Shown here one piece after another: positions 1-35,929 of a stretch of 35,929 nucleotides of DNA; the first letter of the stretch is position 1; every line of letters begins with the position of its first letter. The notes under the pieces are model-generated. The model had not been told where the DNA came from. It ran no database searches and saw nothing but the letters and a program-made list of their open reading frames with translations. This DNA is from Thiomonas sp. FB-6 (GTDB lineage Bacteria; Pseudomonadota; Gammaproteobacteria; Burkholderiales; Burkholderiaceae_C). Made by a program: the position numbers and the translations under genes. The stretch is taken from assembly GCF_000377645.1 (NCBI RefSeq), contig NZ_KB898506.1, forward strand, positions 1 to 35,929. The letters are read 5' to 3'.

Positions 1-376
1 CGTGAAATACGCCATCCACCCGGTGGCCGGGCGCATGCCGGGGCATATGAACGTGCTGCTGGCCGAGGCCGAGGTGCCCTACGACCAGGTGTTCGAGATG
101 GAGGACATCAACCCCGAGTTCGCGCAGGCCGACGTGGCCGTGGTGCTGGGGGCCAACGACGTGGTGAATCCGGCCGCGCGCACCGATCCCAAATCCCCCA
201 TCGCCGGCATGCCCATCCTGGACGCCTTCAAGGCCAAGACGGTCATCGTGAACAAACGCTCCATGGCCACCGGCTATGCCGGGCTGGATAATGATTTGTT
301 CTACCTGGACAAAACCATGATGGTGTTCGGGGATGCCAAGAAGGTCATCGAGGACATCGCCAAGGCCATCGAATAA
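1..376 (+). CDS. pntB: NAD(P) transhydrogenase subunit beta, C-terminal part
   Basis: This is the 3' end of a gene that begins before the window. The visible ~124 residues form domain III, the NADP(H)-binding domain, of the membrane-bound proton-translocating transhydrogenase, which moves hydride between NADH and NADP+ at the expense of the proton gradient. The recognisable features are the [21 protein letters not shown] stretch (partial quotation), the [13 protein letters not shown] segment and the [10 protein letters not shown] loop that closes over NADP(H). The frame is open from base 1, and the GTG at base 2 is an internal Val codon rather than a start. It is convergent with the minus-strand gene ending at 455. 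The gene is housekeeping and marks the left border of the catabolic DNA. Confidence 0.95.
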
Positions 377-422
377 GGCCGCGGCGGGGGAGCCGGCCGG
401 CATGGCGCCCGATGGGGCGCGA

Positions 423-446
423 GCCGCGCCGCCGCGGCGGCGCGGC
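423..446. terminator. 24-bp perfect GC palindrome between convergent genes
   Basis: Bases 423-434 (gccgcgccgccg) are the exact reverse complement of 435-446. The palindrome lies between the convergent stops of pntB and the amidohydrolase gene, so a bidirectional transcript end is the obvious role. There is no T-tract on either side, so it is not a textbook intrinsic terminator. Confidence 0.45.
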
Positions 447-454
447 CGGTGGAC

Positions 455-1282
455 TCAGGCGAAGCCGAACAGCGCAGCCGCGCTGTCATGCATCAGCTGC
501 TGGCGCTCCGGCGCGGAGAACATGCGTTCCCAGCGCCGCAGCATCGGGCCGACGTCCAGGCGAAACGGGGCCTTCAGATACGGCCAGTCGGAGGCCCAGA
601 TGCAGCGCTCGGCTCCGAAGGCGCGCACGAGCGCCTCGATGTAGGGCTGCACGTCGTCGAAGGGAAAGGCCGTCTCGGCGAACTTGGCCTCGCCCGAGAG
701 CTTGACCACCGCGCGTCCTTCGCGCCCCAGCGCGAGCAGGGTCTGGAATCCCGCCTGCCCGAGCCCGCGCGAGATCACCGGTCGGCCGCAGTGGTCGAAC
801 ATGAGGCGCAGGTCGGCGATGCCGTCCACCAGCGACAGCAGCTCGACCAGCTGGTCGCCCTCGATCTGGAACTGCGCCCACATCCCGAGCTCGGCCAGGC
901 GCTGCAGCAACGGGCGCAGGCCCGCATAGTGCGCCACACCGTGCATCGCGGGGTTGAAGGCCACGCCCAGCACACCGCGGGCGCGCAACTGCGCCAGGGT
1001 CTCCAGCGAGGCGTCCTGGGGCAGCACAACAATGCCCTTGAAACGGCCCTTGCCGGTGTCGAGCGCGTGCAGCAGGCAGCGATTGTCCAGGTTGTAGCCC
1101 GAGTTCGGGCCCACCAGCAGCGCATGGCGGACGTTGAAGCAGTCCATGACTTGCTCGAAATAGCCTTGCGCGCCGATCTCCTGCCCTTGCGGACGATAGG
1201 CCACGTCGGGCGCGTAGGGAAAGTTCTGCGGATCGAGCAGGTGGCAATGCGTGTCGATCTTGGGTTGGTCGAAGACGTTCAT
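455..1282 (-). CDS. Amidohydrolase-2 family metal-dependent hydrolase
   Basis: A 275-aa TIM-barrel hydrolase of the amidohydrolase 2 family, which includes 2-pyrone-4,6-dicarboxylate lactonase, 4-sulfomuconolactone hydrolase and ACMS decarboxylase-like enzymes. Visible metal-site elements are the HxH near the N-terminus (H12, H14 in DTHCHL), H164 in MFDHCGRP and D232 in WASDWPY. The length is normal for small lactonases of this family. No signal peptide is present, so it is cytoplasmic. It is the last gene of the minus-strand cluster, 34 bp after the AroE-like gene, and has no strong ribosome-binding site. In this setting a lactone or ring-opened intermediate is a plausible substrate, but that is inference; decarboxylation is the alternative chemistry. 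Confidence 0.85.
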   Translation of the reverse strand: MNVFDQPKIDTHCHLLDPQNFPYAPDVAYRPQGQEIGAQGYFEQVMDCFNVRHALLVGPNSGYNLDNRCLLHALDTGKGRFKGIVVLPQDASLETLAQLRARGVLGVAFNPAMHGVAHYAGLRPLLQRLAELGMWAQFQIEGDQLVELLSLVDGIADLRLMFDHCGRPVISRGLGQAGFQTLLALGREGRAVVKLSGEAKFAETAFPFDDVQPYIEALVRAFGAERCIWASDWPYLKAPFRLDVGPMLRRWERMFSAPERQQLMHDSAAALFGFA

Positions 1283-1316
1283 GGGGTATGCGACGGCCGC
1301 TACGGACGCTCCGGGT

Positions 1317-2153
1317 TCAAAACGTGGCGGCGAGGGCCGCGCGCAGTTCGTCGGTGATGCGCGGCTGCACGCCGAACCACAGTTCGAATCCGCGCCGCGC
1401 CTGATTGAGCAGCATGCCCAGGCCGTTGACCGTGGGATTGCCGCGTTCGCGGGCAGCCGCGAGCAGGGGCGTTTCCAGCGGGATGTAGATCACGTCGGAC
1501 ACCAGCGCGGTGCGCGGCAGGCGATCGAGCCTCAGGTCCAGCGGGGCATGGCCGTGCATGCCCTGGTTCGTGGTGTTGACCAGCAGAGCCACATCCGCCA
1601 GGGCCTCGTGGCGCTCACTCCAGTCGTGCACCTCGACCTTGGGCCCGAACTCGGCGGCCATCGCCTCGGCCTTCCCGCGCGTGCGGTTGATCAGACGGAT
1701 GCGCGGCGCGCCCTCGTCGAGCAGGCTCAGGACCACCGCGCGCGCCGCGCCGCCGGCACCGAGCACGGTCACGGGTCCGGCGGCAGCGCTCCAGTCGGGC
1801 TTGGCGTCACGCAGGCATTGGATGTAGCCGTAGCCGTCGAAGTTGTAGCCGCCGAGGGTGCCGTCGGCGTCCGCCACCACCGTGTTCACCGCGCCCATCC
1901 GGCGCGCCAGCGGATCGATACGGTCCAGCAGCGGCATGATGGCGACCTTGTGCGGAATGGTCACGTTGCAACCGGCGATCCCCAGGGCGCGAATGCCGCG
2001 CACCGCGTCCTCGAGGGCCCCGGGTTGCACCGGAAACAGGCCGTACGCGGCTTGCAGCCCATGCTCGCGCACCCAGAAGTTGTGGATGGCCGGCGAGCGC
2101 GAATGCGCGACCGGCCATCCCATCACACCAGCGAATTTGAACGTCTTCTCCAT
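1317..2153 (-). CDS. Shikimate dehydrogenase family protein (AroE-type)
   Basis: A 278-aa protein with the full AroE signature. It has the SRSP carboxylate clamp (S18, S20), NVTIPHK with catalytic K69, GAVNT, a NFDGYG segment carrying catalytic D106 where NTDG is usual, and the GAGGAAR nucleotide-binding loop. AroE interconverts 3-dehydroshikimate and shikimate with NADPH; catabolic relatives oxidise quinate or shikimate with NAD+. The start at 2153 is preferred because GGAG sits 6 nt upstream; the ATG at 2159 abuts that site. The gene is inside a catabolic cluster with aroD and is 20 bp downstream of the citryl-CoA lyase-like gene, so it is probably a catabolic paralogue rather than the housekeeping aroE. 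Cofactor preference cannot be read with certainty. Confidence 0.9.
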   Translation of the reverse strand: MEKTFKFAGVMGWPVAHSRSPAIHNFWVREHGLQAAYGLFPVQPGALEDAVRGIRALGIAGCNVTIPHKVAIMPLLDRIDPLARRMGAVNTVVADADGTLGGYNFDGYGYIQCLRDAKPDWSAAAGPVTVLGAGGAARAVVLSLLDEGAPRIRLINRTRGKAEAMAAEFGPKVEVHDWSERHEALADVALLVNTTNQGMHGHAPLDLRLDRLPRTALVSDVIYIPLETPLLAAARERGNPTVNGLGMLLNQARRGFELWFGVQPRITDELRAALAATF

Positions 2154-2173
2154 GCTCATCTCCAGGTTCTTGT

Positions 2174-3028
2174 TCAACGGGGTTTCGGATCGGAGCGCTG
2201 CGGCAGGTCGCGGCGCTCCGGTCCGAGGTAGCTGTAGGGAATTTCCTTGGGCATGGGCCCCTTGATGCGCGCGCCCTGCTGCTTCTGCTCCCAGGCGTGG
2301 GCGAGAATGCCCACCGAACGCGAGAGCACGAACAGGCCGCGGCCGAGTTCCGGCTCGAAGCCGAGCTCGCAGAAGATCACCGCGGTGATGCCGTCGATGT
2401 TCATCGGGATCGGCCGGCTCCGGGTGTTGCGCAGCACCGATTCCACGGCCCGGCCGATACGCGCGTAGCGCCCGGCGACCACGCCCACGGTGACGGCACG
2501 GTCGACCAGCGCGAACAGCGGCTCGGTGCGCGGATCGATCGGGTGGAATCGGTGCCCGAAGCCGGGCACCATCTTGTCGCCCGCGGCGCGCCGGCGCTCG
2601 AGGACCCGCGCGGCGGAGTCCACGAGTTCGCCGTCGGCACCGGCCTCGGCGTCGATCTGCCGGTACAACTCCATGCACTGCTGGCCGGCCCCGCCATGCA
2701 CGTCGTCGAGCACGTTGACCGCCGAGGCCATCGCGCCGTTGACCGGCAGCCCGCAACTCACCGCCATGCGCGAAATCGCGATCGACGGCGCATGGGGCCC
2801 ATGGTCGACCCCCGGCACCAGCGCCGCCTCGAGCAGCGCCGACTGCCCGCGCGTGGGCAACTCGCCGCGCAGCATCAGCCAGATCATGTCCGTGAAGCCC
2901 ACGTTGCCGATCAGCTGCTCGATGGGGTAGCCGCGCACGGCGATCTTGCCCGGATGGATGTCGATGATCGACGTGGACCACCAGTCGGAGGCCTTGCGCA
3001 GCAGGTCGTCTTGCTCAGGCTGGCTCAT
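2174..3028 (-). CDS. Citryl-CoA lyase-like (short citrate synthase family)
   Basis: A 284-aa protein of the citrate synthase superfamily, far shorter than true citrate synthases (~430 aa) and matching citryl-CoA lyases, which split citryl-CoA into acetyl-CoA and oxaloacetate. The catalytic residues of citrate synthase are all recognisable: H76 in VDHGPHAPS, H111 in HGGAG and D212 in MNIDGIT, with the GFGHR segment (H159, R160) as well. A strong GAGGAGG ribosome-binding site precedes the ATG. It starts 9 bp after the acylating aldehyde dehydrogenase gene, so the two are cotranscribed. With a CoA-transferase in the same cluster, retro-Claisen cleavage of a citryl-CoA-like thioester is likely, although the exact acyl group is unknown. 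Confidence 0.85.
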   Translation of the reverse strand: MSQPEQDDLLRKASDWWSTSIIDIHPGKIAVRGYPIEQLIGNVGFTDMIWLMLRGELPTRGQSALLEAALVPGVDHGPHAPSIAISRMAVSCGLPVNGAMASAVNVLDDVHGGAGQQCMELYRQIDAEAGADGELVDSAARVLERRRAAGDKMVPGFGHRFHPIDPRTEPLFALVDRAVTVGVVAGRYARIGRAVESVLRNTRSRPIPMNIDGITAVIFCELGFEPELGRGLFVLSRSVGILAHAWEQKQQGARIKGPMPKEIPYSYLGPERRDLPQRSDPKPR

Positions 3029-3037
3029 CGGACCTCC

Positions 3038-4462
3038 TCAGGCTTCCAGCGCCGCATCGTAGAACGGGCCGAACAATTCGGCATCGGACGGACGGTCCTC
3101 CGGAATGGGCACCGACACCCAGGTGGTGTTCAGGTAGTGCTTCAGGTGGACGTTCTCGGACACGATGTTGCCGCCCCAGGTTCCGCAGCCCAGGCTGGAG
3201 GTCATCGGCATGCCGTTGTTGAAGGCCCCCGCGTTGGCCTTGGACTGCGGCTGGCGCACCATGATGCGGCTGACCGGCGCGGCCATCGCCAGACGGTGGA
3301 TATGGTCCTGGTCGAAGGAGTAGATGCCGCAGGAGTGCCCCTTGCCGCCGACCTCGTAGACCGCGCGCATCATGTCCAGCGCCTGCTCGAAGCCCTCGTA
3401 GCGGTACAGCGCGAGCAGGGTAGTCAGCTTCTCGCGCGAGAAGAAGTGCTGCTTGCCGATGCCGTCGCCGCGCACCATGATGAACTTGCGGTCGTCGGGA
3501 ATCGTGAAACCGGCCGCGCGCGCCAGTGCCTGCGGGGCGATGGCCACGGTGCCGGGAAGGCGATGGCCCTCGTCGTCCCACATGACGCGCCGCAGTGCCG
3601 CCTTCTGCTCCTCGCTGGCGAGATATCCGCCCTCTTCCTGCAATCGGGCGAGCAGGCCGTCGTAGACGCTGTTCTCGATGATCAGGTTGCCGTCAGCCGA
3701 ACAACCCGATCCGAAGTCGGAGGTCTTGGACAGGCGGGTGTTGCGTGCGGCCTCGGCGAGGTCGGCCGTCTCGTCGATGACCATGGTCGAGTTGCCGGCG
3801 CCCACGCCATACGCGGGGGTGCCGGAGCTGTAGGCCGCGCGCACCATCGGCTGGCCGCCGGTGGCGATGACCAGGTCGGCTCGCGCCATCAAGGCCTGCG
3901 ACATCGGAATGTTCACCCGGGTCAGGCATTGCAGCAAGTCGGGCGGCGCGCCCTCGCGTTCCAGGGCCTCGCGCATCAGGCGGACGGTCTCGAAGGAGGT
4001 CTTCTTCGAGCGCGGATGCGGGGAAAAGATGACCGCGTCTCGCGCCTTGAGCGCGTAGATGGCGTTCCCCGCGGGAGTCAGGTCGGGGTTCGTGGTCGGC
4101 ACGATGCAGGCGATCACGCCCACCGGCTTGCCGTACTTTACGATGCCCTTGTCCGGAATGCTCTCGATGACGCCCACGCTCTTCTGGCGCAAGGCATCGC
4201 GCAGCACGCCGCGGATCTTCATGCGCTTGCCCATGCGGCTTTCGGGATCGCCCAGGCCGCTTTCCTCGATGCCTTCGGCGACCAGTCGCGTGAAGGTACG
4301 TTTGTTCGCCACGGCCCAGGCGACGGCCTGGCACAGCCTGTCCACACGAGCCTGGTCGTAGGTCTCGACGATCGCCAGCGCCTTGCGCGCGCGTTCGAAG
4401 GCCTGATCGAGCTCGGCCTGCTGCTCCTCGGTGATGTCGTTCCTGCTCTGCACTTCAGCCAT
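3038..4462 (-). CDS. CoA-acylating aldehyde dehydrogenase (SauS/AdhE-N-like)
   Basis: A 474-aa NAD(P)+-dependent acylating aldehyde dehydrogenase, which converts an aldehyde plus CoA to acyl-CoA. The catalytic Cys254 lies in SGCSADGN, within the SKTSDFGSGCS context typical of the acetaldehyde/sulfoacetaldehyde dehydrogenase branch. The PTTNP and GAGNST segments are also conserved. The closest named family I recall is SauS, the sulfoacetaldehyde dehydrogenase (acylating) of isethionate and sulfoacetate metabolism. However, no sulfoacetate CoA ligase or transporter (SauT/SauU) is present. Acetaldehyde, glycolaldehyde or a semialdehyde are equally possible substrates. An AGGA just upstream of ATG 4462 supports the start. 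It is 43 bp from the upstream aldehyde dehydrogenase. Confidence 0.85.
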   Translation of the reverse strand: MAEVQSRNDITEEQQAELDQAFERARKALAIVETYDQARVDRLCQAVAWAVANKRTFTRLVAEGIEESGLGDPESRMGKRMKIRGVLRDALRQKSVGVIESIPDKGIVKYGKPVGVIACIVPTTNPDLTPAGNAIYALKARDAVIFSPHPRSKKTSFETVRLMREALEREGAPPDLLQCLTRVNIPMSQALMARADLVIATGGQPMVRAAYSSGTPAYGVGAGNSTMVIDETADLAEAARNTRLSKTSDFGSGCSADGNLIIENSVYDGLLARLQEEGGYLASEEQKAALRRVMWDDEGHRLPGTVAIAPQALARAAGFTIPDDRKFIMVRGDGIGKQHFFSREKLTTLLALYRYEGFEQALDMMRAVYEVGGKGHSCGIYSFDQDHIHRLAMAAPVSRIMVRQPQSKANAGAFNNGMPMTSSLGCGTWGGNIVSENVHLKHYLNTTWVSVPIPEDRPSDAELFGPFYDAALEA

Positions 4463-4505
4463 TTTCCTGAATCTCCATGATGGTTCGGGGCCCGCCGCGC
4501 ATGCG

Positions 4506-6038
4506 TCAACGGCGGATGAAGGGGTTGCTCACGTCCAGCCCGGGGGAGAGCCAGACGCACTTGGTCTCGAGGTACTCCTGAATGGCATCCACGCCGGATT
4601 CGCGGCCGATGCCCGAGCGCTTGAAGCCGCCGAAGGGCGAGGTGTAGCTGGTGGCCCGGTAGTTGTTCACCCAGACCGTGCCGGCCTTCACGCGCTCGGT
4701 GACGTACAGCGCCCGCTGCAGGCTGGCGGTCCATACGCCAGCCGCCAGCCCGAACTGCACGTCGTTGGCGATGCGCACCGCATGTTCCTCGTCGTCGAAG
4801 GCGATGACCGAAAGCACGGGGCCGAACACTTCCTCCTGCGCGATGCGCATGCGGTTGTCGACGTCGACGAAGATGGTCGGCTCCACGAAGCGCCCCGAGC
4901 CGATGTCCGGGCGCGCACGCCCGCCGGCCACGCAGCGCGCGCCCTCGGCCTTGGCCACGGCGATGTAGGAAAGCACCTTGTCGAATTGCGCCGGCGTGGC
5001 GATGGGGCCGATGTGGGTCGCCGGGTCGGCGGGGTCGCCCAGCCGGATGTCGCGCACGAACTCGACCAGTCGCGCCACGAAGGCGTCGTGGATGCCGCGT
5101 TGCACGAGCAGGCGCGAACCCGCCTGGCAGGTCTGGCCCGCGGCCGCGAAGATGCCGCTCACCACGCCGAGCAGCGCGCGGTCCAGATCGGCGTCGTCGA
5201 ACACAATGTTGGGGGACTTCCCCCCCAGTTCCAGCGTGACGGTCTTCAAGCCGCGAGCCGCGGCCTCGTAGATCTTCTGGCCGGCGGCCTCTCCGCCGGT
5301 GAAACCCACGTGCGCGACGTCCGGGTGCTCCACCAGCGGCGCGCCGACCTCGGCACCGAATCCGGTCACCACGTTGACCACGCCGGGTGGGAAGCCCGCG
5401 AGCACGAACAGCTCCGCGAACTCGAGCATGGAGGCCGAGGTGAACTCCGAAGGCTTGATCACCACCGTGCAGCCCGCCGCCAGCGCCGGCGCCAGTTTCC
5501 AGCTGGTCAGGGTCAGCGGCGAATTCCAGGGCGTGATGATCGCCACCACGCCCTTGGCTTCGTGGCGCGTGTAGGCCAGCACGCCCGGCTTGTCGCTGGG
5601 AATCACGCTTCCCTGCACCTTGTCGGCCAGCCCGGCGTAGTAGTGAAAGTAGTCGGACAGATAGGCGACCTGGGTTTGCACCTCCGCGGCCAGCTTGCCG
5701 TTGTCGCGTCGCTCAATCTCGGCCAGGCGGGGTGCGTGCTCGCGGATCAGCTCGGCCAGCCGGCGCAGCAGGGCGCCGCGTTGCGAGGCCGTGAGAGCCG
5801 GCCACGCACCCGACTCGAAGGCGCGCCGGGCGGCTCGCACGGCGCGGTCCACGTCGGCCCCGGATGCGCGGGGAATCAACGCCCAGTCGCGGCCGGTGTA
5901 GGGGTCTTCGCTGGCGAAGTAGCGCCCCTCCTCGGGCGCCACAGAGGCGCCGTCGATGTGGAGCTGGTAGCGCCTCAGGCCCTCGACCGGGTGCGTCGCG
6001 GGTTGGGCTCCGGAGTTGCCGGACATGGTCTCGTCCAT
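4506..6038 (-). CDS. Aldehyde dehydrogenase family protein
   Basis: A ~510-aa NAD(P)+-dependent, non-acylating aldehyde dehydrogenase of the betaine/aromatic-aldehyde type. It shows the TPWNSPL nucleotide-site segment, the LELGGKSP motif with the general-base Glu and the GQTCQAGSR motif with the nucleophilic Cys at about residue 310. No signal peptide is present. In-frame starts are ATG 6038, ATG 6026 and TTG 6047; none has an ideal Shine-Dalgarno, and GGACGAG lies just before 6026, so the start is uncertain by four codons. It sits between aroD and the acylating dehydrogenase, so the cluster has two aldehyde-oxidising steps, one giving a free acid and one a CoA thioester. The substrate cannot be read from sequence. 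Confidence 0.9.
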   Translation of the reverse strand: MDETMSGNSGAQPATHPVEGLRRYQLHIDGASVAPEEGRYFASEDPYTGRDWALIPRASGADVDRAVRAARRAFESGAWPALTASQRGALLRRLAELIREHAPRLAEIERRDNGKLAAEVQTQVAYLSDYFHYYAGLADKVQGSVIPSDKPGVLAYTRHEAKGVVAIITPWNSPLTLTSWKLAPALAAGCTVVIKPSEFTSASMLEFAELFVLAGFPPGVVNVVTGFGAEVGAPLVEHPDVAHVGFTGGEAAGQKIYEAAARGLKTVTLELGGKSPNIVFDDADLDRALLGVVSGIFAAAGQTCQAGSRLLVQRGIHDAFVARLVEFVRDIRLGDPADPATHIGPIATPAQFDKVLSYIAVAKAEGARCVAGGRARPDIGSGRFVEPTIFVDVDNRMRIAQEEVFGPVLSVIAFDDEEHAVRIANDVQFGLAAGVWTASLQRALYVTERVKAGTVWVNNYRATSYTSPFGGFKRSGIGRESGVDAIQEYLETKCVWLSPGLDVSNPFIRR

Positions 6039-6103
6039 TTCGTGCAAGGAAATAGCGTTCTATTCGGTTATCGTGCTGACGCCAGCCCGCATGGCCGCGT
6101 GCT

Positions 6104-6886
6104 TCAGCGCGGGCCGAGGGATCGTTGCAGCACACCCAGCACGGTGCGCAGTTCCTCGATCGGAATCTGCCCGGGCGCCGAGGCGCTCGCCCCCACCGCG
6201 AAGCTGACCGTGGAGCCGAACATCCAGCCGAACAACCGGGTCAGCGAGCCGTAGGGGCCCATTGACATGGTGATCAAGGGCATGGACACCCGGCGCGAGG
6301 CGTCGAGCGTGGCCCGCAGCAGCGTGAGCACGTCGTCGAGATCCTTGGGCATCACGGCCACCTTCGCCACGTCGGCCCCCAGTTGCTGCGCCTTCGCGAA
6401 TCGCTCGGCGAGTTCGGCGGGCGTCGGCGTGCGCTGGAAGTCGTGAAAGGAGCCGATCAGCAAGGCGCCGCAGGATCGGGCCGCCTGTTGCGCGCGCCGG
6501 AAGTGCTCGGGCTCGCTGCTGAGTTCGCAATCCACGAAATCCACCGTCGCCTCGGCGCACACGGCCTCGATGCCGCGGCTGACCACATCCTCCGATGCGC
6601 GGATGGCTTGCCCGCCCTCGCGGATCGAGCGCCGGGTGTAGATGATCGGCACGTTCCCGGCGAGCCCGCGCAGCTCCCGCGCGGCCTGCGCGATGCGAGG
6701 CAGGTCCTCGAGCGCCTCGAAAAAGTCCACGCGCCACTCCAGCAGGTCGGGACGCTTGGACAGCACCGCCGCCGCCTCGGCGCGCAGGCTCTCCAGGTCG
6801 CGCGCCACCAGCGGCGCGCACACCAGGGGTTCGGAGCCCCCGGCCACCACGCGGCCACGCAACTGGATGGTCTTGCTCATGTTCAT
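6104..6886 (-). CDS. aroD: Type I 3-dehydroquinate dehydratase
   Basis: A 260-aa class I dehydroquinase, which forms a Schiff base and removes water from 3-dehydroquinate to give 3-dehydroshikimate. The catalytic set is intact: E50 and R52 (EWRVDFF), H148 (GSFHDF), Schiff-base K175 (27 residues after the His, as in E. coli H143/K170), and the SAPGQIP loop carrying Ser and Gln near the C-terminus. The start at ATG 6886 has GAAGG 8 nt upstream; an in-frame ATG at 6880 is less well placed. Many betaproteobacteria make aromatic amino acids with type II AroQ, so a type I enzyme inside this catabolic cluster points to quinate-type catabolism. That last point is inference. Confidence 0.92.
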   Translation of the reverse strand: MNMSKTIQLRGRVVAGGSEPLVCAPLVARDLESLRAEAAAVLSKRPDLLEWRVDFFEALEDLPRIAQAARELRGLAGNVPIIYTRRSIREGGQAIRASEDVVSRGIEAVCAEATVDFVDCELSSEPEHFRRAQQAARSCGALLIGSFHDFQRTPTPAELAERFAKAQQLGADVAKVAVMPKDLDDVLTLLRATLDASRRVSMPLITMSMGPYGSLTRLFGWMFGSTVSFAVGASASAPGQIPIEELRTVLGVLQRSLGPR

Positions 6887-6910
6887 GGCATTGCCCTTCT
6901 TGCCTCGGGT

Positions 6911-6934
6911 GCCCCGCCCCCGCGGGGGCGGGGC
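6911..6934. terminator. 24-bp perfect GC palindrome after the porin gene
   Basis: Bases 6911-6922 (gccccgcccccg) are the exact reverse complement of 6923-6934. It lies between the porin stop (6987) and the aroD start (6886). It may end or attenuate the abundant porin transcript before aroD, or protect its 3' end. No T-tract follows on the minus strand. Confidence 0.45.
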
Positions 6935-6986
6935 GCCTTGCGGCTTCAATCGTCGATGATCGGACTTCGCAACCCGCGAAAGCGGG

Positions 6987-8288
6987 TCAGAACTTGTACA
7001 TGAAGCCGACCTGCACCCCGGTGATGCGCTTGCCCTTGAGGTCGGCGGCCGGGAAGGCCTTGGTCAGCGGCGCCGAGCCCGATTGGTCGAAGGAGGCGTT
7101 GGCATCGTTGCTCAGGGTGTCGACCAGGGCGTACAGCGTGGTGGACTTGATCCCGGTGTAGTAGCTGCCCAGGGTCATGCCCTTGGCGCCGCTGTTGGCG
7201 GCGTTGCTGTTCTTGATGACGCCGTAGAGCGCCCCCACGCGCCAGGCGCTGGTCAGGTCGTAATCGGCCGAGATCTGGTAGATGTTGTAGTAGTCGTTGA
7301 TCGCCGAGGCCGTCCCGGTCAGCGGAACCCCGCCCGGATAGGCGCCCCCGATGCCGCTGAAGCCGCTGCCCGGACCGACGTTCGAACGCACATAGGTCAT
7401 GTACACCTTGCCGCGGCCGTAGTTGTAATCGGCGTAGGCGTTCTGGTATTCGCCCTTGGTGTTGTAGGTGGCACCGGCCGGCGCGTTCGCCCACAGGCCG
7501 TTGTAGCCCACGTCGAAGGGCCCCTTCACGTATTCGGCGCCCAGCTGGTAGACGGAACCGTTGCTGCCGACGGTGCTGGAATTGGCCGAACTCAAGGCGT
7601 AATGCGCCTGCAGTTGCAGGCCGTTGAACACCGGCGAGCTGTACGACAGGTCGTTGTCGAAGCGCGCCGGCACGCCGAAGGCGTTGACCACCGAACCCAG
7701 GGTGCGCGACGTGAAGTCGACCAGGCCGCCGTGGAAGAAGGCGATGGTCTCCTGGCGGCCGACCCGGAAGTCGCCGTAGGGGGTCTGCACGCCAGCCCAG
7801 GCCTGGCGGTCGAACAGGCGTCCGGCTCCCGGCTGGGCTCCGTTGGTGAAGTCCAGGCTCTGCTCCACGTCGAAGTGCATCGCATAGCCGGGCGACACCG
7901 TGTGGATGCCGGTCATGCCCAGGCGGCTGCGCAGCAGCGCGCCATCCTCGATAGCCGACAGGTTGCGGCCCGAGCTGCTGTGCATGTAGTTGGCGTACTC
8001 GTCGATGTCGCCGTAGATGGTGACCGAGTTGTCCTTGCCGCCGAACTGCAGCGGGTTGGAATTGGCCGCGGCCTTGGCAGGCGCCGCGGCCTGCGTGGCC
8101 ACCACCTTCTGCGTGGCGGCGGCCTGGGCGGCGGTGTGCGCCTGCTCGGCCTTGAGCTGCTCGACCTCCTGGGTCAGTTTCTGCAACTGGGCCTGCAGGT
8201 CCGAGAGCTGATCGGCGTGGGCCGGCAGGGCCACGGCCAACGCGCCGGCCGACAACAGGGCCGCGGGAATGAGTTTCAGGCGATGCAT
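6987..8288 (-). CDS. Outer-membrane porin, OmpC/Gram-negative trimeric type
   Basis: A 433-aa porin. Residues 1-25 form a classical signal peptide ending in PAHA|D. Residues ~26-60 form a heptad-rich stretch (LSDLQAQLQKL, VEQLKAEQ) predicted as a coiled coil, followed by an Ala-rich linker to about residue 80. The rest is beta-barrel-like, starting VTIYGDIDEY and ending in the C-terminal Phe (FMYKF) used by the BAM machinery. The N-terminal coiled coil plus linker is unusual for the common Burkholderiales porin-4 type. The start at ATG 8288 has GAGGAG upstream. The position between the ThDP enzyme and aroD genes suggests a dedicated outer-membrane channel for the pathway substrate. Confidence 0.9.
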   Translation of the reverse strand: MHRLKLIPAALLSAGALAVALPAHADQLSDLQAQLQKLTQEVEQLKAEQAHTAAQAAATQKVVATQAAAPAKAAANSNPLQFGGKDNSVTIYGDIDEYANYMHSSSGRNLSAIEDGALLRSRLGMTGIHTVSPGYAMHFDVEQSLDFTNGAQPGAGRLFDRQAWAGVQTPYGDFRVGRQETIAFFHGGLVDFTSRTLGSVVNAFGVPARFDNDLSYSSPVFNGLQLQAHYALSSANSSTVGSNGSVYQLGAEYVKGPFDVGYNGLWANAPAGATYNTKGEYQNAYADYNYGRGKVYMTYVRSNVGPGSGFSGIGGAYPGGVPLTGTASAINDYYNIYQISADYDLTSAWRVGALYGVIKNSNAANSGAKGMTLGSYYTGIKSTTLYALVDTLSNDANASFDQSGSAPLTKAFPAADLKGKRITGVQVGFMYKF

Positions 8289-8310
8289 GGTTGGTCTCCT
8301 CTGTGGGTGG

Positions 8311-8333
8311 TTTTTTTGTCCGCAAGAGCGGAC
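8311..8333 (-). promoter_or_regulatory. Hairpin plus A7 in the porin leader
   Basis: On the minus strand, gtccgc and gcggac form a 6-bp stem with a 4-nt loop (8333-8318), followed by seven A residues and then the porin ribosome-binding site. It has a run of A, not U, after the stem, so it is not an intrinsic terminator for porin-direction transcription. It could be a 5'-leader stabiliser or an Hfq/sRNA site. Confidence 0.3.
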
Positions 8334-8369
8334 GGGCTGGAAAAGCGTCAAGACGACGCGGGCAAGAAA

Positions 8370-10133
8370 TCAGTCGGTACTGACATGCGACACCCCGCCT
8401 TGCGGGGAATAGATGTCGAGGATGTTCCAGTGGCCCGAGGTCGGCACCGGGTTGTTGCGCATCGCCACGTCGACCACGAAGGGCCGCCCGGAGGCCAGCG
8501 CGCGCTGCATGACCTGCTTGAACTCGGCGGCCGATTCGACCTTGGCGCCCTCGGCGCCATAGGCGCGGGCCACGGCCGCGAAGTCCGCCTGGTAAGGTTT
8601 GCCATCCTTCTCGAACACGGTACCCAGCGTGGTGCCGAAATGCGCCTTCTGCAGCCCCGCGATGGTGCCGAAGGCGAAGTTGTTCATGACCACCCAGACC
8701 ACCGGGATGTCCTCCTCCACGGCCGTCGCCAGCATCGCGGGGTTCTGGCCGAAGCCCCCATCGCCGACCAGGGACACGACGACCCGCTCCGGGCAGGCCA
8801 GCTTCGCGCCCAGCGCCGCAGGGGCGCCGAAGCCCATCGTGGCGTAGCCGCCCGGCGTCAGGATGGAGCCCGGCGTGTACACGGGGAATTGCTGCCCCAC
8901 GCCGTTCTTGTTCCAGCCCACGTCGGTGGTGATGATGGCGTCGCGCGGAAGCACCTCGCGCACCACGGAGAGGATGCGCTCGGGCATCATCGGGAACCCA
9001 TCGTCCTCGACGAAGCCCTGGTTCGAAGCCACGAACTCCTCGCGATGCCGAGCGATGGCCGCGCGCAGCGCTTCGTCGCTCCGTCCGTCCGGAAGCATTT
9101 CCCTGGCCACGCGGTTGAGCACCGCCAGGGCCTGGCGCAGGTCCGCCACCACGCCGATCTCCGCCGGGTAGTTGCGGCCGATCTCCGAGGGGTCCACGTC
9201 GATGTGGATGAGCCGGGTGGAACCGGGAATATCGAAGGTGTACTGGCTCTCCCACGAACTGCAGTCGGCCTCGCAGAAACGCGTTCCGAGACCCAGTACC
9301 CAGTCGGCGGTACGGCAACGGTCGTTGACGAACTGGGTACCCCAGAAGCCCGTCATGCCCAGCGTGAGATCGTGATCGTCGGGCAGCACGCCCTTGCCCA
9401 TCAGGGAATGCGCCACCGGCAGGCTCAGGTGGTCGGCCAGCTTGCGCAGTTCCTCCGCGGCGTCCGCCAGGATCACGCCCCCGCCGGCGTAGATCACGGG
9501 ATTGCGAGCCTGGATCAGGGCCTCGACGATGCGCCGCGCGGTCGGGTCGTCGATGGAAGGCCTGGCGAGCTTGCGGGTGTGGCGGCTCACGCGCGCGAAC
9601 AGCGATTCGTCGATTTCCACCGAGAACATGTCCATCGGCACCGAGACCAGCACCGGCCCCGGACGCCCGCTCTCGGCCAGTTGGAAGGCCTTGTCGATGA
9701 TCTCCGGAAACAGCTCCGCGCGATCGACCCGCCAGGCGCGCTTCACGAAGGGGCGGTAGATCTCCCACTGCGCTGCGTCGGCATGCAGGTTGACTTCCTG
9801 GTGCGGGTGCTTGCCGTAGTAGTAGCTGGGCACGTCGCCGGCGATGACCACCAGGGGAATCGAGTCCAGCGCCGCATTGGCCACGCCGGTGGCGGCGTTG
9901 GTCAGCCCCGGCCCGAGATGGCTGAGCACCACCGCGGTCTGATTGCGCGCGCGGGCGTAGCCGTCGGCCGCATGCGCGGCAATCTGTTCGTGGCGGGTGT
10001 TGATGAACCGGATCGAGCTGTTCTCGAGCGCCGTCAGCACCGCGATGTTGGTGTGCCCGCACAGGCCGAAGATGTGCTTGACGCCCCGGCCTTCCAGGTA
10101 GCGCACCAGTTGGTGCGAGATCAGTTCCTTCAT
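8370..10133 (-). CDS. ThDP-dependent enzyme, acetolactate synthase/BAL/CDH-like
   Basis: A ~587-aa thiamin-diphosphate enzyme with the standard three domains: PYR (1-~175), central (~190-330) and PP (~370-540). It carries the catalytic Glu (E49 in RHEQIAAHAADGYAR) and the metal/ThDP motif starting GDGGFGQNP and ending in MNN. The position facing the thiazolium differs from acetolactate synthase: CGH27 replaces PGG, and H72 precedes GPG where Thr/Ser is usual. This His pattern recalls benzaldehyde lyase and cyclohexane-1,2-dione hydrolase. A decarboxylase, lyase or cyclic-dione hydrolase is therefore more likely than AHAS. ATG 10133 has GGAG 6 nt upstream; the adjacent ATG 10136 is an alternative. 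An upstream CoA-transferase gene suggests oxalyl-CoA decarboxylase as a rival idea. Confidence 0.85.
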   Translation of the reverse strand: MKELISHQLVRYLEGRGVKHIFGLCGHTNIAVLTALENSSIRFINTRHEQIAAHAADGYARARNQTAVVLSHLGPGLTNAATGVANAALDSIPLVVIAGDVPSYYYGKHPHQEVNLHADAAQWEIYRPFVKRAWRVDRAELFPEIIDKAFQLAESGRPGPVLVSVPMDMFSVEIDESLFARVSRHTRKLARPSIDDPTARRIVEALIQARNPVIYAGGGVILADAAEELRKLADHLSLPVAHSLMGKGVLPDDHDLTLGMTGFWGTQFVNDRCRTADWVLGLGTRFCEADCSSWESQYTFDIPGSTRLIHIDVDPSEIGRNYPAEIGVVADLRQALAVLNRVAREMLPDGRSDEALRAAIARHREEFVASNQGFVEDDGFPMMPERILSVVREVLPRDAIITTDVGWNKNGVGQQFPVYTPGSILTPGGYATMGFGAPAALGAKLACPERVVVSLVGDGGFGQNPAMLATAVEEDIPVVWVVMNNFAFGTIAGLQKAHFGTTLGTVFEKDGKPYQADFAAVARAYGAEGAKVESAAEFKQVMQRALASGRPFVVDVAMRNNPVPTSGHWNILDIYSPQGGVSHVSTD

Positions 10134-10194
10134 CATCGTCTCCTGAGGTTGTGCATGACCGCGGCCAGGCCGCGGCACAAGCTGTTCATGCGAT

Positions 10195-11469
10195 TCAGAT
10201 CACTGCCTGCTCGCGCATCGCCCCGATTTCCTTCGGCGAATAGCCCAGCGAAGCGAGAATTTCCGCGCTGTGTTCTCCCAGCCGCGGCGGCGGCGAGGCG
10301 ACGTCGGGCCGGCCGCTGTCCATGCGGAAGCCGGCTCGCACGACGTCGAAGCCCCGCTCGATGCCCGTGGCCCCGTCGAAATGCGCGAGCAGGTCGCGGT
10401 GGCGCACCTGCGGATGCGCCAGCGCGTCGGGCACGCTGAGCACCCGGCCGGCCGGCACGCCGTGCTCGGCCAGCAAGTCTTCCCATTCGCGCGCCGGCTT
10501 CGAGGCCAGCGCCTGCTCGATCTCCTGCTTCAACTCGGCGCGGTTGCGCTTTCGCGCCTCGCGCTCGGCGAAGCGCAGATCCTGTGCAAGCTCGGGCCGG
10601 CCGATCAGCCGCGCCAGCGTGACGAACTGCTCCTGGCGGTTGGCGGCGATGTTGAGCGGCCCGTCTGCCGTAGCGAAGGTTCCCGAAGGCGCCGCGGTGA
10701 AGTTCTCATTGCCCATGGCCTGCGGCTGGCGTCCGGCGATGAGAAAGTTCGACACCACCCAGCCCATGGTGACCAGCGTGGAGTCGAGCATCGATACGTC
10801 GATGAAGTCACCTCGTCCACTGCGCTCCCGGCCGGCCAGGGCGCTGGTGATGGCGAAGGCCGCGGTCAGTCCGCCGAGGGTGTCGCAGATGGGATAGCCC
10901 ACGCGCAACGGCGCACTGTGCGCGTCGCCCGTGATGCTCATCACGCCCGACAGCCCCTGCACGATCTGGTCGTAGGCGGGGGCCTTGCTCAACGGACCAT
11001 CCTGCCCGAAGCCGGAGATGGCGCAAACCACCAGCCGGGGGTTGCGCTCCCGCAGCAGTTCCTGGCCGAGTCCCAGGCGCTGCATCACGCCCGGCCGGAA
11101 ATTCTCGATCAGCACGTCCGCGGTGTCGGCCAGGCGCAGCATCGCCTGCCTGCCGGCCTCGGTCTTGAGGTCCAGCGCCAACGACTTCTTGCCCGCGTTC
11201 TGGGCAATGAAGGAGGCGCCCATGAACTCAGCGTTGAGCTGCGCGTCCGCGCCGAGCTGGCGCGCGAGGTCGCCGCGCCGCGGCTCTTCCACCTTGATCA
11301 CCTCGGCACTGAGCAGCGCCAGCTGGTAGGCGCAGAAGGGCCCGGCAAGCACATTGGTGAGGTCGAGCACCCGGATACCCTCCAGGCTTCGCGCCCTCGT
11401 GGATCCGCGCTGCGCGAGCGCGTCCGGCGATGGCTTCATCGTGTCGTCGTCCCGAAGATCGTGCTCCAC
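10195..11469 (-). CDS. CaiB/BaiF family CoA-transferase (class III)
   Basis: A 424-aa class III CoA-transferase (formyl-CoA transferase family), which moves CoA between carboxylic acids through a mixed anhydride on an Asp. That Asp is visible as D167 in APAYDQIVQGLSG. The N-terminal VLDLTNVLAGPFC and the VIENFRPGV-type segment (LIENFRPGVMQRLG) are typical. GTG 11469 is chosen because GGAG lies 8 nt upstream; ATG 11439 would remove ten residues and has a poorer site. It lies ~60 bp before the ThDP gene. In the cluster it probably activates the organic acid later cleaved by the citryl-CoA lyase-like enzyme, or supplies an acyl-CoA to the ThDP enzyme. The acid is unknown. Confidence 0.9.
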   Translation of the reverse strand: MEHDLRDDDTMKPSPDALAQRGSTRARSLEGIRVLDLTNVLAGPFCAYQLALLSAEVIKVEEPRRGDLARQLGADAQLNAEFMGASFIAQNAGKKSLALDLKTEAGRQAMLRLADTADVLIENFRPGVMQRLGLGQELLRERNPRLVVCAISGFGQDGPLSKAPAYDQIVQGLSGVMSITGDAHSAPLRVGYPICDTLGGLTAAFAITSALAGRERSGRGDFIDVSMLDSTLVTMGWVVSNFLIAGRQPQAMGNENFTAAPSGTFATADGPLNIAANRQEQFVTLARLIGRPELAQDLRFAEREARKRNRAELKQEIEQALASKPAREWEDLLAEHGVPAGRVLSVPDALAHPQVRHRDLLAHFDGATGIERGFDVVRAGFRMDSGRPDVASPPPRLGEHSAEILASLGYSPKEIGAMREQAVI

Positions 11470-11508
11470 GTCCCGTGCTCCGTTCGCGCGTTCATGACCG
11501 GCACCGTC

Positions 11509-12405
11509 TCATGCCAGTCCCGCCGGCGATGGCAGGGCCGCGGTCTTGCGCCCCAGGGTAGCCACCAGTCCGCCCGCGACCACCATCGCGATGCCCAGCA
11601 GGGTCCAGCCCGTCGGCACGTTGCCGAAGGCCCAGGCCCCGAGCACGATGACCCAGGCCACCTGCACGTAGGCCAGCGGGGCCAGGCGTGAGGCCGGCGA
11701 GGATTCGAGCGCGTGGATCATGCAAAAGTGCCCGGTGCCGGAGAACAGCCCGGCGCAGGCCAGCAAAAGCGCACCGCGCAGGTCCGTGCGCCCATGCGCG
11801 AAGGGCAGCGAGACCGCGGTGGCCACGGCGCCGACGAGCATCACCAGGAACAGGGAATTGACCGGCGTCTCGCTGGCGGTCACGTGGCGGGTCAGCGCCT
11901 GGTAGACCGCGTAGCACAGCGCCATGGCCAGCGGCAGCAGGGCCGCCGGCGTGCCGTAGCCGCCGCCCGGGCGCACGATCAGCAGCACGCCGGCGAAACC
12001 GATGCCCACCGCGAACCAGGCCGCCGCGTGCACACGCTCGTGCAGGAACAGCACGGCGATCAGGGTGAGCAGCAGAGGGTGCACGAAGCTGATCGCCTGG
12101 GCCTCGGCGATGGGCATCAGTTGCATCGCCAGCACGATGGTCAGCGTGGCGCCGGTGAGCAGCAGGCCCCGCAGGATCTGCAGCCCGGGCTGGCGCGTGG
12201 CCAGCAGCGCGCGGCCCCGCCGAGGGCCGTAGACCAGCGCGAGCAGGAGCATCGGCACGGTGTAGCGCGCGAAGGCGATCTGGTTCACTGGATAGCTGAC
12301 GGCGAGAAATTTCGACAAGGTGTCGGCGCAGGCGAACATGAGCGTGGCCGCGACCGCCAGCAGCGCGCCTCGGCGATGGCGATGACGGCGTGCGGCATGG
12401 CTCAT
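11509..12405 (-). CDS. DMT superfamily (EamA) transporter
   Basis: A 298-aa inner-membrane protein with about ten hydrophobic helices arranged as two EamA repeats (residues ~12-145 and ~155-285). The polar N-terminus is rich in His/Arg (HAARRHRHRR), as expected for a cytoplasmic end. DMT proteins of this type export metabolites or amino acids; substrates are rarely predictable. The ATG at 12405 is preceded by a run of nine G on the coding strand that serves as the Shine-Dalgarno sequence. It lies ~40 bp upstream of the CoA-transferase gene and ~60 bp downstream of the isomerase-like gene, so it is probably part of the same transcript. Confidence 0.88.
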   Translation of the reverse strand: MSHAARRHRHRRGALLAVAATLMFACADTLSKFLAVSYPVNQIAFARYTVPMLLLALVYGPRRGRALLATRQPGLQILRGLLLTGATLTIVLAMQLMPIAEAQAISFVHPLLLTLIAVLFLHERVHAAAWFAVGIGFAGVLLIVRPGGGYGTPAALLPLAMALCYAVYQALTRHVTASETPVNSLFLVMLVGAVATAVSLPFAHGRTDLRGALLLACAGLFSGTGHFCMIHALESSPASRLAPLAYVQVAWVIVLGAWAFGNVPTGWTLLGIAMVVAGGLVATLGRKTAALPSPAGLA

Positions 12406-12409
12406 CGAG

Positions 12410-12418
12410 CCCCCCCCC
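12410..12418 (-). promoter_or_regulatory. G9 homopolymer used as ribosome-binding site
   Basis: Nine C on the plus strand (nine G in the mRNA) end four bases before ATG 12405. The tract is the only Shine-Dalgarno-like sequence for the transporter. A homopolymer this long is prone to slipped-strand length changes. Confidence 0.55.
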
Positions 12419-12463
12419 GCGGGCTGCGTGCGCCCTCGTGCCGGCACATCACCGTGCCTGCGC

Positions 12464-13297
12464 TCAGGCGAAGCATCCGATCTCCTGCGCGTGCTCCTGC
12501 ACGTAGTTCTTCGCCGACTCCAGGCAGCGGAAGGCATGCTCGGCGTAGCCGAACTCTCGCGCGCGCTTGAGGTGAGGCAATTCGATCGAGTACACCGGCA
12601 CGGGCAGATGGCGCAGGATCGACGCCACGTCGATTCCGCCTTCGCCCACGTACAGCCGCTCCTCGCGAAGGATGCGCGTCATCTCCGCCCGATCGGCCGG
12701 GATGTCCGCGCAGGCATCGCAGATGTGCGCGAAGTGGAACCAGTCGCGCGGCAGTTCGTCCAGGTCCTCGGGCTTGTCGTGCGCGCGATGGAAGTGATGC
12801 ATGTCGACCATCAGGCCGGCATTGGGCTGGCGCACGGCTCGCAGCACTGCCGCGGCCCCCTGCAAGGTATTGACGCTCGAGATGGGGACGTACTCCAGGT
12901 CCACGCTCAGGCCGAAGGGCGCGGCCAGCTCGCAGATCCTGGCGAACTTCTCGGTGGCGTAGGCGATGTCGGAGGTCCAGATGCTCGAGAGCACGGCCTT
13001 GGCGCCCAGTTCCGCAGCCACCTCCATGGCCGGCAGGTACTTGGTCGGATGCATATCGTCATGCACCCGCGCGAGCTCGATGTCGTGCACTTTCATGCCC
13101 GTCTCGACCAGCGCGCGACGGGTCTGGCGCATCATCTCGGGATTGTCCGCGAGCGAGTAGTTCGGCTCGCTGGGCAGCCCCATGTAGATGAGCCTGGGGC
13201 TCACGTAGTCATAGCCGGCCCGGGCGGCGACGTACACCATTTCCGGGGTGGGGCACCCCAGCACGGTCAGATGGGCAAGGGAATATCGAATGGTCAT
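12464..13297 (-). CDS. Sugar phosphate isomerase/epimerase-like TIM-barrel protein
   Basis: A 277-aa protein of the AP-endonuclease-2/xylose-isomerase-like TIM-barrel family. This family includes IolE-type dehydratases, epimerases and 3-dehydroshikimate dehydratases. The four expected metal-ligand positions look intact: Glu in VDLEYVP, Asp in LMVDMHHF, His/Asp in FAHICDA and Glu in YSIELPH. ATG 13297 is preferred over the in-frame TTG 13303; a weak GAG lies 6 nt upstream. It is the promoter-proximal enzyme gene of the minus-strand cluster, with a palindrome at 13406-13422 about 110 bp upstream. With AroD and AroE nearby, dehydration or isomerisation of a cyclic polyol is reasonable. It is a different protein from the second TIM-barrel gene at 20542, whose metal site is degraded. 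Confidence 0.82.
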   Translation of the reverse strand: MTIRYSLAHLTVLGCPTPEMVYVAARAGYDYVSPRLIYMGLPSEPNYSLADNPEMMRQTRRALVETGMKVHDIELARVHDDMHPTKYLPAMEVAAELGAKAVLSSIWTSDIAYATEKFARICELAAPFGLSVDLEYVPISSVNTLQGAAAVLRAVRQPNAGLMVDMHHFHRAHDKPEDLDELPRDWFHFAHICDACADIPADRAEMTRILREERLYVGEGGIDVASILRHLPVPVYSIELPHLKRAREFGYAEHAFRCLESAKNYVQEHAQEIGCFA

Positions 13298-13405
13298 CGG
13301 CAACTCGTCGACAGCTGAACCCGGCGTTGCGAACCACCGGTGCGTTCACGAGGTGCTGATGCTAGAAATGCTCAAACGGACCAGCAATCTGGCCCAAGGG
13401 GTTAC

Positions 13406-13422
13406 TGCGCGCAATGCGCGCA
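13406..13422. promoter_or_regulatory. Candidate IclR operator
   Basis: A 17-bp inverted repeat, tgcgcgc-aat-gcgcgca, in the 271-bp gap between the IclR stop and the start of the isomerase-like gene. It closely resembles the inverted repeat at 14360-14376. No other gene or clear promoter is seen in 13298-13568. Confidence 0.45.
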
Positions 13423-13568
13423 CATGAAACCAAGGAGCGCGCACTTTGCCGCGATAGAGCCCGCACGGGCGCGCAACTCCGTCCGGAGTGATCACAACGG
13501 GAATCACCCCCCTGGAATCGGTATCACCCGGGAACCCGGCGATGCACCGCGAAGCCGCGGCGCGAACT

Positions 13569-14339
13569 TCAGAGCAGCGACAGCAGCGAATGCTCGGCCT
13601 GTCGCAGCAGCGGCAGCACGCGCGCGATCGCGGACTTGGAACTCTCGCCGCTGATGGGCAGGCTCACGCTGATCGCGCCGACGACCGCGCCCGTGCGCGA
13701 TTGCACGGGCACCGCGATGCCGCGCCGGTCCCGCTCCATCTGCTGCTCCAGGATCACGAAGCCGTCCTGGCGCGCACGGTCGATGACCGCGCGAACCTCG
13801 TCGGGACGCGTGAGGGTCATCGAGGTGTAGGCGATGAACTTCTGGCGCGCGAGCCAGGCATCCACCTCGGCCGGGCCTTGGCAGGACAGCAGGGCGATGC
13901 CCGCCGCGGCCAGGTTCGCCGGCACGCGCGCGCCCAGCATGAAACTCAAGGTCTGGAAGGTGCTGGAAACATTGCGCGCGATGAACACCAGGTCGCCGTC
14001 GTCCAGCACCCCGAAGGAGGCGGTGACGCCGCCGAGTTCGCGGCTGATCTGTTGCAGGAACGGCTGCACGGTCCGCGGCAGGCGGGCCGAGTCGAAGTAG
14101 GACCAGCCCAGACGCAGCACGCGCGGAGTGAGCCAGAACATGGTCCCGTCGCTCTCCAGGAAGCCCATGCGCCGCAGGGTCAACAGGTAACGCCGCGCCG
14201 CGGTGCGGCTCAGCCCCGTGCGCTTGGCCGCCGTCGAAGCGCTCAGGCGCGGATGCGAATCGGCGAAGGCCTCGATCACGCGCAAGCCCTTCTCGATCCC
14301 TGCCACGCCGTCTCGCTTCGAGTTCTCTTCTTCCGTCAC
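13569..14339 (-). CDS. IclR family transcriptional regulator (PcaR/PobR-like)
   Basis: A 256-aa IclR-family regulator. A winged helix-turn-helix (residues ~12-70; STAAKRTGLSRTAARRYLLTL) is followed by an effector-binding domain. The Phe/Leu-rich linker and GFVILEQQMERDRRGIAVPV are typical of the PcaU/PcaR/PobR branch, which senses aromatic or hydroaromatic acids such as protocatechuate and quinate. GTG 14339 is chosen as start because GGGAGG lies 5 nt upstream; a longer reading to 14408 lacks such a site. The gene is divergent from the AroE-like/Liv operon and upstream of the catabolic cluster, so it probably controls both. The ligand is not known. Confidence 0.92.
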   Translation of the reverse strand: MTEEENSKRDGVAGIEKGLRVIEAFADSHPRLSASTAAKRTGLSRTAARRYLLTLRRMGFLESDGTMFWLTPRVLRLGWSYFDSARLPRTVQPFLQQISRELGGVTASFGVLDDGDLVFIARNVSSTFQTLSFMLGARVPANLAAAGIALLSCQGPAEVDAWLARQKFIAYTSMTLTRPDEVRAVIDRARQDGFVILEQQMERDRRGIAVPVQSRTGAVVGAISVSLPISGESSKSAIARVLPLLRQAEHSLLSLL

Positions 14340-14359
14340 ATGGGCCTCCCAGCGCCAAA

Positions 14360-14376
14360 GTGCGCGAATAGCGCAC
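14360..14376. promoter_or_regulatory. Candidate IclR operator in divergent promoter
   Basis: A 17-bp inverted repeat, gtgcgc-gaata-gcgcac, 20 bp upstream of the IclR gene and 133 bp upstream of the AroE-like gene. It shares the TGCGC-n-AAT-n-GCGCA layout with 13406-13422. Confidence 0.5.
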
Positions 14377-14508
14377 ACTCCAGAGCGATTTTCACGCGCC
14401 CTCTCCAAAACCGCAATAGATTGCGGCCCTGCGCCTGACTAGGATGCACGGACACAAGACCCAACAGAGTCCGGCCGTCGGCCCGGGCTCCAACGAGCGA
14501 GACAAATC

Positions 14509-15387
14509 TTGATCATTACCGGAACCACGCAGGTCTACGCGATCGCGGCCGATCCTGTCGCACAGGTGCGAGCACCCGAAGTCTTCAACCACATCTTCAA
14601 CCGCCACGGCATCGATGCCGTCATGGTCCCGATGCAGGTCGGCGCCTCCGAGGTGATCGACTGGACACGCGAATTCTTTCGCGCGCGAAATGCCGGCGGC
14701 GTGATCCTGTCGATCCCCAACAAGTCCGCGGTCATGAGCGCTCTGGCGCGCTGCGACGACCTGGGCCGCACGATGGGCGCCGTCAACGTGATCCGCCGCC
14801 TCCCGGACGGCAACCTCGAGGGTGCGCTGTTCGACGGAGAGGGCTTCGTGCTCGGCATGGAGGCCGACGACCTGGCCTACAAGGCGCGGCATGCGCTGAT
14901 CCTCGGCGCCGGGGGCGCCGGCTCGGCGATCTCGGCCTCGCTGGCGCGCCGCGGCGTGGCTTCCATCACCCTGTACGACCCGGTACCCGGCAAGGCGGCG
15001 GAGGTCGCCGAGCGCGTGCAGGCAGCTTTCGGCATTCCCTGCTCCGCCGCGCAGAGCAACTCCCCCAAGGGTTTCGGGCTCGTCATCAATGCCTCGCCGC
15101 TAGGGCTCGGTCCGCGGGACGCATTTCCGTTCGATCCTGCACAACTCAGCCCTGGCGCCACGGTGTGCGACATCCTGATGAAAAACCAGCCCACCTCGCT
15201 GCTGCGCACGGTGCGCGCGCTGGGGGGCGCGGCGCAGCCCGGCTTCGAGATGCTGATCCAGCAGATCCCGTTGCACCTGGACTTCTTCGGCCACGTGGAG
15301 CCCGCGCGCCGCGTGCAGCAGGAACTCGGGCTGCTGCGCGAACTGCTCTACCCCAAGGCGCTGCGCGAGTCCTGGGCCCAGGCATGA
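14509..15387 (+). CDS. Atypical shikimate dehydrogenase family protein
   Basis: A 292-aa AroE-superfamily oxidoreductase. It keeps the catalytic Lys (K72 in SIPNK), the catalytic Asp (D109 in LFDGEGF) and the GAGGAGSA nucleotide loop. Two substrate motifs are altered: the SRSP carboxylate clamp is replaced by QVRAP, and TIPHK by SIPNK. The substrate is therefore probably not shikimate itself but another hydroxylated cyclic compound; NAD(P)-linked oxidation is expected. The start is TTG 14509, as no in-frame ATG occurs before residue 39 and the N-terminal beta strand would be lost. It leads the plus-strand operon with livHMGF about 70 bp downstream, tying the importer to this dehydrogenase. 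Confidence 0.85.
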   Translation: MIITGTTQVYAIAADPVAQVRAPEVFNHIFNRHGIDAVMVPMQVGASEVIDWTREFFRARNAGGVILSIPNKSAVMSALARCDDLGRTMGAVNVIRRLPDGNLEGALFDGEGFVLGMEADDLAYKARHALILGAGGAGSAISASLARRGVASITLYDPVPGKAAEVAERVQAAFGIPCSAAQSNSPKGFGLVINASPLGLGPRDAFPFDPAQLSPGATVCDILMKNQPTSLLRTVRALGGAAQPGFEMLIQQIPLHLDFFGHVEPARRVQQELGLLRELLYPKALRESWAQA

Positions 15388-15458
15388 ACCCGCTCATCCC
15401 GGGCCCTGGACGGCCTGCCGGGCGCTGATCCTTCCGGAACGACGAGGACCTTTCCGAT

Positions 15459-16337
15459 ATGTTCACCTTTCTCCAACTGATCGTCTCGGGGCTGGCCACC
15501 GGGGCCATCTATGCCCTCGTGGCCCTGGGCTTCACACTGCTCTGGCAGGCTTCGGGCACGATCAATTTCGCGCAGGGCGAGTTCGTCATGCTGCCCGCGT
15601 TCTCGATGCTGTTCTGCCTCGACACGCTGCACATGCCGATCTGGATCGCCTTCCTGGTCACTTGCGTACTTTCGATGGTCGTGCTGGGGCAGGGCTTCAA
15701 CCGCATCGTCGTGGCTCCGCTGCGGCGCCACGGGGTGATCCCGCTGGTCATCGCGACCCTGGGCCTGTCCACGGGGCTGCAATCGACCGTGAAGGCGGTG
15801 TTCGGGGCGCAGCCCCTGCCCTTTCCGAGCATCTTCCCCTCGTCGCTGATCCATCTGGGGCCTTTGACCCTTTCCTGGTCCGACGTGGGCACGCTGGCGG
15901 TCGCCGGCATCATGGTCTTCGGCATGCAGATCCTGCTCGACCGCACGCTCACCGGGCGAGCGATGCAGGCGGTGGCGCAGAACACCGAAGGGGCTCAAAT
16001 CCTGGGCATCAACGTCAAGCGCATGGTCCTGCTGACCTTCCTGGTAAACGCCTTGCTGGGCGTGGTGGCCGCGCTGCTGGTCACGCCCACCTACCTGGCG
16101 ACCTTCGACATGGGCAACACGCTGAGCCTGAAGGCGTTCTACGCAGCGATCATCGGAGGCTTCAATGAAACGCGTGGCGCGCTGCTCGGGGGCTTGCTGA
16201 TCGGCGTGATGGAAAACCTGGTCGGCAGTTACATCTCGCCCAACTACAAGGACGGCGTCGCGCTGATGCTGTTCATGGTCGTCATCATGTTTCGTCCGCA
16301 AGGCTTGCTGGGCAAGGTCGAAGAGCGAAAAGTATGA
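15459..16337 (+). CDS. livH: Branched-chain amino acid-type ABC permease LivH
   Basis: A 292-aa inner-membrane permease of the LivH family with about eight hydrophobic helices. It opens with FLQLIVSGLATGAIYALVAL and contains the NFAQGEF segment typical of LivH. It pairs with LivM to form the translocation path of a HAAT-family importer. These importers carry branched-chain amino acids, amides, urea or aromatic/hydroaromatic acids. GAGGA lies 10 nt upstream of the ATG. The stop overlaps the livM start by 4 bp. Because the operon starts with a dehydrogenase and is controlled by an IclR regulator, a carboxylic acid substrate is more likely than leucine. Confidence 0.93.
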   Translation: MFTFLQLIVSGLATGAIYALVALGFTLLWQASGTINFAQGEFVMLPAFSMLFCLDTLHMPIWIAFLVTCVLSMVVLGQGFNRIVVAPLRRHGVIPLVIATLGLSTGLQSTVKAVFGAQPLPFPSIFPSSLIHLGPLTLSWSDVGTLAVAGIMVFGMQILLDRTLTGRAMQAVAQNTEGAQILGINVKRMVLLTFLVNALLGVVAALLVTPTYLATFDMGNTLSLKAFYAAIIGGFNETRGALLGGLLIGVMENLVGSYISPNYKDGVALMLFMVVIMFRPQGLLGKVEERKV

Positions 16338-17272
16338 ACATCCAATCTCCAAAGCACATCGCGCTGGCACTGGGCATTCTCGCGCTGGTTCTGCTTCCGC
16401 TGGGGCTCAAGGGCTACGGCATCTACCTGCTGTCGCTCTGGTGCGTGTACACCATGGCCAACTTCGGGCTCAACCTGGTGGTCGGCTACGCGGGCCTGAT
16501 GTCCCTGTGCCAGGCCGGCTTCCTCGGGGTCGGCGCCTACACCGCGGGCATCCTGATCAACATGGGCGTTTCCTTCTGGTTCGTGCTGCCCCTGGCGGCG
16601 CTGAACTGCTTCCTGCTGGGCCTGCTCATCGGCTTTCCGGCGCTGCGCGTGCAGCACCACTACCTGGCCTTCGCCACCCTCGGTTTCAACGTGCTGATCT
16701 TCCTGTTCATGCGCAACGAGCAGTGGCTGACCGGCGGGCCGCTGGGCATTCCCAACGTTCCGCGCCCCTCGCTGTTCGGCCTGTCGCTCGACCCGGCGGT
16801 TCCGTTCTACTACCTGGTGCTGGTGTTCACGCTGCTGCTGGCCGGGGCCATGGCCTGGTTGCTGCGATCGCCGTGGGGCCGCGCCTTCACCGCCTTGCGC
16901 GACAACCCGATCCGCGCGGAGAGCCTGGGCGTGAACATCACCCTGTACACCTTGCTGGCCTTCGCCATCGGCGCGGCCTTCGCGGGCGTGGCCGGCGTGT
17001 TCTACGCCACGCTGGTGGAGTTCATCGACCCGAACCCCTTCACCTACTCGGCGTCACTGATGCTCCTGCTGGCGGTGATCGCCGGCGGTGCCGGGCGTTT
17101 CTACGGCCCGGTGGTCGGCGCGGCGATCGTCGTCCTGCTTCCCGAGTGGCTACGCTTCGCCCAAAGCTGGTACCTGGTGATCTTCGGATTCGCGATCGTG
17201 GCCCTCATGATCTGGCTGCCCGGCGGCGTGCTGGCCCTGCCGGAGCGCCTGGGGCTGGGAGAGAAGTCATGA
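16334..17272 (+). CDS. livM: Branched-chain amino acid-type ABC permease LivM
   Basis: A 312-aa inner-membrane permease of the LivM family with about nine or ten helices. NFGLNLVVGYAGLMSLCQAGFLGVGAY (abridged core NLVVGYAGLMS) and the EAA-like cytoplasmic loop SPWGRAFTALRDNPIRAE (core ALRDNPIRAESLG) are the family marks. It overlaps livH by ATGA and livG by ATGA, giving translational coupling. It is the partner of LivH in the importer; nothing unusual is seen in length or motifs. Confidence 0.93.
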   Translation: MNIQSPKHIALALGILALVLLPLGLKGYGIYLLSLWCVYTMANFGLNLVVGYAGLMSLCQAGFLGVGAYTAGILINMGVSFWFVLPLAALNCFLLGLLIGFPALRVQHHYLAFATLGFNVLIFLFMRNEQWLTGGPLGIPNVPRPSLFGLSLDPAVPFYYLVLVFTLLLAGAMAWLLRSPWGRAFTALRDNPIRAESLGVNITLYTLLAFAIGAAFAGVAGVFYATLVEFIDPNPFTYSASLMLLLAVIAGGAGRFYGPVVGAAIVVLLPEWLRFAQSWYLVIFGFAIVALMIWLPGGVLALPERLGLGEKS

Positions 17273-18024
17273 GCGCCACGCACCCATCCTTCCTGTCCGT
17301 GCGCGATCTGCGCAAGCACTACGGATCGATCAAGGCCGTCGACGGCATCAGCTTCGACGTCGGCCCCAGCGAGATCGTCGGAGTGATCGGTCCGAACGGC
17401 TGCGGAAAGACCACGCTGTTCAACTCCATCCTGGGCCAGATCGAGCCGACCTCGGGCTCGGTGAGCTTCTGCGAGGAGCCGATCACCGGCAAGTCTCCGC
17501 TGGATCTGTCGCGCCGGGGCATCGGCCGCACCTTCCAGAGCCTGCAGGTCTTCGGCAAGCTCTCGGTACGCGACAACCTGCTCATCGCCGGGCAGGAATT
17601 CGTAGGCACGATGGGCCGCCGGCTGTGGATGCGCCCCGACGCGGGCCTGGGCGAGCGGGCCGATGAACTGCTCGAACTCTTCCACTTGAAGAAGGTCGCG
17701 CACAAGGAGGCCGGCTGCCTGGCCTACGGCCAGCAGAAGCTCATCGACGTGGCCATGGCCTTCATGCCCGCCCCCAGGCTGGTACTGCTCGACGAGCCCT
17801 GCGCGGGAATCAACGCCCACATGGTGGACGAACTGCGCGAGATCCTGGTCACCCTGAACTCCACGCACGGGGGCAGCTACGTGGTCATCGAGCACAACAT
17901 GGATTTCATCATGAAACTGTGCCCGCACATCATCTGCATGCTCGAAGGCCGCCTGCTGGCCGAGGGCTCGCCGGAGCAGATCCGGGCCGACAAGCACGTG
18001 CTGGAGGCTTATCTTGGACACTGA
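17269..18024 (+). CDS. livG: ABC transporter ATP-binding protein LivG
   Basis: A 251-aa ATPase of the LivG type. Visible are Walker A (GPNGCGKTT), the Q-loop (GRTFQSL), the signature LAYGQQK in place of LSYGQQR, Walker B (LVLLDEP) followed by CAGIN, and the H-loop (VIEHNMDF). It energises LivHM together with LivF. It overlaps livM by 4 bp, and its 3' end overlaps livF by 11 bp. Confidence 0.94.
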   Translation: MSATHPSFLSVRDLRKHYGSIKAVDGISFDVGPSEIVGVIGPNGCGKTTLFNSILGQIEPTSGSVSFCEEPITGKSPLDLSRRGIGRTFQSLQVFGKLSVRDNLLIAGQEFVGTMGRRLWMRPDAGLGERADELLELFHLKKVAHKEAGCLAYGQQKLIDVAMAFMPAPRLVLLDEPCAGINAHMVDELREILVTLNSTHGGSYVVIEHNMDFIMKLCPHIICMLEGRLLAEGSPEQIRADKHVLEAYLGH

Positions 18025-18748
18025 AGCACTGATCGAATTTGACCAGGTCGAGGCCGGCTACGGCAATCTGCGGGTCCTGCACAAGGCCAGCTTTCGTGCC
18101 CGCGAGGGACTGATCACGCTGCTTACCGGCGCCAACGGTGCCGGCAAGTCCACCGCGATGAAGACCTTGTTCGGGGTCATCCGGCCCACGTCCGGCGACG
18201 TGCGCCTGCGCGGTCGGTCCATCGTCGGGCGCACGCCGCGAGACATGCTCGAGCTGGGCATGTCCTACGTCCCGCAGGACCGCAGCCTGTTTCCAAGCCT
18301 GAGCGTCTATCACAACCTCGAGCTCGGCGGCATCATGCTGCCGCGCAAACAGCTGCGTCCGCGCATCGAGGAGGTGCTGGAGCGCTTTCCGCGCCTGCGC
18401 GAACGGGTTCAGAGCCAGGCCTCGACCTTGTCCGGAGGAGAACGCAAGCAACTCGAGATTGCCCGCGCGCTGTTGCTGCGCCCGGACATCCTGCTGGTCG
18501 ACGAGCCCTCGATCGGGCTGTCTCCGAAGATCGTGGGCGAGGTGTTCGACCTGCTCGGGCGCCTGGCCGCCGACGGCAAGACCATCCTCGTGGTCGAACA
18601 GAACGTCCGCAGCGCGCTCAAGGTCGCCCACCACGCCTACGGCATGGAACTCGGACGCATCGTGCTGGACTTGCCGGCCGACAGCATCCTGGACAACCCC
18701 GAGTTCAACCGCCTGCTGCTGGGCGGCCATGTCGCCGACGCCGCATGA
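18014..18748 (+). CDS. livF: ABC transporter ATP-binding protein LivF
   Basis: A 244-aa LivF-type ATPase with Walker A (GANGAGKST), signature (LSGGERKQLEIARAL), Walker B (LLVDEPS) and VEQNV. It starts at TTG 18014 inside the end of livG, with GGAGG 7 nt upstream; no ATG is available without losing the first beta strands. It completes the HMGF set. No livK/livJ-type periplasmic binding protein gene is present in the operon or elsewhere in the window, so the binding protein must be encoded elsewhere. Confidence 0.94.
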   Translation: MDTEALIEFDQVEAGYGNLRVLHKASFRAREGLITLLTGANGAGKSTAMKTLFGVIRPTSGDVRLRGRSIVGRTPRDMLELGMSYVPQDRSLFPSLSVYHNLELGGIMLPRKQLRPRIEEVLERFPRLRERVQSQASTLSGGERKQLEIARALLLRPDILLVDEPSIGLSPKIVGEVFDLLGRLAADGKTILVVEQNVRSALKVAHHAYGMELGRIVLDLPADSILDNPEFNRLLLGGHVADAA

Positions 18749-18765
18749 CCGGCCCGCGGGGCCGG
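18749..18765. terminator. Hairpin between convergent livF and IclR genes
   Basis: A 7-bp stem, ccggccc/gggccgg, with a 3-nt loop directly after the livF stop and just before the stop of the convergent IclR gene. It has no T-tract; it is probably a shared transcript end. Confidence 0.45.
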
Positions 18766-18770
18766 GGCCG

Positions 18771-19478
18771 CTACGCCAGCGGGCCGAACACCGCCGCGTT
18801 TCCCCCGAACGCCGCCGTCAGTTCCGCGGCGTTCTCTGCCAGCGAGCGCACGACTGCTTCGCGCGCCAGGGTCTCGATCCGGTAGCGCGGGCCCGACAGG
18901 CTGAGGCAGCCGACCACGGCCATGCCCTGCCCGAACACCGGGCAGGCGTAGGCCGCGGTTTCCGGATCGCGTTCTCCGAACGATGCGGCGAAATACTCTT
19001 TCCGGATCTGGTCGTAGCGTCCTCCCCGCTCGCCGCCGAAGGCCAGCAGCACCCGGCCGGCGGCTCCGACGTGCAGATCCAGGGTGTCCCCCTCGCGCAC
19101 CGTATCGGTCACCGAGCGGCGCCCCTGGATGCGGAAGGTGCATATGCGGCTGTCCCCCTCGCGCACATAGAACGACGCGCTTTCATTCCACTCGTCCACG
19201 ATTTTCTGCAGAATGGGAAGCACGTGGTCGCTGCTGCGGAACTGGCGCTGGTACAGGCTCGCCAGGAACAGGGGCTTGTATCCGATCTGATACAGCCCGT
19301 CGCTTCCACGCTTCAGGAAACCGAATTTCTCCAGCGAATCCGCGAGGCGCAGTATGGTGCTCTTGTAATAACCCGTGCGCCTCGAGATCTCGGCCAAGGT
19401 GAGGCCGCGATCATCGCTGCGGAATGATTCGAGGATCCGCAATGCGCGATCGACGGCAGCGACTCCGAGAGTGCTCAT
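18771..19478 (-). CDS. IclR family transcriptional regulator
   Basis: A 235-aa IclR regulator. The winged HTH (residues ~5-65) includes LTLAEISRRTGYYKSTILRL, and the C-terminal GAF-like effector domain includes VGAAGRVLLAF and ACPVFGQGMAVVGCLS. It differs from the IclR protein at 13569. No good ribosome-binding site precedes ATG 19478. It is divergent from the three-gene VOC/TIM/thioredoxin operon starting at 19676, which it probably controls through the 197-bp gap. No convincing operator could be picked out in that gap. Confidence 0.92.
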   Translation of the reverse strand: MSTLGVAAVDRALRILESFRSDDRGLTLAEISRRTGYYKSTILRLADSLEKFGFLKRGSDGLYQIGYKPLFLASLYQRQFRSSDHVLPILQKIVDEWNESASFYVREGDSRICTFRIQGRRSVTDTVREGDTLDLHVGAAGRVLLAFGGERGGRYDQIRKEYFAASFGERDPETAAYACPVFGQGMAVVGCLSLSGPRYRIETLAREAVVRSLAENAAELTAAFGGNAAVFGPLA

Positions 19479-19675
19479 GTCAGGGATTTCACGGGGGAAT
19501 GAATTTTCCGCGGCGCCGTACGTGTAGCATGAGGCTGCGGGGAATGGCCGAACGAGCGGCTTCTGGATATCTTCGGGCCTTTTTTCAAGGGCTTGCTAAT
19601 GTCTCGTCTCATGGATTTCTGGTTTTTATTCCAGCCTGCTTCGAATATTTTGCTTGAACCTTGCGAGAATATCAA

Positions 19676-20542
19676 ATGGCAGAATCGATGGAACGCGCAA
19701 CCGGCGGCAACGGGAATATTCTCGGCATGGACGGCCTGGAATTCGTGGAATTCGCCACGGCGAATCCTGAATCCTTCGGCGCCGTACTGGAGAAACTGGG
19801 CTTCGTGCGCATCGCCCGGCATCGCTCGCGCCGCGTGTTCCTGTATCGACAGGGCCCCATGAACCTCGTGGTCGACGCCGATCCGCAGGCCCTGGCCAGC
19901 AGCACCATACGCCCCGACAGCGTTTCGCTGGACGCACTAGCGTTTCGCGTGACAGACGCCCGCAGAGCATACCAACACCTGATGGAATGCGGGGCCTGGC
20001 CCATTCCCAGCCGCGCCGAGGCCATGGAGCTGAACATTCCCGGGGTGCACGGCGTGGGCGACTCGATCCTGTACCTGGTGGACCGCTACCACGGCATATC
20101 CATCTACGACGTGGATTTCGACTTCGAGCAAGGCGTGGACCCGAGCCCACCCGCGCGGCATGGACTGCAGTTCCACTCGGCGGTGCAGACCATCGAGACC
20201 TGGCGCAGCGACGTCTGGACCGATTTCTACGGCCAGCTGTTCGGCTTCACCCCGCGCGCGGGAGGCGACGATATCGATACGGCTTGCGCCCTGCTGGCCA
20301 GCCCCTGCGGGAAGTTCGGCATCGAACTGCTGGAACTCCCCGAGGATCTGGCCCACGACCAGCACTGGGACGAAGGCTTCGCGCGCCTGAATTTCAGCAC
20401 CACGGATCTGGCGGGCACGGTGGCATCGCTGCGGGAGCAGGGAATCGACATCGACCCCCGCAGCACCTCGACCGAGGCGCTCACGCGCAGCGTCGCCAAG
20501 GGCGTGCAGTTCGGCTTCATCGCACGTCCGGGACAGTCGTGA
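19676..20542 (+). CDS. HPPD/QuiC-C-like two-domain VOC protein, metal site lost
   Basis: A 288-aa protein of two vicinal-oxygen-chelate modules (residues ~17-155 and ~160-285), most like the HPPD-like C-terminal half of QuiC. GLEFVEFA and RHRSRRVFLYRQGPMNLVV match the first module of that family. HPPD uses two His and one Glu for iron. Here H167 (LQFHSAV) remains, but the second His position reads Arg (FAR237LNF) and the C-terminal Glu position reads Gly/Phe (VQFGFIAR). Dioxygenase activity is therefore unlikely. ATG 19676 has GAGA 7 nt upstream; a TTG at 19661 is in frame. The stop overlaps the next start as TGATG. A binding or scaffold role for its neighbour is possible; function unknown. 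Confidence 0.8.
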   Translation: MAESMERATGGNGNILGMDGLEFVEFATANPESFGAVLEKLGFVRIARHRSRRVFLYRQGPMNLVVDADPQALASSTIRPDSVSLDALAFRVTDARRAYQHLMECGAWPIPSRAEAMELNIPGVHGVGDSILYLVDRYHGISIYDVDFDFEQGVDPSPPARHGLQFHSAVQTIETWRSDVWTDFYGQLFGFTPRAGGDDIDTACALLASPCGKFGIELLELPEDLAHDQHWDEGFARLNFSTTDLAGTVASLREQGIDIDPRSTSTEALTRSVAKGVQFGFIARPGQS

Positions 20543-21444
20543 TGCAGGCCTACGTCCACCTCGATCCCGTGGCCCTTCCGGGGCCGCTCGAAAGCAAGCT
20601 GGAGCATGCGCGTGCGGCTGGCTTCACACAGATCATGCTCTGGGGCGCCGACCTGGCCAACCATCCGCTCGGCTTCGACCACGCGGTGCGCCTGGTGCGC
20701 TCCAGCGGGCTGCGCGTGGCCGGGCTCCAACTGCTGCGCGACTACGAGGGGCGGGGACCGGCGCGCCACAGCTACAAGATCGACATCGCGAAGGAATCGC
20801 TGCGCATGTGCCGCGCGGTGGGCGCGCCCTTGCTGATCGTGACCTCGAGCACGGAAGTCCCCGCGCCCGATGCGCGCGACGACATCTCGGATCTGCGCAA
20901 GCTGGCCAACCTCGCCGTGCCCTTGAAGGTGCGCATCGGCTACAAGGCGGTGCCGTGGGCGCACCGGGTGCGCACCGCGGCCGATGCCTGGGCCACCGTG
21001 AGCTCGGTGGAGCATGCGAACTTCCACCTGGTGCTCGACACCCTGCACATTCTGATGACCGGCTCGGACCTGCAATTCCTGGAGGACGTCGATCCCGAAC
21101 GCATCGCGCTGGTCCAGCTCGCCGATTTCAGCGAAGCGGCCATCGTCTCCGATCCCGACCGGCGCACGGCGGCCAACCATGGGCGGGTGTTCCCTGGCGA
21201 CGGCGGACACAGCGCGCGACTGATCGAGATGATCCGCGCCATCGACCGCAGCGGCTACCGCGGCGACTACAGCCTGCTGGTCATGAACGACGACTACCGC
21301 CAGCTGCCTGCGACCGTGGTCGCCGAACATGCGCGACGTTCGGTCAACTGGCTCAGCAACCAGGTGCTGCGCCGCGCGCTGCAGCCGCGCCTGACACCCA
21401 GGGCGGGCGCACCCGCATCCACACCCGGCAAGGAATGCCCTTGA
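20542..21444 (+). CDS. QuiC-like TIM-barrel protein with altered metal ligands
   Basis: A 300-aa sugar-phosphate-isomerase-type TIM barrel whose best match is the N-terminal domain of QuiC, the 3-dehydroshikimate dehydratase (QLLRDYEG resembles QPFRDFEG; DTLHIL resembles DSFHTL). From memory, P. putida QuiC1 binds its metal through E134, D165, Q191 and E239. The aligned residues here are K135 (GYKAVPW), D166, Q192 and L246 (SLLVMND), so both Glu are gone while Asp, Gln and the adjacent H169 remain. Codons are unambiguous (aag, ctg). The gene is coupled to the VOC gene (TGATG) and to the next gene (TGATG). Either a metal-free or differently metallated enzyme, or a pseudoenzyme. Confidence 0.8.
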   Translation: MQAYVHLDPVALPGPLESKLEHARAAGFTQIMLWGADLANHPLGFDHAVRLVRSSGLRVAGLQLLRDYEGRGPARHSYKIDIAKESLRMCRAVGAPLLIVTSSTEVPAPDARDDISDLRKLANLAVPLKVRIGYKAVPWAHRVRTAADAWATVSSVEHANFHLVLDTLHILMTGSDLQFLEDVDPERIALVQLADFSEAAIVSDPDRRTAANHGRVFPGDGGHSARLIEMIRAIDRSGYRGDYSLLVMNDDYRQLPATVVAEHARRSVNWLSNQVLRRALQPRLTPRAGAPASTPGKECP

Positions 21445-22004
21445 TGCTCCATCCCCTCGAAAACCTGCAGTGGGGCGGCGGCGCATGCCGTGTCGAACTG
21501 TTCCTCGAGCCCACCTGCCCCTTTTCGGCCCGCGCATTCGCCAAGATCGACGAACTGCTGGAACTGGCCGCCCCGGGCCGCTTGAGCATCCATGTGCGCC
21601 TGCTCTCGCAACCCTGGCATCAGTTCTCCCCGCTGGTGACGCGGGCGATCCTCGCGGCTTCGGCCGGGGTCGGAGGCAGGGACGCAGCGCGCCGCGTGAT
21701 GGACGTGGTCTTCGCCCACCGCGACGAATTCGTGCTGGCCGATCACTGCACCGGGCCGCTGCTCGACCGCAGCCCGCGCCAGACCCTGGCGCGCATCGAG
21801 GAGCTCGCGGGCTTCGGCATCGCTGCGGATTTCGCCGATCCGCGCGTCACCACGCAGATGAAATGGCATGCGAAGTACGCCCGCCAGAACGGCATCCACG
21901 TCACCCCCACGGTCATGGTGGACGGGCTGGTCGCGGCCGACATGAGCAGCAAGGACTCGGCGCAGACCTGGCTGGCGCGCATCGACGAACTGGCTTGGGC
22001 CTGA
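21444..22004 (+). CDS. Thioredoxin-fold protein with CxxS motif
   Basis: A 186-aa DsbA/HCCA-isomerase-like thioredoxin-fold protein. The active-site position reads C25-P-F-S28, a monothiol CxxS, and the cis-Pro loop is VTPTVMVDG. Residues ~55-150 form the helical insertion usual in DsbA and glutathione S-transferase kappa families. No signal peptide is present, so it is cytoplasmic and unlikely to be a periplasmic oxidase. ATG 21444 overlaps the preceding stop (TGATG), with AAGGA 9 nt upstream. Coupling to the QuiC-like gene implies a shared job. Glutathione-dependent isomerase (as in 2-hydroxychromene-2-carboxylate isomerase) or redox protection are options. Confidence 0.75.
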   Translation: MLHPLENLQWGGGACRVELFLEPTCPFSARAFAKIDELLELAAPGRLSIHVRLLSQPWHQFSPLVTRAILAASAGVGGRDAARRVMDVVFAHRDEFVLADHCTGPLLDRSPRQTLARIEELAGFGIAADFADPRVTTQMKWHAKYARQNGIHVTPTVMVDGLVAADMSSKDSAQTWLARIDELAWA

Positions 22005-22009
22005 AGCCG

Positions 22010-22028
22010 GCGCGGCGCCACGCCGCGC
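22010..22028. terminator. Hairpin between convergent genes
   Basis: An 8-bp stem, gcgcggcg/cgccgcgc, with loop cca, six bases after the stop at 22004 and before the convergent stop at 22044. It is a likely bidirectional transcript end without T-tract. Confidence 0.5.
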
Positions 22029-22043
22029 AATGGGGTTCGGCGC

Positions 22044-22751
22044 TCAGGCCGGCTCGAGTCCGTGCGCGAGCTTGGCCGCCGCCGTCTCGGGCGATGCCAT
22101 GTAGGTGATCAGCGCGCGCGCCTCATCGCGGCGGCCCGAGGCGGCACAGACCGCGGCGGTGAAGCGCGTGACGATCTCGCAGCCGGCGGGAAGCTCGCCG
22201 AGCACGCTCACCCCCGCCAGCCCCACCAGTTCGCTGGTCTGCTGAAAGCCCAGGCTGGCCTTGCCCTCGGCCAGCAGGCGTCCCACGGGAACGCCGGCCG
22301 GCGCCTGCACCAGCCGCTCGCGCACCGCGTCCAGCACGCCCCAGCGCTGCAGCAGCGCGAGCACCGCGGTGCCGCTGGGGCCGGTGGAGTGGCCGATGGC
22401 CGAAGCCTCGAGCACCGCCTTTCGCAGCGCCTGCTCGGTGCCCACGTCGATGCGCGGGGCGCCCTCGGGCACCGCCACGACGGTCTTGGACACCACCAGG
22501 TCGGTGCGGCCCTCGGCCAGCGCACTGCCGGAGGCGATCAGCTTGTCGATCGCGTCGCTCGCCAGCACCACCAGGTCGAAAGCCTCGCCCTGCGCGACGC
22601 GGCGCGCGGCGTCCACGCCGCCCACCGACTCGAAGTGCACGTGCAGGCCGCGCCCGCGGCCGCTGTGTGCCAGCTGGGCGAGCAGCGCCCGCGTGGCCAT
22701 GGAGGAGATGCCCTGCAGGGGCGTTTGGTCAGGGTTCACGAAAGCATCCAT
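22044..22751 (-). CDS. Solute-binding-protein-like (ModA-type) protein, no signal peptide
   Basis: A 235-aa type II periplasmic-binding-protein fold, closest to molybdate-binding ModA-type proteins (VHFESVGGVDAARRV; FDLVVLASDAIDKL; GHSTGPSGTAVLALL; an 'ITYMASPETAAAKL' helix near the end, as in ModA). The N-terminus MDAFVNPDQTPLQG has no signal peptide or lipobox. Extending to ATG 22799 adds MCEGGPPYHFPQPNAR, which is also not a signal. It follows the LysR gene by 40 bp on the same strand. A cytoplasmic ligand sensor working with LysR is one reading; a broken transporter component is another. No ABC permease or ATPase partner is nearby. Confidence 0.72.
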   Translation of the reverse strand: MDAFVNPDQTPLQGISSMATRALLAQLAHSGRGRGLHVHFESVGGVDAARRVAQGEAFDLVVLASDAIDKLIASGSALAEGRTDLVVSKTVVAVPEGAPRIDVGTEQALRKAVLEASAIGHSTGPSGTAVLALLQRWGVLDAVRERLVQAPAGVPVGRLLAEGKASLGFQQTSELVGLAGVSVLGELPAGCEIVTRFTAAVCAASGRRDEARALITYMASPETAAAKLAHGLEPA

Positions 22752-22791
22752 GCGAGCGTTGGGTTGCGGAAAATGATAAGGGGGGCCGCCC

Positions 22792-23700
22792 TCACACATC
22801 GGCGCGGCCCAGCTTGGCGGCGAAGTGCCTGACCCAGGAGATCAGTTCGGTGGAGGCCGGGGTCAGCGGGATGTCGTCGCGCCGCAGGATCGCGATCTGC
22901 GGCGCGGGCAGGCGCTCGCGGATGGGCACGATGGCGAGTTCCTGGCGCCAGCGCGTGTCGTCGAGCACGGCGCGCGGCAGGGTCCCGAACAGGTCGCTCA
23001 GCGCCAGGATCCCCGGCAGGGCCATGAAGGACTCGCAGACCAGGCCCACCTTGAGGCCGCTGAGCCCCGCCGCCTGGAAGGCCTGCTGGATCAGCGCGCC
23101 GGCCCCGCCGGCTCCGGTGGAGATGACCCATTCGGATTCGGCCAGTTCCAGCAGCGACTGCGCCTTGCGCAGCGGGTGGTCGCGCCGGCACACGATGACC
23201 ACGTCGGCCGGCAGCAGGAGTTCCGCGACGAAGGGCGGCTCGAGCTGCTCCACCGCGCAGGGGCTGATCGCGAAGTCCAGGTGGCCGTCGCGCAGGCCGC
23301 CCAGCACCGCCGGGTACAGGCCGTCCACGCAGCGCACGCGGATGGCCGGGAAGCGTTCCCGGAAGGCCTTGATCACGGACGGAATGATGCTGATGCCGAT
23401 GGCCGGCGAGGTGGCAAAGGACACCGTGCCTTCCCAGTGGCCCCGCAGTTGCGCGATCTCCTCGCGCGCCTTGCGGCTCTCGCGCTCGATGGCGCGCGCC
23501 CGGTCGAGAAATGCCCTTCCGAATTGCGTAGGGGTTACCCCGCGCCTGGAACGGTGCAGCAGAGGCGCGCCGAGCTCCTCCTCGAGCTGCTGCAACGCAG
23601 CAGTCATCGCCGATTGCGAGACGTGCACGGTCTTTGTTGCGGCGCGGAATCCGCCCGCCTCGACGACCGCGATGAAATAACGGATGGCTTGGAGTTTCAT
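22792..23700 (-). CDS. LysR family transcriptional regulator
   Basis: A 302-aa LysR-type regulator. The winged HTH lies at residues 1-60 (RYFIAVVEAGGFRAATKTVHVSQSAMTAAL in part), followed by a linker helix (~61-90) and a substrate-binding domain (~91-295; SFATSPAIGISIIPSVI). ATG 23700 begins the family-typical MKLQAIRYF; no strong ribosome-binding site is seen. It is divergent from the DctPQM TRAP operon with a 151-bp gap holding inverted and direct repeats, so it probably activates that operon. The ligand is presumably the TRAP substrate or a metabolite of it. Confidence 0.93.
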   Translation of the reverse strand: MKLQAIRYFIAVVEAGGFRAATKTVHVSQSAMTAALQQLEEELGAPLLHRSRRGVTPTQFGRAFLDRARAIERESRKAREEIAQLRGHWEGTVSFATSPAIGISIIPSVIKAFRERFPAIRVRCVDGLYPAVLGGLRDGHLDFAISPCAVEQLEPPFVAELLLPADVVIVCRRDHPLRKAQSLLELAESEWVISTGAGGAGALIQQAFQAAGLSGLKVGLVCESFMALPGILALSDLFGTLPRAVLDDTRWRQELAIVPIRERLPAPQIAILRRDDIPLTPASTELISWVRHFAAKLGRADV

Positions 23701-23707
23701 CGGAAAG

Positions 23708-23743
23708 TGATCGATAGGAACGATCAATGCATCGAAATTCGAT
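23708..23743. promoter_or_regulatory. Candidate LysR binding region
   Basis: Two inverted repeats lie side by side: tgatcg-N7-cgatca (23708-23726) and atcgaa-a-ttcgat (23731-23743). The 9-mer gatcaatgc at 23722-23730 recurs at 23781-23789. They sit just upstream of the LysR gene in the divergent gap, where LysR regulators usually bind. Confidence 0.5.
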
Positions 23744-23827
23744 TGTTCGCCGATCCATTGTGCCCCGTAGCATCGATCCAGATCAATGCGTACCCCGCCC
23801 GGATCTGCAAGGCCGCCGGCGCGAGGT

Positions 23828-23838
23828 CCCCCCCCCCC
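23828..23838 (+). repeat. C11 homopolymer in dctP leader
   Basis: Eleven C in a row directly before the GAGGAGA ribosome-binding site (23839-23845) of the TRAP binding-protein gene. It is long enough for slipped-strand variation of leader length, though it is outside the coding frame. Confidence 0.6.
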
Positions 23839-23851
23839 GAGGAGACAGCCC

Positions 23852-24892
23852 ATGTTGCACTTCAGATCCCGCTGGCTGCACGCCGCCGCCATCACCCTGT
23901 CCTGCGCCTTCGCGGGATTCGCGGCGGCTCCCGCGCAGGCCGCCACGACCCTGGTCATCAACCAGTTGCTGCCTCCCGGCGACGCCTTCAACCAGCAGGT
24001 CCTGCGCCCCTGGGCGCAGGAGGTGGAAAAGGTCACCCAGGGCCGCGTGCTCATCAGCCTGCCGGGCGCGCCGGTGGCGCCGCCCAACCAGCTGTGGAAC
24101 GCGGTAACCGGCGGCATCGTCGACGGCGCCTACGTGTTCAACGGGCTGCTGCCCCACCAGCTGCCGCTGGAGCAGGTGGCCGCGCTGCCCTTCATCGGCG
24201 GCACGGCCGCGCAGACCTCCGTGGCCTTGTGGAAGACCCACGAGAAGTACTTCGCCAAGGCGGGCGAGTACCGCAACGTGAAGTTGCTGGCCTTGTTCTC
24301 GCTGCCTCCCGGCGAGATCTTCAGCCTGGGCAAACCCATCGTGCAGCCGGCGGACCTGGCAGGACGCCGCATGTGGGTCATGCCGGGCGTCCCGCAGCAG
24401 GTGCTGGTGCACAGCGCGGCCGGCGTGGTGTCTTCCCCGGCGGTGCAGCTCAGTGAACTGGTCGCCGGCGGCACGGTGGATTCCTTCGCCGGCATGGGCG
24501 ACTACAACGCCAAGGCCTTCAAGGTCATCGGCTACGTCAAGTCGGAGACCCTGATCCCGGGCGGGCTGTCGGTTCCCAGCTTCTCGCTGGTGATCAACAA
24601 GGCGCGCTGGGAATCCATCTCCCCGGCCGACCGCAAGGCCATCGAGTCCATCTCGGGCCTGGCCTTCGCGCAGCGCATGAAGCTGATGACCGAGCTCAAT
24701 GTGCAATCCCGCGAGCAGGCCGGCAAGAGCGGGGTACACGTCGTGCAGGCCTCGCCGGCGCTGATCGCCGAGCTCAAGGGCTATGCGCAGCCCATGGTGC
24801 AGCAGTGGCTGGCCGCGGCACGTGCCAAGGGCGTCGACGGCGCCGCCGCCCTGCAGTACTTCCAGGCCCAGGCCCAGGCCCAGGCCCGTTGA
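23852..24892 (+). CDS. dctP: TRAP transporter substrate-binding protein (DctP family)
   Basis: A 346-aa periplasmic binding protein of a TRAP transporter. Residues 1-31 are a signal peptide ending in APAQA|A. The mature protein shows the family pattern: NQLLPPGDAFNQQVLRPWAQEVEKVTQGRV (core), a central ADLAGRRMWV with the conserved Arg that binds the substrate carboxylate, and VDSFAG. GAGGAGA lies 6 nt upstream of ATG 23852. The C-terminus ends in QAQAQAQAR, encoded by four tandem caggcc hexamers. It delivers an organic acid, probably an aromatic or keto acid given the downstream oxygenase genes, to DctQM. Confidence 0.93.
   Translation: MLHFRSRWLHAAAITLSCAFAGFAAAPAQAATTLVINQLLPPGDAFNQQVLRPWAQEVEKVTQGRVLISLPGAPVAPPNQLWNAVTGGIVDGAYVFNGLLPHQLPLEQVAALPFIGGTAAQTSVALWKTHEKYFAKAGEYRNVKLLALFSLPPGEIFSLGKPIVQPADLAGRRMWVMPGVPQQVLVHSAAGVVSSPAVQLSELVAGGTVDSFAGMGDYNAKAFKVIGYVKSETLIPGGLSVPSFSLVINKARWESISPADRKAIESISGLAFAQRMKLMTELNVQSREQAGKSGVHVVQASPALIAELKGYAQPMVQQWLAAARAKGVDGAAALQYFQAQAQAQAR
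24863..24886 (+). repeat. Tandem hexamer (caggcc)x4 at dctP 3' end
   Basis: Four perfect copies of caggcc encode the Gln-Ala tail of DctP. A change in copy number would lengthen or shorten the tail in frame. Confidence 0.7.
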
Positions 24893-24908
24893 GCGCGCGG
24901 AGCCGGTC

Positions 24909-25427
24909 ATGCAACAAGCCCTGAACCCCGCGCCCGGCGGCTCCCTGCCCGTGGCCCTGGCTCGCCTGCTGCTGCGCGCCTGCGTGGTGCTGACCATGCT
25001 GGGCATCATGCTCGTCACCGTGGTCAACGTGATCATGCGCTACGTGTTCGTGCGGCCCATCAGCGGCAGCGACGAGATCGTGCAGTTCCTGCTGGCGCTG
25101 CTCATCTTCTCGGCCTTTCCGCTGGTGACCGTGGAGCGGCGGCATTTCTCGGTGTCGCTGCTGGCGCGCAGCGCGCGCGGGGCCCTGCGCTACTGGGGCC
25201 AGGCGCTGGAGCTCGGGGTCAGCACGCTGGGCTGCGGCATCGTCACCCTGCAGTTGTTCAGCCAGGGCCGGTTGCTGGCTTCCGAGCAGATGAGCACCAT
25301 GGTCCTGCAACTGCCGCTGGCCCCGCTGAACTATGCGATGAGCGCGCTTTCGGCACTGGCCTTCGTGGGCATCCTCGCCGCCTTGCTGGGTCATCTGCGC
25401 AGCGGCCTCCACGGAGCCCGGGCATGA
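24909..25427 (+). CDS. dctQ: TRAP transporter small permease (DctQ family)
   Basis: A 172-aa inner-membrane protein with four hydrophobic helices (about residues 18-42, 55-75, 95-115 and 135-160). The NVIMRYVF and GSDEIVQFLL motifs and the ERRHFSV segment are typical of DctQ. It is the small subunit that pairs with DctM. It starts 16 bp after dctP and its stop overlaps dctM as ATGA. Confidence 0.9.
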   Translation: MQQALNPAPGGSLPVALARLLLRACVVLTMLGIMLVTVVNVIMRYVFVRPISGSDEIVQFLLALLIFSAFPLVTVERRHFSVSLLARSARGALRYWGQALELGVSTLGCGIVTLQLFSQGRLLASEQMSTMVLQLPLAPLNYAMSALSALAFVGILAALLGHLRSGLHGARA

Positions 25428-26716
25428 GCGCGGCCCTGCTCGGATTCGCCGTGGTGCTCGCGCTGGCCTTCCTGGGCGTGCCGCTGTGCTTCGCGATGCT
25501 CAGCGTCGGCGTCGGGCTGTTCGCCGCCCTGCGGGGCCTGCATCCGGCGCTGATGATGGCGGGACAGACCATTTCCGACCTGGCCACCAACGAAGGTTTG
25601 TCCGTGCTGCCCATGTTCATTCTGATGGGCGCGCTGATCTACAAATCGGAACTGGCCGACGAACTCTACGACGCCGCCTACGCACTGGTCGGGCACAAGC
25701 GCGGCGGCCTGGCCTACGCCACCGTGCTGGCCAGCGCGGGCTTCGCGTCCATCTCGGGGAGTTCCATCGCCACCGCGGCCACCATGACCAAGGTCGCCAT
25801 GCCCTCGATGCGCCGGCTGCACTACGACGACAGCCTGGCCAGCGGCTGCGTGAGTTCGGCCGGCACCCTGGGGGCCCTGGTGCCACCCAGCGTGCCGCTG
25901 CTGATCTACGGCATCGTGACCCAGCAGGACATCGCCAAGTTGTTCGTCGCCGGCATCCTCCCCGGGCTGCTGCTGGGCACGCTGTTCATGGTGTCCATCT
26001 GGTGGACGGTCTCTCGCAATCCCGCGCTGGGCCCTGCGGGCCCGCAACTGGGCTGGCCCGAGCGCCTGCGCCGCATCTCCAAGGTCTGGCCCATCGTGCT
26101 GCTGTTCCTCATCGTCATGGGGGGCCTGTACAGCGGCGTGTTCACCGCCAACGAGGCAGGCGGCGTCGGGGCCGCCGGGGCCACGCTGTTCGCCGCGGCT
26201 CGCGGCAAGCTGCGCTGGTCCGTGCTGGTGGACTCCCTGTGCGAGGCCGGGCGCACCACGGCCATGATCTTCGCGGTGGCCTTCGGCGGCATGGTGTTCG
26301 CCAACTTCGTGACCCTGTCCGGGCTGACCAGCGCTCTCGTGGCGCTGGTCGGCGGCCTGCACCTTCCGGTGACCGGGCTCATCGTGGTGATCATGCTGGT
26401 CTACGTGGTGCTGGGCTCGATGATGGAGGCCATCTCGATGATGCTGCTCACGGTGCCGGTGTTCGCGGCCGTGCTGGGGCCGCTGGGCGTGAGCATGCTG
26501 TGGTTCGGGGTGTTCGTCGCCATGATGATCGAGATCGGCATGATCCACCCGCCCATCGGCATGAACGTGTTCATGGTCAAGACCATGATGCCGGAGCTGA
26601 GCACACGCACCATCTTCGCCGGCACCATTCCCTTCCTGGTGGCGAATTTCGTCGCCCTGGGGCTGATCATCGCCTTCCCCATGCTGGCCACCTGGCTGCC
26701 CACATTCGCCCGCTGA
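25424..26716 (+). CDS. dctM: TRAP transporter large permease (DctM family)
   Basis: A 430-aa inner-membrane protein with about 11-12 helices. It is the Na+- or H+-coupled translocation subunit. Family marks are VLPMFILMG near residue 65, the ASAGFASISGSS and SAGTLGALVPPS re-entrant hairpin motifs, and GMIHPPIGMNVFM near the end. GGAG lies 7 nt upstream; the start overlaps dctQ by 4 bp. Length and motifs are normal, so the transporter should be functional. Confidence 0.94.
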   Translation: MSAALLGFAVVLALAFLGVPLCFAMLSVGVGLFAALRGLHPALMMAGQTISDLATNEGLSVLPMFILMGALIYKSELADELYDAAYALVGHKRGGLAYATVLASAGFASISGSSIATAATMTKVAMPSMRRLHYDDSLASGCVSSAGTLGALVPPSVPLLIYGIVTQQDIAKLFVAGILPGLLLGTLFMVSIWWTVSRNPALGPAGPQLGWPERLRRISKVWPIVLLFLIVMGGLYSGVFTANEAGGVGAAGATLFAAARGKLRWSVLVDSLCEAGRTTAMIFAVAFGGMVFANFVTLSGLTSALVALVGGLHLPVTGLIVVIMLVYVVLGSMMEAISMMLLTVPVFAAVLGPLGVSMLWFGVFVAMMIEIGMIHPPIGMNVFMVKTMMPELSTRTIFAGTIPFLVANFVALGLIIAFPMLATWLPTFAR

Positions 26717-26767
26717 GGGCCGCGCGCAGCCGCGGGCGCCGGCGTGCCCGCGAGCTCTCGCGCGAAG

Positions 26768-26784
26768 GATCGGGATTTCCGATC
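26768..26784. promoter_or_regulatory. Inverted repeat upstream of Rieske oxygenase
   Basis: gatcgg-gattt-ccgatc in the 167-bp gap between dctM and the oxygenase gene. It is a possible operator; no clear promoter could be read beside it. Confidence 0.3.
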
Positions 26785-26883
26785 GCAATCGAACAAAACG
26801 GCCCATCGGCACGCGCGGCAGCCCTAGTCTGCAAGCGTGTGGCCGCAGGCCGCGCCTGACAACCCCAAGACGAGGAGAGGACT

Positions 26884-27930
26884 ATGGAATTCGTGCGCAA
26901 TGGCTGGTACGTCGCGGGCTGGGACCATGAGTTCCGCGCCGACGGTCTGCTCAGCCGCAAGCTGCTGGGCGAGGCCATCGTGTTCTATCGCGGCCAGCGC
27001 GGCCAGGTGATAGCCCTGGAGGACCGCTGCTGCCACCGCGCGGCGCCGTTGTCGCTGGGCCGGCGCGAGGGCGACTGCCTGCGCTGCATGTACCACGGGC
27101 TCAAGTTCGATCCCGCCGGCGCCTGCATCGAGGCCCCGGGCTGCGAGCGCATCCCGCCGAAGCTGGGCGTGCGCAGCTATCCGGTGGTGGAGAAGGATCG
27201 CTTCGTGTGGATCTGGATGGGCGACCCGGCCCTGGCCGACGCTTCCGAGATCCTCGACTTCCCCTGGCACGACTCGCCCGAGTGGCGCATGAAGCCCGGA
27301 TACCTGCACTACAAGGCGAACTACCTGCTGATCGTCGACAACCTGCTCGACTTCTCGCACCTGGCCTACGTGCACCCGACCACGCTGGGCACGGCCAGCA
27401 ATGCCCAGGCCCGCCCCAGCATCGAGCGCGGCGCCAGGAGCCTGAAGATCCACTGGTGGTTTCTCAACGACCAGATCTCCCCCAACCACCAGCGCGTGGC
27501 CACCTTCGACGGGCCGGTGGACCGCTGGCAGCTCTACGAGTGGAACGCTCCCTCGTTCATGCGCATGGATTCCGGCTCCGCTCCCGCCGGCACCGGAGCC
27601 CCGGAGGGCAAGCGTGTGGCGCAGTCGCTGCAGTTCCGCCATACCTCGGTGCAGACGCCGGAGACCAACTCCACCACCCACTACTGGTTCTGCCAGGCGC
27701 ACAACTTCCGGCTGGACGAGCAGGGGCTGACCGAGCGCATCTACGCCGACGTGGTCAAGGCCTTCGACGAGGACCGGGAGATGATCGAGGCCCAGCAGCG
27801 CACCATCGAGGCCACGCCCGGCCAGCCGATGCTGCCCATTCCGGCGGACGCCGCGCTCAACCAGGCCCGCTGGATGATCGAACAACGCCTGAAGGCCGAG
27901 CGCGAGCGCGAGCACGCGCGCGCCGCCTGA
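26884..27930 (+). CDS. Rieske non-heme iron oxygenase, VanA-like
   Basis: A 348-aa oxygenase subunit of the vanillate O-demethylase/phthalate dioxygenase type. The Rieske [2Fe-2S] motif is CxH-X16-CxxH with C49, H51, C68 and H71. The mononuclear iron site is in DNLLDFSHLAYVHPTTLG: D156, H159 and H164. It receives electrons from the reductase encoded 6 bp downstream. A strong purine-rich site precedes the ATG. VanA-type enzymes remove O- or N-methyl groups or hydroxylate aromatic acids. With an aldehyde dehydrogenase and sulfatase in the same operon, oxidative dealkylation of an aryl or alkyl ether/sulfated acid is plausible. The substrate is not readable. Confidence 0.93.
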   Translation: MEFVRNGWYVAGWDHEFRADGLLSRKLLGEAIVFYRGQRGQVIALEDRCCHRAAPLSLGRREGDCLRCMYHGLKFDPAGACIEAPGCERIPPKLGVRSYPVVEKDRFVWIWMGDPALADASEILDFPWHDSPEWRMKPGYLHYKANYLLIVDNLLDFSHLAYVHPTTLGTASNAQARPSIERGARSLKIHWWFLNDQISPNHQRVATFDGPVDRWQLYEWNAPSFMRMDSGSAPAGTGAPEGKRVAQSLQFRHTSVQTPETNSTTHYWFCQAHNFRLDEQGLTERIYADVVKAFDEDREMIEAQQRTIEATPGQPMLPIPADAALNQARWMIEQRLKAEREREHARAA

Positions 27931-27936
27931 TCCGCC

Positions 27937-28920
27937 ATGCTCGGCCAGACAGGCATCGAGGTCGAGGTCCGGGGCCTGCGCGCGCTGGCGCGCGACGTGC
28001 TGGAGTTCGAGCTGGCGCGCGTGGACGGCGCCCCGCTGGAGCCGGCCGTGCCGGGCGCGCACGTGGACCTGGTGGTCGAACCGCCCACCGGTGGCGTGCA
28101 GCTGCGCCAGTACTCGATCACCAACGCGGGCACCCAGGCTCGGCTGGACAGCTACCGCATCGCGGTGGCCAGGGCCGCGGACGGCCGCGGCGGCTCGGCC
28201 TGGCTGCACGACACGGTGCGCCGAGGCACACGCCTGCGCATGGGCAGTGCGCGTCATCTGTTCTCGCTGGCCGATGCCGCGCGCCCGGCCCTGTTCATCG
28301 CGGGCGGCATCGGCATTACCCCGCTGCTGGCCATGGCCCGCGCGGCCGCCGCCGCGGGCGCCGACTGGCGCATGGTGTACCTGGTGCGCAGCGAGGAACG
28401 CGCCGCCTACCTGGACGAACTGCTGGAACTCGACGCCGGGCGCGTCAGCCTGCACGTGTCGGGCCCGCTGGAGCGGCGCCTGGACCTGGCGGCGCTGCTG
28501 CGCCGGCTCGACGACGGCACCCACGTGTACTGCTGCGGCCCGCAGGGGCTGATGCAGGCCGTGCGCGAACTCGGCGCCGGGCGCCCACCCGGCACCCTGC
28601 ACTTCGAGAGTTTCGGCGCCGCCGCGGACGCTCCCGCGGCGCCGGCGCCCGACCGCGGCTTCGAACTGCGCCTGGCGCGCAGCGGCCTGCATGCGCGGGT
28701 TCCGCCGGGCAGCAGCGTGCTGGAGGTGATCGAGCAGCTGGGCATCGCCCATCCCAGCTCCTGCCGCGAGGGCATCTGCGGCAGCTGCGAGCTGCGCGTG
28801 CTGGACGGCGCCTGCGATCACCGCGACCAGATCCTCGAGGCGCACGAACGCGGCGACGGCGGGCGCTTCTTCCCCTGCGTGTCGCGCTGCGCCGGCGACA
28901 GCCTGACCCTTGACCTTTGA
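27937..28920 (+). CDS. Oxygenase reductase, VanB-like (FMN/[2Fe-2S])
   Basis: A 327-aa class IA reductase with three domains: FMN-binding (RQYSIT, ~residues 1-105), NAD-binding (GGIGITP at ~125; YCCGP) and a C-terminal plant-type ferredoxin domain. The cluster cysteines are seen in SCREGICGSCELRV plus FFPCVSRC. It passes electrons from NADH to the Rieske oxygenase. No strong ribosome-binding site is seen; it probably relies on coupling to the gene six bases upstream. Confidence 0.93.
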   Translation: MLGQTGIEVEVRGLRALARDVLEFELARVDGAPLEPAVPGAHVDLVVEPPTGGVQLRQYSITNAGTQARLDSYRIAVARAADGRGGSAWLHDTVRRGTRLRMGSARHLFSLADAARPALFIAGGIGITPLLAMARAAAAAGADWRMVYLVRSEERAAYLDELLELDAGRVSLHVSGPLERRLDLAALLRRLDDGTHVYCCGPQGLMQAVRELGAGRPPGTLHFESFGAAADAPAAPAPDRGFELRLARSGLHARVPPGSSVLEVIEQLGIAHPSSCREGICGSCELRVLDGACDHRDQILEAHERGDGGRFFPCVSRCAGDSLTLDL

Positions 28921-28933
28921 GCAGGAGCCCTGC

Positions 28934-29689
28934 ATGCAACTCCCCCACAAATCCGCGCTGGTCACCGGGGCCGCCTCCGGCTTCGGCCGTGCCATCGCCC
29001 AGCGCTACGCGCGCGAAGGCGCCTCGGTGCTGATCGCCGACCTCGACGCCGACGGCGCCGAAGCTGCCGCCGAGGCGCTGCGCGCGCAAGGCGCCCGCGC
29101 CGCCGCCGTGCGCTGCGACGTCTCCAGCAGCGCCGACTACGCCGCCGCCGTGGCGCGGGCCGTGTCCGAGTTCGGCGGCCTGGACATCGTGGTCAACAAT
29201 GCCGGGACCACCCACGCCAACAAGCCCGCGCTGCAGGTCACGGAGGCCGAGTTCGACCGCGTGATGCGGGTCAACCTGAAAAGCCTGTACTGGTCCGCGC
29301 AACATGCGCTCCCCGCGCTGCGCCGGCCGGGCGGCGTGATGATCAACGTGGCCTCGACCACCGGCGTGCGTCCGGGCCCCGGGCTGAGCTGGTACAGCGC
29401 GAGCAAGGCGGCCATGATCAACATCTCCCGCGGGCTGGCGCTGGAGTTCGCCCGCGAAGGCATCCGGGTCAACGCCATCAACCCGATGATCGGCGAGACC
29501 GCGCTGCTGGAACAGTTCATGGGCATGCCCGACACCCCGGAGAACCGCCAGCGCTTCCTGGCGCGCATTCCCCTGGGGCGCTTCACCCGCCCCGACGACG
29601 TGGCGGGCGCCGCGGTGTTCCTGGCCTCGGACGACGCCTCCTTCCTCACCGGCAGCTGCATCGACGTCGACGGAGGGCGCAACCTGTGA
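28934..29689 (+). CDS. Short-chain dehydrogenase/reductase
   Basis: A 251-aa classical SDR. It shows the TGAASGFGRAIA (TGxxxGxG) cofactor motif, Asp at the end of beta 2 (ADLDADG), suggesting NAD(H), then NNAG, catalytic Ser (VASTTG), and YxxxK (Y-SASK). The C-terminus ends SCIDVDGGRNL, as in FabG-like enzymes. AGGAG lies 8 nt before ATG 28934. It is 13 bp after the reductase gene and overlaps the aldehyde dehydrogenase by GTGA. It probably oxidises an alcohol group to the aldehyde or ketone used by the next enzyme. Confidence 0.92.
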   Translation: MQLPHKSALVTGAASGFGRAIAQRYAREGASVLIADLDADGAEAAAEALRAQGARAAAVRCDVSSSADYAAAVARAVSEFGGLDIVVNNAGTTHANKPALQVTEAEFDRVMRVNLKSLYWSAQHALPALRRPGGVMINVASTTGVRPGPGLSWYSASKAAMINISRGLALEFAREGIRVNAINPMIGETALLEQFMGMPDTPENRQRFLARIPLGRFTRPDDVAGAAVFLASDDASFLTGSCIDVDGGRNL

Positions 29690-31131
29690 ACCATCCTGCC
29701 TACCGCGCCCCGCGGCTGCTGATCGACGGACAGTGGTGCCCCGGCACGGGCGAAGCGGCCTGGGCCGTGCGCAACCCGGCCACCGGCGAGGTGCTGGATC
29801 AGCTCGGGCTGGCCGGCGAGGCCGAGGTGCGCCGCGCGCTGCAGGCCGCGCAGCGCGGCTTCGAGGCCTGGCGCGAGCTGCCCGCCGCGCGGCGCGGCCA
29901 ACTGCTGCTGCAGGGCGTGGCCGAGATGCGCGCGCGGCGTCAGGCCATCGCCGCCGCGCTGACCCTGGAACAGGGCAAGCCCCTGGCGGAGGCGCTGGCC
30001 GAGGTGGACATGGCCGCCGAGCTGATCCAGTGGTACGCCGAGGAGGCGCGCCGCGTGTACGGCCGCCTGCAGCCCTCGCGCCTGGCGGGGGCCGACATGC
30101 GCGTGTCGCGCCACCCGGTGGGGCCGGTGGCGGCCTTCTCGCCGTGGAACTTCCCCCTCGTGCTCTCGGCCCGCAAGATCGGCGGGGCGTTGGCGGCCGG
30201 CTGCTCGGTGCTGCTCAAGCCGGCGGAGGAAACGCCTGGCGCGGTGGCCGCGATGGTGGCGTGCTTCCACGACCAGGGGCTGCCCGCCGGCGCACTGCAG
30301 CTGCTGTTCGGGCAGCCGGCGGCGCTGTCGCGCCAGCTGCTCGAATCCCCGGTGGTGCGCAAGCTCAGCTTCACCGGATCGGTCGAGGTGGGGCGCCTGC
30401 TGGCGCGCCAGGCCGCCGAAGGGTTCAAGCGCATGACCCTGGAGCTGGGTGGGCACGCGCCGGCCATCGTCTGGCGCGACGCCGACGTGCAGCGAGCGGC
30501 CCGCATGCTCGCCGCGCACAAGTTCCGCAACGCCGGGCAGGCCTGCCTGGCCCCCAGCCGCTTCATCGTGCACCAGGACCTGCTGGAGCCCTTCACCCAG
30601 GCTTTCGTGGAATGCGCCTCGGAGCTGCGCGTGGGCGACGGCATGGATCCGCCCACCACCATGGGCCCCCTGGCCAATGCCAGGCGCCTGGCGGCGGTGC
30701 GCGAACTGGTGCAGGACGCGCGGCAACGCGGCGCGCAGGTCATCGAGGCCGCCCCGGCGCCCGCCTCGGGGCCGGGATATTTCGCGCCGGCGCTGGTGTT
30801 GCGCGGGCTCGCCCCGGGCACGCGCCTGCTGAGCGAGGAAGCCTTCGGTCCGGTCGCGCCCATCCTGGGCGTGGCGTCGCTGGAGCAGGCGCTGCGCGAG
30901 GCCAACGCCACCTCCTATGGCCTGGCCGCCTACCTGTTCACCGACAGCGCCTCCGTGGTACATGCCTGCGAGTGCGGGCTCGAGGTCGGCGCGCTGGCCG
31001 TCAACACGGTCGCCGTGTCGGTGCCGGAGGCGCCCTTCGGCGGCGTGAAGGACAGCGGCATGGGACGGGAGAGCGGCATCGAGGGCATGGAGGCCTACCT
31101 CGAGTCCCGATTCGTGCACCAGGCCTATTGA
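29686..31131 (+). CDS. Aldehyde dehydrogenase (succinate-semialdehyde DH-like)
   Basis: A 481-aa aldehyde dehydrogenase of the succinate/glutarate-semialdehyde dehydrogenase type. It has catalytic C287 (GQACLAPSR), general-base E253 (LELGGHAP), the SPWNFPL nucleotide segment and KPAEETP. It begins at GTG 29686, overlapping the SDR stop. Its C-terminal PFGGVKDSGMGRESG is standard. It follows the SDR in the operon, so it probably oxidises the aldehyde made there to an acid. Confidence 0.92.
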   Translation: MNHPAYRAPRLLIDGQWCPGTGEAAWAVRNPATGEVLDQLGLAGEAEVRRALQAAQRGFEAWRELPAARRGQLLLQGVAEMRARRQAIAAALTLEQGKPLAEALAEVDMAAELIQWYAEEARRVYGRLQPSRLAGADMRVSRHPVGPVAAFSPWNFPLVLSARKIGGALAAGCSVLLKPAEETPGAVAAMVACFHDQGLPAGALQLLFGQPAALSRQLLESPVVRKLSFTGSVEVGRLLARQAAEGFKRMTLELGGHAPAIVWRDADVQRAARMLAAHKFRNAGQACLAPSRFIVHQDLLEPFTQAFVECASELRVGDGMDPPTTMGPLANARRLAAVRELVQDARQRGAQVIEAAPAPASGPGYFAPALVLRGLAPGTRLLSEEAFGPVAPILGVASLEQALREANATSYGLAAYLFTDSASVVHACECGLEVGALAVNTVAVSVPEAPFGGVKDSGMGRESGIEGMEAYLESRFVHQAY

Positions 31132-31165
31132 TCCACCCCACTTCCCAAAGGCGCCGGCTCGCAGC

Positions 31166-32731
31166 ATGCGAAACATCCGCAATTTCCTGTTCATCATGTG
31201 CGACCAGCTGCGCGCGGACCATCTGTCCTGCTACGGCCATCCGCACCTGCGCACTCCCGCGCTCGACCGGCTGGCGAGCCGGGGCGTGCTGTTCGAGCGT
31301 GCCTTCGTGCAGTCGGGCGTGTGCGGCCCCTCGCGCATGTCCTTCTATACCGGGCGCTACGTCAGCAGCCACCGCGCGACCTGGAACCGCGTGCCCCTGC
31401 CGCTGGACGAATGGCTGCTCGGCGACTACCTCGGCGGCCTGGGCCACGACCTGGCGCTGTTCGGCAAGACCCACTGGCTGCCCGACGAACAGGGCATGGC
31501 GCGTCTGGGCCTGGCGCCGGCATCCGGAGAACCGCTGCGCCAGGGCGGATTCCTGGAACTCGCGCGCCACGACGGGCATCACGCCGAGCCTGACGGTCCC
31601 TATGCGCGCTGGCTGCGGGAGCAGGGCTACGACAGCCCCGACCCCTGGAGCGACTTCGCCATTTCCACCGTCGATGCCTCCGGCGGCGTGCACAGCGGCT
31701 GGCGCATGCGCAACGTGCACCTGCCCGCGCGGGTTCGCGAGGAACACTCCGAGACGGCCTACACGGTGGGCCGGGCCATCGAGCACATCCGCGCCCGCGG
31801 CGAGCAAGCCTGGTCGATGCACCTGTCCCTGGTCAAGCCCCACTGGCCCTACGTGGCACCCGACCCCTACCACGCGATGTACGGGGTCGAGCAATGCCTG
31901 CCGCCGGTGCGCGATGCCGGCGAGCGCGCCGATCCTCACCCCGCCTACGCCGCCTACATGGCGCATCCGGAGTCGAGTCATTTCGCGCGCGACGAAGTCT
32001 GGCGCCGCGTGCGCCCGGCCTACCAGGGTCTGGTGCGCCAGGTGGACGACCACCTCGGGCGCCTGTGGGCGGAGCTGGAGCGCCTGGAGCGCTGGGAGGA
32101 CACCCTCATCGTGTTCACCGCCGACCACGGCGACTACCTGGGCGACCACTGGCTGGGCGAAAAGGAACTGTTCCACGACTGCGTGCAACGAGTTCCGCTA
32201 CTGGTCTACGACCCGAGCCCGCAGGCGGACGCCACGCGCGGCTCGCGCAGCACCGCGCCGGTGGAGGCCATCGACGTGGTGCCCACCGCGCTGCAGGGCC
32301 TGGGCGCGGAGCTGCCGCTGCATCGCATCGAGGGGCGTTCGCTGCTCGCGCACACGCGCGGCGAGGCCAACGTGCAAGCGCGCGACGCGGTGTTCTCCGA
32401 ACTGGATTTCAGCTTCCGCCAGGCCCGCCTGGACCTCGGCCTGGCGCCGGGGGATTGCCAGGCCACCATGGTGCGTGGCGAGCGCTGGAAGTACGTCGAC
32501 TGGAAGGGCCTGCCCCCCCAACTCTTCGACCTGCAGGAAGACCCCCACGAACTGCGCGACCTGGGGCGCGACGCCGGATACGAGGTGGTGCGCCAGCGCA
32601 TGCGCGAACGCCTGCACCTGTGGCGAGCCGACCTGAAGCTGCGCACCACCGTGGGCCTGGGCGAAGTCGAGCGCAAGACGGCGACCCACCGTCGCGCCGG
32701 GGTGCACTACGGGCTTTGGGACGAAGCATGA
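31166..32731 (+). CDS. Sulfatase/phosphonate monoester hydrolase-like enzyme
   Basis: A 521-aa alkaline-phosphatase-superfamily hydrolase with the formylglycine sulfatase signature C53-G-P-S-R57, the metal Asp D13 (MCDQLRADH) and TADHGDYLGDH. The HRATWNRVPL segment and length resemble phosphonate monoester hydrolase (~514 aa) as much as arylsulfatases. No signal peptide is present, so it would act in the cytoplasm after substrate import. C53 must be converted to formylglycine by a maturase, which is not in the window. It follows the aldehyde dehydrogenase by 34 bp and overlaps the next gene by 4 bp. Sulfate ester, phosphodiester and phosphonate ester are all possible substrates. Confidence 0.88.
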   Translation: MRNIRNFLFIMCDQLRADHLSCYGHPHLRTPALDRLASRGVLFERAFVQSGVCGPSRMSFYTGRYVSSHRATWNRVPLPLDEWLLGDYLGGLGHDLALFGKTHWLPDEQGMARLGLAPASGEPLRQGGFLELARHDGHHAEPDGPYARWLREQGYDSPDPWSDFAISTVDASGGVHSGWRMRNVHLPARVREEHSETAYTVGRAIEHIRARGEQAWSMHLSLVKPHWPYVAPDPYHAMYGVEQCLPPVRDAGERADPHPAYAAYMAHPESSHFARDEVWRRVRPAYQGLVRQVDDHLGRLWAELERLERWEDTLIVFTADHGDYLGDHWLGEKELFHDCVQRVPLLVYDPSPQADATRGSRSTAPVEAIDVVPTALQGLGAELPLHRIEGRSLLAHTRGEANVQARDAVFSELDFSFRQARLDLGLAPGDCQATMVRGERWKYVDWKGLPPQLFDLQEDPHELRDLGRDAGYEVVRQRMRERLHLWRADLKLRTTVGLGEVERKTATHRRAGVHYGLWDEA

Positions 32732-33078
32732 GCCCCAGCGCGAAACACGACGCCGAACTGCGGCGCGACCTGCATCGCATCCGCTGCTTCGTGCGGGTGG
32801 TCGAGACGGGCAGCATCAACCGTGCGGCGCGCCACCTGGGCATCGCGCAGTCGGCGCTCAGCCGCTGCGTGCGTGAACTCGAACTCAGCCTCGGCGCGCC
32901 CCTGCTCGACCGCGGCGGCCGCGGCTCCTGCATGACCCGCGACGGCCACCGCGTCTACGAAGCCGGCCGGCGCATGGTGCAGGCGCTGGAGTCCGCCGAA
33001 CTCGAGTACTGCCGCCTGCTGGGCAAGACGGTGCAGACGACCAGGGCAGCGACGCCCCTCATGGGCGACCCGGCCTGA
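32728..33078 (+). CDS. LysR-type DNA-binding domain only
   Basis: A 116-aa protein with a LysR winged HTH (residues ~14-75; GSINRAARHLGIAQSALSRCV in part) and the start of a linker helix, then a short tail RAATPLMGDPA. The ~200-residue effector domain of normal LysR proteins is absent, and no remnant of it is found in the following bases. The start overlaps the sulfatase stop (ATGA). Its stop codon lies in the loop of a hairpin at 33070-33084. It could be a truncated pseudogene at the end of the cluster or a small ligand-independent regulator. Confidence 0.8.
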   Translation: MSPSAKHDAELRRDLHRIRCFVRVVETGSINRAARHLGIAQSALSRCVRELELSLGAPLLDRGGRGSCMTRDGHRVYEAGRRMVQALESAELEYCRLLGKTVQTTRAATPLMGDPA

Positions 33079-33084
33079 GGCCGG
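33070..33084 (+). terminator. Hairpin spanning the LysR-like stop codon
   Basis: ccggcc-tga-ggccgg forms a 6-bp GC stem with the stop codon in its loop, at the 3' end of the long oxygenase operon. No T-tract follows, so intrinsic termination is uncertain. Confidence 0.4.
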
Positions 33085-33198
33085 CGTCGGGCGCCGTGAT
33101 GATGCGGCCGACACGAAGACCACGAGCCAGGGTGACCTCTTTCAGGCCCGTCGCCCGCCGAGGCTGGGTGCTACGCACCTAGACTTCCGCTAAGAGCC

Positions 33199-33678
33199 AT
33201 GACGGCGCGGGGCGTGCGCAACACGCTCGATGCGCTGGTTACGCAGGGCGCCGTCAAGGTGCTGGGTCCGAGCGGCGGCAGGCTATTCGCACCGGCCTTG
33301 AACCAGCCGCTGGTATCTGCGCTGGCGCAACTTTTCGAAGCGGAGCACAAGCACTGGCGGCAGTTGCAGGACCAGTTGCACGAAGGGCTGGCCGCTGAGA
33401 AGCACGTTCGCTCGGCATGGCTGTACGGCAGCGTCGCGCGTGGCACGGATGAGCCTCGTAGCGACATGGACGTCGCGCTCGTGCTTGACGAGGACAACCT
33501 GGACGCAAGCCGCCAGGTGCGCGACGCCGTGCAAGGGCTGGGCGACCGGCTGGGGGTGCACATCTCCCCGGTGGTTCTCACGCCCTCGGAACTGGCCAAG
33601 CTGTCACCCAGTGACCCCTGGTGGTCGGAACTGGGCCGGTTGCGCGTGGCGCGGGCGTGCCTCGAAGCTGCCCGATAG
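33199..33678 (+). pseudogene. 5'-truncated nucleotidyltransferase-domain gene
   Basis: A 159-aa reading with a MNT/KNTase-type nucleotidyltransferase core: GSVARGTDEPRSDMDVALVL contains the GS-x-A-R-G and D-x-D active-site motifs. The N-terminal part TARGVRNTLDALVTQGAVKVLG is the recognition helix and wing of a winged HTH, so the earlier helices are missing. The frame is open upstream to 33136 but the residues there look unrelated, and no good ribosome-binding site precedes ATG 33199. It therefore looks like a deletion remnant at the cluster edge. Intact relatives couple a winged HTH to a nucleotidyltransferase, often as antitoxin-like or transcription-linked proteins; partner HEPN genes are not seen. 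Confidence 0.65.
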
Positions 33679-33742
33679 TCTGCCGAGAGGGACTGCATGT
33701 AGCAGCATCCGGACGAGGAAGAATGGGGGAATATTGCCGTGA

Positions 33743-33774
33743 ATTGGGGTATTTTGGCAGTTCATTACCCCAAT
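33743..33774. repeat. 9-bp inverted repeat near the attachment site
   Basis: attggggta (33743-33751) and taccccaat (33766-33774) are separated by 14 bp in a local AT-rich patch. No gene is seen in 33679-33876; this repeat is the only clear structure there. Confidence 0.5.
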
Positions 33775-33876
33775 GGATGGATGGTCACCCGATTCCCGCC
33801 GCAGGGATCAGCTCGCCGACTCGGGAGCGTCCGCCCGACGAGATGCGATTGGAAACGACATGCATGACGATCCAAA

Positions 33877-33915
33877 GCAAAAAGCCCAAGTGATCAAGTC
33901 ACTTGGGCTTTTTGC
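33877..33915 (-). terminator. Strong intrinsic terminator behind tRNA-Pro
   Basis: A perfect 17-bp stem, gcaaaaagcccaagtga and its complement, with a 5-nt loop and A/T runs on both sides, so it works in either direction. It lies 9 bp past the CCA end of the tRNA-Pro fragment, in the position of a native tRNA terminator. Confidence 0.9.
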
Positions 33916-33924
33916 CGTCTTGTC

Positions 33925-33970
33925 TGGTCGGGGTGAGAGGATTCGAACCTCCGGCCTCTACGTCCCGAAC
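33925..33970 (-). other. tRNA-Pro(CGG) 3' fragment: attachment site
   Basis: On the minus strand these 46 bp read as the 3' part of tRNA-Pro: anticodon loop TTCGGGA (anticodon CGG), 3' anticodon stem CGTAG, variable loop, T-arm GGAGG-TTCGAAT-CCTCT, acceptor strand CACCCCG and ACCA. Upstream of the anticodon loop the sequence stops matching: the expected CTACG strand, D-arm and 5' acceptor CGGGGTG are absent. This is the classic footprint left when an element integrates in a tRNA 3' end. The native terminator is on the left side, so chromosome is left and element right, with the intact tRNA expected beyond the window. Bases 33971-34248 hold no gene I can support. Confidence 0.85.
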
Positions 33971-34248
33971 CATGCCTTGCAGCCCCAGGAGTCTGGTTTT
34001 GCGCGAGTCGCCTCACGCAAAATCAATAGCTTAGCACCACCCTTCTTGACAATTCCAGCCATTTCCATCGCTTTCCAAATGCCTTCTGTGGCACAGAATT
34101 GGCACAGCGGGGTCTGCCGCGAGATGTAGCGCTGGGATTCGGATGGCACTTACGGGCGGGCATCCGGCCAGCTCGGTCTGGGACGCACATGGAGGGAGCC
34201 CCCCGAACACCGCTCCAAGGGGGTTCCCGAGGCACGTCAAAAGTGAGT

Positions 34249-34268
34249 GGGCGACCCGAAGGTCGCCC
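34249..34268 (-). terminator. UUCG-loop terminator
   Basis: On the minus strand, gggcgacc-ttcg-ggtcgccc is an 8-bp stem capped by a C(UUCG)G tetraloop, followed by a moderately T-rich stretch. It lies 45 bp after the stop of the minus-strand gene at 34313. Confidence 0.75.
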
Positions 34269-34312
34269 AAGAACAAATTGCAGAAGACGCTGCGCCCGCG
34301 CCTGCCCTCAAC

Positions 34313-34966
34313 TCAGTGCACGATGGTCGCCCCCATGCTTGAGGTCAGTGCAGACCCAGCTACCTCTGCGCCCCCCGCCCCGCCAGCGTCTTGGTGGTAA
34401 GGCACGCAAACAAAAATCCACCTCTCCTGAACCGCGACGCCGGCCACCGTCGATTCCGGGACGTTGTCGATGTATCGCAAGACGTCGAGCACGTCCATTG
34501 CCTCTGCAACGCGGTCGACGCTTCGCCACTCGCCAAGGTGCTTCTTCAACGCCCCCCACGTCGGGTCGCGCTTGTCACGCACAGGCGGCTCGGCTTGAAT
34601 CACGACCATCTGCTGGCGCTCATCGATACTGACCGCAACGAAGATGCGCTGCTGCTTCTCGAGGGACTCGATGAGCCAATCTCGTGCTTCGTCAGTTGCG
34701 AGCGGCACGAGGCACACCACCTGTGTCCCTGCGGCCTGGAAATTCGCAACTGCGACTGGAAGCGCGGCGCCCCCGGAGATTGCGAGTGAGTGCATGATGG
34801 GCACAAGTGGACTCTCAAAAAGTCGCGCTACAGCATCGGGCAGCTGCACGTACAGCGCCCTGCCCTGGTACTGCGGCCGCTGCTTCAACGAGGCGAGCTC
34901 GGCGGCAAATTGGATGGGGTCGAGCACGACACCGAAGCCGCGATGCGTAGTGATTTCTAAAGTCAT
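34313..34966 (-). CDS. Hypothetical protein of the island
   Basis: A 217-aa protein I do not recognise. It has no signal peptide or membrane segment. Alternating hydrophobic stretches (RALYVQLPDAVARLF; TQVVCLVPLA; RIFVAVSIDERQQMVVIQAE; RWIFVCVPY) suggest an alpha/beta fold. The C-terminus is Gly/Ala-rich. GAGGA lies 7 nt before ATG 34966, and a good terminator follows, so it appears to be a real single-gene unit. GC content is visibly lower than in the catabolic region, in keeping with the mobile element. It lies between an att site and an IS-damaged HTH gene; no function is proposed. Confidence 0.75.
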   Translation of the reverse strand: MTLEITTHRGFGVVLDPIQFAAELASLKQRPQYQGRALYVQLPDAVARLFESPLVPIMHSLAISGGAALPVAVANFQAAGTQVVCLVPLATDEARDWLIESLEKQQRIFVAVSIDERQQMVVIQAEPPVRDKRDPTWGALKKHLGEWRSVDRVAEAMDVLDVLRYIDNVPESTVAGVAVQERWIFVCVPYHQDAGGAGGAEVAGSALTSSMGATIVH

Positions 34967-35022
34967 ATTGGTTCCTCACGTGAGTTGTTGACCTAGGCAT
35001 CACGTGTAGGCACCGGCTGACC

Positions 35023-35053
35023 AAACAAAAGAAGACGGGCCCGAAAGCCCGTC
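35023..35053 (-). terminator. Intrinsic terminator after the HTH gene
   Basis: On the minus strand, gacgggc and gcccgtc form a 7-bp stem with a 6-nt loop, followed by ttcttttgttt. It lies 57 bp after the stop at 35110. Confidence 0.8.
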
Positions 35054-35109
35054 GTCAATCAGTCATCGCGAACAGAGGCCAAGGGCTCCGCCCACGTCAG
35101 CACACCTCC

Positions 35110-35640
35110 CTACCTGCCATCAACACCGTCACTTCCCATCTCCCTACTCTCCGCTGCAGCAACGATTTGGTTCGCGTTGTGCATGACCGCCGCTCGTTGT
35201 AGCCAGCGAAGGATTTCAGGCAATCGCGGAAGGTCTGGCCAGTCCAAGTCTCGGTGCGTGGCGTGCACATCGAGCAGGAACCGCTTGTAGTCAAGCGATG
35301 GCTCATTGCAAGAGTCTGGGACGAGCGCTCGCAGCTGAGGGTTCGCACAGAAGCGGGCGAACTCGCGCTCGATGACCACTTCCTCAGGCTCTGCAGTCGT
35401 GGCGAAGTCGCGGATGGTGATGTCGCCAGTCAACAGCCTCACAGTGATGGGAGGGATGCCAAGGTAGCGCGCCACCTTCGCGATGAAGGCGCGGTGGCGA
35501 AGCAACGTCAGCGCCTGGCCGCGCTCGAGTAGGTCAAGCTCCTTGCCGCTCACACCGAGTTCCTCTGCCAACTTCGCGGCGCTGTGAAGCCGTAGCTTCG
35601 CATCGTCGAGCAGCCAGGCAACGAGTGGCCCTCGGCGCGC
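35110..35640 (-). pseudogene. HTH-domain gene cut at its 5' end by an IS3 element
   Basis: The ~176 C-terminal residues of an unrecognised protein with an XRE-like helix-turn-helix (HSAAKLAEELGVSGKELDLLERGQAL; then FIAKVARYLGIPPITVRLL). No ATG, GTG or TTG with a ribosome-binding site occurs in the retained part. Upstream, the frame continues without a stop into the terminal sequence of an IS3-family element and then antisense-frame through its transposase gene, so the apparent long protein (to 35856) is a chimera. The native start was probably removed by the insertion. It ends in a good terminator. Small HTH proteins of this sort in islands often act with a metallopeptidase-like neighbour, not visible here. 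Confidence 0.65.
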
Positions 35641-35662
35641 GTCAAGGTAGTTGTCGCCTCGG

Positions 35663-35929
35663 TTATGCAGCTTGGTTCTGAGTATGCTGATCCGCGACGG
35701 CCTGGTTGACCACGGTGTCGCGCTCGGGGTTGAGCGTGACGGGGCCGACGGGCGCCCAGTTTCGGGTGGTGGTCGACCAGCGCGCAGGGTGACGCCGCCG
35801 AGCCTCGAGGTAGAGGTTGTGGCGCGCGGCCAGGATGGTCTGATCCTCGCCAGCATGGCGCTGCGCCGGGCTGACGTAGCGGATGCCGCTGTGGCGGTGG
35901 TCGTGGTTGTACCAATGCACGAAGTCTTC
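35663..35929 (-). CDS. IS3-family transposase, C-terminal part
   Basis: The last 88 residues of an IS3-family OrfB-type transposase, which continues past the window end. HWYNHDHRHSGIRYVSPAQRH is the typical end of the DDE integrase core, where the catalytic Glu helix lies just before. The tail RNWAPVGPVTLNPERDTVV is the usual C-terminus of this group. After the TAA stop at 35663 the sequence ccgaggcgacaactacctt resembles the terminal part of such elements, so the IS end lies around 35630-35660. The rest of the IS, its left repeat and any target duplication are outside the window. Confidence 0.88.
   Translation of the reverse strand, partial: EDFVHWYNHDHRHSGIRYVSPAQRHAGEDQTILAARHNLYLEARRRHPARWSTTTRNWAPVGPVTLNPERDTVVNQAVADQHTQNQAA

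Follow-up and report, generated by a model that had tools for sequence, protein, structure and literature searches.

The gene pair and its neighbourhood

The window analysed here, a stretch of 35,929 nucleotides from Thiomonas sp. FB-6 (contig NZ_KB898506.1), holds two adjacent genes for a VOC and a TIM-barrel protein, beside a LivHMGF-type transporter and a long series of genes that includes shikimate dehydrogenases, a dehydroquinase, a TPP enzyme and a citryl-CoA lyase-like protein (Table 1). The members of the pair are separate, intact genes that overlap in a TGATG motif (TGA 20540-20542, ATG 20542-20544), and coordinates and frames agree with the earlier note on this DNA, in which the VOC gene came first and was coupled by TGATG to the TIM gene. 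In profile searches, the VOC protein hits the N-terminal family of HPPD together with a glyoxalase domain, while the TIM protein passes the gathering score of the xylose isomerase-like TIM barrel PF01261 (72.3 against 31.1 bits). Both miss the NF042435 cut-off of 1200 bits (TIM 120.5, VOC 86.4), which is hardly reachable for a split protein, and the VOC protein also stays below the TIGR01263 cut-off (83 against 277 bits). Compared with QuiC1/QsuB (PDB 5hmq), the pair shares both folds by sequence but departs from the one-chain, TIM-then-HPPD-like layout of QuiC-type dehydratases in having two chains with VOC first, in the replacement of E134 and E239 and in the absence of the HPPD-like triad.

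Table 1. Genes of the window around the VOC-TIM pair, with position, strand and basis of assignment
Feature	Position	Strand	Basis
Amidohydrolase 2 (lactonase-like)	455..1282	-	PF04909, 130.4 bits; NF042924, 86.4 bits, below cut-off of 500
Shikimate dehydrogenase SDH1	1317..2177	-	NF001312, 347.5 bits, cut-off 295 (scanned on 1317-2159)
Citryl-CoA lyase-like protein	2174..3028	-	NF004864, 440 bits, above cut-off of 261; 6hxp match
CoA-acylating aldehyde dehydrogenase-like (SauS-like)	3038..4462	-	NF047625, 473.9 bits, below cut-off of 600; assigned by family only
Aldehyde dehydrogenase	4506..6047	-	PF00171, 594 bits; assigned by family only
Type I 3-dehydroquinase (AroD)	6104..6949	-	PF01487, 219.6 bits
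Porin	6987..8351	-	PF13609, 113.9 bits
TPP enzyme (acetolactate synthase-like)	8370..10178	-	Three TPP_enzyme domains; PDB matches
Class III CoA-transferase	10195..11469	-	PF02515, 409.7 bits
EamA-like transporter	11509..12537	-	PF00892, 93.4 bits; listed frame overlaps TIM2, start likely shorter, at 12339
TIM2, second AP_endonuc_2 barrel	12464..13303	-	PF01261, 52.9 bits; E/D/H/E at ligand columns (alignment)
IclR regulator 2 (IclR2)	13569..14408	-	PF01614, 88.3 bits
Shikimate dehydrogenase-like SDH2	14509..15387	+	PF08501, 49.4 bits; TIGR00507, 114 bits, below cut-off of 200.2
LivHMGF-type ABC transporter	15459..18748	+	PF02653 for 15459-16337, ABC_tran for 18014-18748; synteny
IclR regulator (IclR1)	18771..19478	-	PF01614, PF09339
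VOC (HPPD-like) partner, 288 aa	19676..20542	+	PF14696, 147.7 bits; PF00903, 29.4 bits; triad mapping
TIM (QuiC N-domain-like) partner, 300 aa	20542..21444	+	PF01261, 72.3 bits; NF042435, 120.5 bits; alignments

The genes on the minus strand between 13303 and 455 recur in the same order in four further genomes (G399, G407, G413, G417). Within the transporter, the LivM and LivG frames are presumed from their position. A dedicated promoter had been proposed for the pair, but a simple sigma-70 consensus scan gave no site on the plus strand and one on the minus strand, where 0.4 were expected by chance. The likewise proposed dedicated IclR regulator adjoins the VOC gene in the window and at three other loci (L031, L032, L034) and is unmatched at that place in L035-L037, where VOC follows LivF in the synteny comparison.

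Gene order in the family

A relative of the TIM gene was found at E <= 1e-10 in 159 of 399 sampled family genomes, and 134 of the 399 (hand count) carry a split-type gene at E below 1e-39. The other 25 genomes, left out of the 134, have weaker matches only (9e-23 to 3e-35), in the range of single-chain QuiC genes, although one of them (G291) may hold a split-gene fragment. In a census of 189 TIM rows, which counts some loci repeatedly and uses ORF starts picked by rule, 183 rows have a VOC gene upstream of TIM and on its strand, 180 of them within 200 bases; five of the remaining six rows are at contig ends, and one (L094, in G020) is without a VOC match. Many loci resemble the window further in that the pair is preceded by LivHMGF and by genes for an IclR regulator and a shikimate dehydrogenase-like protein, the upstream LivHMGF-type operon being shared with many ligand-complete pairs, while at others the pair goes with a TRAP transporter and a dehydrogenase-like gene. 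Splitting and VOC-first order are ordinary in the family.

The window's pair fits this two-gene type in its upstream, adjacent VOC gene, its often shared transporter, regulator and dehydrogenase neighbours, a TIM identity of about 40-53% to the other pairs and its descent within one tree. It differs in its TIM barrel, in which the ligand residues E/D/Q/E kept by 124 of 134 genomes are altered. The earlier note had tied ligand loss to the split and reversed order; that link falls, as homologues in the same order retain their ligands, an outcome that the note itself had named as refuting, and we rejected splitting or reversal as the cause because the 124 genomes with E135/D166/Q192/E246 carry split-type genes as well. 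Among the literature matches listed there was no characterised member of a two-gene VOC-TIM pair.

Metal sites of the two proteins

In QuiC1, we take the metal to be held by Glu134, Asp165, Gln191 and Glu239. Alignment with 5hmq places K135 and L246 of the window's TIM protein at Glu134 and Glu239 and shows D166, H169 and Q192 to be kept, so that the ligand set E/D/Q/E reads K135/D166/Q192/L246, in confirmation of what had been noted from the sequence before. R66, D166, H169, Q192 and R215 correspond to R64, D165, H168, Q191 and R210 of QuiC1, and R66, H169 and R215 are unchanged across the window's genus. The active site of QuiC1/QsuB comprises Arg64, Leu97, Glu134, Leu136, His168, Asp165, Gln191, Ser206, Arg210 and Glu239 (PMC7442255).

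The remodelling extends beyond the two ligands. Among the 63 columns that are at least 98% fixed in ligand-complete TIM proteins (152 rows, 128 distinct), 42 are unchanged in the window's genus, including R66, D166, H169, Q192 and R215, whereas a single new residue has become fixed in 12 and 9 are variable. Seven of the 12 new residues are at columns 135, 138, 140, 210, 212, 246 and 248, and the column comparison also gave a newly fixed carboxylate, S105E. A dehydroshikimate dehydratase that still depends on a metal, now bound through other ligands, would account for the retention of D166, H169, Q192, R66 and R215, but with Lys and Leu in place of both Glu ligands we consider it improbable.

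Of the 134 genomes with a split-type gene, 124 have E135-D166-Q192-E246, nine are altered and one (G281) is cut short before column 246 (EDQ-). The altered sites read KDQL in G000, QGQE in G017, RDQW in G022, KDQS in G052 and G246, KDQN in G314, QDRS in G168, KDQD in G194 and QDRD in G389, a carboxylate (Asp) thus being retained at 246 in G194 and G389. According to the trees, they represent five lineages, namely the window's genus, g52, g92 and G017 in one tree and G022 in another, where it is on a very long branch (4.29) and of unsure placement. Some of the four other lineages have also lost R66, D166 or R215. In the window's genus, the TIM gene is present in ten of 28 genomes, the window's included, and all ten copies have K135 and L246; they form one clade with a support of 100/100, a long stem and short tips.

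The site of the VOC protein has a different history. At the His/His/Glu columns of HPPD, the window has S168, R237 and G280, and no 2-His-1-Glu triad is present. The earlier note named the second His and the Glu as replaced; in our alignment the first His column, too, is occupied by a non-ligand, S168 (the neighbouring H167 is not conserved), so that all three VOC ligands are changed. Among 179 VOC rows (of 183, after a length filter; 140 are distinct, as repeats of one locus are included), the first His column is G or S and the second is R237 in 178, the sole exception to both being Azoarcus sp. KH32C with H168 and D237. At column 280, 160 rows have the Glu and 19 have Gly instead, all 19 from the window's genus, in which one sub-branch (L037/L049/L092) retains the Glu. 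Since the His residues are lost across nearly all split VOC proteins while the TIM ligands are mostly kept, the VOC site was largely lost before the TIM site. Both metal sites had been described as dismantled, and the changes are indeed there, but they are two events of different age, with VOC His loss being family-wide; R237 is near-universal in split VOC proteins, and K135 and L246 are fixed within the window's genus.

Selection on the pair

Relative to the window, dN/dS in members of its genus is 0.12-0.22 for both TIM and VOC, and among four members of the genus it is 0.11-0.24 for TIM and 0.11-0.19 for VOC, with dS near saturation in comparisons that involve L092. Ligand-complete pairs within three other genera gave 0.06-0.18 (TIM) and 0.07-0.17 (VOC). 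The altered TIM genes of g52 and g92 have values of 0.36-0.55 and 0.39, respectively, and their VOC genes of 0.23-0.36 and 0.13. For the neighbouring genes, dN/dS is 0.02-0.10 (IclR2), 0.03-0.08 (TPP enzyme), 0.04-0.09 (TIM2), 0.11-0.20 (CoA-transferase) and 0.18-0.30 (Trx4 and SBP11). VOC and TIM evolve about like the CoA-transferase and faster than the TPP enzyme, TIM2 and most of LivHMGF, which, together with the relaxation in g52 and g92, could be taken as a sign of decay, the pair being what is left of the ancestral dehydratase. We rejected decay for the window's genus on account of a dN/dS of 0.11-0.24 and the fixed new residues, and with no internal stops in the aligned copies it is highly improbable. 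Low dN/dS and the constancy of K135 and L246 in ten of ten genomes argue that the pair is not decaying there, and the earlier view that it was kept holds. The window's genus has reached a new state under constraint, while the TIM genes of g52 and g92 are relaxed.

Possible roles of the pair

Fused QuiC genes occur in seven of the nine altered genomes, as opposed to ten of 125 others (Fisher 4.6e-6, with kinship ignored, the seven genomes coming from three genera and the 125 including the truncated G281). A search of 76 genomes, of which 73 belong to the 134, gave a close TIM2 (66-100%) in G000 and G017 only. One or the other, fused QuiC or close TIM2, is present in every altered lineage, which fits a release from the old task, although both correlations were formed after the data had been seen. 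The ten intact-pair genomes that also hold a fused QuiC indicate that a spare gene is not enough for ligand loss.

Such a release would be expected if the pair had become a pseudoenzyme, with another dehydratase taking over and the pair retaining a structural, ligand-sensing or partner-stabilising role, e.g. by binding TIM2 or a dehydrogenase. Ligand loss in five lineages, the association with fused QuiC and the restriction of close TIM2 to G000 and G017 all speak for this, and the persistence of altered lineages with a ruined site favours a non-catalytic role. G017 has changed four of the 63 conserved columns (E135Q, D166G, R212E, R215G), and all four changes fall within the site or next to it (probability by chance 3.5e-4 when ten of the 63 columns are counted as the site, a set chosen afterwards). 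A structural role would also agree with the HPPD-like domain of QsuB, proposed to promote oligomerisation (PMC7442255). On the other side, TIM2-like barrels of weaker similarity are widespread (30 of the 76 genomes), intact pairs, too, are found together with fused QuiC, and R66, D166, H169, Q192 and R215 are invariant under low dN/dS in the window's genus, unlike in g52 and g92. A pseudoenzyme is a serious contender, nearly as likely as the metal-free enzyme set out below.

From the ancestry, residues, selection and gene linkage computed here, we infer the loss of the metal as well as the chemistry and the substrate. Very likely, the pair no longer dehydrates dehydroshikimate in a metal-dependent manner and is retained for another purpose. 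It descends from a two-gene QuiC-like system, VOC then TIM, that is common in the family; on the branch to the window's genus, two of the four ligand residues of the TIM protein were replaced (E to K135, E to L246), after which the new residues became fixed. The pair would now serve without the old metal, within a quinate/shikimate cluster that is presumably not aimed at protocatechuate. R66 and R215 might still hold the substrate carboxylate and H169 move a proton, while the ammonium group of K135 could take the place of the divalent cation, where it would polarise the 3-oxo group of the substrate (3-dehydroquinate or 3-dehydroshikimate) or bind it as a Schiff base; the VOC protein would be a structural or lid partner. 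After release from the old task, the window's genus may have put the pair to use, whereas in other lineages the barrel relaxed. The retention of the substrate arginines and the His in the K/L pair favours a metal-free enzyme of this kind, or a ligand-binding subunit, for a related substrate, and this is the reading that we tentatively put first. The pairs of the family offer a natural series on metal loss, from 124 ligand-complete genomes through two relaxed lineages and two single-genome cases to the window's genus, which has become stable again and has a Lys in the site.

A predicted route via homocitrate and the TPP module

Known catabolism of quinate and shikimate proceeds via protocatechuate, which is then attacked by an oxygenase. 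In the inositol route, a TIM-barrel enzyme (IolE) dehydrates the substrate to a dione, and a TPP enzyme (IolD) then opens the ring. The window's cluster may be likened to IolE/IolD and cyclohexane-1,2-dione hydrolase in its pairing of TIM-barrel dehydration with TPP-dependent ring opening, although its TPP protein differs in that acetolactate synthases are the best PDB matches (271 bits, against 197 bits for the dione hydrolase 2pgn). The thioesters that citryl-CoA lyase cleaves bear a tertiary alcohol next to a carboxylate.

Read from gene families at every step, the cluster would fit a non-aromatising route via homocitrate. The starting point would be 3-dehydroquinate, whose C1 bears the tertiary alcohol suited to citryl-CoA lyase chemistry. 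TIM2 would dehydrate it across C4-C5 in the manner of IolE to a ring 3,4-dione, and the TPP enzyme would hydrolyse the C3-C4 bond, opening the ring to homocitrate semialdehyde. Oxidation and CoA transfer would yield homocitryl-CoA, which the citryl-CoA lyase-like enzyme could split into acetyl-CoA and 2-oxoglutarate. In the predicted route each of the enzymes named finds a place, and the carbon balance fits (C7 = C2 + C5). For the dehydration, TIM2 appears from its sequence to be the better candidate than the pair, with E/D/H/E at the ligand columns and a dN/dS of 0.04-0.09. The porin, the EamA-like transporter and the amidohydrolase have no catalytic step in this scheme. Among the literature matches listed there was none for a non-aromatising homocitrate route, most subscription journals being outside the search. 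The full combination, an oxygen-independent, non-aromatising route via homocitrate with the K/L pair as a metal-free member in which Lys135 replaces the metal ion, is doubtful, but if true it would be a new metabolism for abundant plant compounds, leading from quinate and shikimate to acetyl-CoA and 2-oxoglutarate and bypassing aromatic intermediates. Loss of protocatechuate cleavage was considered as a possible cause of the changes. An intradiol dioxygenase (PF00775) was not found in G000 and is present in three of 28 genomes of the genus; LigB-family genes occur in 27 of the 28, and with four of them in G000, protocatechuate cleavage is still to be reckoned with there.

Within the window's genus, the TPP gene and TIM2 are each present in nine of 28 genomes, the same nine, all with the K/L TIM, and both are absent from the 18 genomes that lack it; the tenth K/L genome (G404) is 82% complete and its contig is cut. 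At E <= 1e-150, the TPP gene is otherwise rare: counting that of the window, six of 399 family genomes have it, and a draw of 369 genomes from across the class recovered no copy besides that of the window. On plasmids (E <= 1e-100), there is one close match, at 81% in Azoarcus sp. KH32C, and three are below 60%. The KH32C plasmid carries a VOC-TIM pair beside this TPP enzyme, a CoA-transferase (70%), a citryl-CoA lyase (64%), AroD (56%) and a shikimate dehydrogenase. It differs from the window in E135, D246 and Q169 of TIM and H168 and D237 of VOC, and its 18.8-kb stretch contains no match to TIM2; the KH32C pair (E/D/Q/D) may itself do the dehydration. The module does not require the ligand change, since in G116 it accompanies a ligand-complete pair and in KH32C a pair with the conservative change E246D. 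A strict link between the two is also opposed by G022, g52 and g92, in which ligands are lost although no TPP gene was matched at E <= 1e-150.

In G116, G174, G201 and G387, the TPP gene is accompanied by genes for an aldehyde dehydrogenase, a CoA-transferase, a lyase and a relative of IclR1. Such relatives head the TPP/CoA-transferase/lyase module in these four genomes (51-57%) and in KH32C (55%). A dehydroquinase lies beside the TPP gene in the window, KH32C, G017 and G387. Near the module of G201 and G174, neither the dehydroquinase nor the dehydrogenases of the window had a match, in a comparison in which a type II dehydroquinase would not show. A shikimate dehydrogenase-like gene is near the TPP gene in the window, KH32C and G116, and in Nonomuraea and Streptomyces at 32-37% identity. 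In G174, the lyase and the TPP enzyme lie within one open frame of 896 codons.

Ligand-complete split pairs, i.e. VOC-TIM pairs retaining E/D/Q/E in the metal-holding columns of the TIM partner, lie near a fused QuiC in two loci, L051 on a Massilia putida plasmid and L056 in genome G044. Because both forms occur close together there, the split pair may have a function other than that of a plain QuiC duplicate. The TIM-partner ligands have been lost independently in two genera other than that of the window (loci L218-L223; genomes G052, G168, G246, G314, G194 and G389), where the TIM protein is relaxed and the VOC protein is under tighter constraint. Locus L093 of genome G022 carries a strongly altered VOC-TIM pair with an intact fused QuiC gene a short way before it.

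A Thioredoxin_4 gene adjoins the pair in the window and in L031-L034, and locus comparison gave no match to it next to the pair in L035-L038. Between IclR1 and VOC, the window has ~100 additional, partly T-rich bases (at ~19500-19640) that are absent from the close relatives L031, L032 and L034.

Features of the window beyond the pair
Feature	Position	Strand	Remark
Predicted quinate/shikimate cluster	455-13303	-	gene content
Thioredoxin_4 (DsbA-like) gene	21444-22004	+	overlaps TIM stop

Besides AroD, shikimate dehydrogenase and a second TIM barrel, the minus-strand cluster encodes a TPP enzyme, a CoA-transferase III and a citryl-CoA lyase-like protein; it possibly specifies a non-aromatising quinate/shikimate route. 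In genome G174, a single open frame of 896 codons (L106:13811-16501) spans the citryl-CoA lyase-like and TPP proteins, a possible fusion which, if true, would support a pathway common to both. Partial matches to AroD (66%) and the CoA-transferase (69%) in genome G017 (L112:8379-9442), perhaps module remnants, lie upstream of the LivHMGF transporter genes and a ligand-altered pair.
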